DNA of 64,000 bases. Source: Anaerolineae bacterium (GTDB taxonomy: Bacteria > Chloroflexota > Anaerolineae > Aggregatilineales > Phototrophicaceae). How positions within the stretch are numbered: position 1 is the stretch's first letter; every line of letters begins with the position of its first letter. The position numbers and the translations under genes were made by a program. Shown piece after piece: positions 1 to 64,000 of this stretch. The stretch covers positions 62,001 through 126,000 of the forward strand of contig JALHNB010000012.1 in assembly GCA_022843745.1 (NCBI GenBank), written 5' to 3'. The notes under the pieces were generated by a model that saw only the letters and a program-made list of their open reading frames with translations, did not search any database and was not told the origin of the DNA.

Positions 1-420
1 CTCTATGGCAATATAGCGACCATCCGGCGACCAAAGCGGGCGAGTATCATATTTCAGATTATCCACAGTTAAGTTTTTTAGATTGTTGCCGTCTTTTTCC
101 ATAACCCAGATGTCATCATTTCCAGATCGTTGCGATATGAAAGCGATTTGCTGCCCGTCAGGTGACCAAACAGGATGGAAATTGTTAGTTGAGTGCGTGT
201 TTGTCAAATTTGCTTGATCTGTCCCATCAGATCGCATCAGCCAAATATCTGAGCCTTCCAATGTGCTTTTAGAGTATGCAATCCAGTTTCCATCGGGCGA
301 CCACGCAGGCTGACCATTGTAAACGGATGGGATATAAGCGGATAAGGTTGAGGATGCTGGTTGAGAGGCAAGGATTAAGCAGATAATTAGTCCAGCAACA
401 AGATTTTGTCGTTTCAACAT
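1..420 (-). CDS. Secreted TolB-like (PD40) beta-propeller protein, C-terminus cut by window edge
   Basis: Reading leftward from ATG at 420, the frame stays open for 140 codons to the window edge. It begins with a basic start and a hydrophobic signal peptide (LVAGLIICLILAS), so the product is probably exported. Three WSPDG motifs follow, each trailed by an I-A-(Y/F/I) strand and D-I-W-(L/V)-M blades, the signature of PD40/TolB-type six-bladed propellers. In this family the propeller usually mediates protein or ligand binding, and many members have no assigned role. The C-terminal blades lie outside the window. The family call is firm; the function is not. Confidence 0.8.
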   Translation of the reverse strand, partial: MLKRQNLVAGLIICLILASQPASSTLSAYIPSVYNGQPAWSPDGNWIAYSKSTLEGSDIWLMRSDGTDQANLTNTHSTNNFHPVWSPDGQQIAFISQRSGNDDIWVMEKDGNNLKNLTVDNLKYDTRPLWSPDGRYIAIE

Positions 421-500
421 TGCAGTATCGTTTTTAATTTGAAGATATTTTCAGAATACTACATTCTGGGCTTTATATAGCTAGACATTTTGTATTTGTA

Positions 501-531
501 AAACAAAAAGGGCGACTCATCAGCCACCCTC
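501..531 (-). terminator. Rho-independent terminator of the LysM gene
   Basis: On the minus strand, an AGGGTGGC / GTCGCCCT stem with a six-base loop is followed directly by a T-rich run (TTTTTGTTTT). It sits about 40 bp after the stop codon of the LysM gene. Confidence 0.75.
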
Positions 532-567
532 TTTGTTGTCGTTTGTATATTTCACGGAGTCGTGAAA

Positions 568-990
568 TCAGGGGATTTTCAAGACCTGTCCGGCGTAAAT
601 CAGATTGACGTTGGCGATGTTATTCACCTGCGCAAGCGTGTTCAGAGAGACACCATAACGCTGGGCAATGCGAGAGAGCGTATCGCCGCGCTGAACGGTG
701 TAGGTGGTGGTCGGCGTGCTGATTTTTACGCACAGATTCTGCCCGGCATAAATGCGGTTCGCATCACGGATACCGTTCATGCTTTGCAGCGTTGTCGTGC
801 TGAGGTTATAGCGCAGGCCGATGCGATACAGATTTTCGCCACGCTGAACGGTGTGATACTGTGCGCAGGCCGCCGCATAATCCGAGGCTGAGGCCGATTG
901 CAGCGATCCGACCATCCCGCTGCCGACGACCAGCAGGGTGGTCAGCGCGAGTAGAAATTTCCGATGTAGAGAGATAATTGTAGACACCAC
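568..990 (-). CDS. Exported LysM peptidoglycan-binding protein (two LysM domains)
   Basis: The 140-residue product has a signal peptide ([16 protein letters not shown], cut near SASA) and two LysM domains at about residues 43-85 and 95-140, each with the [18 protein letters not shown] type of core. LysM binds N-acetylglucosamine in peptidoglycan or related glycans. No catalytic domain is attached, so it is a binding or structural wall protein, or a targeting factor. I start it at GTG 990, because AGAAGGA lies nine bases upstream; an upstream ATG at 1047 lacks a ribosome binding site and would place charged residues before the signal peptide. It is followed by a strong terminator, so it is probably monocistronic. 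Confidence 0.85.
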
Positions 991-1130
991 GATTTTGATT
1001 CCTTCTGTAAAACTGTGAAAATGTGTGATGTCTTTATTTAATCCCAAATGAAATAAACAAGATTGACGCTTGACCGATGCTCATCTGACGCACGAATCAA
1101 CGAGCGCTCTACGCCTCCCTGACGCAAAAA

Positions 1131-1160
1131 TTAGAGGCAGGTTTGAACGCCTGCCCCTGA
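1131..1160. repeat. Dispersed intergenic hairpin repeat, copy 1
   Basis: AGGCAGG and CCTGCCC arms surround a short loop (TTTGAACG). Similar GTAGGGGC/GCCCCTAC-type hairpins occur in other gaps at 2971, 9995, 12474 and 60165. Confidence 0.5.
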
Positions 1161-1396
1161 AGCCTGATCGTTTGGGATTGATGAGGATCACTTTAGCATT
1201 TTAAACGATTTTAATAGAACTTGTGTTCGAATCCTCTAACTCTGTGTCCAGAGTTTTCGCGCTTGATTCTCTCTATACTGGAAAGCAAAAACTGACTCCT
1301 GAAAGCCCTCGCGAAGTTCCACGCGGCAGTGGTTAAAATAATTGTGCTGTGGGAAATCATGCCTCTTTTGCTATTCGATCATTCACATTTCGCGCC

Positions 1397-1402
1397 TATA
1401 AT
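1397..1402 (+). promoter_or_regulatory. Candidate -10 box for the sugar dehydrogenase gene
   Basis: A perfect TATAAT lies 56 bp before the ATG at 1459. No good -35 box is present at the usual spacing, so the call rests on the -10 box alone. Confidence 0.3.
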
Positions 1403-1458
1403 GTTCACTGTAAGTCTTTAAAGTCTATTGAGATCATTAATTGTTTGAGGTAAATCGT

Positions 1459-2916
1459 ATGAGATCATTTCTAAAGTTGATAAATCGAACTCAAAAATGG
1501 CTGCTGATGGCCATGATCGGGATTTTATGGGGTTTGCTTTCGGTCAGCGCCATTCTCGCGCAGGAAGCGCCCGCGACGACGTTGCCGCCGGTGTTTACCG
1601 AGACATTGGTCGCTGGGGGCCTCAGCAGCCCGACTGCGATGGCTTTCGCGCCGGATGGTCGCCTGTTTGTGACCGAGCAGGGCGGCGATTTGCGGGTGAT
1701 TAAAAACGGCGTACTGCTGCCAACACCGTTTGTTGAACTCACCGTCAATTCGGCAAATGAACGCGGCTTGTTAGGTGTCGCGTTTGATCCAAATTTTGCC
1801 TCGAATCAGTATGTGTATGTCTACTATACGGCGACCAGCCCGGTTCACAATCGCGTCAGTCGCTTTACAGCCAATGGTGATGTTGCTGTACCCGGCAGCG
1901 AAGACCCTCTTCTTGAACTGAATAACCTCTCAGCGGGGAATCATAACGGCGGTGCGATCCATTTTGGCCCGGACGGCAAGCTGTATATCGGCTCTGGAGA
2001 AAATGCTGTCGGGTCAAATTCGCAGACGCTCAATAATATGCTCGGCAAAATTCTGCGCATTAATTCGGATGGCACGATCCCGACAGACAACCCGTTTTAT
2101 GATGACGCGAGTGGGGATAACCGGGCGATCTGGGCATTAGGGCTGCGTAACCCGTTCACATTCGCTTTCCAGCCCGGTACGGGCCGCATGTTTATCAATG
2201 ATGTTGGACAAAGCTTATGGGAGGAAATTAACGACGGCATCGCGGGTTCGAATTACGGCTGGCCGGATACCGAGGGAGAAACGTCGCTCCCTGATTTTAG
2301 ATCACCACTTTTCGTCTATCCTCACAGTGCTGTAGGAACGGCGGGCGGCTGCTCGATCAATGGCGGCGCGTTCTATAACCCGACTAGTGTTCAATTCCCA
2401 TCTGATTATGTCGGTGATTATTTTTTTGGCGATTACTGCCGCCGCTGGATTCGCAGTTATGACCCCGTTACGGACACGGCAAGTGATTTTGCGACAAACA
2501 CTGCCGACGGTCTGGTAGACATTAAAATCGCGGCGAATGGCAGCCTGTACTATCTGGCACGTGGGGGAGATGGGGCTCAAGCGGGCGTTTATCGTATCGA
2601 CTATCCGACCTGTACATTGCCTACATCGCCGTCTGCAAATGGTGTCGCGCCCAAGCGTAATTATTTTACATCGCTGCCCTTTACGCTCACCTGGAATCGC
2701 ACATCGTGGTCGCAGGGTTATGAGATTCAGGTTGCGCGAAGCTCTACTTTTGCTAATCTGGAATATCACGATGACGATATTGCGCAGGGTACGCTCTCAG
2801 CGACCATCACCGCACTGAGTGAATGCGGTTATTACTGGCGTGTCCGTGCAAAAATTAATGACACAAAATGGGGCGCATGGAGTTCCACCCAGCAGTTCGT
2901 CCTGGATTTGCCATAG
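1459..2916 (+). CDS. Secreted PQQ-dependent sugar (glucose/sorbosone-type) dehydrogenase
   Basis: The 485-residue exported protein oxidises aldose sugars outside the membrane with PQQ in characterised homologues. A signal peptide (WLLMAMIGILWGLLSVSAILA) precedes a six-bladed propeller at about residues 45-380. Family blocks are visible: LSSPTAMAFAPDGRLFVTE, RGLLGVAFDPNF, GNHNGG, WALGLRNPF, DVGQSLWEEIN and GSNYGWP. The last 90 residues (from about 395) form a beta-rich, fibronectin-III-like tail with W-R-V-R-A strands, often a carbohydrate- or surface-binding extension. I start at ATG 1459 because GAGG sits eight bases upstream; the TTG at 1441 has no such site. Substrate is unknown, and no PQQ synthesis genes are nearby. 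Confidence 0.85.
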   Translation: MRSFLKLINRTQKWLLMAMIGILWGLLSVSAILAQEAPATTLPPVFTETLVAGGLSSPTAMAFAPDGRLFVTEQGGDLRVIKNGVLLPTPFVELTVNSANERGLLGVAFDPNFASNQYVYVYYTATSPVHNRVSRFTANGDVAVPGSEDPLLELNNLSAGNHNGGAIHFGPDGKLYIGSGENAVGSNSQTLNNMLGKILRINSDGTIPTDNPFYDDASGDNRAIWALGLRNPFTFAFQPGTGRMFINDVGQSLWEEINDGIAGSNYGWPDTEGETSLPDFRSPLFVYPHSAVGTAGGCSINGGAFYNPTSVQFPSDYVGDYFFGDYCRRWIRSYDPVTDTASDFATNTADGLVDIKIAANGSLYYLARGGDGAQAGVYRIDYPTCTLPTSPSANGVAPKRNYFTSLPFTLTWNRTSWSQGYEIQVARSSTFANLEYHDDDIAQGTLSATITALSECGYYWRVRAKINDTKWGAWSSTQQFVLDLP

Positions 2917-2970
2917 GGACGGTGACTTGTACGCATGGGGTTAACGCTCACCCCGAAAACGCATGATATT

Positions 2971-2998
2971 TGTAGGGGCGCAAGGCCTTGCGCCCTGC
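2971..2998. repeat. Dispersed intergenic hairpin repeat, copy 2
   Basis: TGTAGGGGCGCAAGGC pairs with GCCTTGCGCCCT. It is the same GTAGGGGCG family as the copies at 9995 and 12474, and lies between two plus-strand genes. Confidence 0.55.
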
Positions 2999-3048
2999 AT
3001 TTATTGTGGTTGTGTCGCCCAACCCTGGATAAAAAGGAATAAACAGGC

Positions 3049-3597
3049 GTGGAAAAAGAGAAACCTGAAAAAAGCAAAGTCGGCATGAAGCGATTTCAGC
3101 GGCAGTTTAACTCGCCGTTTTCGCTGGAAAATTGTATCTCCCGCCTGATGAGCCGCAGCGAAAAACCAACGCTGTGGGCGTGGAAAGGCGAGACGAGGCT
3201 ACAGGCCGATGTCTGGAAAATTGACGACGACTCTGCCGGATTTCAGGTTTATAAGGCGCCCAAATCTTCGATGCAATTCCAGTTCGGGACATCGACCACC
3301 AGTGCGCGTGGCGCGATGTTCCGGCAGGCCGATGGCACAACAACCATACTGGTCGAGGCGAAAACGAGCGTACTCGGCTATCTGCTGTACGGCATATTGA
3401 TATTTTTTCTCTGGTTGATGATTTCCGCGACGCTTATCTCACCGATACTCATGGAGGCTGGTCTTGTGGCGGTGGTCGCTATCAGCGGATTCGCGCTGTT
3501 TTTAATTATCGTCATCTCGATCCTCTATTTTGATTGGGTACATGCCGACCTGCTGTATACGGTACGTGCATCATTAGGCGATATAGAAATATTGTGA
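3049..3597 (+). CDS. Hypothetical membrane protein, two transmembrane helices
   Basis: I do not recognise this 182-residue protein. The first 100 residues are soluble and mixed alpha/beta; two adjacent hydrophobic helices follow (about 106-130 and 138-165), and about 15 polar residues close the protein. I chose GTG 3049 because AAGGA lies nine to ten bases upstream. It stands alone: the next gene, a GNAT enzyme, converges on it with 10 bp between stops. Nothing in the sequence assigns a function. Confidence 0.7.
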   Translation: MEKEKPEKSKVGMKRFQRQFNSPFSLENCISRLMSRSEKPTLWAWKGETRLQADVWKIDDDSAGFQVYKAPKSSMQFQFGTSTTSARGAMFRQADGTTTILVEAKTSVLGYLLYGILIFFLWLMISATLISPILMEAGLVAVVAISGFALFLIIVISILYFDWVHADLLYTVRASLGDIEIL

Positions 3598-3607
3598 CGT
3601 CAGCCTG

Positions 3608-4393
3608 TCAAATCCGTTTTACCTGCCACTTACAAGGCCATGAGGTCGCGATCTGGATGAAGCCTAGTTTTTCCAGAATCGGGCGGCTCATGTAGCTGGC
3701 ATCTACCGTTAAAAATTCCAGCCCGCGCTGAATCGCTTCCTGGGCGCGTATGGCTAACAGCGCCGTGTAGAAACCACGCCCGCGATATTCAGACAATGTG
3801 GAGCCGCCCCATAAGCTGCCGAAGTGCGAATTGTCCATAAAACGTATCCAGGCCGAGCTAACCGGGATGCCATCCGCATAAGCGGTGTAAAAGCTGATGC
3901 TCTCCGGCGCTTGGCGAAGCTCATCTGCCAGGAATCTGGCATAGGCATCACCGTCTTCATCCCAGACTTGCGTGTGGATAACTGTCACCTCTGTCGCCAG
4001 TAAGTTGGGGTCGGTGATGCGCCGGATGTCGTGGGAGACAGGCTGGCGCAAAATCTCCGGCAAATTCTGAAGATCAAGCACCATAATCGCTTCATCTTCT
4101 TCGATTTCGAAGCCGTGCGCGGTGAGGCGGTCTTTCAGGTCGGCAGGGGTGTCGTGTGAATACAGCTTCCATTCAAAATTTTGACCCAGTGCGTTGAAAT
4201 AGTCGATCTGTTCGCGAATGACAGCATCGGCATTTTCGGCGGTCAGGCGTGAGTACATGATGAAGCCCTCACCATCGTCACTGAGATCAACCTGGCGAAC
4301 CAGATGTGGGAAGGCTTCGCGCCGTGCCATCGGGTATTCGCAACGGATACGTTGGTCATCGTCAAAAAGTGCGCGAAGTTGTTCGAGTGTCAT
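3608..4393 (-). CDS. GNAT family N-acetyltransferase
   Basis: This is a 261-residue acyltransferase of the GCN5-related fold, which transfers an acyl group from acyl-CoA to an amine. The C-terminal GNAT core (about 110-255) carries the beta4 strand, the pyrophosphate loop Y-R-G-R-G-F-Y, and the closing R-P-I-L-E-K-L-G-F block. The N-terminal 110 residues look like a degenerate second GNAT repeat, as in two-domain members. It is transcribed divergently from the histidine kinase at 4455. The acceptor cannot be deduced. Confidence 0.8.
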   Translation of the reverse strand: MTLEQLRALFDDDQRIRCEYPMARREAFPHLVRQVDLSDDGEGFIMYSRLTAENADAVIREQIDYFNALGQNFEWKLYSHDTPADLKDRLTAHGFEIEEDEAIMVLDLQNLPEILRQPVSHDIRRITDPNLLATEVTVIHTQVWDEDGDAYARFLADELRQAPESISFYTAYADGIPVSSAWIRFMDNSHFGSLWGGSTLSEYRGRGFYTALLAIRAQEAIQRGLEFLTVDASYMSRPILEKLGFIQIATSWPCKWQVKRI

Positions 4394-4454
4394 GTCCGAT
4401 CCCGTTGGGGTAAAGATGTTATAATTTCAATGTCTATTTAAGAGTATAACATCC

Positions 4455-5618
4455 ATGTCAACCCGCCTAAAACCGGAATCCGATACTGAAAAGCTGCGCC
4501 GCCGCAACCGCGAACTCTCGATCCTCAATACGATTGCCGAGGCGATGAATCATGAAGTCGATTTGATACGGGCGCTCAATACGGCGCTGATCCATGTCGC
4601 CGAATTATTCGGGCTGCAAACAGGCTGGGTGTTTTTGCTGGACGAAGAGGGCAAGTCGTATCTGGCAGCGGCGCAAAATTTGCCGCCCGCGTTGGCCGAT
4701 CATCCCCGACGAATGGGGGGCTGGTGTACCTGCCTGGATGATTATGAAGAGGGCGAGCTGAAAGACCCGCGCAATATCACGTGCAGCCGCCTGGAAAATC
4801 TGGTCGTCGGCACGGCAGGCTTGCGCTTCCACGCCAGCATCCCACTGAAGGCGCATGGCAAGGATTTGGGCGTTCTGAACGTCGCCAGCACCGATTGGGA
4901 AGAATTATCCGCTGACGATTTGCAGTTGCTTTACACAGTGGGCGATCTGGTCAGCATCGCTGTCGAACGGGCGCGACTTTTCAACAAAAGTGTTGAGCTA
5001 GGCGCAGTTGAGGAACGCAATCGCCTCGCCCGTGAAATTCATGACACGCTGGCGCAGGGGTTATCCGCCATCGCGCTGCAACTCGAAACTGCCGATGCGC
5101 TGCTCGATGCCGGAGTGAACACGCAGCGCGCCCAGCAAGCCGTCCAGAGCGCACTGATTTCCGCACGCAGCAGCCTGGAAGAAGCGCGGCGTTCGGTGCT
5201 GGATTTACGCGCTGCGCCGTTGGAAGGCCGAGCGTTGGGCGAAGCGCTGGCGAAATTGGTGAAGGACTCGCAGCGTAAAGGCAAGCTGAAAATCACATTT
5301 GACCAAACCGACGGCAGCCGCCCACTCCCGGCGCGTGTCGAAATTGGCTTGTATCGAGTCGCCCAGGAAGCGCTGACTAATGCGCTCAAACATGCCCGCG
5401 CCAGCCGCATCACGATTCAGTTGATTACCACGCCGGATCGCGTCGAATTGAAAATTGAAGACAACGGACGCGGCTTTGATCCCTCGCAGATTCCACCCGG
5501 TCATTATGGCTTGATTGGGCTGAACGAGCGTGTCCGGCTGCTGGGCGGTCACGTAGAATTGAGTAGCTGCCCCGGCGAGGGTGTGCAGTTGCATGTGAGC
5601 GTTCCCCTGTCAGGCTGA
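4455..5618 (+). CDS. GAF-domain sensor histidine kinase of the NarX/DesK (HisKA_3) type
   Basis: The 387-residue cytoplasmic kinase has a GAF sensor at about 25-175, a HisKA_3 dimerisation helix with phospho-acceptor His196 (E-I-H-D-T-L-A-Q-G), and a HATPase_c domain at about 295-385 with the N box (ALTNALKHA) and G boxes (DNGRGFD, GLIGLNERV). It has no transmembrane helix, so it should sense an internal or diffusible signal. The GAF domain holds three cysteines, C91-x-C93 and C110, which could bind a metal or Fe-S cluster or be redox-sensitive. The likely partner is the NarL-type regulator at 8489, two small genes and a GH127 gene downstream. TATAAT lies at 4420-4425. Confidence 0.88.
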   Translation: MSTRLKPESDTEKLRRRNRELSILNTIAEAMNHEVDLIRALNTALIHVAELFGLQTGWVFLLDEEGKSYLAAAQNLPPALADHPRRMGGWCTCLDDYEEGELKDPRNITCSRLENLVVGTAGLRFHASIPLKAHGKDLGVLNVASTDWEELSADDLQLLYTVGDLVSIAVERARLFNKSVELGAVEERNRLAREIHDTLAQGLSAIALQLETADALLDAGVNTQRAQQAVQSALISARSSLEEARRSVLDLRAAPLEGRALGEALAKLVKDSQRKGKLKITFDQTDGSRPLPARVEIGLYRVAQEALTNALKHARASRITIQLITTPDRVELKIEDNGRGFDPSQIPPGHYGLIGLNERVRLLGGHVELSSCPGEGVQLHVSVPLSG

Positions 5619-5664
5619 ATCTGCGCTTATAATAGATCATGTGTCAAAAAATGAGGATGATGTC

Positions 5665-5919
5665 ATGGCTGTAGCGCCCGCAAATACATTGTTTGACGAA
5701 ATTCTAGATTTTCTGGCTTCTACGCCTACGCCGCAGCAAATCATTGCATTCAGACCATCAGAAATGCTTGACCAACGCTTGCATTTCCTCCTCGATCAAA
5801 ATAGTCATGATCGAATCACGGCTGAAGAGCGTAATGAATTAGACGAGTTTTTGCGGATGGATCATTTTATGACCATGCTCAAAATCCGCGCACGTTTTAA
5901 ATCCACGAAAATCGCTTGA
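5665..5919 (+). CDS. Small conserved hypothetical protein
   Basis: This 84-residue acidic helical protein has the pattern F-D-E-I-L-D-F-L-A-S-x-P-x-P-x-Q-I-I-A-F-R-P near its start and an E-E-R-x-E-L-D-E-F-L block near its end. I recall similar small proteins in cyanobacteria and Chloroflexota with no assigned role, sometimes beside toxin genes; no toxin is visible here. I chose ATG 5665, with GAGG eight bases upstream, over GTG 5641. The next gene begins 11 bp after its stop, so they may be co-transcribed. Confidence 0.65.
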   Translation: MAVAPANTLFDEILDFLASTPTPQQIIAFRPSEMLDQRLHFLLDQNSHDRITAEERNELDEFLRMDHFMTMLKIRARFKSTKIA

Positions 5920-5930
5920 ATGATTAGATT

Positions 5931-6422
5931 ATGCTGAATTTTCGCACCATTTTTCTTTTCCTCCACATTATTGCCGCTGGCCTGTGGATCACTCAATTCG
6001 TCGTCATGGTCGTTTTTGACCGGCTGATCCGCGCAAACGCTGACAAACCCCCTGGGGTGACGCTGATGATGGCGGAAGTACGTTTGCTCAATACATTGGG
6101 TTTGTTGGGTGGCCCAGGCATCTTGTTGACCGGACTCGGTTTATTGGCAACGGATCGGCTCGGATTTTTGGGCATTGCAGGAATCACGCCGCCCTGGTTG
6201 ATGATAAAGCAGATTCTTTACATCATTTTGCTCATCATCGTTTTCGCGTTGATGATGCCGATGGCGCGACGCTTGGAGAGCCAATTGAAAGCCGCCACAG
6301 CCAGCAGCGTATTAATCACGCCAGAGATGAGCGCTTTACATCGACGATTGGTGATGATAAGTTACTTGCAGGATGCGCTGGTGCTGGTCAATATTTTTCT
6401 GGCTGTCACCAAATTCGGCTAA
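5931..6422 (+). CDS. Integral membrane protein, CopD/DUF2269-like
   Basis: The 163-residue protein has four hydrophobic helices (about 5-27, 52-75, 88-112, 138-160). The first helix carries F-L-H-I-I-A-A-G-L-W, the His-containing start seen in CopD-like and DUF2269 membrane families. Function in these families is largely unknown; some bind haem or copper. It may be co-transcribed with the small gene 11 bp upstream. Family assignment is tentative. Confidence 0.65.
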   Translation: MLNFRTIFLFLHIIAAGLWITQFVVMVVFDRLIRANADKPPGVTLMMAEVRLLNTLGLLGGPGILLTGLGLLATDRLGFLGIAGITPPWLMIKQILYIILLIIVFALMMPMARRLESQLKAATASSVLITPEMSALHRRLVMISYLQDALVLVNIFLAVTKFG

Positions 6423-6514
6423 AAATTATTTCAAAACTTAGTTTATACGGCACAAGCTGAGGGTGATGATTAAATCACCAAACGATTGTGCATGAAATAG
6501 GAGCATTCCCCACG

Positions 6515-8476
6515 ATGAATCACCCACTACCGAACGATATTTCCCGCCGTCGGCTTTTCCCCGCCTCGGTTGCCAATGTCACCCTGACGGATGGTTTCTG
6601 GTTGCCCAAATATCAGAATTTCCGTAGTGTCACGATCAACGACGTTTTTGACAAGTTTGAGCGTGACGACGCTTTTGCAAATTTTGATCGGGTTGCGCAG
6701 GGTATGACCGGAGAACATCATGGCTTACCCTGGTTCGACGGACTTATTTTTGAGACGATCCGGGCAGCCTCGGATTTCCTGGCTGTCAATCCCGATGCGG
6801 CGCTGGATGCCCGTCTGGATGGATATATCGAGCGTATTGCCGCCGCCCAGTCTGTTGACTTGAACGGCTATCTGAATACGTTTGTTTCGCTGATGCGGCC
6901 TGACCAGCGTTGGGGCGCTCTGGGCAGCGACCAATTGTGGACGCACGAAGAATATGACGCTGGCTGTCTGGTCGAGGCAGGTGTTCATCATTATCTGGCG
7001 ACTGGCAAAACGAGTTTGCTGAAATTAGCGGTTCGTTTCGCGAATTTTATGTGCGAATATATTGGCCCAGCCCCCAAACACAACGTTGTGCCTTCACACT
7101 CTCTCGCGGAAGAAGCCTTTATCAAGCTGTATCGTTTGCTGCGCGATACCCCCGGCCTTGCCAATCAACTTGATTTTCAGCACGACCCGATCCAATTTCT
7201 GAAGCTGGTTGAATTCTGGATGGAGAATCGTGGCAATCATACGGATCGCGTCAGCTTTGAGGAATATGCCCAGGATCACTGCTGTGTATTTGACCAACCG
7301 GAAGCGGTAGGACATGCGGTACGCGGGACGCTGCTCTACACCGGGTTGGCGACGCTGGCGGCAGAGGTGGGCGAGGAAAAATATTTCGAAACGTCCCGGC
7401 GGCTGTGGGAAGATGTCGTCGAACGGAAAATGTTCATCACGGGTGGTGTCGGCCCCATCAAAGAGTATGAAGGGTTCGGCTATGGGTACTACCTGCCCAA
7501 CAGCGGCTATATCGAAACTTGCGCCGGGGTTGGTCTGGGCTTTTGGGCAAGTCAGATGAATCAGGCTTTTGGCAGTGCCGAATACATGGACGTTTATGAG
7601 CGCGTGATTTATAACAACGTGCTGGCAGGTATTTCGCTGGATGGAACGCACTATTCCTACGAAAACCCGTTGCAGAATCACGGCGCTTTCCACCGTTGGG
7701 AATGGCACCGCTGCCCATGCTGCCCACCGATGCTGTTGAAGCTTTTTTCCGAAATGCCGAGCCTGATCTTCGCGCATAATGCGAAAGACCTCTATGTTAA
7801 CCTGTACATTGGAAGCAGTGGGAAAATTTCACTCCCAGCCGGAGAAGTGGAACTGTCCCTTGAGACGCAATATCCCTGGGACGGTAAAATCAAAATCACG
7901 TTGGATCATTTAAAGCCGCGAGAATTTGGTTTGCATCTGCGTATCCCGGCGTGGTGTAAAAATTATCACTATCGGGTTAACGGCGAGGCTCAGGATCAAG
8001 GACAAGTCGAAAATTGTTACGTCGTTTTAACGCGCCAGTGGCAAACGGGCGATGTCATCGAACTGGAACTGGATATGCCTGTTCAGCGCATCGTTGGGCA
8101 TCCGTTTTCCGGCGCAATCCGTGAGCGTGTCGCGATCCAGCGCGGGCCGGTGATTTACTGTTTGGAGGGTGTCGATAACCCGACAGGCCGTGACCCCTTA
8201 TTGCCAGCACACGCGAATTTCCAGGTTGAGTATCGAAAAGATTTCCTGGGCGGAGTCGTTGCGATCACCACTGAGGACGACGGTGGAAACCCCATCACGG
8301 CAATCCCCTATTTCGCGTGGGATAATCGCCCAGCTACGAGCGCTGAACAGGACTGGTTGGTCGTGTGGTTGCGGCAGGAAAATTGGTTCTCTTTACGGCA
8401 GCCATTGGATGCAAATAACCGCCAGGACTGGGAAAATGTGTTATATCAACCATTGGGTAGCCCTCAACAGGCATAG
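6515..8476 (+). CDS. Glycoside hydrolase family 127, beta-L-arabinofuranosidase type
   Basis: The 653-residue protein has an (alpha/alpha)6 barrel followed by beta-sandwich modules. In the characterised Bifidobacterium enzyme (HypBA1) a zinc-bound Cys acts as nucleophile together with a Glu and two further Cys. Matching residues are visible: E334-T-C336 and the C400-P-C402-C403 block. Expected role: release of beta-L-arabinofuranose from plant glycoproteins or arabinans. There is no signal peptide, so it is probably cytoplasmic and works on imported oligosaccharides. I start at ATG 6515 (AGGAG 11 bases upstream). The response-regulator gene begins 12 bp after its stop, so the two are probably co-transcribed. 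GH127 also contains other activities, so the exact substrate is open. Confidence 0.87.
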   Translation: MNHPLPNDISRRRLFPASVANVTLTDGFWLPKYQNFRSVTINDVFDKFERDDAFANFDRVAQGMTGEHHGLPWFDGLIFETIRAASDFLAVNPDAALDARLDGYIERIAAAQSVDLNGYLNTFVSLMRPDQRWGALGSDQLWTHEEYDAGCLVEAGVHHYLATGKTSLLKLAVRFANFMCEYIGPAPKHNVVPSHSLAEEAFIKLYRLLRDTPGLANQLDFQHDPIQFLKLVEFWMENRGNHTDRVSFEEYAQDHCCVFDQPEAVGHAVRGTLLYTGLATLAAEVGEEKYFETSRRLWEDVVERKMFITGGVGPIKEYEGFGYGYYLPNSGYIETCAGVGLGFWASQMNQAFGSAEYMDVYERVIYNNVLAGISLDGTHYSYENPLQNHGAFHRWEWHRCPCCPPMLLKLFSEMPSLIFAHNAKDLYVNLYIGSSGKISLPAGEVELSLETQYPWDGKIKITLDHLKPREFGLHLRIPAWCKNYHYRVNGEAQDQGQVENCYVVLTRQWQTGDVIELELDMPVQRIVGHPFSGAIRERVAIQRGPVIYCLEGVDNPTGRDPLLPAHANFQVEYRKDFLGGVVAITTEDDGGNPITAIPYFAWDNRPATSAEQDWLVVWLRQENWFSLRQPLDANNRQDWENVLYQPLGSPQQA

Positions 8477-8488
8477 AAAGTTTAAATA

Positions 8489-9136
8489 ATGACCGACTCG
8501 ATTCGCATCCTCGTTGCTGACGATCACCCGGTTGTCCGCGATGGCCTTGTCGCCATTCTGGGTACGCAGCCGGATTTCAGCGTGATAGGGGAGGCGGGGA
8601 CAGGTGTGGAAACCGTTCAGCGCGTGATCGCCCTGCGGCCTGATGTGCTGCTGCTCGATCTGGAAATGCCGAATGTAGACGGCGTGGGTGTCCTCAAGCA
8701 GCTTCGTCAGACGGATGTGCCGACGCGGGTTGTTGTGTTCACGGCCTTCGACACTGATGAGCGTATTCTGGACGCGGTACAGGCGGGTGCGCAGGGCTAT
8801 CTGCTCAAGGGAGCGCCGCGCGAAGAATTATTCAATGCCGTGCGCGTCGTCCACAGCGGCGGTTCGCTGTTGCAGCCGATTGTTGCCTCGAAATTGCTGC
8901 GACAGGTGAGCCGCGATCAGGTGAAAGAAGCCAACGCCGATGCCTTGACCGAGCGCGAGATGGAAGTTTTGCTGCTGATGGCGCAGGGCTTGCAAAATAA
9001 AGAGATCGCCGCCAAGCTGGTCATCAGCGAACGCACCGTCAAATTTCACGTCAGCTCGATTCTCGCCAAATTGGGCGCTGGCAACCGCACCGAAGCCGTC
9101 AAAATCGCCGCGCATCGTGGAATCGTCGATTTGTAA
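8489..9136 (+). CDS. NarL/FixJ-family response regulator
   Basis: The 215-residue transcription factor has a REC domain (acidic pair D11-D12, phospho-acceptor D57 in L-L-L-D-L-E-M-P, K near 107) and a C-terminal LuxR-type helix-turn-helix (about 150-210, L-T-E-R-E-M-E-V-L to R-T-V-K-F-H-V). NarL-type regulators pair with HisKA_3 kinases, and the only such kinase in the window is at 4455. It follows the GH127 gene by 12 bp, so arabinose-sugar metabolism may be among its targets; that is inference from position. Confidence 0.9.
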   Translation: MTDSIRILVADDHPVVRDGLVAILGTQPDFSVIGEAGTGVETVQRVIALRPDVLLLDLEMPNVDGVGVLKQLRQTDVPTRVVVFTAFDTDERILDAVQAGAQGYLLKGAPREELFNAVRVVHSGGSLLQPIVASKLLRQVSRDQVKEANADALTEREMEVLLLMAQGLQNKEIAAKLVISERTVKFHVSSILAKLGAGNRTEAVKIAAHRGIVDL

Positions 9137-9240
9137 CGTAACCTGTAAAAAATCTGCTAAAAATAATCGCTGTTCTCATCCATACACCCGTATCTGCGTC
9201 GTTAATCAGGTAACAGATTAAATGATTGGAGCGTAATCGG

Positions 9241-9987
9241 ATGAAACGCATAAGTCTTATTTTTATTGTTCTGCTGGTATTGATTCAGCCCGCGCTGGCG
9301 ACGGATTTTCAACGCTATACTGTACCCCTCAGCGGCGTGGTCAACGAAGCGCTGACTCAAGGTGATGCGGACGGCAGCGGGCAAGGCGATTTCCTTTTTA
9401 ACACCTCGAATAACCAGATTTGCTACGAAATTCAGGTTGCCAATATCGACCTGCCAGCGACGGCGGCACAGATTCGGCGCGGCACGGACGATGTGACTGG
9501 CGACAGCGTGATCCCGATTACGCCGCCGGATGCCAGTGGCTATATGAAGGACTGCATCACGCCGTCAGCAGCGCTGTTTACAGAAATCGCCGATAATCCT
9601 GGCAGCTTCTACCTCAACATCGAAAATCGCGAATTTCCATCCGGGGCGATGCGTGGGCAGCTTTCGCGCTTCGCCTTTAACGACACCCGCCTGTCCACGT
9701 CGATGATCTGGGCGCTGTATGCCAACGCGGACGGTATTGAAGTGCTGGACGCGCAGGGGCAGCTCCTTTTGAATACAACTGTGCGCGAAATCCAGCGCGT
9801 TGCGGCCAAACCCGCCGAGGCGACTCTCATCGAAACGGCCAGCGGAGTCTCGCTCTATCGCCTGTCGTCGGGCGAGTTTCAGGTCAATATTGGCCCGGAT
9901 GCCGAGGGTAAGATCGAAGTCCACATTTTCAACCGCTTGCCGACTCGTTTGGCGTATCGGCGCGATTTTTCGACGGTTGGTTCATAA
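9241..9987 (+). CDS. Secreted CHRD-domain protein
   Basis: The 248-residue exported protein has a signal peptide (SLIFIVLLVLIQPALA) and a CHRD domain at about 20-145: repeated Y-T-V-P-L-S-G strands, I-x-Y-x-I-x-V-A-N-I, F-Y-L-N-I-x-N, and the closing F-P-S-G-A-M-R-G-Q-L. CHRD domains occur in chordin and many bacterial surface proteins and have no firm biochemical role. The last 100 residues are beta-rich and unassigned. I chose ATG 9241, with GGAG nine bases upstream. Confidence 0.8.
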   Translation: MKRISLIFIVLLVLIQPALATDFQRYTVPLSGVVNEALTQGDADGSGQGDFLFNTSNNQICYEIQVANIDLPATAAQIRRGTDDVTGDSVIPITPPDASGYMKDCITPSAALFTEIADNPGSFYLNIENREFPSGAMRGQLSRFAFNDTRLSTSMIWALYANADGIEVLDAQGQLLLNTTVREIQRVAAKPAEATLIETASGVSLYRLSSGEFQVNIGPDAEGKIEVHIFNRLPTRLAYRRDFSTVGS

Positions 9988-9994
9988 ATAACCT

Positions 9995-10026
9995 GCGTAG
10001 GGGCGATTCGCCGAGTCGCCCCTGCA
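9995..10026. repeat. Dispersed intergenic hairpin repeat, copy 3
   Basis: GTAGGGGCGA and TCGCCCCTGC arms flank a short loop just after the CHRD gene. It is the most symmetric copy of the family seen here, and with few Ts after it, it is not a classic terminator. Confidence 0.55.
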
Positions 10027-10128
10027 CTGTACCTTCGTACAGGCTAAAATCTCGTTCATTTGTACATTTCCTCCCTGAACTGCCGCCCGATGGAGTATCA
10101 TAAGTTTTATGCGATAGTCAGAATATAT

Positions 10129-10173
10129 AAAAGCTGAACGCTGATTGCTGAACCCTGAACGCTATCAGCTAAT
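10129..10173. repeat. GCTGA-rich intergenic repeat, copy A
   Basis: The pentamer GCTGA or CTGAA recurs at roughly 7-9 bp intervals and ends in ATCAGCTAATT. A similar array lies at 12984-13036. It sits just upstream of the Rieske gene, so its role could be regulatory or simply repeat expansion. Confidence 0.4.
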
Positions 10174-10193
10174 TTTTTAAGGAGTGCTGAAAA

Positions 10194-11936
10194 ATGGTTG
10201 TTAAAACAGATCATCTCGTCCATGTCGCCTCATTAGCCGACCTGAAAGTCACTAACTGCCTCACCGTACAGGCCGAGCGCCATACGATTGTGCTGTTCGC
10301 GTATGGCGACAATGTCTATGCCGTCGATAACCGCTGCCCGCATATGGGCTTTCCGCTGGATAAAGGGAGCGTCAAGGATGGCATTCTGACCTGCCATTGG
10401 CATCATGCCCGTTTTGACCTCGCCAGCGGTGGCACATTCGACCAATGGGCCGACGATGTGCGCGATTTCCCGGTAGAAGTCCGTGATGGTGAAATCTGGG
10501 TTGATCTGGTGCAGCGCCATGATCCGCGTGAACAGCAGCGGGATCGTTTGCAGGTCGGCCTGGAACGTGATATTTCGCTGGTCATCGCTAAAGCCGTTAT
10601 TTTATTGATGGACAACGGCGGTGATCCAGTTGAGCCGTTCCGCATCGGTCTGGAATTTGGCTCACGTTACCGTGATACCGGCTGGGGGCAGGGCTTGACC
10701 ATGCACACCTGCTTCATGAACATGCTGCCTGCGCTGGATGCCGATGATCGCCCACGCGCCATGTTTCATGGCTTATCTGCCGTCGCGCGGGATACCGGAG
10801 GGAATCCGCCGCGTTTTGGTGTGCGTCCGCTGCCGACTCAGGATGCTGATATTCCCACGCTCAAGCGCTGGTTGCGCCAATTTATCGAAGTGCGTGACAG
10901 CGAAGGCGCGGAACGCTGCGTGATTTCGGCGCTGCGGGCTGGCGCGACTCCGCAGCAAATGGCCGATATGTTATTCGCCTCCGTGACCGATCATCGCTAC
11001 ATCCAGGTCGGACACCCCGCCGATTTCACCAACAAAGCGTTTGAGGCGCTCGATCTTGCCGGATGGGAATATGCCGAGGGGGTGCTCGCCAGTCTGGTGA
11101 TGAATTATGCCAATGCCAGCCGCATGGAAGAATCAAATTCCTGGCGCAATCCAATTGATCTGATCGCGATTCTCGACAACGTGTTCGTGGAGCTGCCAGC
11201 CGTATTAGAGCATGGTTCGCGGCGGCGTGGTGCCTGGGAAGGGCGTGACGCGATCATCGCGACATTATTGAGCGACGACCCGCAGGCGATTGCCGATGCA
11301 CTGCTGAATGCACTCCGTGATGGCTGCTCGATGGAACAGCTTGCCTCGGCGGTGGCTTATGCGGCGGCGCTGCGGATCGCGCAATTCCACACCAGCAACG
11401 AGTTTGGCGATTGGGATACGGCACTGCATACCTTTACTTTCGCCAACGCTATTCATCAGGGCTTGCGACGTGCGCCTTCGCCGGAACTGCTGCGCGGGGT
11501 ATTTGATGCAGCCATGAGCGTCTATTTAGACCGATTTTTGAATATTCCGGCGGCACGGATTCCCCAGCCCAACGGCGCGGTCAAAGACCCGGCGGCGCTG
11601 CTGACCGAATTACCCGCACTGCTTAACCAACAGCAGCAGGTCAATGAAGCGGGTAGGTTGGTCGCCCAATATTTGTATAACGGCGGCGCTGCGGATCGTT
11701 TGCTGGCGGCGTTGGGCAGTGCTCTCCTGCGTGAAGATCGCGATTTCCACACGATCCAGTCGGTGGAGGCGGCATTCCGGCAGTACGACATGCTGCGCGG
11801 CACGGAAGCCGGGATTCATGCGTTGATCGGCGCGGCACGTTATCTGGCGGCTCATTCGCCGACGGTACGTGCGCAGGGGCAAACCTACCAGATCGCCCGC
11901 CGTCTGCATCGCGGCGAACTGCTGTTTGAGGAATAG
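10194..11936 (+). CDS. Rieske [2Fe-2S] protein with long uncharacterised helical C-terminal domain
   Basis: Residues about 8-105 form a Rieske ferredoxin domain: C48-P-H50 and C67-H-W-H70 are the cluster ligands, followed by F-D-L-x-S-G-G. The remaining 470 residues are predominantly helical, with scattered His and acidic residues (D-H-R-Y-I-Q-V-G-H, F-H-T-S-N-E, D-R-D-F-H-T). I do not recognise this part; a distant link to questin-oxidase-like helical proteins is possible but unproven. The arrangement suggests a soluble oxidoreductase in which the Rieske centre feeds electrons to the second domain. The start is secure: AGGAG sits nine bases before the ATG. It is flanked by repeat-rich gaps and has no operon partners. 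Confidence 0.78.
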   Translation: MVVKTDHLVHVASLADLKVTNCLTVQAERHTIVLFAYGDNVYAVDNRCPHMGFPLDKGSVKDGILTCHWHHARFDLASGGTFDQWADDVRDFPVEVRDGEIWVDLVQRHDPREQQRDRLQVGLERDISLVIAKAVILLMDNGGDPVEPFRIGLEFGSRYRDTGWGQGLTMHTCFMNMLPALDADDRPRAMFHGLSAVARDTGGNPPRFGVRPLPTQDADIPTLKRWLRQFIEVRDSEGAERCVISALRAGATPQQMADMLFASVTDHRYIQVGHPADFTNKAFEALDLAGWEYAEGVLASLVMNYANASRMEESNSWRNPIDLIAILDNVFVELPAVLEHGSRRRGAWEGRDAIIATLLSDDPQAIADALLNALRDGCSMEQLASAVAYAAALRIAQFHTSNEFGDWDTALHTFTFANAIHQGLRRAPSPELLRGVFDAAMSVYLDRFLNIPAARIPQPNGAVKDPAALLTELPALLNQQQQVNEAGRLVAQYLYNGGAADRLLAALGSALLREDRDFHTIQSVEAAFRQYDMLRGTEAGIHALIGAARYLAAHSPTVRAQGQTYQIARRLHRGELLFEE

Positions 11937-11983
11937 TACAGCCGGGGGTTTCGCCAGAAATAAAGTGTGAAACCCCCCACTTC

Positions 11984-12286
11984 CTAGATCGCAATCGTCA
12001 ATTGCACGGTAACGCTGTCGCCAGTCTCAATTTTCTCTTTCTTTCGAACATCCGCCTTGATGGGCAGTACATATGAGCCAGATTTTGAGTCAGGAAAAAT
12101 GGATGTGCTCCAGGCCGTTTTTCCTATCTTCGCGCTTACTTTGACGGATCCCCATCCTTGTCGTTTGCCGCCCGTGATAAATTTGATCTGATCACCATCT
12201 TCTTCTGGCAAGGTGATAAAAAACCACGCGCCTTTTCCTTCATACATCCATAATTCACCTGAAAAAGTAATGCTTAGATCATTCAT
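11984..12286 (-). CDS. DUF1905 domain protein
   Basis: The 100-residue protein matches the DUF1905 small beta-barrel family: F-S-G-E-L-W, G-A-W-F-F-I-T-L-P, G-W-G-S-V-K-V and the closing L-P-I-K-A-x-V-R-K. Function is unknown; related proteins are often fused to or beside YdeI-type domains. The start codon overlaps the stop of a 12-codon upstream reading frame that arose by duplication of the start region (see the finding at 12271). Confidence 0.8.
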   Translation of the reverse strand: MNDLSITFSGELWMYEGKGAWFFITLPEEDGDQIKFITGGKRQGWGSVKVSAKIGKTAWSTSIFPDSKSGSYVLPIKADVRKKEKIETGDSVTVQLTIAI

Positions 12287-12332
12287 GCGGATCGCTCATT
12301 AATGCTCAGATCATTCATAATGCTCGCTCATT
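12271..12332 (-). repeat. Tandem duplication of the DUF1905 start region, creating an upstream mini-ORF
   Basis: Two adjacent ~30-bp copies read, on the minus strand, A-ATGAGCGA then 6 bases then ATGAATGATCT. The upper copy gives a frame of 11 residues (M-N-D-L-S-I-N-E-R-S-A, 12318 to 12283). Its TGA overlaps the ATG of the main gene (12286-12284) as ATGA, the layout of translational coupling. Confidence 0.6.
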
Positions 12333-12612
12333 GTGGTGATATTATTTGACTTTTACTTTCAGTATATCCGATGAGGCGATACCGTCGGAATATCATTTGC
12401 AAGATGTACAGGGATGTAACGCCAAATGACCGTACAACTCAGTTCTTCATAAATACACGCTCAAAATGCGTTTTTGTAGGGGCGCATGGCTGTGCGTCCT
12501 TTTGAAAAAACACATTGTATAAGAGTTTTGTTACATCGCGTCCAAAATTGATACCTTTGCCACACCACTCACGTATAGAGATGTATAGATACGGAAGCTA
12601 AAGGAAATGGCA
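12287..12612. other. Intergenic region with repeat, no gene seen
   Basis: The divergent gap between the DUF1905 gene and the small membrane protein holds the duplicated start region and hairpin repeat copy 4. I see no other coding potential. Confidence 0.55.
12474..12501. repeat. Dispersed intergenic hairpin repeat, copy 4
   Basis: TTGTAGGGGCGCATGGC pairs imperfectly with the TGTGCGTCC that follows. The left arm is nearly identical to copy 2 at 2971. Confidence 0.5.
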
Positions 12613-12894
12613 ATGGACAACAGTTGGAAATATGGTTATCGCTCGCATCGTCACTCGCCCTGGATGGGGTTCGTTTTCGTGTTTCTGATGATTATGCTGT
12701 TCACAAAGGGCTTCGCGCTCATTATGCCGCTGCTGCTGATCGGCCTGGGCTTCATGATGCTCAAAGGCCGAGGCCATAACTGGAACGGATTTTGTGACGG
12801 TGATATGGGCGAGAAATTCAAGCGTAAAAATGACGAGGAAAAATCGAAGCGCACCTATCGAGATGACGATACCGAGCCGATTGAGTACATCTAA
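12613..12894 (+). CDS. Small membrane protein
   Basis: The 93-residue protein has a His/Tyr-rich start, two close hydrophobic helices (about 18-33 and 36-51), then a strongly charged cytoplasmic tail with K-R-K-N-D-E-E-K. I do not recognise a family. ATG 12613 is preferred over ATG 12607, because the AAGGA box is only one base from the first but seven from the second. It is followed by a large inverted repeat between convergent genes. Confidence 0.6.
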   Translation: MDNSWKYGYRSHRHSPWMGFVFVFLMIMLFTKGFALIMPLLLIGLGFMMLKGRGHNWNGFCDGDMGEKFKRKNDEEKSKRTYRDDDTEPIEYI

Positions 12895-12900
12895 CGGAGA

Positions 12901-13036
12901 AGCTCGTCAGCATTTCAGCCCGTTAGCTTGTCAGTAAATGCACGTGATGGGTGAGATGTGGTGTCGAATGAGGATTTCGCATTAAAAGCTGATTAGCTGA
13001 AATGCTGAGACGCTGACGAGCTAATCGGCTGACTAG
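12901..13036. repeat. Imperfect inverted repeat with GCTGA array, between convergent genes
   Basis: AGCTCGTCAGCATTTCAGC at 12901-12919 is the reverse complement of 12996-13022, apart from an eight-base insertion in the right arm that duplicates GCTGA. The right half (12984-13036) is a GCTGA/AGCTAA array like the one at 10129. Its place between convergent stops suits a bidirectional transcription end, but there is no T run. Confidence 0.5.
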
Positions 13037-13434
13037 CTAAAAAGCATCGGGGCGATAAGTAGAACGCTCCAAACCGCTGCGCCTGCTGTCATACATACAA
13101 AGAGGCGGCGTGGCGGTACGCGCAGGGTCAGGCCGACAGCCGTCCCGATGAGCGCACCTGTGAGCAGGGGAGCCACGAGCGCGAGGCCGACAACGCCGTA
13201 GCGGTTAATAATGCGGCTGATCGGGCGGTCAGGATTGAGTGTAAATTTTTTCAACACACGATCACGCAGCGGCGCACCGACCACCACCAACAGCACAACA
13301 CTGAACGCATACCCGGCAACCAGGGTGAACATGAGCGTGAAGGGGTCTAAACCCAATGTCATCCCGGCGATGCCTGCTGTCCACAGCGAGAAAACTGCCA
13401 GAATGAAGATGCCGAGAAGTTCAATAATGGTCAT
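13033..13434 (-). CDS. Small multidrug-export-like membrane protein
   Basis: The 133-residue protein has about four hydrophobic helices, with a conserved-looking central loop (R-P-I-S-R-I-I-N-R-Y-G-V-V-G-L-A-L-V-A-P-L) and G-A-L-I-G-T-A. This resembles the putative small multidrug export family (Pfam Sm_multidrug_ex). Transport activity in the family is weakly supported, so treat the name as a label. The start has AAAGG five to six bases upstream. Confidence 0.65.
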   Translation of the reverse strand: MTIIELLGIFILAVFSLWTAGIAGMTLGLDPFTLMFTLVAGYAFSVVLLVVVGAPLRDRVLKKFTLNPDRPISRIINRYGVVGLALVAPLLTGALIGTAVGLTLRVPPRRLFVCMTAGAAVWSVLLIAPMLFS

Positions 13435-13600
13435 ATCAGCCTTTTATTTCGTATAGTCACGAGATAATTGAGATGTCTAGATTGTGGTCTATTTCACTAT
13501 AAACGAAATTACCCCTTTGAGAAGGGATAAAGCATGAATTTATTATAAAAAACGTGAGGATTCCATATAACGGAGGGCAATATTAATTATTGAGGAAGAG

Positions 13601-14575
13601 TTATTTTACGGATTTCAGCAATTTTTCCGCCGCACTCAGGCCAGAAAGTGCCGCGCCCTCGACTCGTGGCCCCGCGAACGCATCCCCCGCGAACACCAGT
13701 GGGGCAGGGGAATCAACGAATAAACACGATTCATTGTGAAGTTGTATCGGGTGGCTGTAGCGCCAGCGGTGGACTTCAAATTTCTTTACATCCGCGCTGA
13801 TCCATTTTTCCGATGCTTCCACCAGCAGGTGGGCAACCTCAATTGTATCTGTCTCCCAATGAGTCTGGCTGAAAATCGGTGCGGCGTGGATGGTCGCGCC
13901 ATATGCGCCCGAAATCCCTTTTTGAAAATTGTCGCCAATCCATGAAATCGGCTCGTCGTTGATCTGGATACCACCGGGGGAGGGGATGCCGCTAGGTTCA
14001 TGCAGTAGCACCATAACCGCGATACATCGGTGATATTCGATCTCGTCGAGCGCCGCCCGCGCTTCTGCTGGAAGCATGACCTGCCCAATATCCAGCAGTG
14101 CCAATGACTGCGGCACAGGTGGGGTCATAATCAGCATGTCGCTGGTAAATGTCACTTTTTCAGTTTGTATTTCCCACAAGCTGTTTTGGGCGCTGATCTT
14201 CGTCACTTTTTGATCGAGCCAGATGTCGAGTCCCTTCGCCAGATGTTTGGCGATGCTCGTCATGCCTTCCGCGCCGCGATAGCGCGGATGACCATCGTTT
14301 TGTGTTTCTCCGCTGGCGTTGGTGAATCCGCGTGTCCATTCGACAGCGATGCCCTCCGCAAGCCACGAATCCACCCATTTTTGAATACGAGGATCACGCA
14401 CGGTGAAGAACTGCGCACCATGATCGAACACGCCATCGTCAATCCGGCGCGTAGCCATTCTGCCGCCGACTCCGCGCCCCTTATCTAACACAACCACCGA
14501 CCAGCCCTGCCCCTGGAGCGTGTGTGCAGCCATGAGGCCAGCGATACCCGCGCCGATAATCGTACACTTGCTCAT
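13601..14575 (-). CDS. Renalase-like FAD/NAD(P)-dependent oxidoreductase
   Basis: The 324-residue flavoprotein begins with the dinucleotide-binding motif I-I-G-A-G-I-A-G-L-M-A-A and then G-R-G-V-G-G-R-M-A-T-R-R, the block that marks renalase and related amine-oxidase-fold proteins. F-D-H-G-A-Q-F-F-T-V follows, and a C-terminal F-A-G-D-A-F-x-G-P-R-V-E-G-A closes the FAD site. Bacterial renalases oxidise isomeric dihydro-NAD(P) forms, a metabolite repair reaction; that role is likely here but unproven. Its ATG overlaps the stop of the upstream metallo-hydrolase gene (ATGA type), so the two are translationally coupled. Confidence 0.82.
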   Translation of the reverse strand: MSKCTIIGAGIAGLMAAHTLQGQGWSVVVLDKGRGVGGRMATRRIDDGVFDHGAQFFTVRDPRIQKWVDSWLAEGIAVEWTRGFTNASGETQNDGHPRYRGAEGMTSIAKHLAKGLDIWLDQKVTKISAQNSLWEIQTEKVTFTSDMLIMTPPVPQSLALLDIGQVMLPAEARAALDEIEYHRCIAVMVLLHEPSGIPSPGGIQINDEPISWIGDNFQKGISGAYGATIHAAPIFSQTHWETDTIEVAHLLVEASEKWISADVKKFEVHRWRYSHPIQLHNESCLFVDSPAPLVFAGDAFAGPRVEGAALSGLSAAEKLLKSVK

Positions 14576-15249
14576 CGCGCGTAATCCAGCACCAGGATGC
14601 GGGTTTTATCCGGCAGCGTATCCGGCGTGATGGTTGTTTCATAAGCCAGCGCGAAGTCGATGTCGGACTCGTCATAATAGCTCAGGAATTTTTCGATCCA
14701 AAAGCTGTTACGCGGCTTATACGATAGGGTGCGGAAGTGCATCGGCACGACCAAACGCGGCTTGGCGCGATCCAGCACGACTTTGAGGTCTTCCAGTTCG
14801 ATCACCGGATGCCCACCTGTCAGCGTCAGCAGCACGTCAACACCTGTAAAAAACGCGATCTGCTCATCGTTGAGCGCGTTGCCCACATCGCCCATGTGAC
14901 CGATGCTGATGCCATCGACGGTAAAACGATACATGCCGTTCTGGTCGGGGTCATGGTAACGGTGATTGAGCGCTTCCATCGCCTTGATCGCCTTGACGGT
15001 GAAGCCGTTGACAGTGCGTTCGCCGCCTTCTTCAGCGACATCGAGCGCGGTAATCACGTCAGGGTTGCCAGGAACGAGGTCTGCACGGCAGTGAAAGCTG
15101 TCATTATCCGACGAGCGAACGACGAAATCGGCTTCTTCTTTGACCGGGATATAGCCGGAGGTTTCGGGCGTGTAGGGGTCGGTAACAATTTTTGTGCCGT
15201 CATTGGCGGTAATCAGAAAGCAGGCCTGACCATACCACTTGAGTTTCAT
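14572..15249 (-). CDS. Metallo-beta-lactamase-fold protein lacking the usual HxHxDH motif
   Basis: The 225-residue protein opens like UlaG-type MBL proteins (M-K-L-K-W-Y-G-Q-A-C-F-L-I, then T-D-P-Y) and ends with L-V-V-P-M-H-F-R-T. Where a metal-binding H-x-H-x-D-H should follow the second strand, it reads R-S-S-D-N-D-S-F-H-C (45-54). Downstream H-x-x-H and G-H-M-G-D-V-G are present. It may bind a single metal, use other ligands, or be a non-hydrolytic member. AAGGA lies eight bases before the start. It leads a two-gene operon with the renalase-like gene. Confidence 0.75.
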   Translation of the reverse strand: MKLKWYGQACFLITANDGTKIVTDPYTPETSGYIPVKEEADFVVRSSDNDSFHCRADLVPGNPDVITALDVAEEGGERTVNGFTVKAIKAMEALNHRYHDPDQNGMYRFTVDGISIGHMGDVGNALNDEQIAFFTGVDVLLTLTGGHPVIELEDLKVVLDRAKPRLVVPMHFRTLSYKPRNSFWIEKFLSYYDESDIDFALAYETTITPDTLPDKTRILVLDYAR

Positions 15250-15330
15250 GTGGTGTTTCCTTGTATGAAAGCATAAGTATGATTGGATATTGTACCAGCG
15301 AGCGCCAGTACGTCCAAACTCAGATAGAGA

Positions 15331-16125
15331 TCATTCTGGATAGCGCTCACTGGCATAGGCAAATTGATGATAGCTTTGCACCAGGTTATCGCGGACGATG
15401 TTGTAGTAGCAATCATCCCCACCGCCGAATGGCAGTAGGACAAGCGGCTCCGTGATTGTTCGCTCTGTCAGCGTCCACCCATCCGGCAAATCGGGATTCA
15501 GGTCGGGTATTCCATTGGCAGTGGCGTGCATGACATAGCGATTGCCTTTGTCGTCCGACAATTCATAAATGACAGGGCCATCATAGGTGATACGGTGACA
15601 CTTGCCAATCGTGGTGATGCTGGCGTAATTGGAATTGACCACATCGCTCGTACAGCCATTCGCATCGGGATAGCAGGATTGACCTTCAAGCGTGTTCAGC
15701 TTAAGCCACGTATAGCCGACAATTTCTTCTATCGTAAAGCACGCATCGCCCTCACAATCCGCTGCTGCATCAGGCGAACGGAAGAAGCACGAACCGTCGA
15801 ATAAAAGGCTGCGCGTGGAATTTTGCAGGAGAGGCAGACGGAAACTGTAGCCCGCCCACACATCATCAGGCATTGGGTTCTCGCCGCCCGCGACGTAGAT
15901 GAAATCGCTTTCCAGATTGATGATTTCTTTAGCGACGCCGGTGCTTTCGCCGCTGCCCCCGGCACAGTTTGCACCTTCCGGCATCATTGTCTGCACGGTA
16001 GCGTAGCTGATTTCCAGTGGCTTGAACGCGATCAGCGATTGAATATAGCTGTATATCACGACAGCGCCGATCACTAAAACCGCCAGAACCGTCCCTCCGA
16101 TAATCAATAAATTACGACGTTTCAT
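15331..16125 (-). CDS. Membrane-anchored exported protein, related to its upstream neighbour
   Basis: The 264-residue protein has one N-terminal anchor or uncleaved signal (LLIIGGTVLAVLVIGAVVIY) and a Cys-rich exported part with about ten cysteines, often two close together (C-E-G-D-A-C, C-Y-P-D-A-N-G-C), suggesting disulfides. The last 90 residues contain Y-E-L-S-D-D-K-G-N-x-Y-V-M-H, L-P-D-G-W and I-V-R-D-N-L-x-Q-S-Y-H-Q. They parallel Y-T-L-H-A-P-N-G-D-A-Y-I-M-Q, L-P-E-G-W and I-x-D-D-F-L-N-T-Y-Q-R at the end of the 495-residue gene upstream. Family unknown. It is probably co-transcribed with that gene, 50 bp apart. Confidence 0.7.
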   Translation of the reverse strand: MKRRNLLIIGGTVLAVLVIGAVVIYSYIQSLIAFKPLEISYATVQTMMPEGANCAGGSGESTGVAKEIINLESDFIYVAGGENPMPDDVWAGYSFRLPLLQNSTRSLLFDGSCFFRSPDAAADCEGDACFTIEEIVGYTWLKLNTLEGQSCYPDANGCTSDVVNSNYASITTIGKCHRITYDGPVIYELSDDKGNRYVMHATANGIPDLNPDLPDGWTLTERTITEPLVLLPFGGGDDCYYNIVRDNLVQSYHQFAYASERYPE

Positions 16126-16175
16126 GCGATGAATCCTTTCCGCTGCATGGACGAACGGTGATTAATCAACATCGG

Positions 16176-17663
16176 TTATGGCAGAGCGATATTTGTGCGC
16201 TGATAGGTATTCAGGAAATCATCCTGAATGATAGTGGTCTCGCCACCAGAAAGGGCGATCAGGTCTGCTTCCAACCGGATCGCCTCGTAGCGCCAGCCTT
16301 CTGGCAGATTCATGCGCTCATCCAGCGTTTCCAGATCGTCGATACTGAGTTCCAGGTCGATGATCTGAGCGTAAGACTGCATGATGTAGGCATCGCCATT
16401 GGGTGCATGCAGTGTGTAAATGAATTCTCCTGCGTAGAAGACATAGCGAGTATCGCGTTGAACCGTGTTAGGCGTGTAAAGTTGGTCGCCGACCAGGTCA
16501 CCCCTCAGCCGCGTTTCAAGGATCGCCCGCTGTTCCATCTCAATGTCACCAAAAGTAGCACGATTGCCTGCGGCGCTCACACCGCCAAGCGCGGTGATCT
16601 CGTCCAGCACCCAGTAGCGCGGGCCATTAAGTCGGACATTGACTGCACCCAATTCGTTTTGTAATGCTTCAGCATCCAGTGCGGCCCATTGATCGGCGGG
16701 GCAGTCATTCAAGCCCAGGGTATTCCAAATTTCGGTGCGCAGTGTAAGCCTGATACGGTAGGTAGCCACGACTTCGCAGTAGCGCACATTACGATACGAT
16801 TGCACCTTGCTTTCCGCCGAAACCTGTACCGAAACGCTGGTATCTGGATTCAACGTGTCCCGGTTGGGGTCGAGCAGGTAGCCCGCCGGGAAAAACACTG
16901 CAACGGGTTCACCGCGCACATCCAGGCACAACAAATGATTGTTATCGCCGTCACCCAGGTCAGCCAGCGCAAAGGGAATTACCTCTGCTTCTGTGCCATC
17001 CGCCTGTTTGATGGTGACGCGATAAAGGGTGCGTTCCACATCTTCGGCTTCATCGCCCTGCGCGTTGCTGACTCCACCCGCCCAAGTTACACGTACTATT
17101 TGTAGGGTGTCCGCCGATGGGCAGCCGTCCCCCTGCTGCCGTCCTGACTCGCGATCCAGTGTCCACTGATTTTGCGGAACGCTTTCCGCGACAATCAGGT
17201 TTGGCCCTGCGGATAGGGGAGTGACTTTGACAATTGCCCCTAAAAAGTTCGCTGCTGAAGCGCCGCTGGCGAGGATATCGCCGACTATCTCAACGCGGAC
17301 AGGCGGATCATTTTCCGCATCTCCAAACTCGCCGATCAGCAGCACGGTACGAAGTTCGCCCACATCGACGGCTGGACTCAATGTGGCGCAAATCGGCTTG
17401 TTGACCACGCCCGATTCGGTGATAACTGCAAAATCATCAGCTTGCAGCGTGCCTGGGTCGATAACTTCAGAAAATATGATGGGCATCCCATCCTGCCCAC
17501 GCGCACGGAGGCATAAGCCGTTCGCTGCCAGGGGTAACGAATTATCCAGGCCGAAATAGGCGGAGAGCAATTGAGACACCGTGTCCTGCGCAGCTGCAAC
17601 GCTGCTTATTATCAGCAGCATTGACATGATACAAATAGTCACTCGAATTTTTGATCGTTTCAT
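16176..17663 (-). CDS. Large exported protein of unknown function
   Basis: The 495-residue protein has a signal peptide (ICIMSMLLIISSVAAAQ). The first 130 residues look like a beta-rich Ig-like or metal-binding domain (G-T-L-Q-A-D-D-F-A-V-I-T), the middle is unassigned, and the last 130 residues share a domain with the downstream 264-residue protein. It is divergent from the TetR regulator at 17798 across a 134-bp gap with repeated AT-rich palindromes, so TetR control is likely. No enzyme motif was recognised. Confidence 0.7.
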   Translation of the reverse strand: MKRSKIRVTICIMSMLLIISSVAAAQDTVSQLLSAYFGLDNSLPLAANGLCLRARGQDGMPIIFSEVIDPGTLQADDFAVITESGVVNKPICATLSPAVDVGELRTVLLIGEFGDAENDPPVRVEIVGDILASGASAANFLGAIVKVTPLSAGPNLIVAESVPQNQWTLDRESGRQQGDGCPSADTLQIVRVTWAGGVSNAQGDEAEDVERTLYRVTIKQADGTEAEVIPFALADLGDGDNNHLLCLDVRGEPVAVFFPAGYLLDPNRDTLNPDTSVSVQVSAESKVQSYRNVRYCEVVATYRIRLTLRTEIWNTLGLNDCPADQWAALDAEALQNELGAVNVRLNGPRYWVLDEITALGGVSAAGNRATFGDIEMEQRAILETRLRGDLVGDQLYTPNTVQRDTRYVFYAGEFIYTLHAPNGDAYIMQSYAQIIDLELSIDDLETLDERMNLPEGWRYEAIRLEADLIALSGGETTIIQDDFLNTYQRTNIALP

Positions 17664-17690
17664 TTGTTTCCCTGGATGAACTGATTTGGA

Positions 17691-17790
17691 TACTTAAGTT
17701 TGGCAGCTTATGTTACACTCTGTATCATAAATTGATGTCAATCGATGTCAACCGATGATCGATCCGCTGCGTTACTTAAGTTACGGATGT
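17691..17790. promoter_or_regulatory. Divergent control region with repeated ACTTAAGTT palindrome
   Basis: TACTTAAGTT occurs at 17691-17700 and again at 17773-17782; ACTTAAGT is a perfect palindrome. Between them lie tandem TTGATGTCAA / TCGATGTCAA words (17742-17751 area). GTTAC repeats near 17712 and 17772, with GTAAC at 17789. Such repeats between a TetR gene and a divergent operon are good operator candidates. Confidence 0.45.
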
Positions 17791-17797
17791 AACATTT

Positions 17798-18412
17798 ATG
17801 CCCATCAATCTCAACGACCCGCGAGTACGCAAAACGCGCAAAGAGCTTCAAAATGCTTTTGTACGTCTGATTTTGTGCAAAGGTTACGACAGCATTTCCA
17901 TTCAGGACATTGCATCCGAATCCGACACAGCGCGCATTACGTTTTATCGTCACTACAAGGACAAAGAAGAATTATTAACCGACTGCCTGAATACGCTGTA
18001 CGAAGATCTGGTGCAGAAAACGTCTCCCATCAGTGCCGCCGGTATTCTTGCGGGCTATTCGCCGGTGAGTACGTTGTATGCGCATATCGAGGAGCAAGAA
18101 ACGCTGTATCGCGTTTTATTCTCAAGCCGGGGCACGCAAACGGTGATTGAACGAATGCGGCATCACATGGCGGAACGCATATTGGACGCGATTCGCCAAT
18201 CCGGCAGAGCGCCGGAATCGAATATCCCACCCGAAATCATCGCTTATCATGCTGCAAGCGCACAGATCGGGTTAGCAATCTGGTGGCTGGATCATGGTAA
18301 GCCATATCCTGCCAGTTATATGGCTCAAATTTCACTCTGGCTAACGCTGACGGGGGTAATCGAAACGATGGGAGGATCTGATTTTAAACCGCCGATTCCT
18401 ATGCTTACTTAG
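17798..18412 (+). CDS. TetR/AcrR-family transcriptional regulator
   Basis: The 204-residue regulator has an N-terminal TetR helix-turn-helix at about 10-60 (R-K-T-R-K-E-L-Q-N-A-F, then Y-D-S-I-S-I-Q-D-I-A and F-Y-R-H-Y-K-D-K-E-E-L), and a helical ligand-binding C-terminus with L-A-I-W-W-L-D-H-G-K-P-Y-P, a block common in TetR_C_7-like members. It is probably a repressor that releases DNA on binding a small molecule. The divergent exported-protein operon (17663 to 15331) and its own promoter are the likely targets. Confidence 0.85.
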   Translation: MPINLNDPRVRKTRKELQNAFVRLILCKGYDSISIQDIASESDTARITFYRHYKDKEELLTDCLNTLYEDLVQKTSPISAAGILAGYSPVSTLYAHIEEQETLYRVLFSSRGTQTVIERMRHHMAERILDAIRQSGRAPESNIPPEIIAYHAASAQIGLAIWWLDHGKPYPASYMAQISLWLTLTGVIETMGGSDFKPPIPMLT

Positions 18413-18428
18413 TCAACAGTTAATCGGC

Positions 18429-19319
18429 TCAGAGGAGTTCCAGCACCATCTCGAAGCGGCGGAACGCTTCCAGATAGCCTTTTTCCTGGAAGATCGGCCA
18501 GGCGGGGCAGTCGGCGGGCAGGTTCTCGATTTTGGTGTCCTGTTTGGCGTACTGCTGGTGCAGCGTATAGAGCAGTGCGCGTGTTATCAACTCAGCATTT
18601 TCTGAAGGGGCATAAAAAACGACATGCTCCATCTGAAAAGCTTTGAGTTGAAAGATAATCCAGCCGGATTCGCCATTTTCTAAGGTGATCTCAAACCCTT
18701 TAAGATTGCCCACTTTCAGGATTGACGGGGTTTCCTCAATCCAGCTTGGTGCAAAGAGGCGCTGCTGAAGAAGCGGCTCAATTTCCTGGCTGTCCAGGGG
18801 GCGGACTGAAATATCCTCAAGCTGCTGTGTGGTCGTCATACCGGGAGGTCGGCGAATAATCAGCAGTTCGCGCGTTGCATGAAAGCCGAACTTCATAAAC
18901 AGATTGTAGGCCGGGTCGTTGCCTTTAATGACCTCAAGCTGAACTTGCCGGACATTGCGCTGACGGGCATGGTACAGCAGCGATTCCATCAGGAATTGCC
19001 CGGTTTTGCGGCCTCTGCTTGCCGGGATCACACCCAGGCGGGTAATCCAGGCACGTTCATCGCGAACACCGAGCATTCCAATGCCTGTAATCTCGTCGCT
19101 GGTATTCAGCGATACAGCCGAGGCTTCCAGGTCAATATCATAATTGTGAACGTATTCTTCCATCCGGCGGGCGTTCATCGGCATCGGCACAATGTAATCG
19201 ACGCGGCTCTGGTTATAGATTTCAGCCAACTCTTGAAAATTGTAGTGACTGGCCGGAATCGCAATCTGGTCGGAAAGATTTTCGAGTTTAAAATGGGGGA
19301 GGGCGCTGTAGCTAGCCAA
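18429..19319 (-). CDS. GNAT family N-acetyltransferase, two-domain
   Basis: This 296-residue protein has a GNAT core at about 30-160: the L-G-V-I-P-A-S-R-G-R-K-T-G-Q-F-L acetyl-CoA loop, then Q-L-E-V-I-K-G-N-D-P-A-Y-N-L-F-M-K-F-G-F. The C-terminal 130 residues are a second, poorly conserved alpha/beta unit. It lies about 20 bp downstream of a REC-only gene in the same direction, so it may belong to the receiver-rich operon from 22287. Acceptor unknown. Confidence 0.78.
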   Translation of the reverse strand: MASYSALPHFKLENLSDQIAIPASHYNFQELAEIYNQSRVDYIVPMPMNARRMEEYVHNYDIDLEASAVSLNTSDEITGIGMLGVRDERAWITRLGVIPASRGRKTGQFLMESLLYHARQRNVRQVQLEVIKGNDPAYNLFMKFGFHATRELLIIRRPPGMTTTQQLEDISVRPLDSQEIEPLLQQRLFAPSWIEETPSILKVGNLKGFEITLENGESGWIIFQLKAFQMEHVVFYAPSENAELITRALLYTLHQQYAKQDTKIENLPADCPAWPIFQEKGYLEAFRRFEMVLELL

Positions 19320-19339
19320 TTGACCGTGCCTCGTGAGGG

Positions 19340-19720
19340 TTATGGGGTGGCTTTCGCGTTTTCCAGATAATCTGCGATCTGAGTGGCAAATGTGCGCGTA
19401 TCAATGGGTTTGATAATCACACCATCGCAGCCATACGCTTCTGCCATCTGATAAGCGGTTTCCTGCGGCCATGCGGTAAAGGCGATAACCGGCACACCGT
19501 TGAGCGTTGATTCCTGACGTAACAATGCAACGACAGTCTGCCCATCCATATCCGGCAGACCGAGATCAACTAAAATGAGGTCTGGGCGTGTGCCTGCAAT
19601 TGTCGTCAACCCCATTTCTCCATCTTCGGCCAGTGTAACCTCATGCCCAGCGTGACGCAAGAGTTTAGCCGCCAGACGAGCATTTGATAGATTATCTTCA
19701 ATGACGACAATATGACTCAT
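19340..19720 (-). CDS. Stand-alone response-regulator receiver (CheY/DivK-like)
   Basis: This 126-residue single REC domain has the acidic pair E8-D9, phospho-acceptor D52 (I-L-V-D-L-G-L-P-D-M-D-G), a T in F-T-A-W and the K in I-I-K-P-I-D. No output domain, so it would act through protein contacts or as a phosphotransfer sink. It follows another REC-only gene by 12 bp and the PLP-REC-REC fusion beyond it. No histidine kinase is in this cluster. Confidence 0.85.
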   Translation of the reverse strand: MSHIVVIEDNLSNARLAAKLLRHAGHEVTLAEDGEMGLTTIAGTRPDLILVDLGLPDMDGQTVVALLRQESTLNGVPVIAFTAWPQETAYQMAEAYGCDGVIIKPIDTRTFATQIADYLENAKATP

Positions 19721-19732
19721 AATCCGTTTTCC

Positions 19733-20125
19733 CTAAACTCGCGTATTGATTGTCTGGGCAAGAGAGAGAAAATGCGCCACCGCATTTAAAAGCTCGTTTT
19801 TGGTGACAGGTTTGGCAAGGTAGCCATCAAAGCCTGCCGAGATAAAGCGTTCGCGATCCCCATGCATGGCGTTGGCAGTCAGGGCGATCACAGGAATATG
19901 TGCTAACTGCGGTGAAGCTTTTAAGCGAGCAGTTGCTTCCAGCCCATCAATATCGGGCAGATTGATGTCCATTAGAATCAAGGCTGGCATTTCACGGGCT
20001 GCCGTTGCCACGCCGGACAGACCATTAACAGCCTCAATCATTTCATAGCCGCCTACGCGCAGCATCTTACCCACTAACCGCATGTTTTGCGGATTGTCTT
20101 CGACGTAGAGAATTTTGATGGACAT
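19733..20125 (-). CDS. Stand-alone response-regulator receiver (DivK-like)
   Basis: The 130-residue REC protein has E9-D10, phospho-acceptor D53 (L-I-L-M-D-I-N-L-P-D-I-D-G), L-T-A-N-A-M and K in Y-L-A-K-P-V-T. The I-L-Y-V-E-D-N-P-Q-N start and the A-L-T-A-N-A-M block are typical of the REC domains found in hybrid kinases and DivK. It lies 38 bp downstream of the PLP-REC-REC fusion gene and has its own AGGA ribosome binding site. Confidence 0.86.
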   Translation of the reverse strand: MSIKILYVEDNPQNMRLVGKMLRVGGYEMIEAVNGLSGVATAAREMPALILMDINLPDIDGLEATARLKASPQLAHIPVIALTANAMHGDRERFISAGFDGYLAKPVTKNELLNAVAHFLSLAQTINTRV

Positions 20126-20163
20126 TGTTTTTCCTGGATTGATATTAAGGATGATTTCAGGTG

Positions 20164-22287
20164 TTATGCCAATACATCCTTAATTATGTGGGGAATCCGA
20201 TTCCGGTCAAGTGGAGATTTTGTCAAGATTGCATGAATTTTTGAGTCTAGCAACCTTAACTCTTCAGATGTTAGCTCTTTAGCAGACATAACGATAATGG
20301 GAATCGCGGCTAATTCGGAATCGGCCTTTAATTTTTCCACGAGAGTGAAACCATCCATATCTGGCAGCATCAGGTCGAGCAGGATCATTTCAGGTCGGTG
20401 TTCGTAGACTGCTTTCAGGCCATCGCGTCCCGAAGTCGCCTCAATGATGTGATAATCGCCTGCTGTCTGGAGCAAACGGCGCGTCAGACGCAAGTCCCGC
20501 AAATTATCGTCAATGACGACAATGGTTGGCAGCCCATCATTAAGAATTTCCTCGACGGCTATTTCAGATTGCTTGGAGGGACGTGGCAGGGTAGGGGGAA
20601 TCATGGAATCATCGGATAGATGTCCGAGTGTGCGCACGACATGATCGACAAGCTGACGGGTATCGAAACCGCCTTTTGTCCAAACGGATTCAGAATTTGC
20701 GGCCAGAAATTCGCGATCCGGCTCGGTTAATGTCTTTGCTGAGACGACCACCACCGGGATATTGGCTGTCTCAGGGTTACTTTTCAAGTGTTCGATCAGC
20801 ATCAGCCCATCCATTTCCGGCATCGTCAAATCTGTGACGATCAAATCCGGCTTGCGCTCCTGAACTGCCTGAAGTGCTTCTGCGCCACTTTGGGCCTCGA
20901 AAACGCGGTAGCTTTTATAGCGTTGCAGCAAGCGGCGAATCAAGCGACGGTCATTGTGGGTATCATCAACTATCAGAATCGTCGTCACCTGCTCATCGAG
21001 GTGTGCCAGCGCCGCGCTCAGGCCGTCCTCCTGTCGATCATTGACCGTCGAAACCTCGCCCGCCTCGCTGATTTTGAGATTGAAGACATACTGGTCACCC
21101 AGAATATGGCTTTCGGCAGGGAAGGTATGGCCGGAACAATTCAGCACAACGCTTTCGCCTTCACGAATCGTACCGTTGTTGAGCATTTTTTCCAGTCCGG
21201 CGAAGGCAACGGCTGTCGCAGGTTCAACGGATAATCCAGCTTTGCTGGCGACTTTGCGCATCGCCTGAAATGTCTCGCCGTCCTCGATGGCGATCATCGA
21301 CCCGCCATTGCTGAGGACTGCCGCGCGAAGCTGGACATAGCTGAAGCCGGGATCACCCGTCGCCAGCACGGTAATCAGCGTTTTGGGGATAACCGGGTCA
21401 GCCGTCTCTTTGCCCGCGTTCATGGCTTTGACCATCGGTGCGCAGCCCGCCGACTGAACGATGCCGAGCTTGGGCATCTTGTCGATTAAGCCCATTTCCA
21501 GCAGTTCGTTGAAGCCTTTCCAGACCCCCAACGGGCCAATGCCGCCGCTGACCGCCTGGATATACCAGTCCGGGCTGGCGAAACGTCCATCAGCATAGCG
21601 CTCTAAACCCAATTGTTCGGCAATTTCGAACGCCAGCGTTTTCATACTTTCTTTACCGGGGACAGCCCGTGCGCCTTTATCCAGGTGGATGCCTTTGCGC
21701 CGCGCGAATTCGGCAGCGACCTGCTTGGTTTCATCGTATGTGCCGGAAACTTTGACGACTTCCGCGCCATAGAGTGCCGCTTCGCGCATTTTTTCTGCCG
21801 GGACGAGGCTGGTCAGAAACAGCCATAACTTGATGCCTGCACGTGCGCAATAAGCAGCATATGCCGCACCCGCGTTGCCTGTCGAGGCCAGGACGCATTC
21901 GGTGATGCCAATGCGCTTCATGGCGGTGACAGCCAATGCCGCTTGACGATCTTTAAATGAACTCGTCGGCCCCTGACGCTCATCCTTGATATAGATTCCT
22001 TCATGGTGAAAAAGACGCTCGTACTGATACAGCCGCACCAGTGACGTATAGCCTTCGCCGAGCGAAATTTCCGGGTCAGGCTCACTCATCGGCAGCAGTT
22101 CGGCGTAGCGCCAGAGCGTGTGAGGCCGATAGAGAAGGGCAGACGGCCATAATTTCGCGACTTTTTCGTAGTCATAACGTGCATCCACCCAACCAGAGCC
22201 GCAGCGTGTGCAGGTGACGATCTGGTGATCGGCCTCCATCTCATGATGGCATTCCAGGCAAACGACTTTGTTGAAATACGATGACAT
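20164..22287 (-). CDS. Threonine-synthase-like PLP enzyme fused to two response-regulator receiver domains
   Basis: This 707-residue protein has an unusual layout. Residues 1-30 hold a zinc-ribbon (C10-x2-C13 and C26-x2-C29) as in many threonine synthases. Residues about 60-415 are a fold-type II PLP enzyme: Schiff-base lysine K112 (S-S-F-K-D-R), phosphate loop S-T-G-N-A-G (135-140), S-G-G-I-G-P-L-G (248-255) and C-S-G-H. Typical free-standing homologues end near here. Two complete REC domains follow at about 436-556 (D441, D442, D486, K538) and about 588-705 (D593, D594, D638, K690). Homologues make threonine from O-phosphohomoserine or carry out related beta/gamma eliminations. The RECs suggest phosphorylation control or a new output role; both ideas are inference. 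REC-only genes follow at once. AAGGA precedes the ATG. Confidence 0.85.
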   Translation of the reverse strand: MSSYFNKVVCLECHHEMEADHQIVTCTRCGSGWVDARYDYEKVAKLWPSALLYRPHTLWRYAELLPMSEPDPEISLGEGYTSLVRLYQYERLFHHEGIYIKDERQGPTSSFKDRQAALAVTAMKRIGITECVLASTGNAGAAYAAYCARAGIKLWLFLTSLVPAEKMREAALYGAEVVKVSGTYDETKQVAAEFARRKGIHLDKGARAVPGKESMKTLAFEIAEQLGLERYADGRFASPDWYIQAVSGGIGPLGVWKGFNELLEMGLIDKMPKLGIVQSAGCAPMVKAMNAGKETADPVIPKTLITVLATGDPGFSYVQLRAAVLSNGGSMIAIEDGETFQAMRKVASKAGLSVEPATAVAFAGLEKMLNNGTIREGESVVLNCSGHTFPAESHILGDQYVFNLKISEAGEVSTVNDRQEDGLSAALAHLDEQVTTILIVDDTHNDRRLIRRLLQRYKSYRVFEAQSGAEALQAVQERKPDLIVTDLTMPEMDGLMLIEHLKSNPETANIPVVVVSAKTLTEPDREFLAANSESVWTKGGFDTRQLVDHVVRTLGHLSDDSMIPPTLPRPSKQSEIAVEEILNDGLPTIVVIDDNLRDLRLTRRLLQTAGDYHIIEATSGRDGLKAVYEHRPEMILLDLMLPDMDGFTLVEKLKADSELAAIPIIVMSAKELTSEELRLLDSKIHAILTKSPLDRNRIPHIIKDVLA

Positions 22288-22448
22288 ACTTGATTATTCC
22301 TTAACTGTTGGAATGTGATGATTGGGGGGTTTGTGCAATATTAATACAATACCGCTGATATGAAGGCGAAAGAATTTAGATTTGTGAGAAAAGGGGAGGA
22401 CAAAAGCGCATTCGAGTCACGCAATGAGCACGAGACGATTTCTGGAAA

Positions 22449-23684
22449 TTAAGTCTCCTGATTTTTCGCCCGCGTCAATATGAACGCCGCCAGCGCAAAA
22501 ACGACTGCGCCCGACCAATACGGCGCACCCCGCAGCACATGGTCATAAATGATGCCTGCCCACAGCGGCCCGACAATAGTCATTAGGCTGGCAAGCGCGG
22601 TTGTCACGCCCATAAGCGTACCGAGTTCGTGCGGCGAGACACGATTAGAAGTCAGCGTTGTCAGTGTCGAAAAAGTGAAGGTGCTGACAATGATATTCGC
22701 CACCGAAAGGGGATAGATAATCCAGAAGGCAGGCGTGAAAAAGATGGCAATGGCAATGATCGCTTGCGCCAACAGACTCGCGATCCCAACGGCTTTTTCC
22801 CCGTAACGTGACACGGTGCGCTGCACAAAAAGGGCCTGCACGATAATCACGGCGATTCCCGATAACACCAGCAGCAGTCCGGTTTGCCAGGGCTGTGCGT
22901 CAAATTTCTCGATCACAAATAAAGTCTGAATCGCGTTCACGCCATTGAAGGCAAAATTGAACAGGCAGAGGACGACCAGAAGATTGCCGAGACGCGGCTT
23001 GCGTGCCATGCTGCCGATTGACCCAAATGGGCTTATATCACGCATGTGAATAGGGGCGGTTTCGCGTTGTTCTTTGGGCAGCGATTCCGGCAGAAAGAAG
23101 AATCCTAATGTCAGGCCTAATAAGGAAAACGCCGCTGCGATAAAAGCTGGGGCTTCCAGGCTGATCTGGCCGGTTGCCGCACCCAACGCTGGCCCCAGAA
23201 CCAACCCCACACCCCAGGCAACACCGATCAGGCCAAAATTTTTGGCTCGTTCTTCGGGGCTGGAAATATCAGCAATATATGCAGACGCGGTAGACAAATT
23301 GGCAGCGGTGATTCCGTCGATGAGGCGGGAGACGAGCAGTATCCACAACGCGCCGCCGATGCCAAAAATCACATAACCGACAGCCGAACCAAAAATGCTG
23401 ATGAGCAGCACAGGCCGCCGCCCATAGCGATCACCGAGTTTGCCCATCAGCGGCGCGGCAAAAAACTGACCTGCCGCATAGATGACCGTCACCATCGTCA
23501 CCATCAACGCATCACTGCTGTATCGCTTGACAATGAACGCCGTTACCGGATAGAGAACGGTGATGCCGATAATGTCCATCAGCATGATAAAAAAGATGAC
23601 GGCAAGGGCGCGTTTTTTCGCGGCTGGCGACTCCATTAATGCGGATAGGGTAGGGCGAGTTTCTGTATGCGGTGAGGTTTCCAT
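22449..23684 (-). CDS. MFS transporter, TetA/multidrug-resistance type
   Basis: The 411-residue protein has about twelve hydrophobic helices and the MFS loop 2-3 signature G-K-L-G-D-R-Y-G-R-R-P-V-L (near residue 82), plus the motif C-like G-V-A-W-G-V-G-L-V-L-G-P-A-L-G of drug/proton antiporters. It most resembles TetA/MdtG-type exporters; the substrate is unknown. The tyrosine recombinase gene ends 22 bp upstream in the same orientation, so read-through transcription is possible. Confidence 0.82.
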   Translation of the reverse strand: METSPHTETRPTLSALMESPAAKKRALAVIFFIMLMDIIGITVLYPVTAFIVKRYSSDALMVTMVTVIYAAGQFFAAPLMGKLGDRYGRRPVLLISIFGSAVGYVIFGIGGALWILLVSRLIDGITAANLSTASAYIADISSPEERAKNFGLIGVAWGVGLVLGPALGAATGQISLEAPAFIAAAFSLLGLTLGFFFLPESLPKEQRETAPIHMRDISPFGSIGSMARKPRLGNLLVVLCLFNFAFNGVNAIQTLFVIEKFDAQPWQTGLLLVLSGIAVIIVQALFVQRTVSRYGEKAVGIASLLAQAIIAIAIFFTPAFWIIYPLSVANIIVSTFTFSTLTTLTSNRVSPHELGTLMGVTTALASLMTIVGPLWAGIIYDHVLRGAPYWSGAVVFALAAFILTRAKNQET

Positions 23685-23705
23685 GATCGCTGCCCGTGAT
23701 TTTGC

Positions 23706-24665
23706 TTAATAAGGAAAATGTAGCTTTGTCGCCGCGCGTTTTTTCGTTTCTTCCGGCCTGCGATCATAACGCCGGGTCGTATCGACGCTGGCATGTCCGG
23801 CGATGTTGGCGACGGTGGCAATATCGACTCCACGCTCCAACATCTCACCGACGAACGTGCGCCGGAAATCGTGCGGCGAAAAATCCGGCACGCCCGATGC
23901 AATCGCCCGTCGGCGCAGCATATCGTAAATACTTTGGGCGTTCATCCGGCGTTCGGTGATCTTTCCACTTTTGAGAACGGGTACAAATATCGGTGTGCGC
24001 CCGCCGCTGACCGCTAACCAATCCATCAAGGCTCGCAGCGCACCCCCCAGGACATAAACGGTTCGCTGTTTGCGGCCTTTCCCGGCTTTCACCATCAATT
24101 TGCCCGTGCCAGCCTCAAAATCCTCGCGATTCAGCGCCACTAATTCCGCCCGCCGCAGGCCGCAGGTATAGAGCAGGCCGATGATAGCTGCGTCACGTAC
24201 ACCGGATGCCGTTTTCGTGTCGGATTTGCAGATTTGCACCAGCGCCAGAATTTCTCCCTGAGAAAGTTCGCGTCCGGCGGGGAGCGTTTCGCCTTTGATG
24301 CTTTTGACATTGGCAGCGCGATGATAATCCTCAGCGCTCATATAGCCAAGCTGCCACGCTTCTTTCAAAACGCCGCGTACCGCCGAGAGTGTTCGGTTGG
24401 CAGTAGATGGGCTGTAAATTTCCGCCAACTTTGAACGCAGGGCGGCAGTGTGCATATAACGAAGCTGCGACCAATCGAGTAAAAAAATATCGACATCTTC
24501 CGACGCTTGTCCGGTCAACAGCATGGCGACACTGCGCAGCGCTTGCGCCATGACTCGGCGTGATCGCGGTGATGTGAGTCCCGCCAGATAGACGGCAACC
24601 GGATTCTCTCGCACGGGCAGCGGCGTGGTTAACGAAAATGATGGTGTTGGAGAATTTTCGGACAT
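23706..24665 (-). CDS. Tyrosine recombinase / integrase
   Basis: The 319-residue site-specific recombinase has an N-terminal SAM-like DNA-binding domain (about 20-120) and a catalytic domain (about 130-305). All expected residues are present: R171 (C-G-L-R-R-A-E-L), a lysine in the G-K-G-R-K hairpin (K199), H265-x-x-R268 (S-P-H-D-F-R-R-T), H291 (I-A-G-H-A-S) and nucleophile Y300. The gene is therefore probably active. Its 5' end faces an inverted-repeat core about 345 bp away (25008-25035), like an integrase beside its attachment site. XerC/D chromosome-dimer resolution is a less likely role. AGGA lies eight bases before the ATG. Confidence 0.87.
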   Translation of the reverse strand: MSENSPTPSFSLTTPLPVRENPVAVYLAGLTSPRSRRVMAQALRSVAMLLTGQASEDVDIFLLDWSQLRYMHTAALRSKLAEIYSPSTANRTLSAVRGVLKEAWQLGYMSAEDYHRAANVKSIKGETLPAGRELSQGEILALVQICKSDTKTASGVRDAAIIGLLYTCGLRRAELVALNREDFEAGTGKLMVKAGKGRKQRTVYVLGGALRALMDWLAVSGGRTPIFVPVLKSGKITERRMNAQSIYDMLRRRAIASGVPDFSPHDFRRTFVGEMLERGVDIATVANIAGHASVDTTRRYDRRPEETKKRAATKLHFPY

Positions 24666-24963
24666 GACGATTTTCCTGTTTAGTGACCATTATAGACTCA
24701 TTTTACTCGAAATTTATAACCTTTGTAAAGCGACATTTGCATAGGTAATTTTTAGGCTAAAATCACGCCAGGGGCGATTTTTTGTGGTCGCAATATGCAA
24801 GCCACTATTGACCTATCACCCATTTTGTCGCGCCACCGTAATCCTTAGTAAGCGCCATAAATACAGTGTGCGTCCGCGCTGCTCAATCCACAACTTGCGA
24901 TCCATCGCTTCCTATACTTTCCAAACCGAGCGCTTAAAAGTGATTGACACTGAACAAATTACA

Positions 24964-25020
24964 CTAGCAATCGTTAAGTTTTATTTTTCAAAAGGTAGGG
25001 TTATGTCTCTCTCAAAAACG
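24964..25020. repeat. Left copy of a ~58-bp inverted repeat (mate at 41356-41413)
   Basis: Its reverse complement aligns with 41356-41413 with about three mismatches and one gap by my reading. Shared blocks include GAGAGAGACATAACCCTACC and ATAAAACTTAACGATTGCT. Similarity stops at the centre of the palindromic core. Confidence 0.75.
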
Positions 25021-25035
25021 TTCGTTTTCGAGAGA
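25008..25035. repeat. Palindromic recombination-core-like site
   Basis: Arms TCTCTCAAAAACG (25008-25020) and CGTTTTCGAGAGA (25023-25035) are inverted, with one mismatch, around two bases. Paired inverted binding arms are the layout of tyrosine-recombinase core sites. Confidence 0.6.
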
Positions 25036-25191
25036 TGTGAATGTGTTTTTTCAGACGCTAGAAGGTTCCGGCCAGCTTCGAACTATGGAATTATGAAATG
25101 ATCCTCGTACCCCACGAAGAATGCTGTTATTCGTGTTCTTTACACCAATGTTAAAAGCGCCGCAGTCATAAATTATTTAAAAATCCAAAAC

Positions 25192-25208
25192 TGAACATTT
25201 TCTGAACA
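25192..25208 (+). promoter_or_regulatory. TGAACA direct repeat, candidate OmpR/PhoB-type operator
   Basis: TGAACA occurs at 25192-25197 and 25203-25208, exactly 11 bp apart, 68 bp before the first adaptor gene. OmpR/PhoB-type regulators bind direct repeats spaced one helical turn, and such a regulator is encoded at 33912. Confidence 0.35.
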
Positions 25209-25275
25209 AGTTCTCCATCAGTTTTGCACAGGATTGCGCGAAATTAAAGTAGGACGTGAACACAGGAAGATTTCA

Positions 25276-26496
25276 ATGACCGCAAAGCGAATATGGCTCA
25301 ACATCATTTTAGTTGCACAAGGACTTGTTCTGCTTGTTGGAGGTATAACCACTGCGCAGGAAGGAGGGCCGCCTACTGGACAGGAAGTACCATTTGGACA
25401 AGATGTGCCACCTCAGCAGGCACAGGAAGACGGCAGTCAACAGCTATTCGTGATTCCAACGCAAGAGGCTGACGCTTCTAACAGCATCTCGGCGCTGGGT
25501 TCAGTGGAAGCCAATCAGGTGGCTTCACTTCAGTTTCAGACAGCCGGAACGGTTATGGGCGTTTATGCCGAAGTTGGCGATATGATCCAGGCTGGCGAGG
25601 TAATCGCGGATCTGAACGCCGACGATACCTGGAGCAGCTATAACCAGGCCGTTTTGAACCTGGAAAGCGCCAATATCGCGATGAATGACCTGATGCAGCC
25701 CGCCTCTGACGATGATATCCGTATTGCCCAGGCTAATATCGTAAGCGCACAGGCAGCCTACAGCGATGCGGCCAATTCCGTAACGCAGGAACAGATCGAC
25801 AACGCTCAATTGAAATATGATCAGGCTCTGGTGCAGCTCGCCGCACTGAATGAAGCCCGCACCCATATGAGCGGTACGGACGAAGAAATCACCATTCAGG
25901 AAGCCAAAATTGGCGCGGCCGGTTTTGACGCGGAAATTGCTCGCCTTCAGCTTGAAGACCTGCAAACACCTGACAGCGCTTCATCGTGGTCGGCTTCGCT
26001 GCGTATCAAACAAGCGCAGTTGGAGCTGGAACAACTTCAGGAAGGGCCAACACAAACTGAAATCACCAGTGCGCAGATCGCCATTGAACGCGCTCAGGCC
26101 GCAATAACTGATGCACAAACCGAGCTGAAACAAACTCAGTTAATCGCTCCGATCTCCGGCTACGTGACCGCCGTCAATATCTCGGCAGGTCAATCGATTA
26201 GTACAGGTACAGTCGCCATTGAAATCTCCGATTTATCAACGCTGCGCATCACCGTACCCGTCAACGAACTCGACATCGATCAAATCACCGAAGGGATGTC
26301 TGCGACGATTCAACTGGATGCGCTCACCGATCTCACTATTCCAGGGACGGTTGAGCATATCGGCTGGATCAGCGAAACCAGCAGCGATGGCATCGTGACG
26401 TTTGATGTCGAGGTGGCGCTGAACACAACCGATCCTCGCGTGCGCATCGGCATGACCGGAGAAGTAACCATTGAGACAGGGAGTGAAAATTCATGA
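25276..26496 (+). CDS. HlyD/MacA-type efflux periplasmic adaptor (first)
   Basis: The 406-residue adaptor has a signal peptide or anchor (NIILVAQGLVLLVGGI), a short Q/P/G-rich linker, and a split lipoyl domain (G-T-V-M-G-V-Y-A-E-V-G-D near 98 and L-I-A-P-I-S-G-Y-V near 290). A coiled coil of A-Q-A-N/A-Q-L-K-Y repeats lies at about 140-285, and a beta-barrel completes it. It should link the inner-membrane MacB-like transporter at 28112-31364 to the cell envelope. I start at ATG 25276 (AGGAAG six bases upstream). Its end overlaps the next adaptor by ATGA, so they are coupled. The coiled coil matches the remnant at 33644. Confidence 0.85.
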   Translation: MTAKRIWLNIILVAQGLVLLVGGITTAQEGGPPTGQEVPFGQDVPPQQAQEDGSQQLFVIPTQEADASNSISALGSVEANQVASLQFQTAGTVMGVYAEVGDMIQAGEVIADLNADDTWSSYNQAVLNLESANIAMNDLMQPASDDDIRIAQANIVSAQAAYSDAANSVTQEQIDNAQLKYDQALVQLAALNEARTHMSGTDEEITIQEAKIGAAGFDAEIARLQLEDLQTPDSASSWSASLRIKQAQLELEQLQEGPTQTEITSAQIAIERAQAAITDAQTELKQTQLIAPISGYVTAVNISAGQSISTGTVAIEISDLSTLRITVPVNELDIDQITEGMSATIQLDALTDLTIPGTVEHIGWISETSSDGIVTFDVEVALNTTDPRVRIGMTGEVTIETGSENS

Positions 26497-28109
26497 ATTC
26501 ATCCATTATTGCAGCGGCTGTGATCCTGGGGCTGGGGGGTGTGATGCTGATCTGGTGGTGGACAAGTCGTCCATCCCTATCGGGAAGGATACGCACGCTG
26601 CTGAGAATTGTAGGGATTCCCATTTTTATCGCACTGGTTGGCGTCGGTGGGTTTCTTGCGAACCGCTCATCGCCCAGCACGGTACCCCAGGCCGCGACAA
26701 TTTTGACACCATCGGAGAGGATGAATGTTCAAAATGGTACGCTGACCGTTACGCTCAATGCAACCGGCACCCTAACCGCCGCCGACGAAGAAGCGCTGAC
26801 ATTTGACGTATCTGCACCAGTCACGGAAGTGTTGGTCTCAGTTGGGGATCATGTTCAGGCAGGCGATGTATTGGCGCGTGTCGATTCAACATCCATCGAC
26901 TCGCAGATCCACAGCTTGCAGCTCAATGTGGAAGATGCGCAAAATTCGCTGGCGGCGCTGCAAGAACCGCCTAGCGAAATCGAGATCGAAATCGCACAAA
27001 CGCAGATAGAAGCCGCACAAGCCTCACTCAGTTCAGCATCTTTGAATGGCCCAAGCGAACAGGATATTGAAATCGCGCGTTTGAACGTGGAACTTGCGAA
27101 AAATTCACTTTGGCAAGCGCAGGTCAATCGCGATGCCGCCGATAATAGGCCACTCGCAGGGCTGGAAGATAACGCCTATGCCAATGATGTGCAGCAGGCG
27201 GCACAACTTGAACAGAGCGATACAAACATTGCGATTACCCAAAATAACTATGAGAGTACAGCGAATGACGGGCCAGATGCTAGTGGCCTGGCATCTGGAA
27301 ATGCCTCGTTGGTTAGTGCGCAAGCCAATCTGGACAGCTTACTCGCCGGGGCTAATGAATCACAAGTGCGAAAAGCCGAAATTTCGGTTGAAACCGCACA
27401 GCTTGCATTGGATAGTGCGAAGAGAGATCTCGACCAGACAACGCTGGTTGCGCCATTTGATGGCGTGGTTGCCTCTATCGATTTCGTAGAGGGGACGCTA
27501 CCGGGAATGGGGAGCATCACGCTCATCGATACCAGTGGCTACAGTATCACACTAGCTGTAGATGAACAAGACATCACGCAGCTTCAGGAGGGGCAGAGAG
27601 TGACGTTGGAAGTGCAGGCGCTGGATAATGTCACGCTCCCAGGCGCAGTCACGCACATTGATCCTGCCCCAGTCTCATCGGAATCCGGGCAACTCGTAAC
27701 CTACAATGTTGAGGTAACGCTCAACACAGCCGACCAACCTTTACGCCCCGGCATGTCCACTATCGCAACCGTGACGCTCAATCAAATTGATAACGTCATC
27801 GTCGTGCCGAATCGATTTATCACCGTTGATGCCATCACCCAACAGGCAACTGTCAAAATTGAATCTGCGCCAGGCTCTTTTGAAGATATTCCTGTGACGC
27901 TCGGCACACGCACAGACAGCGAAAGCGAAGTCGTTAGTGGGCTTGATGTCGGCCAGACACTCGTGATCCTGCCCAGCGCGTCGGAAGCGGCAGCACAAGG
28001 CGGCTTTGGCCTTATTCCTGGTGGCGGTGGTGGCTTCCCCGGAGGTGATGGCCCTCCTGCTGGTGGCTTCCCTGGCGGTGGCGGTGGTGGCTTCCCTGGA
28101 GGTGGCTGA
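26493..28109 (+). CDS. HlyD/MacA-type efflux adaptor (second), with Gly-rich tail
   Basis: This 538-residue second adaptor has two N-terminal hydrophobic helices (about 4-22 and 36-54), a split lipoyl domain (V-T-E-V-L-V-S-V-G-D-H and V-A-P-F-D-G-V-V), a long coiled coil, a beta-barrel and membrane-proximal region (T-V-D-A-I-T-Q-Q-A-T-V), and a low-complexity C-terminal tail of G-G-F-P-G-G repeats. Two adaptors in one operon may form a hetero-assembly, or one may be regulatory. The start overlaps the upstream stop; the ATPase gene follows after two bases. Confidence 0.85.
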   Translation: MNSSIIAAAVILGLGGVMLIWWWTSRPSLSGRIRTLLRIVGIPIFIALVGVGGFLANRSSPSTVPQAATILTPSERMNVQNGTLTVTLNATGTLTAADEEALTFDVSAPVTEVLVSVGDHVQAGDVLARVDSTSIDSQIHSLQLNVEDAQNSLAALQEPPSEIEIEIAQTQIEAAQASLSSASLNGPSEQDIEIARLNVELAKNSLWQAQVNRDAADNRPLAGLEDNAYANDVQQAAQLEQSDTNIAITQNNYESTANDGPDASGLASGNASLVSAQANLDSLLAGANESQVRKAEISVETAQLALDSAKRDLDQTTLVAPFDGVVASIDFVEGTLPGMGSITLIDTSGYSITLAVDEQDITQLQEGQRVTLEVQALDNVTLPGAVTHIDPAPVSSESGQLVTYNVEVTLNTADQPLRPGMSTIATVTLNQIDNVIVVPNRFITVDAITQQATVKIESAPGSFEDIPVTLGTRTDSESEVVSGLDVGQTLVILPSASEAAAQGGFGLIPGGGGGFPGGDGPPAGGFPGGGGGGFPGGG

Positions 28110-28111
28110 AA

Positions 28112-28921
28112 ATGAACAACAATAATCATTCGGACACAAGTAGAGTCATTGACATTCAGGGGATTACTAAAACGTATCATCTGGGTGAGATTGAACTCCA
28201 GGTCTTAAAAGGCATCGATCTGAAGATTGAACGCGGCGAATTTGTCTCGATCATGGGGCCATCTGGTTCTGGTAAAAGCACGTTGATGAATATCCTCGGC
28301 GTGCTTGACCAGCCGACAACAGGAACGTTCTATCTGGATGGGATCAATGTTGCGGAAATCCGTGACCAGGATTTGGCGCGTATCCGCAACAAGAAGATCG
28401 GCTTCGTATTTCAGAATTTCAACCTGCTCAAGCGCACAACGGCGCTGCGTCAGGTCGAACTGCCACTGATGTATGCAGGTACTCGAGGACGAACCCAAAA
28501 AGCGCGAGAGGCGCTCGAATCCGTTGGTCTGGGAGAACGCTTAAATCATTTACCCAGCGAACTTTCCGGTGGGCAGCAGCAGCGTGTCGCCATTGCCCGG
28601 GCGTTGGTCAATGAGCCATCACTGATTTTGGCTGACGAGCCAACGGGTAATCTGGACACACGCAGCGGCAAGGAAGTGATGCAAATTTTCCAGACGTTGA
28701 ACCGCGAACAAGGAATCACGACCATATTTGTGACTCATGATCCCTGGATTGCGCGCCACACCAACCGGGTCATCATGCTGCGGGATGGCAATATCATTGC
28801 CGACAAGCATGTTGCGTCACCTTTGGACGCGGCAACCGCCGAGCGACCATCCGAAGCCGAAGAATTGCAAGAAGTTTTCGAGACGACCTATTACGGCGGC
28901 AAAGCCGAGGAGTATACCTAA
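28112..28921 (+). CDS. MacB/LolD-type ABC transporter ATPase
   Basis: The 269-residue nucleotide-binding protein has Walker [10 protein letters not shown] (about 50-58), Q-loop F-V-F-Q-N-F-N-L-L, signature L-S-G-G-Q-Q-Q-R-V, Walker [13 protein letters not shown] and switch H (F-V-T-H-D). The N-L-L-K-R and D-E-P-T-G-N-L-D blocks are typical of MacB/LolD/FtsE. It powers the two permeases downstream. A 30-residue C-terminal extension rich in A and E is unusual in length but not in kind. Confidence 0.92.
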
Positions 28922-28932
28922 AAGGTAATCTC

Positions 28933-30162
28933 ATGAGTTTATTGGAAACGTTTCGTGTCGCGCTGACAGCGCTAAGCACCAACCGCCTACGGGCAGTGCT
29001 GACCACACTGGGCATCATGATCGGAGTCGCGTCTGTTGTCACGCTGACGAGCCTCGGCGCTAGCCTTCAGGGCTATATCCAGTCGCAGTTTGAAGACCTC
29101 GGCGCGGATACTTTGCAGATTAGTTCTGCTCGATTTCGTAACACCTCGTCCGGCACGCAGCCGATGACGACCCAGGACGCTGAAGGGCTGGCTGAAGAAG
29201 GCGTTGCACCGCATGTCGTAGCGGTTGCCTGGACATACAATATCCAGACGACCGTGCGCTCCGGCGCGAACAGCAGCACGATGTCCGCACAGGGCGTGAC
29301 GGCCAACTATGCCGATGTGAATAATTGGTATCCGGCTTCTGGCGGGGCATTTATCACTCAGAATGACATCGATTCTAGTGCGCGAGTCGTTCTCCTCGAC
29401 TCGACTACCGCTGAAGATTATTTTGGAACTGCTAACCCGGTAGGCCAAACACTGCTCATCGGCGGGCAAGTCTTCACGATCATCGGTGTGATGGAAGAAC
29501 GCTCGACAGGCGGCATGTCCTCTCAAACGGTACTGATTCCTGTGACGACGGCGCAAACTCGATTGGCGAACGCGCACGTCGCCGGTAAAGGCTATCGAGT
29601 CACGCAAATTCAAGCCAAAGTGTCCTCCGCTGACTCTGAAACGGTTGCCCTGGCAACGGACGAAGTTGAAGCCTATTTGCTCAAAGCGCATGGGATTCGA
29701 AATTCGGCCTCAGCGGATTTTAACGTGACGTCCTCAGCGACGATTTTGGACTCACTCTCGTCCACGTTGAGTTTGGTCACGGTGTTTTTGAGCGCTGTGG
29801 CTGGTATTTCGCTGCTCGTCGGGGGAATCGGCGTGATGAATATCATGCTCGTGTCCGTCACCGAACGTACACGTGAAATAGGTCTGCGTAAAGCCGTTGG
29901 CGCGCAATCCGGCTCGATTTTGGTTCAATTTCTGGTGGAGGCGATTTTGCTTTCGCTTCTAGGCGGCTCGATTGGGATTATGTTGGGCGGCGTTTTCCTG
30001 CTGATTGGAGGACAGTTAGCACCGGAAATGTCCATTTCGTTGACACCGGAGTCCGCTATATTGGCAACGGGGATCAGCAGTTTAATTGGCATTCTATCTG
30101 GTGTGTATCCCGCCAATCGTGCGGCTAACCTGCACCCCATTGAAGCGCTGAGGTTTGAATAA
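28933..30162 (+). CDS. MacB-type ABC transporter permease (first)
   Basis: The 409-residue permease has the FtsX/MacB layout: one helix near the start (R-A-V-L-T-T-L-G-I-M-I-G-V-A-S-V-V), a large extracytoplasmic domain (about 50-270), and three helices at the end with G-G-I-G-V-M-N-I-M-L-V-S-V-T-E-R-T-R-E-I-G and the R-K-A-V-G-A coupling helix. It ends in P-I-E-A-L-R-F-E. MacB-type machines transmit force from ATP hydrolysis to the periplasm instead of pumping through the membrane. The TAATG overlap with the next permease indicates coupling. Confidence 0.9.
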   Translation: MSLLETFRVALTALSTNRLRAVLTTLGIMIGVASVVTLTSLGASLQGYIQSQFEDLGADTLQISSARFRNTSSGTQPMTTQDAEGLAEEGVAPHVVAVAWTYNIQTTVRSGANSSTMSAQGVTANYADVNNWYPASGGAFITQNDIDSSARVVLLDSTTAEDYFGTANPVGQTLLIGGQVFTIIGVMEERSTGGMSSQTVLIPVTTAQTRLANAHVAGKGYRVTQIQAKVSSADSETVALATDEVEAYLLKAHGIRNSASADFNVTSSATILDSLSSTLSLVTVFLSAVAGISLLVGGIGVMNIMLVSVTERTREIGLRKAVGAQSGSILVQFLVEAILLSLLGGSIGIMLGGVFLLIGGQLAPEMSISLTPESAILATGISSLIGILSGVYPANRAANLHPIEALRFE

Positions 30163-31364
30163 TGATTATCGATAACGTGCGTTTATCGCTACTGGAGCTG
30201 GTCACGAATAAGCTGCGTGCTTTCCTGACCGTACTCGGAATCACCATCGGGATAGCCGCCGTCGTGCTGCTTTTATCCCTGGGCCAAAGCGTACAAGATT
30301 ACATCACCAATCAATTCGAATCGCTCGGCACAAATACCATTCGTATTTCCGCGACTCAAGACTCAAATGGTCGAACAGATTCGCTCACAATGGAGTTAGC
30401 CGAGACGCTTAAAAATGCCGAGCGCTTACCGCTGGTTGATCTGGTAATGCCCCAGGTGACGGGAAATTATTACATCGCCTATGGGAGCAACGAATTCAGC
30501 GTCAGTACACAAGGCGTCACAACTGATTACCTGGATATGGAAGGACGCAGCGTCGATAACGGTAGTTTCTTTACTCAGGCTGATGTCGAGAGCAGTGCGC
30601 AGGTCGCCTTGATCGGCACAACAACGTCGGAAAATCTCTTTGCGGGCGCAAACCCGATTGGACAGTCGATTCGCATCAAAAATGTCGTGTTTCAGGTTGT
30701 GGGCGTACTGAACGAAAGCAGCACTTCGGATGATCTGGTTGTTATCCCGATTACCGCGTTTAAAGCACGTTTGAATAACACCCGCACTACCACTGGCGAA
30801 AGTATCGTCAATACGATTCTGGTACGCGCGAAAGATGTCAACCAAATGACGGAGACCACCGATCAGCTTACCCAGGTGCTGCGTGAGGAGCGCGGTGTTG
30901 GTACTCGTGACTCGGATAATTTCCGCACCTTCACAGCTTCCACAATTGTCGAGTCGTTGACCAGCACCATCCAGATTATCACGATATTTTTGGGCATCGT
31001 GGCGGGAATTTCGCTGCTGGTTGGTGGCATTAACGTCATGAATATTATGCTGGTTACGATCACAGAACGCACCCGCGAAATCGGCTTGCGTAAGGCAACA
31101 GGCGCTCAAAACAGCGATATTGTCGTCATGTTTTTGGTACAGGCCATCGTCTTGACGTTGATCGGCGGAATAATCGGCATTCTGATTGCGGCGACAGGCG
31201 CAGCCATCATTACGGCGCTGGTCGAAGGATTCAGCGTCGCTATCCAGATTTCCAATATCGTGCTGGCGGTAAGTATATCCGCATGTATCGGTATTTTCTT
31301 CGGTGTTTATCCAGCTTCCAGGGCCGCCCGGTTAAATCCCATCGACGCCCTGCGATACGAGTAG
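30162..31364 (+). CDS. MacB-type ABC transporter permease (second)
   Basis: The 400-residue paralogue of the upstream permease has the same order: R-A-F-L-T-V-L-G-I-T-I-G helix, large extracytoplasmic domain, and G-G-I-N-V-M-N-I-M-L-V-T-I-T-E-R-T-R-E-I-G, ending P-I-D-A-L-R-Y-E. Two different permeases with one ATPase would form a heterodimeric transporter. It is translationally coupled (the start shares one base with the previous stop). Confidence 0.9.
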   Translation: MIIDNVRLSLLELVTNKLRAFLTVLGITIGIAAVVLLLSLGQSVQDYITNQFESLGTNTIRISATQDSNGRTDSLTMELAETLKNAERLPLVDLVMPQVTGNYYIAYGSNEFSVSTQGVTTDYLDMEGRSVDNGSFFTQADVESSAQVALIGTTTSENLFAGANPIGQSIRIKNVVFQVVGVLNESSTSDDLVVIPITAFKARLNNTRTTTGESIVNTILVRAKDVNQMTETTDQLTQVLREERGVGTRDSDNFRTFTASTIVESLTSTIQIITIFLGIVAGISLLVGGINVMNIMLVTITERTREIGLRKATGAQNSDIVVMFLVQAIVLTLIGGIIGILIAATGAAIITALVEGFSVAIQISNIVLAVSISACIGIFFGVYPASRAARLNPIDALRYE

Positions 31365-31376
31365 AGTAGGACAATC

Positions 31377-33149
31377 ATGAATCCACAATCACTAATCGCC
31401 TTCACACCGTTTCTTGCGGTGTTGTATATCGTCTACGCGCTCATCCAGGCGCTGCGCAAAAAGCGTCAGGGCATCGGCGCAGCCCTGCTGGCGTTTATCG
31501 CGCTGGTTGCTCCGGTAGCGGCTTTAATCGTTAATCAGGATATGGCTGTTCAATTACAGCTATCCAATTTTCTGATGATTAACGCCATCATTGTTTTTGT
31601 CGGGAGCATCAACGTTCTGATGCTTGAGCGCCGAAATCCGGTTAAGGACAGCAGTCGCTCATATGGTATGTTGGGCGTCGGCCTGGGCGTTTTATTAGCT
31701 GTCGAAATTTTGGCATATCCCACACTGGCATCCACACTGAATACAAGCAATACGTCCATCCCAGCGGGATTTGCTCGAAGCGATGGCTCGACACTCCAGA
31801 ATGTTGTTCAGACAACTTCATTGACAACCGATGGCTTGACGGCCTTTGCAGAGGTTTTGACTGCCCAGACCGGATTAACGCTCGACGAAATCACGACCCA
31901 ATTGCAATCGGGCAGTACAGTCGTTGATTTGGTCGCGCAGAACAATGGCGATTTAGATGCGGTTATTGCCGCCACCGCCAGCACGCTCGACGAATTGGCG
32001 GGACAGGACGGAATGCCCGCGCAAATGATTTCCCAACTAGGCGATGACACGACGACTATCGCGACGCAATATGTACAGGGTGAACTTGCCGATGAGCGGG
32101 CGCAGCAATTTCTGACCATGATGCTGCTCGGCGGCGAAATGCCCTCGCTCCCCCAGGGTGGGGGAAATCCCCCCGCTGGCGGCAGTGACACATTTCCGGA
32201 TAGTAATGCAGCACCTGAAAGTGACCCCAATTCAAACGCCAATGAGAGTCCGGCGAATAATCAGAGTGGGCAAGAGCCAAACGTTCAACCCGCTGACGCT
32301 CCCGCAGCGCCTACTGATGGCTCGACGGCCTTTGCAGAGGTTTTGACTGCCCAGACGGGATTAACGATTGACGAAATCACGACCCAATTGCAATCGGGCA
32401 GTACAGTCGTTGATTTGGTCGCGCAGAATAATGGGGATTTAGATGCGGTTATTGCCGCCACCGCTAGCACGCTCGACGAATTGGCGGGACAGGACGGAAT
32501 GCCCGCGCAAATGATTTCCCAACTGGGCGATGACACGACGACTATCGCGACGCAATATGTGCAGGGTGAACTTGCCGATGAGCGGGCGCAGCAATTTCTG
32601 ACTATGATGCTGCTCGGCGGCGAAATGCCCTTGTTCCCCCAGGGTGGGGGAAATCCCCCCGCTGGTGGTGATGGTGCGCTCCCACCTGCTAATAATGGAC
32701 CTGAAACTGCCGCAGATCAAAATGCCAATGATGGTCAATCGGGCAGCCAGCCGGACAATCAGAATGTTGCACAAGAACCTCCCCTTCAGCCGACTGAAAG
32801 CCCAGCCACACCAACAGAAACGGTGATTCGTCCAACGGTTATCAGCTTCCCATCAGCGACGCCAACCCCTCTCACTGCCGAAGTGAGTGTAGACGAATCT
32901 AGTGCAGCCGAAGCAGCCGCGACCTGTACGGTGACAGCCCTGTATAACCTGAACTTTCGCAACCAGCCGAACACCACCGACAGCACGGTTTACCTGTCCA
33001 TTCCATCGGGTACGTCCGTTGTGGCTAATGGACGAACTGCTGACGGTTGGTACAGCGTGACATATGACGGACAAGCGGGCTGGGTAAGTGGTGAGTATGT
33101 CAACACGAATGGCACTTGCGACAACATTGCCACTGTCGATGCTGGTTAA
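31377..33149 (+). CDS. Membrane protein with duplicated extracytoplasmic module and C-terminal SH3 domain
   Basis: The 590-residue protein has three to four helices in the first 115 residues, then a module starting D-G-x-T-A-F-A-E-V-L-T-A-Q-T-G. It is about 115 residues long and present twice in near-identical copies (around 152-268 and 314-430). Pro/Asn/Gln-rich linkers follow, then a bacterial SH3 domain (L-N-F-R-N-Q-P-N-T-T near 525, ending G-W-V-S-G-E-Y). It is 12 bp downstream of the second permease, so it is part of the efflux operon, possibly a wall-binding or substrate-handling part. Family unknown. Confidence 0.78.
   Translation: MNPQSLIAFTPFLAVLYIVYALIQALRKKRQGIGAALLAFIALVAPVAALIVNQDMAVQLQLSNFLMINAIIVFVGSINVLMLERRNPVKDSSRSYGMLGVGLGVLLAVEILAYPTLASTLNTSNTSIPAGFARSDGSTLQNVVQTTSLTTDGLTAFAEVLTAQTGLTLDEITTQLQSGSTVVDLVAQNNGDLDAVIAATASTLDELAGQDGMPAQMISQLGDDTTTIATQYVQGELADERAQQFLTMMLLGGEMPSLPQGGGNPPAGGSDTFPDSNAAPESDPNSNANESPANNQSGQEPNVQPADAPAAPTDGSTAFAEVLTAQTGLTIDEITTQLQSGSTVVDLVAQNNGDLDAVIAATASTLDELAGQDGMPAQMISQLGDDTTTIATQYVQGELADERAQQFLTMMLLGGEMPLFPQGGGNPPAGGDGALPPANNGPETAADQNANDGQSGSQPDNQNVAQEPPLQPTESPATPTETVIRPTVISFPSATPTPLTAEVSVDESSAAEAAATCTVTALYNLNFRNQPNTTDSTVYLSIPSGTSVVANGRTADGWYSVTYDGQAGWVSGEYVNTNGTCDNIATVDAG
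31830..32183 (+). repeat. Intragenic direct repeat, unit 1
   Basis: About 353 bp, nearly identical to 32316-32669 at an offset of 486 bp (a multiple of three, so the frame is kept). Only scattered single-base changes separate the units, which points to a recent duplication or gene conversion. Confidence 0.85.
32316..32669 (+). repeat. Intragenic direct repeat, unit 2
   Basis: This is the second copy of the unit at 31830. Differences I can see include CTCGACG to ATTGACG early and AATGGCGAT to AATGGGGAT. The linker between units is unique and codes for an Asn/Pro/Ser-rich stretch. Confidence 0.85.
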
Positions 33150-33187
33150 TTTGAGTAGGAATGAATTTCGATGCTAGGAGATTTCAG

Positions 33188-33598
33188 ATGGCAAAAACAA
33201 TTCTCATCGTGGATGACAGTAACCACTTAGCCTACATGCTGAATCGCTATCTGAGTGAGCAAGGTTTTCAGGTCATGAGCGCTCGAAACGGGCGCGAGGC
33301 GTTAGCAACTCTTGAATATCAAACGCCTGATCTGATCCTTCTCGACCTCCTGATGCCAGAAATGGACGGCTTCGAATTTATGCGCTTGCTGCGAAGGGAT
33401 CATAATCTGCCGATCATCATCCTCAGCGCAAAAGATTCGGAGGCCGATAAAGTATTAGCACTGAAATCCGGTGCCGATGATTATGTGACCAAGCCCTTCA
33501 GTATGCGCGAACTGATCGCGCGGATTCGGGCAACGCTGCGACGCGCGGATCAGAAAGGCTTGTCACTTTCTCAGAAACCAATGAAGAGTGACCTTTAG
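33188..33598 (+). CDS. Receiver-only response regulator, OmpR-like without DNA-binding domain
   Basis: The 136-residue protein has REC features D9-D10 and phospho-acceptor D53 (L-I-L-L-D-L-L-M-P-E-M-D-G). Its G-A-D-D-Y-V-T-K-P-F-S-M-R-E-L end and the helix I-R-A-T-L-R-R are the usual bridge to an OmpR winged helix, but it stops 13 residues later. It may be a truncated OmpR regulator or a true single-domain REC. I chose ATG 33188 (AGGAG seven bases upstream) over ATG 33161. It closes the efflux operon and precedes the pseudogene remnant. Confidence 0.8.
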   Translation: MAKTILIVDDSNHLAYMLNRYLSEQGFQVMSARNGREALATLEYQTPDLILLDLLMPEMDGFEFMRLLRRDHNLPIIILSAKDSEADKVLALKSGADDYVTKPFSMRELIARIRATLRRADQKGLSLSQKPMKSDL

Positions 33599-33643
33599 CC
33601 TGTACAGGCGTAAGCTCTAAATCATACGGATTTACGGGAGCTA

Positions 33644-33874
33644 GTGGACAAAGATGTTATTCGCGTGGCTGAAGCGAATCTGGCAAACGCGCATATTGCT
33701 TATAGCAACACTACCAATACCGTTAGTGATGCGGATATTCAGCAGGCGCAACTTCATTACGATCAAGCCCAGCATAATCTGGAAGAGAAACAGAGTCAGC
33801 AAACGGGATGGGTCAAAGGCGATTATCTGACTCTCGGCCCAGACTGTGCTGATCTCCCGATAAGGGCTGAATAA
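33644..33874 (+). pseudogene. Chimeric remnant: adaptor coiled coil joined to SH3 end
   Basis: The 76-residue frame begins with a stretch like the coiled coil of the adaptor at 25276 (D-V-I-R-V-A-E-A-N-L-A-N-A versus D-D-I-R-I-A-Q-A-N-I-V-S-A; I-Q-Q-A-Q-L-H-Y-D-Q-A versus I-D-N-A-Q-L-K-Y-D-Q-A). It ends like an SH3 domain (G-W-V-K-G-D-Y versus G-W-V-S-G-E-Y in the 31377 gene). The two pieces meet after E-K-Q-S-Q-Q-T. There is no signal peptide, and the GGGAG box is only three bases from its GTG. It is best read as the scar of a collapsed second efflux operon, though a short expressed protein is not excluded. Confidence 0.65.
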
Positions 33875-33911
33875 CGACTATGGTAAACCTATATAATTTA
33901 TGAGGAGGAGT

Positions 33912-34625
33912 ATGTCAACCTCGAATACCCATCAACGAATACTGGTTGTGGACGATGATCATGAAATTGTGCGATTGGTGCGCGCTTACCTGGAGAAAGA
34001 TCATTTCCAGGTATTGATCGCCTATAATGGCGAGTCCGCCCTCCATATCGCGCGGCACGAACGTCCACATCTGATGGTTCTGGATTTGATGCTGCCTGAC
34101 CGTGACGGTTGGGATATAACTCGTGTGATCCGCAACGATTCCAAGCTCCGCAAGATGCCAATTATCATGCTAACTGCGCGGATAGAAGACAGCGACAAAA
34201 TTATCGGCCTCGAACTTGGCGCGGATGATTATGTGACAAAGCCCTTCAATCCACGTGAAGTGGTGGCGCGAGTTCGTTCGGTACTACGCCGGACGCACAG
34301 TGATGGCAAAGCAGAGCAGGAAACAATTTTGCAATGCAGCGGCTTGATTATGGATTTGGGGCGGCGTGAGGTCATCGTCGATACCGAACCCGTCGATCTG
34401 ACGGTGACCGAGTTCGAGCTGCTGCGTGTCCTGATGGAAAACCCCGGCTATGCTATGACACGCACGGATTTGATCGAAAAGAGTTTAGGCTATGATTGCG
34501 AGAGTGTCGAGCGCACACTCGACAGCCACATCAAAAATCTGCGCAAGAAAATCGAGCCTGACCCCAAGCAACCTACTTACATCCAGACCGTCTATGGCGT
34601 TGGCTATCGGCTCGTAGGGCCTTAG
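33912..34625 (+). CDS. OmpR/PhoB-family response regulator
   Basis: The 237-residue transcription factor has a REC domain (D14-D15, phospho-acceptor D58 in V-L-D-L-M-L-P-D-R-D-G, K in Y-V-T-K-P-F-N-P-R) and a Trans_reg_C winged helix at about 140-235 (L-T-V-T-E-F-E-L-L, V-Y-G-V-G-Y-R-L). It is two bases from its histidine kinase. The efflux operon upstream, which has an 11-bp-spaced TGAACA repeat in front of it, is the natural target. ATG 33912 is preferred over 33900 for spacing to GAGG. Confidence 0.9.
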   Translation: MSTSNTHQRILVVDDDHEIVRLVRAYLEKDHFQVLIAYNGESALHIARHERPHLMVLDLMLPDRDGWDITRVIRNDSKLRKMPIIMLTARIEDSDKIIGLELGADDYVTKPFNPREVVARVRSVLRRTHSDGKAEQETILQCSGLIMDLGRREVIVDTEPVDLTVTEFELLRVLMENPGYAMTRTDLIEKSLGYDCESVERTLDSHIKNLRKKIEPDPKQPTYIQTVYGVGYRLVGP

Positions 34626-34627
34626 AT

Positions 34628-36061
34628 ATGAATCGTTTGTGGGTACGCTTAAGTTTGGCCTTCAGCACTATGGTTTTGCTGAGTGTCGCTATTCTGATTA
34701 TGGCAAGTGGCTTAATCGCACACAGCGGCATCCGCGAGTCGATTATTTTAGATGAGCTGCAAGCACCCGACGGCCTGATTGATCGCCTGGAAGCATACTA
34801 CAGCGAACACCAAAATTGGGATGGCCTGGGAACCGATATATCGGAGAATAACGAAGGATTGTCGATAGGGCCGAGTCTAGGTCTAAGCCTGGTGATGACT
34901 GACGCTCAGGGAAAGATTATCTACGCTACAGCGCACGATCTGATTGGGCAAAAGCGCAATATAGCAAGCTTCCAATCAGTTATTCCTATTGTTGTCCAAG
35001 GTGAAACGAGAGGCTATCTAGCCCTGGAAGAACCGTCATTGGATAATATATCGCCGCGCCAACCCCGCCTCTTACTGGAAGGCCTAAGTACCATGCTGGT
35101 GACAATAGGCTTGATGGGTGGCGTGGTCGGCGTTTTCTTCGGCGTTTTGATGAGCCGCAGCTTAACTGCGCCGCTGAGACGGTTGGCAGAAGCCGCCCGT
35201 GCTATCGGGGCGCAAAACTTCAGCCGCCGCGTGAAAGTCGAAGGCACGATAGAAGTCGCGGAAATGGCGCGTGCCTTTAACGAGATGGCATCGGCCCTGG
35301 AACAAACTGAAACGCTCCGACGCAATCTTGTCGCGGATGTTGCCCACGAACTGCGGACACCCCTGACGGTCTTGCAGGGCAACCTGATGGCGATTCTGGA
35401 CGATGTGTATCCAATGGATAAGCCTGAAGTTGGCCGCCTCTATGACCAGACACGGTTGCTCAGTCGGCTGGTCAATGACCTGCATGAACTCAGTCAGGCT
35501 GAGGCGAAGCAGCTTCCCTTGAATCTGCTTCCGGTGCAGGTCGATGAATTGGTGAATTCGACGGCTGCCAAGTTTGAATCGTTAGCCGACGCAGTAGGTG
35601 TGACGCTCAAAGTGGATATACAGCCCAATCTGCCGCTGCTTATGGCGGACAGTGGACGTTTGTCTCAAGTGCTGCACAATCTGTTGAATAACGCATTGGT
35701 GCATACGCCGCAGGGTGGGCAAATTACCATCCGCACCGAACACATCGGCAATCTATTGAGGTTGTCTGTCAAAGATACTGGCGATGGCATTTCCTCAGAA
35801 CATCTCCCCTATATTTTTGAGCGCTTTTATCGTGTGGATGCCTCACGCAATCGCGACACAGGTGGTACTGGGCTGGGTCTGGCGATTGTCAAAGCCATTA
35901 TCGAAGCGCATGGCGGTCATATCAAGGCTACCAGTGATGGCAAGTTGGGACAGGGCAGTACCTTTACGGTTGAGTTTCCACTGATATATACACCATGCGC
36001 TATCGAATGGGCTGTAACTGGAGCAAAAGCGGTACTCATTCAAGGAGCAGAAACAATGTGA
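34628..36061 (+). CDS. Transmembrane sensor histidine kinase (HAMP, HisKA, HATPase)
   Basis: The 477-residue kinase has TM1 (about 9-31), an extracytoplasmic sensor (about 32-150), TM2 (about 152-177), HAMP (about 178-230), and HisKA with H240 (V-A-H-E-L-R-T-P-L). HATPase_c shows the N box L-L-N-N-A-L-V-H, D-T-G-D-G-I, the F box E-R-F-Y-R-V-D and G-T-G-L-G-L-A-I-V. It is BaeS/PhoR-like and pairs with the regulator two bases upstream. The tail after about 455 is extra and unassigned. Confidence 0.92.
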   Translation: MNRLWVRLSLAFSTMVLLSVAILIMASGLIAHSGIRESIILDELQAPDGLIDRLEAYYSEHQNWDGLGTDISENNEGLSIGPSLGLSLVMTDAQGKIIYATAHDLIGQKRNIASFQSVIPIVVQGETRGYLALEEPSLDNISPRQPRLLLEGLSTMLVTIGLMGGVVGVFFGVLMSRSLTAPLRRLAEAARAIGAQNFSRRVKVEGTIEVAEMARAFNEMASALEQTETLRRNLVADVAHELRTPLTVLQGNLMAILDDVYPMDKPEVGRLYDQTRLLSRLVNDLHELSQAEAKQLPLNLLPVQVDELVNSTAAKFESLADAVGVTLKVDIQPNLPLLMADSGRLSQVLHNLLNNALVHTPQGGQITIRTEHIGNLLRLSVKDTGDGISSEHLPYIFERFYRVDASRNRDTGGTGLGLAIVKAIIEAHGGHIKATSDGKLGQGSTFTVEFPLIYTPCAIEWAVTGAKAVLIQGAETM

Positions 36062-36155
36062 CTCAAACCTTTACTAAACGAATAGCGCAACTTATCGTGA
36101 ACACAACTAAAAGCATGCAACGAGTTGAGAAGTTCTGTAATTCATATAGATACTT

Positions 36156-37187
36156 ATGAGACATCAGTTGATTATGGTTAACCACAATAAAAGAATACGA
36201 ATTAACCGTCAATGGATACTGCGACTCATAGGGTTGGCTCTGTCAATAGGTCTAGCGCTGTATTTATTGAGGCAAATTGACGCACAGGAATTTTTTGTTG
36301 TGGCGAGGCGCGTAAATCTAGGAGATGGGGTTATCGCGCTGATGATTTATGTGATGATGAATTGCTTTCGTGCTATTCGATTTCGCACGATCCTAGATCA
36401 ACCGCAGCTCTCGTTGCAGAAATTAGTGCCGATCACCTTATATCACAACTTTTGGGTACGGATTTTACCCTTTAAGACAGGTGAAATTAGCTACATCATT
36501 CTAACGCAGCGCTATCTACATCAGTCAGTCCTCAGTGGAATCAGCAGCCTTGTACTTGCCCGGTTGTTTGAATTATTCATGGTCATGGTTGGAGGAGAAG
36601 TTGGACTATTATTGACACCTGAGCAATTTAATGGTCAAAAAACCTTGTCGCTGCTCCTGCTCCCCTGCGTCGCTGCTTATCTAGGCTTGCTTTATTATTC
36701 GGGAATGCTGCTCCACCGCTTTCTCCATGTGATCCACTCCATAACAGGCAAACCAGGCAAACTGGCGCTTGTTAGCTCCTGGTTTGGGGTTAAATTTGAG
36801 GCGTTAGCGGATGATTTAGATCGCGTAAGGCAGCGACACATTTTTGGCCCCGCTATGTTGACATCGTTTTTTACTTATGGAATGAGCGTAAGTTTTAATT
36901 TGGTACTGCTGATTGCGCTTGGTATTCCTCTCAGTCCCGCATTGCTCTTGACTGCCAGCATTGTGATTTTATTAGAAGCGTTGCCCCTCACGACATTCAG
37001 CGGCTTAGGTGTCATCGAAGGTGGGTGGACGTTTGGGCTTGTTACCTTTATCGGGCTAAATATCGGACATGCAGCTTCCATCGGCTTTTTTTTGCATGGA
37101 TGCCAGATTATGGCTGCGGCCCTCAGCGGCATCGGCAGTTACTTTTGGCTTCAAATACACGAAACCTATCTGTTGGAACATAAATGA
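36156..37187 (+). CDS. Lysylphosphatidylglycerol-synthase-TM-like flippase-fold membrane protein
   Basis: The 343-residue protein has about eight hydrophobic helices and blocks such as F-R-A-I-R-F-R-T-I-L and G-E-I-S-Y-I, seen in the LPG_synthase_TM (UPF0104) family. It lacks the soluble transferase half of MprF, so it is likelier a lipid-linked intermediate flippase or accessory protein than an aminoacylation enzyme. It leads a pair with the DPM1-like GT2 that starts 18 bp on. No ribosome binding site stands out before ATG 36156; ATG 36174 is possible. AT-rich codon use differs from the flanks. Confidence 0.75.
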   Translation: MRHQLIMVNHNKRIRINRQWILRLIGLALSIGLALYLLRQIDAQEFFVVARRVNLGDGVIALMIYVMMNCFRAIRFRTILDQPQLSLQKLVPITLYHNFWVRILPFKTGEISYIILTQRYLHQSVLSGISSLVLARLFELFMVMVGGEVGLLLTPEQFNGQKTLSLLLLPCVAAYLGLLYYSGMLLHRFLHVIHSITGKPGKLALVSSWFGVKFEALADDLDRVRQRHIFGPAMLTSFFTYGMSVSFNLVLLIALGIPLSPALLLTASIVILLEALPLTTFSGLGVIEGGWTFGLVTFIGLNIGHAASIGFFLHGCQIMAAALSGIGSYFWLQIHETYLLEHK

Positions 37188-37205
37188 CCAGAAAGATTGG
37201 GCAAC

Positions 37206-38162
37206 ATGAATCTGCCAGAAATTTCAATTGTCATTCCCTTATATAATGAACAAGATTCGATTGCTCCTTTGTATCAAGAGTTGACAGCCGCACTCAGTAA
37301 CTTAAAAAAATCTTACGAAGTTATCGTTATAGATGACGGTAGCACCGATCTTAGTTTTGGACGATTGTGTGAAATTCATGAAGCCGATGAACGCTGGAAA
37401 ATTGTGCAATTCCGTCGGAATTATGGTCAAACAGCCGGATTCTCAGTTGGTTTCAACCTCGCCGCCGGAGCGATAGTTATCACTATTGATGCTGATCTTC
37501 AAAACAACCCACAAGATATCCTCCGGCTCCTGGCGAAAATCGAGGAAGGTTACGATATCGTCAGCGGGTGGCGAGTGAATCGTCAGGAGGCATTCTTTTC
37601 ACGGAGATTGCCGTCAATGCTAGCCAATCGTCTCATTTCGAAAGTAAGCGGTGTTGAACTCCATGATTATGGATGCACCTTGAAGGCATATCGGAGCGAG
37701 ATTATTAAGAACATTCAAATTTATGGTGAGCTTCATCGTTTCATCCCGGCAGTTGCCAGCTCATTGGGTATTCGTACGACTGAAATACCAGTTGATGATC
37801 GCATGAGGCGATTTGGTAAAAGTAAATATGGAATCTGGCGTACCTTTCGGGTGATTCTGGATATAATTCTTGTCCGATTTTTATTCATTTATGGCACACG
37901 TCCAATTCAAGTATTTGGCGGACTGGGTTTGCTAATGGGTACCGTCGGATTTATTCTGGGTATGATGCTCATTTACGTCAAACTTGTGATGGGTGAACAA
38001 ATCGGAGACCGCCCGCTATTGCTCCTGGCGATATTACTCATCATCTTAGGTGTGCAAATGGTGAGCATAGGACTTATCGGCGAAATTGTCATACGTATTT
38101 ATCAGGAGGCACAATCGAGGCCTCGCTACATGACTCGTGAGCAACTTGGTTTCGAGGATTAA
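37206..38162 (+). CDS. DPM1/ArnC-like polyprenyl-phosphate glycosyltransferase (GT2)
   Basis: The 318-residue enzyme has a GT-A domain (about 1-225): S-I-V-I-P-L-Y-N-E-Q at the start, I-D-D-G-S-T-D and the D-A-D-L-Q metal site, then two C-terminal helices (about 230-255 and 265-290). Homologues transfer a sugar from a nucleotide sugar to undecaprenyl or dolichyl phosphate on the inner face of the membrane. The flippase-like gene upstream and the GT-C gene downstream could flip and use that lipid-linked sugar. I took ATG 37206; TTG 37197 is an alternative. Confidence 0.87.
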   Translation: MNLPEISIVIPLYNEQDSIAPLYQELTAALSNLKKSYEVIVIDDGSTDLSFGRLCEIHEADERWKIVQFRRNYGQTAGFSVGFNLAAGAIVITIDADLQNNPQDILRLLAKIEEGYDIVSGWRVNRQEAFFSRRLPSMLANRLISKVSGVELHDYGCTLKAYRSEIIKNIQIYGELHRFIPAVASSLGIRTTEIPVDDRMRRFGKSKYGIWRTFRVILDIILVRFLFIYGTRPIQVFGGLGLLMGTVGFILGMMLIYVKLVMGEQIGDRPLLLLAILLIILGVQMVSIGLIGEIVIRIYQEAQSRPRYMTREQLGFED

Positions 38163-38166
38163 TCAC

Positions 38167-40080
38167 TTACTGAAGAGAGAACGTTCCAAGATGGATGTAA
38201 ACGTTGGACTGACTATTTGCTATAGACTGAGCCGACAACCGAACATTAGTCTGCCAAGCGTAAACCAAAGTATCTACACTATATCGGCCTGGCGGTAACA
38301 TATCGAGTGCAATGCGGGTTGATTGACATCCAAATGAAGTGTTTGGAAGACCATAGTCCGCCTGTGCGACTAAATCACCTCTCTCATTAAAGACATGGAT
38401 ACCCACTGAGTAAGTATCTGGAGGGGTATTCGCTTCTAAGGCCCATTCGAGCGTGGTATATAGGGATTTGTCCTCTACTCTGGATAGTAATTCGGCTAGA
38501 TTCATGTTCGCAATCTTTTGCCCTGTATCAGTAGAGAAATGACCAATAAATGTCTGCGGTGGTTGACTAAACAACTCCGTAAATAGCTCTGGAGTATCGG
38601 AGATTGTACCGCAGGAAGTATAGCCTTTTTGGGCTAGCAGATTGTTAAACATATCTGCGCGCCAGGGACGCTGATGAGGTTCATAGCTGACCCAAATTCG
38701 CTTGGCACCGTCAATCGCCAATTCACCGCGGCGGAGATACTCTTCATCTGACATAATAGGCAGCGATTCAACCATTTGTGTTTTCAACGGCATCGCGTGG
38801 AAATAATAAGCCATAACTTCATCTTGACCACCATCCCATTCGTCGATTAACGTCTCAAAAGCAAGGACATCGCCATTTTTTGTGCGCTGGTCAAGATCGC
38901 GCACCAAAATATTCCAGGGTAGATATTTTATTGATGGGTTTACAGCGTCCAATAATTTAGAGCCGAAATTGGAAGTCACTGCGATTAAGAGCCAGATTCC
39001 TATCAAAAATGTGGTACGTAAACCTGCTCGTTTCAGTTGGACGAATCCTAAACCCATCAGTATCGCCAAAGGCACCCACAGTATCATTAGATATCGTACT
39101 TCTGAAATTACGTACAACCAGCTATTTATAAGGATTGCAAGCAGCAGTGCAACAATTAATAGAAACAAGATGAACTGTACAATGCGATCTCGTAAATCCA
39201 GCGCAAAAACACTAACTACGAGCCATAAACCGATATTCCCATTACTGAACATATCGAGAACTTGGTGTACCATTTCACCAGGACTGAATGCGTATGCCTT
39301 ACGCAAGGCGGGTTCTAGGTAGTTTGACACTGTGAAAGAAGTTAACAACCAGGGAAGAAACAAAACGCCGGCGGCTGCGATGAGTCCTATTACCTGCCAC
39401 CAACCTCGTTGTTTGGGAACCAACAACAGGTGATATAAGCAAACGGCAGCAATAAGAATGAAACTAAAATAATGTGCATAAAGAAGGCCAGCAACACAAA
39501 GCATCAACATCATTTTGAGCAACCATCCAGTTTTCTGGTCGATTGCAATACGCCAGTAGAGCCACAGAAAGATTGCGGACAGAAGTACCAACAAAGTATA
39601 CGTTCGCATATCGTGAAGATAATTAACAAAAAATACGCTGCAACCTAATACGCTAGCTGCTCCAAACCCAGCTAAAGGCGACTGCAAATCTTTTCCCAGT
39701 CGGAAAGTCCAAGCGATTGCTAGAAGTCCCAATATCAGCGATAGAAAGCGTCCAGTAACTGGCGAAAGACTTACCAGCGATCCCCACAGCGCTAGTAAGA
39801 GATAGTAGCCGGGTACTTGATCGGAAACTTCGGCTGTACGTTGCCACACTTGTAATGGAGTGAGTGTTCCTCCGAATACAGGATCGCCAGCGCGATAAAG
39901 CGATCTAATCTCATCTGTCCAAAGGACCTGCTGAAGATTTCGGGTGCCGTATACAGTCACAATCAAGAGCAGCAAAATCATCGGCCACCACGATATGCGC
40001 CGTTGAGCAGTAAAGTATTCCATTGATACAACTTTTCTCGAATACAGCCTGAAGCTTGGTTCGCTAAATTTCTGAAGCAT
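38167..40080 (-). CDS. GT-C membrane glycosyltransferase (PMT/ArnT-like)
   Basis: The 637-residue protein has about eleven to twelve helices in the first 400 residues. The first loop carries L-W-T-D-E-I-R, the acidic pair expected of GT-C enzymes that take a sugar from a polyprenyl phosphate. The last 230 residues form an exported, mixed domain with beta-rich end. Its stop faces the GT2 stop four bases away, so they converge. No ribosome binding site marks ATG 40080; ATG 40023, which gives M-E-Y-F-T-A-Q, may be the true start. Acceptor unknown. Confidence 0.78.
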   Translation of the reverse strand: MLQKFSEPSFRLYSRKVVSMEYFTAQRRISWWPMILLLLIVTVYGTRNLQQVLWTDEIRSLYRAGDPVFGGTLTPLQVWQRTAEVSDQVPGYYLLLALWGSLVSLSPVTGRFLSLILGLLAIAWTFRLGKDLQSPLAGFGAASVLGCSVFFVNYLHDMRTYTLLVLLSAIFLWLYWRIAIDQKTGWLLKMMLMLCVAGLLYAHYFSFILIAAVCLYHLLLVPKQRGWWQVIGLIAAAGVLFLPWLLTSFTVSNYLEPALRKAYAFSPGEMVHQVLDMFSNGNIGLWLVVSVFALDLRDRIVQFILFLLIVALLLAILINSWLYVISEVRYLMILWVPLAILMGLGFVQLKRAGLRTTFLIGIWLLIAVTSNFGSKLLDAVNPSIKYLPWNILVRDLDQRTKNGDVLAFETLIDEWDGGQDEVMAYYFHAMPLKTQMVESLPIMSDEEYLRRGELAIDGAKRIWVSYEPHQRPWRADMFNNLLAQKGYTSCGTISDTPELFTELFSQPPQTFIGHFSTDTGQKIANMNLAELLSRVEDKSLYTTLEWALEANTPPDTYSVGIHVFNERGDLVAQADYGLPNTSFGCQSTRIALDMLPPGRYSVDTLVYAWQTNVRLSAQSIANSQSNVYIHLGTFSLQ

Positions 40081-40614
40081 TTAGTATTGCAGCTGCCATC
40101 AATTGAATGATCACAATTTCTATCCTTATGCTGCGGCAGTGCTGTTGAAATATCGAATTACGGTAGTCAAACCACTAGTGTAGTTAGCGAAGGTGTAGAA
40201 GTTGTGGAAAGATTATAGGCGCTTTATAAAGAAGTTGTGGAGTATCTGAAATAGTGATTAATGATCTTTGTCGCGGACAATTTGATGCACTCACTGATAC
40301 GAAATAAAGAAACCTGCGCCAAGTCCGCCAACCTTTCGCTTGCGGCATATCGTTCGGGCAATTCCTGGTGCGTTCGGTTTTGAGAGATTGTCTTCTGTCT
40401 CTAATTTTGTCTTAAATGGCCCACTCTGATCTCTCAAAATTGTCCCTTAAAATAGGGTTTCTCGAAACTCATCTATTATCCCATTTTCGAGAGACCCTGT
40501 TGTGCGACGTGGTAGAGCATCATCTCTCGCAAGCTTTTGATGGTAACATGTTGTGAAAATGGGTTGAATGGACAAGGGGCAAAACTTGACCTCTTGACCG
40601 TAAGGGGAGCAAAC
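40081..40614. other. Gap rich in recombination half-sites, no gene seen
   Basis: This holds 534 bp without a convincing gene. GAAGTTGTGGA is repeated at 40198 and 40231. From 40378 to 40494 there are four half-sites of the TTTT(C/T)GAGAGA type in both orientations. Confidence 0.6.
40378..40494. repeat. Cluster of TTTTcGAGAGA half-sites in alternating orientation
   Basis: TTTTGAGAGAT at 40378-40388 is inverted as ATCTCTCAAAA at 40429-40439. TTTCTCGAAA (40458-40467) faces TTTTCGAGAGA (40484-40494). The same word forms the core near the recombinase (25008-25035) and recurs at 41358-41368. Confidence 0.6.
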
Positions 40615-41289
40615 ATGACTCACCAACTTCGGGTAACTGTCGAAATCGGACCAAAAGGCAAGAAAGTGGCTGCCGTAGCGCCGGATTGGCCTGGTCTGGA
40701 GCGTGGTGCAAAGACGGAGGACGCTGCGATTGAAAGGTTGCAATCCTATCTTCCACGCTATGCCCCGGTGGCGAAGCGGGCTGGGATGGATGGCGAGTTT
40801 GCATCCATCACCACAGTTGACATTGTCGAGCAATATCCAGGCACAGGATCAACTGACTTCTGGGGCATCTCATTTGCGTTTTCAAGCATCGACAAACAAG
40901 CTGTATCCAGCGAAGCACTAGAACGTGAACTGACCCTGATGCAGGCGTGCTGGGCGTTTTTCGACGACGTGCGTTTCCGCGTGTCGGCTGAGATGCAGAA
41001 GGGTGTTCGCGGGGGCGGGCGGGATCGGGATCAGATTGTCCGGCATGTGTTGGCGAATGAGATGGACTGGGCTGGAGGGCTGGGTTTGCCTAATCTTTAC
41101 AGTGAGAATTTGACCGATGAGGTGGTGAGTACGCACCGCGCCGCCTATTGCAATGCCATTCGGGCGTTCCATGCTGAGGGCAAAATGGCTCGAAAATGGC
41201 CGCTCCGCTATCTGATCCGGCATACCGCCTATCACACACTGGATCACGCTTGGGAAATGGAAGACAAAGACCTGACGAGACCGTCTTAG
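40615..41289 (+). CDS. Hypothetical protein with HicB-like start and DinB-like end
   Basis: The 224-residue protein begins with a short strand-helix unit (V-T-V-E-I-G-P-K-G-K-K-V then D-W-P-G-L-E-R-G-A-K-T-E-D-A-A), reminiscent of HicB-type folds. The C-terminal 100 residues hold R-H-T-A-Y-H-T-L-D-H-A-W-E, the His-containing helix of DinB/DUF664-like four-helix bundles, which often bind a metal and act on small thiols; activity here is unknown. ATG 40615 has GGGGAG five bases upstream. It lies between direct copies of TTTTCGAGAGA (40484 and 41358), as if inserted as a cassette. Confidence 0.68.
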   Translation: MTHQLRVTVEIGPKGKKVAAVAPDWPGLERGAKTEDAAIERLQSYLPRYAPVAKRAGMDGEFASITTVDIVEQYPGTGSTDFWGISFAFSSIDKQAVSSEALERELTLMQACWAFFDDVRFRVSAEMQKGVRGGGRDRDQIVRHVLANEMDWAGGLGLPNLYSENLTDEVVSTHRAAYCNAIRAFHAEGKMARKWPLRYLIRHTAYHTLDHAWEMEDKDLTRPS

Positions 41290-41355
41290 CGCAACTTCAG
41301 AGGGGTTGATGGCGTTAAAACCCAGCCCCTATCCGACTTTTTCAACAAGCAGGAC

Positions 41356-41413
41356 CGTTTTCGAGAGAGACATAACCCTACCTTTTTGAAAGATAAAACT
41401 TAACGATTGCTGG
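41356..41413. repeat. Right copy of the ~58-bp inverted repeat (mate at 24964-25020)
   Basis: Reads CGTTTTCGAGAGAGACATAA onward to GATTGCTGG and matches the left copy in reverse complement. The inner side (before 41355) is unrelated to the left copy, so similarity ends at the core as expected for a crossover point. Confidence 0.75.
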
Positions 41414-41495
41414 AGCATGAGTTTGCAAATATCGCTTGCGTCGCTAAAGCAAAGGCATTCTACTAACAACCCTATCCAGGACAGCGAGTAGTCAT

Positions 41496-42110
41496 GTGAA
41501 CAGCCATATTTTCGAGATAGCCGTCATTATTGGAAGCCTTGCTTTCGCCTTATCAGGCGTTCTCACGGGTATTCGCAAGGATTTGGATGTGATGGGCGTT
41601 TTTATTTTGGCATTCCTGACGGCCAACGGTGGAGGCGTGTTGCGCGATTTGATGATTGATCGCCAACCCGCCATATTAGTCAGTTTAATGCCCTTGTGGC
41701 TAACGAGCGTGGTTGTGGTTGGCGCATGGATATTAAAAATTCAGCGAGGGTCTACGCTTGAGCGAACCTGGGTTTTCGTCGTCAGTGATAGTGTGGGGCT
41801 TGTGGCTTTCAGTATAACGGGCAGTCTTGTAGGAATCGAAGCAGGACTTCACGCCTTCGGCGTTATCATATTATCGTTTTTAACAGCTACAGGCGGGGGG
41901 ATCGTGCGCGACTTACTTATTAACGAAGTGCCTTTGGTATTGCGTGCGGATTTCTACGGCAGTATTGCGCTTCTTCTGGGCATCGCTATCTATCTGCTAT
42001 ATCTAACAGATGGAGTTAATCTTTTGACCCTTTCAGTGCTGTTCGCTGTGGGTTTAATATTGCGGCTGACAGCCTATAAATATAAATGGCAGCTTCCGAA
42101 GCTAGGGTAA
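41496..42110 (+). CDS. TRIC-family cation channel homologue (UPF0126/YicG-like)
   Basis: The 204-residue membrane protein is built of two related halves, each with a glycine-rich helix: F-A-L-S-G-V-L-T-G, T-A-N-G-G-G-V-L-R-D-L in the first and T-A-T-G-G-G-I-V-R-D-L-L in the second. This is the bacterial TRIC family; crystallised members form trimeric monovalent-cation channels. GTG 41496 has a GAG box seven bases upstream. It lies just outside the right inverted repeat. Confidence 0.85.
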   Translation: MNSHIFEIAVIIGSLAFALSGVLTGIRKDLDVMGVFILAFLTANGGGVLRDLMIDRQPAILVSLMPLWLTSVVVVGAWILKIQRGSTLERTWVFVVSDSVGLVAFSITGSLVGIEAGLHAFGVIILSFLTATGGGIVRDLLINEVPLVLRADFYGSIALLLGIAIYLLYLTDGVNLLTLSVLFAVGLILRLTAYKYKWQLPKLG

Positions 42111-42154
42111 GGAAGTCTTACAAAGGCCGCAACTCAACCGCATGGGCAGCAGGC

Positions 42155-43036
42155 TTAATCACTGCCTCTCGCAAATGCAACCACATCGTTAAAGGGCGCC
42201 GTGGCTAATCCAATGACCCGATCTGCTCCAGCGTAGTAGAAATACAGTTCGTCGCCAACAACGATGCTTGAGCAGCTAAAGGTCACATTAGGTACATCCC
42301 CTTTAATTTCCCACGTTTCTGTTGGCTCCATGATGAAGGATTTGGGGCGATTAATGACCTTTGCCGGATTTTCGAGATCGAGCAGAGCCACCGAATGACG
42401 GTAGATGTGCTGAGCCTCATAACCGTGATAGACCAAGAGCCACCCATCCCCTGTTTTGATCGGTGGGCCATTAGACCCAATGCTTTTGGAGTCCCAATCA
42501 TTTTCCTCGCGGGGCTTCATGATAATCTCATGATCTGTCCAGGTCTTCAAATCATCGCTGTAGGCAATCCAGATGTTTGGGCTACGTCGATGCAAAATAG
42601 CATAACGCCCGCCAATTTTCTCTGGGAACAAGACATGATCTTTATTCTGCGCTCTTTCCAATGGGCCAACATCTTCCCAGGTAATCAGGTTTTCTGAGCG
42701 GGCGATCATCGGAAAATAACTATTGATCCCGTAGGCCGTGTAAGTCATATAGAAAATATCATCCAGCCGCACCACACGTGGGTCTTCGACACCGCGATAA
42801 TCATCTCGGCCTTGATGAGGCGAGACCACTGGGTTCTCCAATCTATTCCAATGTAAGCCATCTATACTGACCGCATAGCCAATATGCGAAATAAAATCGA
42901 CGCCCTGAGCGCGGTAGTGCATGTGGAACAGGCCATTGTGCTGAATAACGGCACAGTTGAAGACATTCATTGCCTCCCAACGGTGCAGTGGATTAGGATA
43001 CAGCAGAGGGCTTTCGGAGTGGCGTACTAATTGCAT
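42155..43036 (-). CDS. GH130-family mannoside phosphorylase/hydrolase
   Basis: The 293-residue five-bladed propeller enzyme has F-H-M-H-Y-R-A-Q-G, G-Y-A-V-S-x-D-G-L-H-W and the D-Y-R-G-V-E-D-P-R-V-V block of GH130; W-L-L-V-Y-H-G-Y-E follows later. Family members phosphorolyse beta-1,4- or beta-1,2-mannosides, for example mannosyl-glucose or mannosyl-N-acetylglucosamine; some hydrolyse. No signal peptide, so cytoplasmic. It is the last gene of the sugar-uptake operon, 47 bp after the large secreted protein, so imported mannosides are the likely substrate. Confidence 0.85.
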   Translation of the reverse strand: MQLVRHSESPLLYPNPLHRWEAMNVFNCAVIQHNGLFHMHYRAQGVDFISHIGYAVSIDGLHWNRLENPVVSPHQGRDDYRGVEDPRVVRLDDIFYMTYTAYGINSYFPMIARSENLITWEDVGPLERAQNKDHVLFPEKIGGRYAILHRRSPNIWIAYSDDLKTWTDHEIIMKPREENDWDSKSIGSNGPPIKTGDGWLLVYHGYEAQHIYRHSVALLDLENPAKVINRPKSFIMEPTETWEIKGDVPNVTFSCSSIVVGDELYFYYAGADRVIGLATAPFNDVVAFARGSD

Positions 43037-43083
43037 AATCTTGTTCTTCTCCAGTACAGTGAATCAGGTCAGTTGGTTGCGGG

Positions 43084-45495
43084 TTAGTCGAGATTTTCTT
43101 CTTCCCAAGTTGCTTCGCCCGTTAGGGTGTTATAGGTCAGCGTAAAGGTTCGCCCGTCAGGATGTTGGAATATCCGCTCGGCGACTGCGGGCTGTATATA
43201 GAAAGCATCGACTTTAGCGAGACCTGGATTACGTGAATCCCCACCGTCTGCCGCATACTCGTAGCGCAAGGTATGTTCGCCAGCCTCAAGTGGAATAGGC
43301 TCAGATGTGACTTGATCCAGCCAAAAATAGTCGGAGTCCGGCGAAATCATTTGTGGCATCAATACACTGTCGTCACTGTCCAGCCTGACTTCAAGAAAGA
43401 CTTTCGGAGTAGTCGAGGTGTCGGTATTTCCACCTGATTCAACAAGTGTCATCCTGAGTAAATTAGCGGCTACATCAGGATCACGCCCAGTTAAATCCAT
43501 AAAGGAATTTCCACCAATAGTCCGTCCAGCCTCAAATCCGACTTGCAACTCCGGTTGTGGCTGGTCAACATCCAGCGAGGACCAGGGTATAGATGCCTCA
43601 TAAATATAGCCATTTTCATAGGCTTGCCAAGCGAGGTTTGCGCCCTCCAGGAACCGGGTATTGAGCCAATCCCAAACCTGCGGCCCATCGGGTGTTTGGG
43701 CAAGGGTGAACTTGGCGGAAAGGGTGCGGGCATCTACTGGATAGGTAAAATAAAACCACAGTGTATCGCCCTGCCAAACCGAACTAAGCGTACCACTCTG
43801 ATCATGTTGTGGATCACGAACAACCGTTTGAATGTAGAGTGCTTCGCTATCCCAACCTAAACGGACACTATGACTATCGATTTCTGGGCCTTGCCATAAA
43901 CCTGCGCCGCGCAAAAATTGGCGCGGTGTGTTTGACTCCAACGCTGCTAAATCCTCCGGCCAATCAGCGAGATCGCCGTCAATCGTCGGCGCAGTCACCA
44001 AGCGCTCAATAACGTTGACGTTGTTGCTGGCGGATTGGTGCAAGTGGGCTACATAGAGCAGATAATCATCTTCTTGATCGATTTCGAATTTCAGCCGCAT
44101 CCGTTGGCCTTCGCCAATTCCAATATATCGTCCTGCGCTCACATAGCCCTCGCCTGTCCAGTCGGCAGGGTAATAGACAGGAGTGCCAACCACTCGCTGA
44201 CCGTCTTCAGCTTGTAATATCAGATAGTTGTTGCCACCAGTGGCATTGACGGGCAGCAAATCAACTGCCTTTGGGATGTTCTGCAAAGCGATCATGCTCA
44301 TGAGCGCTTCAATAGTGGATTCTGCGCCCGAATTTCGGTTCACCCGCCAGGATACCGGGCCATTGATACCATCGAATACGCGCCCAGTTGCCGGGTCGTA
44401 CATTTGCACGCCTGCCATATTGTCGCCAAAGTACCAGCTTCCTGCCAGCCCCGCATAGATCGCATAGCGCTCTATATCAGTCGCTTCATACAGTGAGGTA
44501 TAGGTGAGGACAAGCATATTCGTCCCATAGGCAATCTGGTTGAGCCGATCAGGGACAACACCTATATTGCGAAAACGTTCAAAGGCAAGTTGGCGCAACA
44601 GAAATGAATCGGCGGATGCTGCTGCCGATTCAATCCAGTCCTGACGATCCAGTGCCATACCTGCAATCACCAGGGCATGGGTCATGTGTGCGCCCCAATC
44701 GTGCCAGAAGCCTGGCGCATTGGCCAATACAGGATGCATTCCGAAGGGATAGGTTGAATCGTTACCCAGCCGATAATGCGAAATTCCATCGGCGATCTTG
44801 GTGATAATATCGGCGGTCTGGTCGTTCGGGCGTGCCTGATAATAAGCGGACATGCCAAGAAGCCCTATCGCGGCGACTGCTGGTTCACCTCCGGGAATCC
44901 AAGCGGGTATTTCATAACCATGCAGGCTGGTCATTTGCCCGTAATTAGTTAGGGATGCGTTCACGGCTGACTCGGTGCGCAGATATGCCCCAGCGAGTTT
45001 GTCGGCGTAACTGGAATCAATGCTATCAAATACACGCACTCCTTCACCCAATGCCCACATACCACGCATTGCCCACCAGCCCAAACTCTTGTAACTCGTC
45101 CCTCCGGTTTCATTGATCGTTCCAGATTTGTCGGTGACAAAATTGTAAAATTCGCCATCGACTGCCTGCATATACAGTACAAAATTCAGGCAGCGGCGGG
45201 CGAGATCAAGTAGTTCACGATCCTGAGTCTGCTCGTATTGCCACAGATAGACAATAGCCGCGCGCGCTACATCGTCAACTGCGCTTAAACCCTCCCCGGC
45301 AGCATCGACCCATTCATAATCGGGATATTCCGAATAAATATGTACCAGTGCCATATCCTGTTCATCAATGGAAACAGGTTCAGTGAGAAAACGCAGATGG
45401 TTCAGATTGACCAGATTCTCTTCCTGGGTATAAGCTATCGGAACAGAAGCACAAAGGATGATGAGCAGACCCCAGCTTACGAAAAATATTTTCAT
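43084..45495 (-). CDS. Secreted multi-domain glycosidase-like protein with CBM9-type module
   Basis: The 803-residue exported protein has a signal peptide (VSWGLLIILCASVPIA). Residues about 45-420 are an (alpha/alpha)6-like barrel resembling six-hairpin glycosidases or thioredoxin-like glycan enzymes (Y-L-W-Q-Y-E, Y-K-S-L-G-W-W-A-M-R-G-M-W-A, H-D-W-G-A-H). A CBM35/6-like sandwich follows, then a CBM9/DOMON-like module (P-T-I-D-G-D-L-A-D-W near 525), then a closing beta unit. I could not confirm catalytic residues. ATG 45495 overlaps the permease stop (ATGA) and puts the signal peptide first; longer starts add charged residues before it. Confidence 0.75.
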   Translation of the reverse strand: MKIFFVSWGLLIILCASVPIAYTQEENLVNLNHLRFLTEPVSIDEQDMALVHIYSEYPDYEWVDAAGEGLSAVDDVARAAIVYLWQYEQTQDRELLDLARRCLNFVLYMQAVDGEFYNFVTDKSGTINETGGTSYKSLGWWAMRGMWALGEGVRVFDSIDSSYADKLAGAYLRTESAVNASLTNYGQMTSLHGYEIPAWIPGGEPAVAAIGLLGMSAYYQARPNDQTADIITKIADGISHYRLGNDSTYPFGMHPVLANAPGFWHDWGAHMTHALVIAGMALDRQDWIESAAASADSFLLRQLAFERFRNIGVVPDRLNQIAYGTNMLVLTYTSLYEATDIERYAIYAGLAGSWYFGDNMAGVQMYDPATGRVFDGINGPVSWRVNRNSGAESTIEALMSMIALQNIPKAVDLLPVNATGGNNYLILQAEDGQRVVGTPVYYPADWTGEGYVSAGRYIGIGEGQRMRLKFEIDQEDDYLLYVAHLHQSASNNVNVIERLVTAPTIDGDLADWPEDLAALESNTPRQFLRGAGLWQGPEIDSHSVRLGWDSEALYIQTVVRDPQHDQSGTLSSVWQGDTLWFYFTYPVDARTLSAKFTLAQTPDGPQVWDWLNTRFLEGANLAWQAYENGYIYEASIPWSSLDVDQPQPELQVGFEAGRTIGGNSFMDLTGRDPDVAANLLRMTLVESGGNTDTSTTPKVFLEVRLDSDDSVLMPQMISPDSDYFWLDQVTSEPIPLEAGEHTLRYEYAADGGDSRNPGLAKVDAFYIQPAVAERIFQHPDGRTFTLTYNTLTGEATWEEENLD

Positions 45496-46406
45496 CCTTT
45501 TACCCCACCGACGTTGATGCCTTCTATAAATTGCTTTTGTGCGAGGAAATAAATCACCAAAATCGGCAATGCCATCATTGTCGCCAGTGACATCATATAT
45601 TGCCACTGCGGAACTTCGATGGATAGTGATCTTTCAAAGAACTGCATGGCAACCGAGAGTGGGAAAAATTGGGGTGTTGTCAAATAGATGAGCGGCCCTT
45701 GAAAGTTGTTCCAGTTTCCCTGGAAAGACAGGACAGCAATCGCCAGGAGAATGGGGCGGATCAATGGCAGCATAATGTACCAGTAAATCTGTGCAACATT
45801 TGCCCCATCCATAATGGCTGCTTCTTCAATTTCGCGCGGGATCGAGAGGAAAAATTGGCGCATCAGGAACACATAGAGCGGCCCCCAGGCAAACAGGGAC
45901 GGCCAGGTGAGCGGATCATAGGTGTTGAGCAGTCCGAGTTCTTTCCAGATCAAAAAATTCGGGACGCGCTGAATAATTCCAGGCAGCATCACCGTTGCCA
46001 GCATAACGGCGAACAGGGTATCGCGCCCTTTCCAGACGAAACGCGAAAAGCCATAAGCCACCAACGACGCGCTGAAAATCTCGCCGATCATCGCCAGAAT
46101 GGTAATAAAAAGGGTATTGCCCATGATGCGCCAAAAGGTCATTCCAGGCGCAATGGACGAAAGTTTGGCCCATACATCGATATAATTCTGCGGCATAGCC
46201 GGGTTGGGAATCAGATTTATTCCCGGTAAAAACAGTTGAGCGTCGGTTTTCAGAGAGGTTGAAACCATCCACGCGAGCGGAATGAGCACCAGAGCGCCCC
46301 CCAACAACAACAGACCATAGACGATGAACTGGCGCACGTGAGAGCGAGGTTGTTGTATGGACTCAACCTGATGATCCGTCGTAGCTGACCTGGTTTGTGA
46401 TGTCAT
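45492..46406 (-). CDS. Carbohydrate ABC transporter permease (MalG/CUT1 type)
   Basis: The 304-residue permease has six predicted helices and the EAA loop E-E-A-A-I-M-D-G-A-N-V-A-Q-I-Y-W-Y-I-M-L-P-L, which docks the ATPase. The N-terminal W-M-V-S-T-S-L-K is typical of MalG-like partners. It overlaps the upstream permease (46403) by ATGA and the secreted gene downstream by ATGA. No MsmX/MalK-type ATPase is in the operon, so a shared ATPase elsewhere must energise it. Confidence 0.92.
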   Translation of the reverse strand: MTSQTRSATTDHQVESIQQPRSHVRQFIVYGLLLLGGALVLIPLAWMVSTSLKTDAQLFLPGINLIPNPAMPQNYIDVWAKLSSIAPGMTFWRIMGNTLFITILAMIGEIFSASLVAYGFSRFVWKGRDTLFAVMLATVMLPGIIQRVPNFLIWKELGLLNTYDPLTWPSLFAWGPLYVFLMRQFFLSIPREIEEAAIMDGANVAQIYWYIMLPLIRPILLAIAVLSFQGNWNNFQGPLIYLTTPQFFPLSVAMQFFERSLSIEVPQWQYMMSLATMMALPILVIYFLAQKQFIEGINVGGVKG

Positions 46407-47530
46407 GTCGTCGCCTCCTCGCGTGTACCTTGATAAAAGACCCAGGCTTGTGATGATCGAAAGATGAGCATCGTAAGCCCTAGAATGAGGATCAGTAAAA
46501 TCCAGCCCATTGCCGAAGCCACACCCATCCGGCGGAAATTAAAGGCTTCCTGGTAAATGAGCCAGTTCAGGAACGTACCGACTGATTCGGGTGTCTGGAT
46601 GAACGCCGCCACATCGAAAACTTGCAGCGCACCAATGGTAGATACAACCAGGTTGTAGAATAATGCCGGGCTGAGCATCGGGATGGTTATGTTTCGAAAC
46701 TTTGCCCAGTTGCCCGCACCATCGATGTCGGCAGCTTCGTAAAGCTCCGGGGGAATACCCTTCAGACCCGCCAGCAGAATGACCGAGTTTGCTCCGAATA
46801 CACCCCACAGACTGATGATAATGAATGCGGGCATGGCGAGGTTTGGGTCGGTAAACCATCTGGGCGTCTCGATCTCTAGTAGTCTATATACGGGCGCGAA
46901 AGCGTTATTCAATAGGCCAGACTGGGGTGCAAAAATCCAGCGCCATAGAAGGGCTGTTGCAATCGCGGGCAAGACGGCGGGTAAATAATAAAGAACGCGC
47001 CAAAAGCTGAGTCCCCTTATTTTCTGATTAAGCAGTAGAGCTACTCCCAACGAGGCGATTAAGCCCAGTGGAACGCTGATAAAGGCGTATGGTAGAGTGA
47101 GCTTGATGGAACGCCAGAAAGCATCTTCTTTCGCGCCAATGACGAAGCCGCCGTCTCCGATTTCAACCCGTATAATCTCCCCATATCTTCGTTCTAACGC
47201 ATCAGAACTACGCTGTTCTCTCGATTCCAGAGTCGCGAAATCAACGCTGAATAATTCGTTATAGTTATCAAATCCGACCCATTCGGGGGCTTTAAATAGA
47301 TTGTATTCCGTGAAACTCAGATAGAGCGATGCGCCGATAGGGAATAGGGAGAAAACAGCGAAGCCGATGACCCAGGGAGTCACTAGTGCGCGCCCAGTAG
47401 CCGCTTCACCATTGACTCCAAACCGAATTTGTACCCGATACACCAGGTACATTACGATGCCAAGGCCGAGCGCCACGAGGATGTACCGCACTAGCGTCGG
47501 CGTATACGTGGCAAGCGCACCCGGATCCAT
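46403..47530 (-). CDS. Carbohydrate ABC transporter permease (MalF/CUT1 type)
   Basis: The 375-residue permease has an extra N-terminal helix, a periplasmic stretch between helices 2 and 3 (about 75-135) containing charged repeats, and the EAA loop P-E-L-Y-E-A-A-D-I-D-G-A-G-N-W-A-K-F-R-N-I-T-I-P. It pairs with the MalG-like gene. ATG 47530 has AAGGAG six bases upstream; earlier ATG 47584 lacks one. Confidence 0.92.
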   Translation of the reverse strand: MDPGALATYTPTLVRYILVALGLGIVMYLVYRVQIRFGVNGEAATGRALVTPWVIGFAVFSLFPIGASLYLSFTEYNLFKAPEWVGFDNYNELFSVDFATLESREQRSSDALERRYGEIIRVEIGDGGFVIGAKEDAFWRSIKLTLPYAFISVPLGLIASLGVALLLNQKIRGLSFWRVLYYLPAVLPAIATALLWRWIFAPQSGLLNNAFAPVYRLLEIETPRWFTDPNLAMPAFIIISLWGVFGANSVILLAGLKGIPPELYEAADIDGAGNWAKFRNITIPMLSPALFYNLVVSTIGALQVFDVAAFIQTPESVGTFLNWLIYQEAFNFRRMGVASAMGWILLILILGLTMLIFRSSQAWVFYQGTREEATT

Positions 47531-47609
47531 ATCTTTCTCCTTAAAACCAATAAACTGCATTTCAATAAAGGGGAGACAACGCATCTCCCCTCATCAAACT
47601 CAACAATAA

Positions 47610-48863
47610 CTAAGGTAGAGTGTCTTCGAGGTCAAGGCGGATTTCTGCCGCTAGTTCCGATGGCGTCAGATCAGTTTCCTTGTTCAGGAGCGGGTTGAAG
47701 AAATCACTCCACAATATTCCACCAAATTCCGCAAAATTGCCGAAAATCGGCAGCGCCCGCATATCCTGTGAAGCCTCGATGATCGCTTCAGCGCTCACTT
47801 CTTTGCGCGGTTCGGACGACACAAGGTGTTCAACCGTTCCCTGTGAGATGCGTGGCGAGACGATTTTCCACTCCTGGATGCCTTCGCTCACCGCGATTAA
47901 GGCTTTGCAAGCCTCCTCAGGATGTTCCGTTTGAGCATTGATGACAGTGCTGGCGTTCCAGGCGAACGTTGTATGGCTGCCCGTGTTTGGATTGCCAGGG
48001 ACACGAATAACTCCTACGTCCAACCCTTCTATGCGATCCAGGTCATCCGCTGCACCGCCCATGAACATAGCGATCTTACCTGCCTTGAACATTTCGCCGA
48101 AGCCTTGTTCGGCAATGATGTCGCGGCTGGGTGAAATTTCTGGGTTATAAGCAGTGTTCAGCCAGAACTCCATCCCCGACAAGAACTCAGGGCTATCGAC
48201 AGGCGCTTCGGTAAAGTCTTCGTTGAGGATGTCACCACCAGCTTGCCAGATGAAGATGTATGGCGGCGGCCAACTGTTATTCGTGAAGCCCCATTGGTCA
48301 ATGGTGCCATCACTATCCGTATCGAGTGTAAGCGCCTGGGCCTTCTCCATAAAGTCATCCCATGTCCAATCAGCAGTCGGTTGCTCCACACCTGCTGCGT
48401 CGAATAACGCTCTGTTGTAATAGGTAACTACCGGTTGGGCAATCCAGGGTAAACCGTAGATGCCCTCTTCAAATTCATTGACTGCCAGGATACCAGGATA
48501 GTAGTCACTCACATCACCGGCTGTGCCCGGTTCCGCACTTGCCAGGCAGTCGGTCAAGTTCATGAACACACCCTCGGATTTGAGCGCCATATTTTCCTGA
48601 TCGATCCAGTACAGGTCAGCGCCGGTATTGCCAGCGAGCTGCGTTTTTATCTGTGTGTAATAGTCGTTGGGTAACGGCTCGTGGATAATCTGATATTCGC
48701 TTTGGCTGGCGTTGATCTCATCCAGAATAACCTGGAGTTCGGCAGATTCGTCTACGCCGGCCCAGGTGGACATACGAATTACGACTGGCTCCTGCGCTGT
48801 AACAGGTACAATAGCCAGGACGACCATTAAAACGATTAACAGGTACAGTAAAGTTCGCTTCAT
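47610..48863 (-). CDS. Extracellular solute-binding protein, carbohydrate ABC transporter (family 1)
   Basis: The 417-residue exported binding protein has a signal peptide (LLYLLIVLMVVLAIVPVTAQ; no lipobox Cys) and the family-1 fold with P-W-I-A-Q-P-V-V-T-Y-Y-N-R-A-L-F-D-A-A-G, then W-T-W-D-D-F-M-E-K-A. It delivers oligosaccharide to the permeases that follow 79 bp on. With GH130 and a secreted glycosidase-like gene, mannan-derived sugars are the best guess. ATG 48863 has GAGGAG six to seven bases upstream. Confidence 0.92.
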   Translation of the reverse strand: MKRTLLYLLIVLMVVLAIVPVTAQEPVVIRMSTWAGVDESAELQVILDEINASQSEYQIIHEPLPNDYYTQIKTQLAGNTGADLYWIDQENMALKSEGVFMNLTDCLASAEPGTAGDVSDYYPGILAVNEFEEGIYGLPWIAQPVVTYYNRALFDAAGVEQPTADWTWDDFMEKAQALTLDTDSDGTIDQWGFTNNSWPPPYIFIWQAGGDILNEDFTEAPVDSPEFLSGMEFWLNTAYNPEISPSRDIIAEQGFGEMFKAGKIAMFMGGAADDLDRIEGLDVGVIRVPGNPNTGSHTTFAWNASTVINAQTEHPEEACKALIAVSEGIQEWKIVSPRISQGTVEHLVSSEPRKEVSAEAIIEASQDMRALPIFGNFAEFGGILWSDFFNPLLNKETDLTPSELAAEIRLDLEDTLP

Positions 48864-49820
48864 TTTTCTACTCCTCATTAAACCTCTATCATGTGAATTG
48901 GTCTGAAGCATTTTTTACGGTGCGTTTCTCCTTTCCGTATCTAGATTTGATTTCGTAGATGCACGTTGGATTAAATGCACAGAAACAATGACTTCAGCAG
49001 TCTGCGCATCGGGATCATTGAGGGAAATCATCCTACAATGAGATAGCATATCGAGGATTTGTATTTCAATACAGGTAATTTAGGGGGAAAAATATTGCCT
49101 TTGTGACCCTTGCTTTAAAGCGAATTACTCCCTAAGCTTCTACGATCAGGGGATTTGATTACTGTCTTGCCCTTCAAATCCGTAGGGTAGAGTCACAAAC
49201 TCCTTCCTGGCAGTACCGCACCGACTCACTTTCTCTAACGCCAGAACAGCACGCTTATCTGCTTATAATTACAGTGTCTCGCAGCCTCACATTCCATGCC
49301 TGACCATCGCCCGATCCCCTTTGAGCAAAACGTGACCCAACCTCTTCTTCCCGATCCCCCTGCCCAGTCCACAGGACATCCATCATCACTATCAGCCCAG
49401 TTTTTTTAGAGCGCGATTTCCGGAAATCGAATTTCAAGTAACACGATTACCCAGTCTCTTCGTGCGAAGCCCCGCTAAGCGCATTTGCAGCCAACGCTTC
49501 CCGATTTATACGATCTGTATTTCATCATCAGTGTTCAATGCAAATGCTTTTCACTGAGTAAAGGACTGTGGTAAACGCGGACGCTATAGGTGGAGCGACA
49601 GTGAGGAGTAAGCTTTCGCGATAGAGGGTTTATTAGCCGTTATGGAGTGGCAGGAGGGCGTTTTTCGTGTGTGGTTTTCCCATCTCAATTACATTGAGAA
49701 GTGCTATTTGCCTAGGTAATTAGTTGCCCCAAATAGTATGCACTCATGACCCTTATAGCAACTCAAATAAAAGAGACAGTGCTACGGCACTGCCCCTTCA
49801 CTAATGATTGATACCTGTGC
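48864..49820. other. Long intergenic gap (about 950 bp), nothing recognised
   Basis: I saw no coding frame with a credible start, and no tRNA or riboswitch. It must contain the promoter of the sugar-uptake operon and the terminator of the SH3 gene (49771-49801). Base composition is AT-richer than the genes around it. Confidence 0.5.
49771..49801 (-). terminator. Rho-independent terminator of the SH3/Thr-Pro protein gene
   Basis: On the minus strand GGGGCAGTGC, a four-base loop (CGTA) and GCACTGTCTC are followed by TTTTATTT. It lies about 20 bp after the stop. Confidence 0.75.
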
Positions 49821-51134
49821 CTAAGACGCAGGAGTAATTGTGGGTGTCAGCGTTAACGTTGGCGTTAACGTCGCCGCCACGACTGTAGGTGGAACAGGTG
49901 TCAGCGTTAACGTCGCCGCCACGACTGTGGGTGGAACAGGTGTCAGCGTTAATGTTGCTGCGGGTGGCGCAACAGGCGTATTCGTCGGAACTTGTGGAAC
50001 GGGAGTCACAGTGACGACTGAAGCTGCCGGGGTAGATGTTGGCCCTGGTGTGGTCGTAATCACGACTGGCGGTATCACCACGATCACAGGGAAACCAGGA
50101 GTCGGAGATGCAACCGGTAACGGGGGCGGCGCAACGACAGGTAACTGTGAACAGGGTCCTGTAACTGCGACAACACGGGCAGCGACCCATCCCTCTATGA
50201 ACTCATTTTGAGCGACGAACCATTGACCATCCTGGCTTTGTCCAGTGACTTGAATGGCCTGACGCGCTGGCAGCAGTGCCAATCGTGCGTAGTTCGTACC
50301 TGGGCCGCTTCGGATGTTGACATTGAACCGGCTGCTGGCCGCGCAAACACCCTCAATTACTACCGGAATAAATACGGGTGTCGGGAATGTCGCATTCTCA
50401 GGCGGAGCGGGTCCCAAGGTACAAGACCCATTGCTCAGGGTGAGCGTAATCGTGCCTGCCTCTTCAGGTAATGCGATAATGGTCATTTCAAGAAGTTCAT
50501 CCCCCGGGCCGACGCTGATACAGGCGCTATCCAGGTTACTCCGCAGCGTGGAGATGATCTGGCCTGTTCCATCTCGAATCTCAACAAAAGCATCCAGCGT
50601 GAAAGGTGTCGCATCAATGAGCAGCGTGGTCGCAAAGAAAGGATCCGTATTGAAAACGTAAGTTTGTGCTGGCTCAGTGGCAGGAAACGTAATTACTAGA
50701 GGGGTATCCAGTTGCAAAACAACGAGGGGAGTGGCTGGACGGCTCTCCAGACTCAATAGGAAATCGCCGGGCTGTCCGCCCACGACAATGAAATGCGGCC
50801 CGCTCGCCTGTAATCGAAAGATGATTTGTGCGGCTGTGCTGAGCGGAGTGGACAGCACATTATCATTGATAGCTAAAATTTGATCTCCGGGGCCAATGAG
50901 TGCTAAGGTCGGATCGGCACCTGGCGAAATACCAACCGCGCGGATAGTGACCAAATCACCTGCATTCCCGTTGAAAGTGTAATTGGCTGTAATATCAGCC
51001 GTCACGATTGTATTCATAACCGTAGTGCCATATTCAAGCATAATAATCTCTTGAGCGCTGATGATAGTGACGGAGAACGCGCAAAAAATCACTAAAAACA
51101 CCAACAATAACCGGAGAGAGACATGACGAACCAT
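49821..51134 (-). CDS. Secreted protein with SH3 domain and Thr/Pro-rich tail
   Basis: The 437-residue exported protein has a signal peptide (LLLVFLVIFCAFSVTIISA) and a beta-rich N-terminal half resembling bacterial pre-peptidase C-terminal (PPC) type domains in tandem (Y-T-F-N-G-N-A-G-D-L-V-T-I-R). A bacterial SH3 follows at about 265-335 (V-N-I-R-S-G-P-G-T-N-Y, G-W-V-A-A-R), then a low-complexity tail of T-L-T-P-V-P-P-T-V-V units. A wall-linked or secreted binding protein is likely. AGGAG lies nine bases before the ATG. Confidence 0.82.
   Translation of the reverse strand: MVRHVSLRLLLVFLVIFCAFSVTIISAQEIIMLEYGTTVMNTIVTADITANYTFNGNAGDLVTIRAVGISPGADPTLALIGPGDQILAINDNVLSTPLSTAAQIIFRLQASGPHFIVVGGQPGDFLLSLESRPATPLVVLQLDTPLVITFPATEPAQTYVFNTDPFFATTLLIDATPFTLDAFVEIRDGTGQIISTLRSNLDSACISVGPGDELLEMTIIALPEEAGTITLTLSNGSCTLGPAPPENATFPTPVFIPVVIEGVCAASSRFNVNIRSGPGTNYARLALLPARQAIQVTGQSQDGQWFVAQNEFIEGWVAARVVAVTGPCSQLPVVAPPPLPVASPTPGFPVIVVIPPVVITTTPGPTSTPAASVVTVTPVPQVPTNTPVAPPAATLTLTPVPPTVVAATLTLTPVPPTVVAATLTPTLTLTPTITPAS
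49864..49947 (-). repeat. Two tandem 42-bp units in the Thr/Pro-rich tail
   Basis: The 42-bp unit is repeated twice with one base change (GTAGGT/GTGGGT) and partly a third time. It encodes A-x-L-T-L-T-P-V-P-P-T-V-V-A, a slippage-prone repeat that keeps the reading frame. Confidence 0.85.
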
Positions 51135-51549
51135 ATCGGTATACTCCTAACTTGCTTATCCAATGGGCACGGGTGTGAGCAACATATCATTTATTGATAC
51201 AGATGTTTGGCGAGTAGACGATGAAGTAATCGGTGCCAAGCGGCAGCGTGCTAAGTGACCTGCCCTACGCAGCAGATGAATATGTAATTTCTGCCACTAG
51301 TTTGCTTCGATGGTGTCAGATGGGGTCTGTGCAAACATCGTTGACTCATATCCCGTTTCTTGAAGTCTATAATAAAAGGTGTCATTTGATATGAGCCACA
51401 AGGGGGTACTCAACGTAGGAGATAAGGTATGGTGATGAAGTGCGCATGTGCGTGGAGTCTGTGTTTCACCAGAGTTAGCGCAGACAACTGCTCGACAAAA
51501 AAGCGACCTCATAGAGATCGCTTTCACTTTCGACATCAGCCACCTGCTG
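51135..51549. other. Intergenic gap, no gene seen
   Basis: About 415 bp between two minus-strand genes. It includes the terminator of the cupredoxin-like gene and presumably the promoter of the SH3 gene. Nothing else was recognised. Confidence 0.5.
51496..51525 (-). terminator. Rho-independent terminator of the cupredoxin-like gene
   Basis: On the minus strand, AAAGCGATCTC and GAGGTCGCTTT pair around TAT and are followed by TTTG after a run of six Ts in total. It lies about 25 bp after the stop at 51550. Confidence 0.8.
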
Positions 51550-52431
51550 CTAACTGACAGTAATCACCTGGAACATGCCGAGTTCAACATGGCTGTGACC
51601 GCTGGCGAAGTCCGGCAGAAAACACACTACCGCATAGGTTCCCGGTGGTATGTTAACTGGCACCAGCGCTTCCTGTCCGGGACTCATCGGCAGCCATAAG
51701 AATGCAGGCGGCCCGCCCTCTTCTGCCATAGCTGCCTCGGTGGCCTCTGCGGTTGCTTCTGATGCGGGTTCTGCTGCTTCTGCGGTAGCTTCCGCTGGCG
51801 GCCCTTGAGCTTCGGCCAAAATACCTTGCTGAATCTCGGCGATAGACATATCGGGATCGACTTCCATAATTGCGACCTCATGCCACTGCTCACCGATATT
51901 ACGCACTAGCCAGGTCTGTTCGCCTGCTGGCACAGTCAAAGGAATAGCGAAGGCAAAATCCACGAGTGAGACGGTCATATCCGCTTCTGGCAATTCAGTC
52001 TCTACATCGGCGCTTCCAGTGACTGCGAATTGACCGATCTGCGGAGGGCCATCGCCAAAATTAAGCAGAAGATGCGTTCCCGGCTCAAGCGCATAAGTGA
52101 TCTCCGATGTGCTCATCGGCATCGTCATCGTGGAACCGAGCAGCGTAACAAGCGCGATGGCAGCTTCCTCACCTTCTTGAAGGGCTGTCATGAAATCCTC
52201 GATGGCAACCTCCGCATTCAGACGTGCGAAAATCGGCGTAAGCGGCGCTTCTGTCTCGTTCGCAAAGGAGATCGTCGTTATGCCACTCTCGACGGTTTCT
52301 GGTATTGTGAAGCCGTCAGCAGTCAAAGTAACGGCTAAACCAGACTCTACTCCCTCCTGCGCTAGGACAGGGAATACTGCGAAAAGTAAAATCAACAGCA
52401 GCAAAGCTATCGGAAAAGTTGATTTTCTCAT
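51550..52431 (-). CDS. Exported cupredoxin-like protein with Ala/Glu/Thr-rich insert
   Basis: The 293-residue protein has a signal peptide (FPIALLLLILLFAVFPVLA) and two cupredoxin-like beta units (about 25-130 and 140-290). The second has W-H-E-V-A-I-M and, at the end, G-T-Y-A-V-V-C-F-L-P-D-F-A-S-G-H-S-H-V-E-L-G-M; the H, C and H could be type-1 copper ligands. An acidic low-complexity insert of A-E-A-T-A-E repeats (about 205-240) interrupts the second unit. I start at ATG 52431 (AAGGAG eight bases upstream). Copper binding is inferred. Confidence 0.75.
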   Translation of the reverse strand: MRKSTFPIALLLLILLFAVFPVLAQEGVESGLAVTLTADGFTIPETVESGITTISFANETEAPLTPIFARLNAEVAIEDFMTALQEGEEAAIALVTLLGSTMTMPMSTSEITYALEPGTHLLLNFGDGPPQIGQFAVTGSADVETELPEADMTVSLVDFAFAIPLTVPAGEQTWLVRNIGEQWHEVAIMEVDPDMSIAEIQQGILAEAQGPPAEATAEAAEPASEATAEATEAAMAEEGGPPAFLWLPMSPGQEALVPVNIPPGTYAVVCFLPDFASGHSHVELGMFQVITVS

Positions 52432-52835
52432 GAACAAATCTCCTTAATTTGTATAAATGGATAAACACCAATAGAGAGCGACAAGCTTTCATCTGGAACG
52501 GTTAACGCCAGATAAAAGTAATGAAAATTTTAGGGTGGACGTTATGGTGAAACATGGGTCATATGGGCGATTCTCAGATAGGTAGCTATCCGCGCGTTAA
52601 CGGCCTGAAACCTGCGAAGCGCCATAGCTTTAGCGCTGACAACGCGGCAAGTTTCCACTTCGAAACCTATCCTCTGATTTCAATCTCGCAGCGGTGGATT
52701 AGCATTCTTTACAGAAAATTCATAAACATCCTCTCTAAGATTTATTATAATGTTACGTACAACCTTACGTCAGTCGGGGGAATGAGGTAATGGTCTATCA
52801 AAGCTTGTAGACACTGGTAAATGAGGGAATGACTG
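52432..52835. other. Divergent intergenic gap, no gene seen
   Basis: About 400 bp between the cupredoxin-like gene and the FHA gene. A TATAAT at 52746-52751 lies 84 bp before the FHA start. A 78-codon frame at 52554 lacks family features and I reject it. Confidence 0.5.
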
Positions 52836-53312
52836 ATGAAAGCTTGTGGATACTGTGGAGAAGATAACCGAGAAGGTTCGCTGGTTTGCCGATCTTGCGG
52901 GAAATTATTGCGCCAAACGCTGTCAGTCATCCATGTCCTCCATGAAATCAAGAATAAGCCGCAGCTTCCGCCTCCCCCTACCCGGCCAGAACTGACGCTG
53001 ATGATACTCATCAGCCAGGGTGTGAAACCTCTCACCCTTCCCTATGGAGAGCGTGTGACATTGGGCAGGTTTGACCCTGAAAGCCAACTCAATCATATTG
53101 ATTTAGACCTTTTTGATGCCCTAAAGTCGGGTGTTTCGCGTATCCATGCTGCGATTGAATACATGCCAGAAGGACCCACTCTGACGGATTTGAAAAGTAC
53201 GAATGGGACTTATTTCAATGGAGAGCGACTGGAGACACACGAAACGCAGATATTACGTTATGGCGATGAAGTCCGCTTGGGTAAATTAGTGATGTATATT
53301 TATACACAATAA
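52836..53312 (+). CDS. Zinc-ribbon and FHA-domain protein
   Basis: The 158-residue protein begins with a zinc ribbon (C4-x2-C7 ... C18-x2-C21), then an FHA domain at about 65-155: V-T-L-G-R-F, S-R-I-H-A-A-I and L-K-S-T-N-G-T-Y-F-N-G. FHA binds phosphothreonine, so it should read the output of a Ser/Thr kinase; none is in the window. GAGG lies nine bases before the ATG. Confidence 0.88.
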   Translation: MKACGYCGEDNREGSLVCRSCGKLLRQTLSVIHVLHEIKNKPQLPPPPTRPELTLMILISQGVKPLTLPYGERVTLGRFDPESQLNHIDLDLFDALKSGVSRIHAAIEYMPEGPTLTDLKSTNGTYFNGERLETHETQILRYGDEVRLGKLVMYIYTQ

Positions 53313-53413
53313 TGCTTACTGACTTATCCAACAGCGGGCGATAATAACTTGCATGTCTCACACGATTAACGCTCACTCACAATTGGGTAGAGAATTAGCC
53401 AGGAGTAAGGCCG

Positions 53414-53920
53414 ATAGCGATCCAAATTGTTCACGCGCAAACCGACGATCATATCCAGCAGTTACGTGCGCTTCTCAATGAGTACCTGGATTTCAACCGC
53501 CAGATTCTCGTTGATGAAACCGACCTCGCCAACATCTCTACTTTTCGCAGCGTGATCGCAGAGATGGCTGAACTGCCCGGCATTTTCGCGCCGCCGCGAG
53601 GACGTTTTCTTATAGCACTGGATGATAACCGCGTCGTCGGCTGCGCAGCGCTCAAACCAGTCAGCGAAAGCGTTGCAGAACTCAAGCGCATGTACGTCAG
53701 GCCAGAATATCGAGGGCAGAAAATCGGCTGGCATTTAGCCACTGCCCTGCTTGATGCCGCGCGGGAGAGTGGCTATACACGCCTGACTTTGGACAGCTAC
53801 CGCAGCCTCACCAAATCCCATGCCCTCTATCAGAGTCTAGGCTTCAGCATCATTCCGCCGCCCGATGATATTCCTGAATGGGCAAAAGAAAACATGATTT
53901 TCATGGCGCTCAATCTGTAA
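53414..53920 (+). CDS. GNAT acetyltransferase, apparently starting at ATA
   Basis: The frame is open from 53399 and the protein from 53414 is 168 residues: A-I-Q-I-V-H-A-Q-T-D-D-H, then the GNAT core with M-Y-V-R-P-E-Y-R-G-Q-K-I-G (acetyl-CoA loop) and L-Y-Q-S-L-G-F. The N-terminal helix is normal for the family, yet the only codon in position is ATA, eight bases after a perfect AGGAG. The first ordinary start, GTG 53552, would remove the first strand and helix. Either ATA is used or an ATG was mutated. Confidence 0.7.
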   Translation: MAIQIVHAQTDDHIQQLRALLNEYLDFNRQILVDETDLANISTFRSVIAEMAELPGIFAPPRGRFLIALDDNRVVGCAALKPVSESVAELKRMYVRPEYRGQKIGWHLATALLDAARESGYTRLTLDSYRSLTKSHALYQSLGFSIIPPPDDIPEWAKENMIFMALNL

Positions 53921-54020
53921 AACATATAGTCTACGCTTCTGGATTTGCAACGTGCGTCTAATCGGCTATAACTAAGCGGAAATCCTGCTTTGAACCCCAC
54001 TATATAGAGAGCAATTATTG

Positions 54021-54803
54021 ATGAATGCCTATCTTGAAAATCTTTTTGGCCTGAGTGGTCTCGTCGCCGTCGTGACAGGCGCGGCTTCCGGGATTGGCCT
54101 GGGAATTGCCGAAGGTTACGCCAGAGCTGGCGCACAGGTTGCCCTGCTCGATGTTAACGCCGAGCGATTGGAAGAAGCGGTCTTGCAAATCCGCGCCGAG
54201 GGCTACGATGCAGCGCCTTTCGTCTGTGATATTTCCAAAGCGGAGGATGTCCGTTCCACGATAGCGGCGGTCATCGAACGATTCGGCAAAATCGACATCC
54301 TGGTCAACAATGCGGGTATCGGGATGCGTTCCCCCGCCGAGTCGATGACCGATGAGCAGTGGCTGACAGTGCTGAGTATAAATCTCACAGGCGCATTTTT
54401 TATGTGTCGCGAGGTCGGCAGCCACATGATCGCCCGCCAGATTCAGGGTCGAGTGATTAATATGGCTTCCATCACGGCGGTTGTCGGTGTCGAAACCGGA
54501 AACGCCAACTACGCGGCAACCAAAGGCGGCATCGTCGCTATGACACGCTCGCTTGCGCTGGAATGGGCAAAACATGGCATTCTCGTCAACGCCATCGCGC
54601 CCAGCCACACGCGCACCCCGTTGATCGAAGCCCTGATGGAACGCCAACCCGAAACGCGGCGTTATTTTGAGAATAATATCCCCCTGGGGCGGCTGGGCGA
54701 AGTTCAGGACATCGTAGGCGCTGCCATATTCCTGGCATCAAGCGCTTCCGCTTTTGTCACCGGGCAGCTTTTACTTGTGGATGGTGGACATACTGCACGT
54801 TGA
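54021..54803 (+). CDS. Short-chain dehydrogenase/reductase (SDR)
   Basis: The 260-residue classical SDR has T19-G-A-A-S-G-I-G26 (cofactor loop), N-N-A-G at 96-99, and the catalytic S150, Y164, K168 (Y-A-A-T-K). After strand 2, D44 (L-L-D-V-N) suggests NAD(H) over NADP(H). It ends with the usual V-T-G-Q-L-L-L-V-D-G-G. It is FabG-like in form, but the substrate is unknown. ATG 54021 is used; TTG 54018 is adjacent. Confidence 0.88.
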   Translation: MNAYLENLFGLSGLVAVVTGAASGIGLGIAEGYARAGAQVALLDVNAERLEEAVLQIRAEGYDAAPFVCDISKAEDVRSTIAAVIERFGKIDILVNNAGIGMRSPAESMTDEQWLTVLSINLTGAFFMCREVGSHMIARQIQGRVINMASITAVVGVETGNANYAATKGGIVAMTRSLALEWAKHGILVNAIAPSHTRTPLIEALMERQPETRRYFENNIPLGRLGEVQDIVGAAIFLASSASAFVTGQLLLVDGGHTAR

Positions 54804-55096
54804 TGTCGATATAGGCTGCCCGCACAGCGCAACCTCAGCCTGATTTTTCTATAAAACCCTCCATATATCGCGTTTTTGATGCTCATCTGGCGCATAGGTC
54901 AACTCACCTATGCGCTTTATCTATCTGGCCTATCTATCGCCTGACTCTGCATCCAAATCAATCCAACCTGATCTGTTTCCGCATATAGGTTTAATACAAC
55001 AGCAAGAGACTTCTCCTGAAGCACTGAAGATTTCTCAAACTGTAAAAGTTAAGCTGCTGGGATTGGCTCGGCGGCAATGAATCAGGAGATATTAAG

Positions 55097-56119
55097 ATGA
55101 AGTCCGTTTCAAGACGTAATTTTCTCAAGGGCAGCGCTATTGCTGCTGGGACAGCCGGCTTAGTCGGTTTCCCCCAACTGTTCGGCTTCAGCCAGGTTTT
55201 CGCCCAGGGCGAAGGCGATGATCCACAGACCATCCTCAATCTGGCCGCAACCGCTGAAACATTCGCCTGCGTCCACTATTATACCGCCATCAATTCAGCG
55301 GAAGCACTGGAACTGACCGAAGAAGAAGTCAATTGGCTGAAAGCATTCCTGGACTCCGAGCTTCAGCATAAGCTGTTTCTGGAAGCCAATGGTGCAGAGG
55401 CACTGGCAACCGAGTTCTATGTCCCCGGAAACCTGTTCTCAGATCGTGCCACATTCATCGCCACTTCGAACGCCGCTGAAAACTGGTTCGTAGCGGCCTA
55501 TCTGGCAGCGACCCGCCGCTTTGCCGAACTGGGTGAACCCCTCCTGGCAGCGACAAGTGCGCAGGTGATGGGTGTCGAAGCTGAACATCAGACACTTCTG
55601 CGTTTGATGGGTGGTCTGCAACCGTCGTTCCAAGTCTTGAAAGAGCCACTCTTCTGGAACACGTCAGAGGTTGTACCCCTGTTCCAGCCCTTCCTTGATG
55701 GTAGTGGTGAAGGCTTCGTTGGTCCGGCGGCATTCCCCGGCGCAGATGAAATCGCGACTCTGGTCGGCGATATGGGCGTAACCCCTGTCACACCGTTTAT
55801 TCAGTTGAACGGCGCAGGTACGCTCGGCATGGATAACAGCACTGGCGCAGCGGTGATGATTGCTGGCGCTGAGGCGACTGAAGCCGCTTCTTCGACAGGT
55901 GCATGTACCGTCAGTGGCGATAATGCCAATGTTCGCAGTATGCCGGATATCAACGCGGAAGTCGCTGGCAGCCTGACGATGGAATCACAGGCGGCTGTTA
56001 TCGGCCAGACCAATGACGCAGACGGTTTCGTGTGGTATCAGATCGACATGGGCTGGGTTCGCTCGGACGCAGTAACTGTCGCAGGTGATTGCACCGCCGT
56101 CCCAATGGTAACAATGTAA
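55097..56119 (+). CDS. Tat-exported ferritin-like protein with C-terminal SH3 domain
   Basis: The 340-residue protein starts with a twin-arginine signal (S-R-R-N-F-L-K, then a mild hydrophobic stretch ending A-Q-G). Residues about 45-190 form a ferritin-like four-helix bundle with E/H-rich helices (T-A-E-T-F, S-E-L-Q-H, G-V-E-A-E-H-Q), which usually bind two metal ions. A bacterial SH3 follows at about 275-335 (N-V-R-S-M-P-D-I-N). Folding with metals before export would explain Tat use. The Tat machinery genes start 133 bp downstream. AGGAG lies eight bases before ATG. Confidence 0.85.
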   Translation: MKSVSRRNFLKGSAIAAGTAGLVGFPQLFGFSQVFAQGEGDDPQTILNLAATAETFACVHYYTAINSAEALELTEEEVNWLKAFLDSELQHKLFLEANGAEALATEFYVPGNLFSDRATFIATSNAAENWFVAAYLAATRRFAELGEPLLAATSAQVMGVEAEHQTLLRLMGGLQPSFQVLKEPLFWNTSEVVPLFQPFLDGSGEGFVGPAAFPGADEIATLVGDMGVTPVTPFIQLNGAGTLGMDNSTGAAVMIAGAEATEAASSTGACTVSGDNANVRSMPDINAEVAGSLTMESQAAVIGQTNDADGFVWYQIDMGWVRSDAVTVAGDCTAVPMVTM

Positions 56120-56160
56120 GAAGGTTGAGCCAGGCCCATAAACGAGCCTGAAACAACCTC
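56118..56160 (+). other. Hairpin after the ferritin-like gene
   Basis: AGGTTG and CAACCT, then CAGGC and GCCTG, form a two-part stem around CCATAAACGA. It has no T run, so it may stabilise or attenuate the transcript before tatA instead of ending it. Confidence 0.35.
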
Positions 56161-56251
56161 AGCGAGGAAGCGCGGCCTGTTCGTTTGACGGCGGCAGGCC
56201 GTACCTCTATCAAGCATTATATTTCGAATGTGTATAAGAAGGAATCACATC

Positions 56252-56440
56252 ATGCCTTTCGGCCCAACAGAACTCATTATCATTCTCATTATCGTGCTGC
56301 TCCTCTTCGGCGTGGGGCGCGTGTCCAAAATCGGCGGCGAACTCGGCGGCGCAGTGGCAAACTTCCGCAAAGGCCTGAACGACAGCCAGAAGCCAGAAGT
56401 TCTTGACCCGCTTGATCCTCAACGTAAGGAGATTCTCTAA
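56252..56440 (+). CDS. tatA: Twin-arginine translocase subunit TatA
   Basis: The 62-residue protein has an N-terminal helix with a polar residue (G-P-T-E-L-I-I-I-L-I-I-V-L-L-L-F-G), the F-G-x-G-R hinge, then an amphipathic helix (K-I-G-G-E-L-G-G-A-V-A-N-F-R-K-G). This is the pore-forming subunit of Tat export. ATG 56252 has AAGGA eight bases upstream. It precedes a TatB-like gene and tatC. Confidence 0.88.
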   Translation: MPFGPTELIIILIIVLLLFGVGRVSKIGGELGGAVANFRKGLNDSQKPEVLDPLDPQRKEIL

Positions 56441-56574
56441 TATTTTCGAACGCCCCTTCCCTCTCCGACTCATTAGGATCATAGAGAGGGAAGCAGACCT
56501 CACCCCCTATCTCTCTTGTCGGAGTTGAGCGTAACCGTTCACTCTGGAATACCGATCTACAAAGAAGGTTCATC

Positions 56575-56958
56575 ATGGAAATACTTGGAATTGGAACGGC
56601 GGAATTGATCGCCATTCTGCTCATTATGCTTGTCGTAGTTGGCCCAAAGCGCATGATTCGCTGGGCGTATGTTCTTGGTCAATATGCAGCCAAACTGCGC
56701 GGCATGTGGGCAGAGGTGATGACATCGGTTCAGAAGGAATTTGACGCGGCAGGCATGGACGTAAAACTGCCAAAGGATATTCCGACGCGCCAGGGACTCA
56801 CCAATCAGATGAACAAAGCATTCAGCACGATCACCAAACCGACACAGGATGTCATGAACGAAATTAAAGCCGAAATTGCAAGTGCAGAGACGGTAATTCC
56901 TGTTCCCCGAAATGCTGCCGAGACGATAGCGCCTTTTCCACGGAAAATTGAGGAATAA
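56575..56958 (+). CDS. tatB: TatA/TatB-like subunit
   Basis: The 127-residue protein has the TatA/B N-terminal helix (G-T-A-E-L-I-A-I-L-L-I-M-L-V-V-V-G-P-K-R), a longer amphipathic region and an unstructured tail. The V-V-G-P-K-R hinge and length fit TatB, which recognises twin-arginine signals with TatC. It lies directly before tatC (its stop abuts the tatC start). Assignment to TatB rather than a second TatA is likely but not certain. Confidence 0.75.
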   Translation: MEILGIGTAELIAILLIMLVVVGPKRMIRWAYVLGQYAAKLRGMWAEVMTSVQKEFDAAGMDVKLPKDIPTRQGLTNQMNKAFSTITKPTQDVMNEIKAEIASAETVIPVPRNAAETIAPFPRKIEE

Positions 56959-57720
56959 ATGATGGCTACTCAGGTTAAACCCCCTATCGTAGAAACCGAA
57001 ATGGGCATTTTTGATCACCTTGATGAACTGCGTCGTCGCTTGGTCTTCTCGGCTCTGGCGCTCGTCATCGGCACAATCGGCGGTGTCGTCGTCGCAGCCC
57101 CCGTACTGGAATTTTTGCAGCAGCCTTATGGACGCGCATTCACCGTCCTGGGGCCGACTGGTGGCGTTGTCGCTTATTTTCGGGTGTCATTAGTGGTCGG
57201 TGCGATTTTGGCATTCCCGATCATCACTTACGAAATCCTGATGTTCCTCATGCCAGGTTTGACGCGCAAAGAGAAACGCCTGGTGCTGGTGTCCCTGCCC
57301 GCCGTGACAGGCTTGTTCCTGACAGGCATCGCCTTTGCCTGGTTCGTGTTGATCCCGCCTGCGCTCGGCTTTCTCGAAGGATTTCAGCCGACCCTGTTTA
57401 AGCCGGAATGGACGGCGGATTTATACCTGGGATTTGTCACGTCACTTGTGTTCTGGATGGGTGTGGCTTTCCAAACGCCGCTGATTTTCTTTATCGTAGC
57501 CTTGTTGGGCATGGTCACTGCCGGGACGCTGGTCAGAAATTGGCGCATCGCGATTGTGAGCGCGGCCATCGCTGCTGCGGCGATCACGCCAACCGTCGAT
57601 CCGGTGAACATGATGCTGGTGATGGGGCCTTTGATGGTGCTGTATCTGCTGAGTATCGCACTGGTGATGATTGGTAGGCGCTTGAACCGCCGACAGGAAT
57701 TACTTTCGGAAAACGCCTAA
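56959..57720 (+). CDS. tatC: Twin-arginine translocase subunit TatC
   Basis: The 253-residue membrane protein has six helices and the TatC opening G-I-F-D-H-L-D-E-L-R-R-R-L, plus the conserved E/F-P-I-I-T-Y-E loop region. TatC is the signal-peptide receptor. It abuts the TatB-like gene. ATG 56959 or 56962 may be used. A strong terminator follows. Confidence 0.93.
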   Translation: MMATQVKPPIVETEMGIFDHLDELRRRLVFSALALVIGTIGGVVVAAPVLEFLQQPYGRAFTVLGPTGGVVAYFRVSLVVGAILAFPIITYEILMFLMPGLTRKEKRLVLVSLPAVTGLFLTGIAFAWFVLIPPALGFLEGFQPTLFKPEWTADLYLGFVTSLVFWMGVAFQTPLIFFIVALLGMVTAGTLVRNWRIAIVSAAIAAAAITPTVDPVNMMLVMGPLMVLYLLSIALVMIGRRLNRRQELLSENA

Positions 57721-57721
57721 A

Positions 57722-57751
57722 ATGATCTCCCAATTTTTGGGAGATTTTTAT
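57722..57751 (+). terminator. Rho-independent terminator after tatC
   Basis: GATCTCCCAA and TTGGGAGAT pair around TTT, followed by TTTTTAT. It starts two bases after the tatC stop. Confidence 0.85.
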
Positions 57752-57814
57752 ATGAGCCGGATTCACTATTGATACATTGCTCGCCTCGAAGATGAGTCTT
57801 TCACTTATTCGGGC

Positions 57815-57820
57815 TATAAT
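57815..57820 (+). promoter_or_regulatory. Candidate -10 box for the two-domain glycosyltransferase
   Basis: TATAAT lies 54 bp before the ATG at 57875, after the tatC terminator. No clear -35 box is visible. Confidence 0.3.
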
Positions 57821-57874
57821 ATTTTCTTTAATATGTGAAACCGTGTAAGTGAAACTCTGTATTAGAGGCTTCCA

Positions 57875-60100
57875 ATGAAAGTAGTGATTGTTTCCCCTGA
57901 AATCTTAGGGCCGCACAAAAATGGCGATATAGCTATTTTTGCTACAAATTGGGCGCAAATGCTACGGCAGAACGGCAATGAAGTCGTCATCATTTACACG
58001 GGTGAAACAAACACTTCACAAGAAGATTGGATGTCACAGTACAACGGCTTCGAAGTCATTCACGTCTTAGAAAACGAGCCGGATTACCCCCATTTTAATT
58101 ACGAGTCTTTTGTCCGGCGTTCAGAAGCGGTTACTGCTCAAATACCGAATGACGCGGAAGTTATTTATTTTCAGGATTGGCTGGCGAATGGTTTCCATTT
58201 CCTGCGTCAGCGAAAATTTAACGCGACCTTCAGGCCAGTCTGTGTAACCGTAACCCATAGTTCGCATCAGTGGATACTGGAAGCCAACAAAACATTTCCA
58301 TCGCGCCGCCAGGATTTGGAACTTTCCTACGCGGAACGCTATCAGGTCGAGAACAGCGATTTTATCGCTTCGCCAAGCCAATATATGCTGAACTACCTCC
58401 GCAAAAAGGGTTGGAAGCTGCCAGCGCAGGATAAAATCTATACGCTGGGCTATCCACTGAATAATCCGCAGCACTCAATTTCGGAAAATATACGGGCAGC
58501 CAATCAGTTCAACAGGCTGATCTATTTGGGCCGTCTCGAAACGCGCAAGGGTATTGAGCTTTTTGTCGATGCACTTCGCTATTTAAAGCAGCAAAATCCT
58601 GCTGCCTTTCAATCTGTTAACGAAATAGCTTTACTGGGACAAGTAGGCGTTCATCGCTTTGGAACATCAGAAGAACTCGTAAGAACGATACGAGAATGTC
58701 TTCCTGATGTGAATGTCGTGGATTTCAGCCAGTTTGATACGCATGAAACTCAGTCATATCTGGCTAAAAACGCGGGCAACTCACTGGTGGTCGCTCCCAG
58801 CTTAATGGATAACTTCCCCTATGCGCTAATCGAGGCCTCGCTGATACCAAAATTAAATCTGATCTCCTCCAATGATGGTGGACAAGCTGAAATCCTGGGT
58901 GAGGCCGGACGATTCCAGTTATTCGAACCCTATGTTCGACCTCTGGCTGAAAAGATGCAGGAGAAACTGGCTGAAGGGCCGCGTGGAGACGATCAACTCG
59001 GCCATTATGATTGGCAAAACGCCAACCAGCGCTGGTTAGAATTTCACGATAAAGTGAGTCGCTCGAAAGCAGCAAGTTTCCAGGTCAACATGAGTGTGAC
59101 CAGAACACTATCGGTTGATGTCTGTGTCCCCTATTTCAACCATGCCCAATATTTGCCGTCAGCGCTCAAATCGCTTTCGCGGCAGACCACCGACAATTTT
59201 AATCTGTACGTGATTAATGACGGCTCGACAGACATCAATGCGCAGCAGGTTTTCGAGCAGATGAGCAAGACCTATGCTCACAAATCCAATTGGCATTTCA
59301 TTAATCGTGAGCAAAATAGCGGCCTTAGCGAGACACGAAATTACGCTTCAACGCTTGGAAATGCTGATTATCTGTTGTTTATGGACTCGGACAATATCGC
59401 TACCCCTCAAATGGTGGAGCGTTTCGCTGAGGCGATGCAGATGACGGGTTATGACTGCCTGACCTGTAATGTGTTCTGGTTTCAAGGCAATGACGCGCCT
59501 TACTTTGAACAACAGCCAGACATCCTTGAAAAACCCGTACTCTACTGGCCTCCGTTGGGAAACGCGCTTGAGTTGGGGCTTTTTCAGAACTGCTGGGGAG
59601 ATGCGAACTTTATCATCAAACGTCCTGTTTTCGATGCCATTGGCAAGTTCAGAATTGAAGAGACTCGGGATCGGTATCGTACCGGAGAGGACACGGAAAT
59701 CTTAGCCCGTCTCTCCTTCGCTGGCTATAATATGGATGTTATTCCAGAAGTGCTGTTCTTTTATCGTTATCTGCCCAACAGCATGAATCGCACAGCCAAT
59801 GAATATGAATCAATGACCAGAACGCTGCGGGTTTATGCCGACGAACTCCAGAAAATAGGCCTGCAACATTTAATTCCCTGGGTCTATCAGGTTTATAAAA
59901 ACAGTATCGCGCTGCCACCGGCGCAGATTATCCAGCCCTCCGATCCTCATGAGGCGGAGCGGATACGGCACGAGGTTCGGCTACATTATGAGGATCTTAA
60001 GCAAGACCCTCAGTGGATAGCCGAAAATATCCCCTGGCGTAAGGTCGCGCAAGGTGTGTTCTATAAACTGAGCAAAAAATTGAGCTTGAGACGCGGATAA
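57875..60100 (+). CDS. Two-domain glycosyltransferase: GT4-like plus GT2
   Basis: The 741-residue protein joins two transferases. Residues about 1-385 form a GT-B (GT4-like) unit: N-terminal V-V-I-V-S-P-E, then L-I-Y-L-G-R-L-E-T-R-K-G-I-E and a P-S-L-M-D-N-F-P-Y-A-L-I-E-A donor site. Residues about 405-640 are a GT-A (GT2) unit: D-V-C-V-P-Y-F-N-H, I-N-D-G-S-T-D and metal site F-M-D-S-D-N. The product probably adds two sugars in turn to a glycan or glycolipid. It heads the lipid/glycan genes that follow. AGAGG lies six bases before the ATG. Confidence 0.85.
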   Translation: MKVVIVSPEILGPHKNGDIAIFATNWAQMLRQNGNEVVIIYTGETNTSQEDWMSQYNGFEVIHVLENEPDYPHFNYESFVRRSEAVTAQIPNDAEVIYFQDWLANGFHFLRQRKFNATFRPVCVTVTHSSHQWILEANKTFPSRRQDLELSYAERYQVENSDFIASPSQYMLNYLRKKGWKLPAQDKIYTLGYPLNNPQHSISENIRAANQFNRLIYLGRLETRKGIELFVDALRYLKQQNPAAFQSVNEIALLGQVGVHRFGTSEELVRTIRECLPDVNVVDFSQFDTHETQSYLAKNAGNSLVVAPSLMDNFPYALIEASLIPKLNLISSNDGGQAEILGEAGRFQLFEPYVRPLAEKMQEKLAEGPRGDDQLGHYDWQNANQRWLEFHDKVSRSKAASFQVNMSVTRTLSVDVCVPYFNHAQYLPSALKSLSRQTTDNFNLYVINDGSTDINAQQVFEQMSKTYAHKSNWHFINREQNSGLSETRNYASTLGNADYLLFMDSDNIATPQMVERFAEAMQMTGYDCLTCNVFWFQGNDAPYFEQQPDILEKPVLYWPPLGNALELGLFQNCWGDANFIIKRPVFDAIGKFRIEETRDRYRTGEDTEILARLSFAGYNMDVIPEVLFFYRYLPNSMNRTANEYESMTRTLRVYADELQKIGLQHLIPWVYQVYKNSIALPPAQIIQPSDPHEAERIRHEVRLHYEDLKQDPQWIAENIPWRKVAQGVFYKLSKKLSLRRG

Positions 60101-60164
60101 ATAATCGCGAAGCTTCCAATAGATCTACTGAATACAACCACAGAAAATGTGAGGGGTGTTTTAC

Positions 60165-60193
60165 TGTAGAGGCAGGTCTCAGATCTGCCCTAA
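60165..60193. repeat. Dispersed intergenic hairpin repeat, copy 5
   Basis: GTAGAGGCAGGTCT and AGATCTGCCCTA are inverted around two bases. It is the GGCAGG variant, like copy 1 at 1131. It lies between convergent genes. Confidence 0.5.
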
Positions 60194-60233
60194 AACCCAA
60201 GAAACCAACGTAGTTGTACTTAGGTTAGTGAGG

Positions 60234-60497
60234 TCAACCACGTGAGCCAGCTTCGAGCCTTTTGATGAACGCTTCAATCGTCGATAAGTTCTCGAAATTT
60301 TTGAGGGTGATTTCATCTTCGTTGATTTCAACACTATAGCGTTCTTCGATGAAAACGACGAGATTATAAAGCTCCAGCGAGTCAAAATAGCCGCTGTCCA
60401 GCAGAGGCGTTTTCGCTTCGAGGATGATGTCGGGACGGGTCTTGTTCAATTGGTTTTGCAGGAACGCTTGTATTTCCTGGAATATGGGTGTGGTCAT
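60234..60497 (-). CDS. Acyl carrier protein
   Basis: The 87-residue acidic helical protein has L-L-D-S-G-Y-F-D39-S40-L-E-L; S40 should carry the phosphopantetheine arm. The G-Y-F-D-S-L-E context is typical of stand-alone ACPs of specialised lipid or peptide pathways rather than FabD-type ACP (DSLD). It is divergent from the fatty acyl-AMP ligase 130 bp away, the classic donor of an acyl group to such an ACP. I start at ATG 60497; no ribosome binding site is clear, and a TTG further up is possible. Confidence 0.85.
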   Translation of the reverse strand: MTTPIFQEIQAFLQNQLNKTRPDIILEAKTPLLDSGYFDSLELYNLVVFIEERYSVEINEDEITLKNFENLSTIEAFIKRLEAGSRG

Positions 60498-60535
60498 GGC
60501 TATCGAGTTCGATGAATGATCTAAAATAATACTCA

Positions 60536-60541
60536 ATTATA
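60536..60541 (-). promoter_or_regulatory. Candidate -10 box for the acyl carrier protein gene
   Basis: TATAAT reads on the minus strand 39 bp before the ATG at 60497. The region between the divergent genes is AT-rich. Confidence 0.3.
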
Positions 60542-60627
60542 CGCGACTTCGCATAACAAAAAGCGATAAACGTCAAAATTCAGACGACAAGATTCAGAAT
60601 TCCTGTTCAGCCAGAGAATGATAGCCA

Positions 60628-62400
60628 ATGGGTAAATTTGCAGATATAACGATCCCCTACTCTTCTGAAGACCCTGAATTTATTCAATGGCATCAGCAGC
60701 TTCATCATCATGCCGTGATGAACCCTCAGAAAATTGCCCTGGAATATCTGCAAGGGGATAAGAACCCGGTAAATGCACTCACATATGCCGAATTCGACCA
60801 CCTCTCACGCAGCATGGCGGCGCATCTTCAACATCTTCCCATAACAGCGAAGCAAGCGATTGTGATCGCCGAGAATAATTGCTGGTTTCTGCTGGCGATG
60901 TCGGCCTGTTTTTATGCAGGCATTACGGCCATTCCAGCCGCCCCGCCCATGCTTGACCGCAATTTACAACGGCTGTCTGGCATACTCTCTACTCAAGGCA
61001 GCCATCTGATACTGACGACGACAGAATTAGGATCACAGATTGAACGTGCCTGTAAACGTGAATATCCCGATCAGGACATCCACATTTGCCAGATTGATGC
61101 TTTGCCGGACAAGGCCGATAAGTGGGTTGAGCCAGACATAACAGCCGAATCCATCGCCTATCTTCAATACACATCCGGCTCTACGTTAGCCCCGCGCGGT
61201 GTCATCATCACCCATCAGCACTTGATTTTGCATCTGGGACAGCTAAAAACGAGTCTGGGTTTCGATCATCACCCGGTCAGCGCAGGCTGGCTGCCGCTGC
61301 ATCATGATTTTGGACTAATTATTATGGGGCTGTTACCGTTATTTTACGGCGGGACATCCGTTTCGATGCCGCCTCAGAATTTTATCCGCAACCCGTTAAG
61401 CTGGCTGCGGATGCTTTCTGAATATCAGGCGCAGCTATGCCCAACGCCGGACTTTGGCCTTATGTATTGCCTCAAGCATATATCACCGGATGCGATTCGC
61501 GATTTCGACCTGACTCATCTGACCACGCTGATACTGGGCGGCGAAACCAACCGCAAGGAGACTATCGAGGGCTTTCTTGGCTTAGTGCAGCCCACTGGCT
61601 TAACCCAGCACAGCATCATACCGAGTTACGGGATGGCAGAGACGATTGTCGGGATTTCAACAAGAATGCGAGATGACCCGGCATTATGGCTGGCCGCGGA
61701 TGCCGAAAGCCTGAACGAAAATCGCTTTATCCCGGCTGTTGCAGGCCGACCCATAAATGATGTTGTCACCTGCGGCACGCCCCTGGCTGGGATGCGCGTG
61801 GCGATTGTTCACCCCGATACCCATCAGAAAATGTTAGAAAACGAAGTCGGCGAAATTTGGGTTTCGGGAATTCAGATCGGTAAAGGTTATTGGAACAATC
61901 CCCAAGCAACAGCCGAGCGATTTCAGGCAGTCCTTGAGGGTGAGGTGTTTTTGCGGACGGGTGATCTCGGCTTCATCCACGATCAGGCGGTCTATTTCAC
62001 AGGTCGGCTAAAAGAGGTCATGGTCATTCACGGAAGTAACCTTTACCCACAGGATTTTGAAGCGGTGATCGAAGTGATAAGCCCGCTGGTTCGCCTCAAC
62101 GGAAGCTGTGTGTTTTCGGTTCGGCGCGATGAGGAAGTCGTGATCATGATCGTGGAGGTTAAACGAGCCTCTGCGGATAACCTCGAAATATTAGAAAATC
62201 TGGCACGCGATATTGCCTTCAAACTCGTGCGCACCTTTCAGGTTCAACCTTATCAAATCCTGTTTGTCCCGCCCAAAACCATCCCTAAAACAACCAGCGG
62301 TAAGCGCCAGCGCGTTTTGTTACGCCAGCGTTACGAACAAAACAAGATACAGGCCTTCTATACCTGGCAGCGGCATTCGAATTCTAACGATGGCGGCTGA
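60628..62400 (+). CDS. Fatty acyl-AMP ligase (FAAL)
   Basis: The 590-residue adenylating enzyme activates a fatty acid as acyl-AMP and loads it onto an ACP. The ATP loop Y-T-S-G-S-T-L-A-P-R-G (near 188), W-L-P-L-H-H-D-F-G-L-I (FAAL-type H-D), S-Y-G-M-A-E-T, R-T-G-D-L-G-F and G-S-N-L-Y-P-Q-D-F-E are present. The W-L-P-x-H-H-D block and the insertion-type G-R-L-K-E-V-M favour FAAL over acyl-CoA synthetase. Its partner is the divergent ACP. The last 17 bp overlap the convergent nucleotidyltransferase gene. Confidence 0.9.
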   Translation: MGKFADITIPYSSEDPEFIQWHQQLHHHAVMNPQKIALEYLQGDKNPVNALTYAEFDHLSRSMAAHLQHLPITAKQAIVIAENNCWFLLAMSACFYAGITAIPAAPPMLDRNLQRLSGILSTQGSHLILTTTELGSQIERACKREYPDQDIHICQIDALPDKADKWVEPDITAESIAYLQYTSGSTLAPRGVIITHQHLILHLGQLKTSLGFDHHPVSAGWLPLHHDFGLIIMGLLPLFYGGTSVSMPPQNFIRNPLSWLRMLSEYQAQLCPTPDFGLMYCLKHISPDAIRDFDLTHLTTLILGGETNRKETIEGFLGLVQPTGLTQHSIIPSYGMAETIVGISTRMRDDPALWLAADAESLNENRFIPAVAGRPINDVVTCGTPLAGMRVAIVHPDTHQKMLENEVGEIWVSGIQIGKGYWNNPQATAERFQAVLEGEVFLRTGDLGFIHDQAVYFTGRLKEVMVIHGSNLYPQDFEAVIEVISPLVRLNGSCVFSVRRDEEVVIMIVEVKRASADNLEILENLARDIAFKLVRTFQVQPYQILFVPPKTIPKTTSGKRQRVLLRQRYEQNKIQAFYTWQRHSNSNDGG

Positions 62401-63493
62401 TTTTCCAGAGGGTAGCGACAAATGTGGTGTAATGCCGCAGCAGTAAACGCCCATAGATGATGTCGGAGGCTTCCGGGTAAAGCCAGTCCAATTTCTGACG
62501 CGCGGGTATCAACACATGCCGCAGGTAGGCGATTTTTGTATTGAACGGGAGCTGTAGAAAAGTCTGCCATTTGCTCAATAATTTCTTTTCGCTGGCGTTG
62601 AAATGCGCACGTGTCTCCAAAATATCGCCCCTCACGATATTGCGAATCGTAACCTGAAAATAGCGCTGTACCTGCTGAAGCGCCTGCTCTACCGCAAACG
62701 ACCAGCCCAGTAACTCCGCTTGTACGCCGACCACCTCCCAATTCATGTCATGTTTTTCGATGAGTCGCAGCATGTCATATTTACGGCGCAGCGAGATATT
62801 CGCTTCATCAAATGCGCTCACATCAAGCATGTCGTGGGCGATGATGTCATGGTAGGCCAGATACAGCAGATTGGCTTCCGGCGTAAAGACCCGCAAGTCA
62901 CCGATTGGGCTGGGGATTGTCGTGGTTTGCTGCTGGAACCACGCGCTTTCTGTTCCGTTGAGCATTTGTCGCCGTGACTGGATCAAGTCGTAGTGAAGTT
63001 CAAGCTCGAAGGGATGCGGCGCGGGTAAATGCAGCGTGTAGTGATGGGCAAATTCAGCCGAGCGCAGGTGGTTTCCGGTAAACTGGTCGTTCAGTCGAAA
63101 CCCACAGGCCATAAACTGATCGAGAACACGATCAATCTGGCTCTTGTCCACCCATATATCCAGGTCAATCATTTGGCGCATCCAGGGATGTGGATAAACA
63201 TCATAGGCTAATGCGATGCCTTTTAACCAAACCGCGTCAATCTGGTGGGCTTGCAAGACCTGTTGTACGCAACGCGCGGCGTTCTCCATCCTCTGAAAAC
63301 GATTGCGCCACTGCACAGCCATCGCCTGGATTTGGCGCTGCTCTGCAAGCGGAAAACTGGAAAGATTCTCAAGTCCGTAATTAAGCAGCGTGGGGACAAA
63401 CTCATGATCTTTAGCAATTTTGAGCAGCCCTTGCCACTGTTGATGAAGGTGTTCGGGATGCTTAAGTGCTTCAGTGAGTGTGAGTATCGACAT
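62384..63493 (-). CDS. Nucleotidyltransferase-family protein (NTP_transf_5 type)
   Basis: The 369-residue protein has the core W-L-K-G-I-A-L-A-Y-D then M-I-D-L-D-I-W-V of uncharacterised nucleotidyltransferases (Pfam NTP_transf_5); the D-x-D pair is the likely metal site. H-P-F-E-L-E-L-H-Y-D-L follows. Relatives sit in polysaccharide and ribosomal-peptide clusters with unknown targets. It converges on and overlaps the FAAL gene. No clear ribosome binding site precedes ATG 63493. Confidence 0.8.
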   Translation of the reverse strand: MSILTLTEALKHPEHLHQQWQGLLKIAKDHEFVPTLLNYGLENLSSFPLAEQRQIQAMAVQWRNRFQRMENAARCVQQVLQAHQIDAVWLKGIALAYDVYPHPWMRQMIDLDIWVDKSQIDRVLDQFMACGFRLNDQFTGNHLRSAEFAHHYTLHLPAPHPFELELHYDLIQSRRQMLNGTESAWFQQQTTTIPSPIGDLRVFTPEANLLYLAYHDIIAHDMLDVSAFDEANISLRRKYDMLRLIEKHDMNWEVVGVQAELLGWSFAVEQALQQVQRYFQVTIRNIVRGDILETRAHFNASEKKLLSKWQTFLQLPFNTKIAYLRHVLIPARQKLDWLYPEASDIIYGRLLLRHYTTFVATLWKISRHR

Positions 63494-63558
63494 GCCAAGC
63501 CAATATCTGAAATAAGGGTATATTACTCATTTTAGCATCAGACTGAGAGTTGATGCCC

Positions 63559-64000
63559 TCAGTTATGAATCAGGCTGGCGAGATAAGTTTTTAAATGCGC
63601 AATATAGATACTTTCAGGATGGTGATGCCATACGCCCTCTACCCAGTGAATATACTCAGTGGTGTAATCTTGGCTGATTTCCTGAGCATCAGATTTTGTT
63701 TTTGAGATATTGGGGAGTAATTGGATATTTCCCTGAAAGCTGCCATCCCGCCGTAAATGGCAGTCAATCAGCAGCACGGATTTTCCGGTCAGGGCAGCAA
63801 GTTGGCCCATTCCGCTCGCGAAAGGTCGTTCACGCTTCAAAAATCGGGTCGATTCGTCCGGCAGACCCCTTTTACCATCCGCGAAGATTGCCACCAGACC
63901 GTCTCTTTTCAAAACTTTACGCGCACGATGGAGTTCCTGGATGCGCTGCAACCTCATATGCTGTTCGTGTATTTCATAGCTTTGAACCCCATGTTTTTCA
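63559..64000 (-). CDS. LpxL-like lysophospholipid/lipid A acyltransferase, N-terminus beyond window
   Basis: The frame is open from the right edge to 63559, about 147 codons. It ends with V-A-I-F-A-D-G-K-R-G, R-P-F-A-S-G-M-G-Q-L-A-A-L-T-G and V-E-G-V-W-H-H-H-P-E-S, which match the second half of LpxL/HtrB-type acyltransferases. The catalytic H-x4-D/E lies outside the window. It would acylate a lipid or lysolipid, fitting the ACP/FAAL context. A start at 63957 is unlikely because the upstream codons continue the fold. Confidence 0.8.
   Translation of the reverse strand, partial: EKHGVQSYEIHEQHMRLQRIQELHRARKVLKRDGLVAIFADGKRGLPDESTRFLKRERPFASGMGQLAALTGKSVLLIDCHLRRDGSFQGNIQLLPNISKTKSDAQEISQDYTTEYIHWVEGVWHHHPESIYIAHLKTYLASLIHN

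Follow-up and report, generated by a model that had tools for sequence, protein, structure and literature searches.

A threonine-synthase-like PLP enzyme fused to receiver domains: a candidate two-component system with an enzyme output in Chloroflexota

Surveys mention response regulators that act through a covalently attached metabolic enzyme; to our knowledge, little bench work has been done on these. Receivers on standard metabolic enzymes are known from both bacteria and archaea (PMC5847659); section 14 of that paper, which deals with enzymatic outputs, names no PLP enzyme. In the literature consulted, PMC1183210 included, a fusion of a PLP-dependent enzyme domain (PALP) with receiver domains (REC) was not found described, and response-regulator surveys may contain a mention. 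Here we describe such a fusion in the genome of an Anaerolineae bacterium, based on a stretch of 64,000 nucleotides (the window).

The locus contains a 707-aa open reading frame encoding a PALP-REC-REC protein (20164..22287), followed by frames for two stand-alone receivers of 130 aa (19733..20125) and 126 aa (19340..19720), all on the minus strand. An initial annotation had described a PLP enzyme and two receivers in a single frame, with two REC-only genes in the same direction at distances of 38 and 12 bp. The open reading frames bear this out, as does Pfam, which detects PALP plus two stretches of Response_reg in the long frame and Response_reg in each of the short ones; both stand-alone receivers keep the acidic pair, Asp, Thr and Lys. 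The three frames are as annotated, and the group is longer: 20 bp beyond the second receiver lies a fourth gene, encoding a GNAT acetyltransferase (18429..19319, minus strand; Pfam). At the 5' side of the enzyme gene a 161-bp gap is found (22288..22448, minus strand), which lacks the kinase gene usual in relatives. A separate transcription start for the enzyme gene is therefore likely, and the gap would act as its promoter.

Our preferred reading, to which we assign a probability of about 0.55, is a two-component system with an enzyme as output, in which phosphorylation gates a PLP enzyme that is active and has a substrate of its own. Phosphorylation control is suggested by the fused, intact receivers together with a linked kinase, and activity on another substrate by the intact, conserved active site combined with a changed substrate motif.

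All parts of the protein are encoded on the minus strand. The PALP domain, of fold type II (residues 74-386; 21130..22068), is recognised by Pfam with 206 bits. It is preceded by a zinc-ribbon-like segment (22201..22260), in which Cys10, Cys13, Cys26 and Cys29 would bind zinc, and followed by a linker with a short helix before the first receiver (residues 390-432; 20992..21120). REC1 (residues 437-549; 20641..20979) and REC2 (residues 589-700; 20188..20523) make up the C-terminal part; Response_reg scores 138.6 bits in total with 437-549 as the best stretch, and Pfam finds no DNA-binding domain in the 707-aa protein. Conservation was analysed in an alignment of 60 rows, 31 from the subfamily with two receivers (REC-REC) and 29 from a subfamily with one (PALP-REC). 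Invariant in all rows are the catalytic Lys112 (codon 21952-21954), the four cysteines, S135-T136-G137-N138, S247-G248-G249 and G251. The annotated phosphate loop at 135-140 exists as STGNAG, and it aligns with STGNTA (84-89) of the Thermus threonine synthase; it is SGGIG at 247-251 that aligns with GNAGN (187-191) of that enzyme. We take the loop holding the PLP phosphate to be the GNAGN-type stretch, hence 247-251 rather than 135-140.

Phosphorylation residues are also conserved in the receivers. D442, the phospho-acceptor Asp486 (codon 20830-20832), S/T516 and K538 of REC1 are kept in 60/60 rows, with Asp or Glu at position 441. K538 is followed by Gly in every row, where a canonical receiver has Pro after the conserved Lys. 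REC2 retains Asp638 (codon 20374-20376) in 29 of the 31 subfamily rows; of the other two, one carries Asn and one is gapped there. The gapped row is probably locus L134; its frame stops after REC1, but it was grouped with the REC-REC subfamily on account of its similarity. Every stand-alone receiver row printed keeps the acidic pair, Asp, Thr/Ser and Lys. K112, D486 and D638 are thus located where the initial annotation had placed them, and its proviso that the receiver aspartates might vary among relatives is contradicted by the counts. Nei-Gojobori dN/dS values for the PALP and REC parts of six pairs range from 0.013 to 0.114, with dS often high (in the pair L118/L141, what is labelled 'REC2' is a mis-assigned stretch of the single receiver). 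Judged by these sequence comparisons, the fusion is under purifying selection.

In whole-genome searches a match is present in 53 of 61 near genomes, a count that includes the source genome (E <= 1e-55), in 81 of 249 from a sample of the class (E <= 1e-75) and in 42 of 400 from a sample of the phylum (E <= 1e-70), seven of the latter outside the class; the three samples overlap. Among the matches listed for the phylum sample, all 57 places reach at least query residue 548, that is, through the first receiver. The search for the PALP-REC-REC layout that had been proposed with the initial annotation returned relatives that are fused as well, instead of separate genes. A chance fusion, frameshift or assembly error has a negligible probability as explanation, as the same joined frame is present in dozens of separate genomes, single-contig ones included.

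Proteins of the PALP-REC-REC subfamily measure approximately 700 aa and are 52-70% identical to the window protein (near genomes), those of the PALP-REC subfamily approximately 560 aa and 42-54% identical (near, class and phylum searches). The source genome has one copy per subfamily, the PALP-REC copy being on contig C10. A scan of named genomes, which detects close peptides only, kept 80 loci, two of which are full-length relatives. The 37 genomes behind 37 of these 80 loci show a receiver-reaching match in 6 of the 9 titled Chloroflexota or Anaerolineae (among which we count Leptolinea) and in 0 of the 28 others. None of 296 Actinomycetota genomes matched at E <= 1e-70 in a search run without positive control, and 37 plasmid records match, none across more than 80% of the query. 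A stand-alone enzyme, with the receiver absent from the match, is found in 4 of 194 genomes sampled from the phylum to which a Phormidium belongs (cyanobacteria), at 48-49% identity; three of these are complete and one is truncated by the contig end. In FastTree the fused proteins group with one another to the exclusion of the cyanobacterial rows, and the REC-REC group is one clade. In a quick IQ-TREE tree the fused proteins are not on one side of a branch, and the REC-REC group needs two changes. The receiver may have been acquired by a stand-alone enzyme or, alternatively, lost in the cyanobacteria.

Neighbourhoods were studied with a custom ORF caller and single-sequence phmmer queries in 60 loci, chosen non-randomly for long contigs and spread. 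The usual gene order in the REC-REC subfamily is kinase, PALP-REC-REC, REC, (REC), GNAT; in the other subfamily it is a hybrid kinase with one or two receivers, PALP-REC, REC-kinase and an EamA transporter. The next gene starts with a receiver in 27/31 REC-REC loci and 16/27 PALP-REC loci. A GNAT gene is present within the next four genes in 16/31 REC-REC against 0/27 PALP-REC loci, and EamA within four genes in 0/31 against 15/27. Two loci of another class, L180 and L183, have the order REC, GNAT, kinase, PALP-REC, REC.

Counting only loci that have an upstream gene, a histidine kinase is encoded directly upstream (same strand, within 300 bp) in 20 of 30 REC-REC loci (19 scripted, plus L175 on second look) and in 24 of 29 PALP-REC loci, against a crude background of 6 in 313 other genes of these loci. 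The remaining 10 of the 30 REC-REC loci, the window's included, lack an adjacent kinase, which counts against the preferred reading. In the window the slot used by the kinase in most relatives is occupied by genes for an MFS protein and a Xer-type recombinase; a classical OmpR-type regulator with histidine kinase, of ordinary type, lies roughly 12 kb off (33900-36061). A kinase-enzyme fusion considered for L175 (a 1695-aa frame) was rejected: a kinase frame at 9674-13342 stops shortly ahead of the enzyme, and the front part of the 1695-aa frame is therefore the kinase gene read out of frame. Six kinases were scanned with Pfam, five of them adjoining enzymes of relatives or the second copy and one from contig C117 of the source genome. 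All contain GAF, up to six stretches, and variously also PAS, HAMP or dCache domains.

The kinase on C117 (1756 aa; six GAF_2 stretches, PAS, HisKA and HATPase) is the source genome's best match to the kinase that adjoins the enzyme in L120, the closest relative, with 599.8 bits against 313.2 for the next place. When its core is compared with 56 other kinase cores (one duplicate included), the 13 nearest, 56-69% identical, all adjoin PALP-REC-REC. In a FastTree tree, read without branch supports, it likewise falls among the PALP-REC-REC-adjacent kinases; this tree included usable cores for 18 of the 19 scripted adjacent REC-REC kinases (L013 had none) and six cores from the many kinases of the source genome, the second-copy kinase among them. 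C117 itself measures 5.8 kb and extends for 158 bp beyond the stop of the kinase, with no PALP start in that part. Its tetranucleotide distance to the window is 0.194, compared to 0.117-0.222 for ten equal-sized window pieces, nine of which are below 0.194; there is a small chance that the contig is contamination of the assembly. A cognate kinase is probably present in the source genome, in another transcription unit. The earlier view of a system without a kinase of its own, fed by an orphan kinase, is not supported: most relatives have a kinase directly upstream, and such a kinase is found on C117.

As to the identity of the enzyme, Foldseek and VIA-align place the PLP part nearest to threonine synthases (Z 37.6-44.5). 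A genuine inducible threonine synthase under two-component control, serving as second ThrC for particular conditions, would fit this result. It would also fit the observation that 4 of 10 PALP-REC places narrowly pass the thrC cut-off (e.g. L118, 176.1 against 167.1), as do 3 of 3 complete cyanobacterial stand-alone enzymes; both counts speak against the preferred reading. In addition, a ThrC-like PALP shares the gene group at L174, L176 and L178. The window protein itself, on the other hand, falls short of the cut-off for all six listed threonine synthase models, with 145.6 bits for thrC (cut-off 167.1) and 266.5 bits for PRK08197 (cut-off 303) in NCBIfam. A higher-scoring thrC match above the cut-off is present in 12 of 12 genomes tested, which also disposes of the fusion enzyme as its host's best or only ThrC; the source genome has such matches on C16 (255 bits, thrC) and C8 (200.9 bits for thrC, 320.5 for PRK08197).

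Further differences concern the substrate motif. The ThrC stretch NSxNPxR (154-160 of the Thermus threonine synthase, TtTS) reads NSVNPHRLEGQKT in Thermus and DKGARAVPGKESMKT in the window protein. At the position of TtTS Arg160 all 64 rows (31 + 29 + 4 cyanobacterial) have Gly, Ala, Ser or Cys, and at that of Arg242 all 64 have Ala or Ser; we presume, from the Thermus structures, that both positions bind the substrate phosphate. Among 26 comparison PALPs, counted after dropping L210 (no usable frame), Arg160 is kept in 16 and missing in 10, the latter number weakening the argument for our reading. A single branch of the quick tree (SH-aLRT 100) separates the 64 rows from the rest; a further point against the preferred reading is that the tree program flagged a meeting of long branches between these rows and a comparison group. 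On sequence grounds, then, the enzyme is a paralogue of the threonine synthase family without the ThrC substrate motif and not the housekeeping threonine synthase, and an inducible ThrC is quite unlikely. Given the missing motif, threonine synthesis is not the process that would best fit as the one being gated. The earlier proposal that phosphorylation gates amino-acid metabolism therefore survives in part: the fusion is widespread with catalytic and acceptor residues kept, whereas threonine synthesis is a less likely target.

It might also be argued that the PALP unit now serves as a sensor or scaffold, in which binding of PLP and an amino acid tunes receiver phosphorylation or the interaction with the kinase, without net catalysis. 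The ties to a receiver throughout the phylum-sample matches listed are in line with this, as are the changed substrate motif and the presence of better ThrC candidates in the same genomes. However, the catalytic Lys, the Asn, the Gly loop and family-specific residues are invariant in 60/60 rows. Moreover, the stretches fetched around the cyanobacterial stand-alone enzymes contain no kinase or receiver match (E <= 1e-4), and such versions are signs of a working enzyme. We consider a sensor or scaffold unlikely.

In the proposed two-component system with enzyme output, a sensor histidine kinase with multiple GAF/PAS domains would phosphorylate the receiver or receivers fused to the PLP enzyme. 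The phosphorylated receiver would in turn alter the rate of the enzyme, which is presumably catalytically competent; O-phosphohomoserine would not be its substrate, or not the main one. Contacts within a dimer or oligomer are the probable route, because the linkers (approximately 25 to 45 residues) look flexible. In two AlphaFold models (pTM 0.61 and 0.69) most domains are confident internally and not relative to each other, and pLDDT is below 50 over linker residues 390-421 and 426-432. The structure modelling proposed earlier accordingly gave confident domains without a confident orientation of the receivers on the enzyme; no allosteric path is visible in the models, which counts against the preferred reading. 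On these models, flexible linkers suggest that control runs via contacts in a dimer or oligomer rather than via a rigid lever. The stand-alone receivers may draw on the same phosphoryl pool as sinks or connectors, and GNAT (or the EamA exporter in the other subfamily) would modify or export the product.

Overall, an environmental signal probably controls the enzyme directly rather than a gene promoter in many Chloroflexota. With the kinase, enzyme and receivers of a conserved family all identified, phosphorylation control of metabolism becomes approachable with three to four proteins. The family also marks a group of PLP enzymes that is matched by threonine synthase models and most likely has another function. 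A more speculative extension, which we regard as doubtful, is a metabolite-output circuit consisting of a sensor kinase, a phospho-gated PLP synthase of an amino-acid-derived compound, an acetyltransferase or exporter, and shared receivers. If true, a signal synthase would be encoded together with its own sensor and export, and the circuit would be kept in at least two Chloroflexota classes, with the stand-alone enzyme in some cyanobacteria.

Compared to known systems, the enzyme has the fold-type II PLP domain and catalytic Lys in common with threonine synthase (ThrC; TIGR00260, PRK08197; 1UIM, 2ZSJ, 6CGQ, 2C2B), and the N-terminal Cys segment with full-length PRK08197-type relatives. It differs from ThrC in its separate tree group, the lost substrate motif, the coexistence with a higher-scoring ThrC and the attached receivers. 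Cysteate synthase and the TS paralogues (TIGR03844; CapA2, 9K3C) are, like the fusion enzyme, PALP paralogues of ThrC. CapA2 of Alistipes ranks second by VIA-align (Z 41.9) and sixteenth by Foldseek, whereas the window protein remains far below the TIGR03844 cut-off (118.2 against 324.9 bits). MocR/PdxR regulators combine a DNA-binding domain with an aminotransferase of fold type I and thus also put a PLP enzyme fold to regulatory use; here a fold-type II enzyme and receivers are found instead. In layout the fusion resembles response regulators with enzymatic output, in which receivers with phosphorylation residues are likewise covalently joined to an enzyme. The fusion has the receiver residues, the enzyme on the same polypeptide and, at the loci of relatives though not in the window, the linkage to a kinase. 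It differs from that class in that its receivers are C-terminal, number one or two per chain and are accompanied by up to three separate receivers in the gene group. Fusions of receivers with enzymes are a known general class, and the PALP-REC fusion is a variant of it.

Directly upstream of PALP-REC-REC, the threonine-synthase-family PLP enzyme fused to two receivers, the place of the cognate kinase in most relatives is occupied by an MFS transporter and a XerC-like recombinase (22449-24665, minus strand), possibly as the outcome of an insertion or rearrangement. The transporter is similar to Tet-type efflux proteins, with scores below their cut-offs, and the recombinase also scores below its cut-off. 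On contig C117 of the same genome, which carries a kinase resembling those adjoining PALP-REC-REC in relatives, a GC-rich palindrome-like stretch, GGGGCGACCCGCCGGGTCACCCC, lies past the kinase stop (locus L164, 1-158). This stretch may be an interspersed repeat, which would account for the contig end.

Three other loci (L174, L176 and L178) show the order histidine kinase, PALP-REC(-REC), receiver and separate PALP, all in one direction. The separate PALP of L178 scores 577 bits with PRK08197, and the gene group in these loci may include a real threonine synthase.

Some other signalling genes in the window lie on the plus strand. A lone receiver frame (33161-33598) directly precedes a classical OmpR-type regulator and a HAMP histidine kinase (33161-36061 in total), and a LuxR-type response regulator gene follows 12 bp downstream of a GH127 beta-L-arabinofuranosidase gene (6488-9136 for the two together). 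A 590-aa protein with a C-terminal SH3_3 domain (31377-33149, plus strand) contains, by eye, an almost perfect internal duplication of approximately 100 residues.

Within the first receiver, REC1, K538-G539 (20671-20676) is Lys-Gly in all 60 aligned rows, whereas canonical receivers have Lys-Pro at this position.
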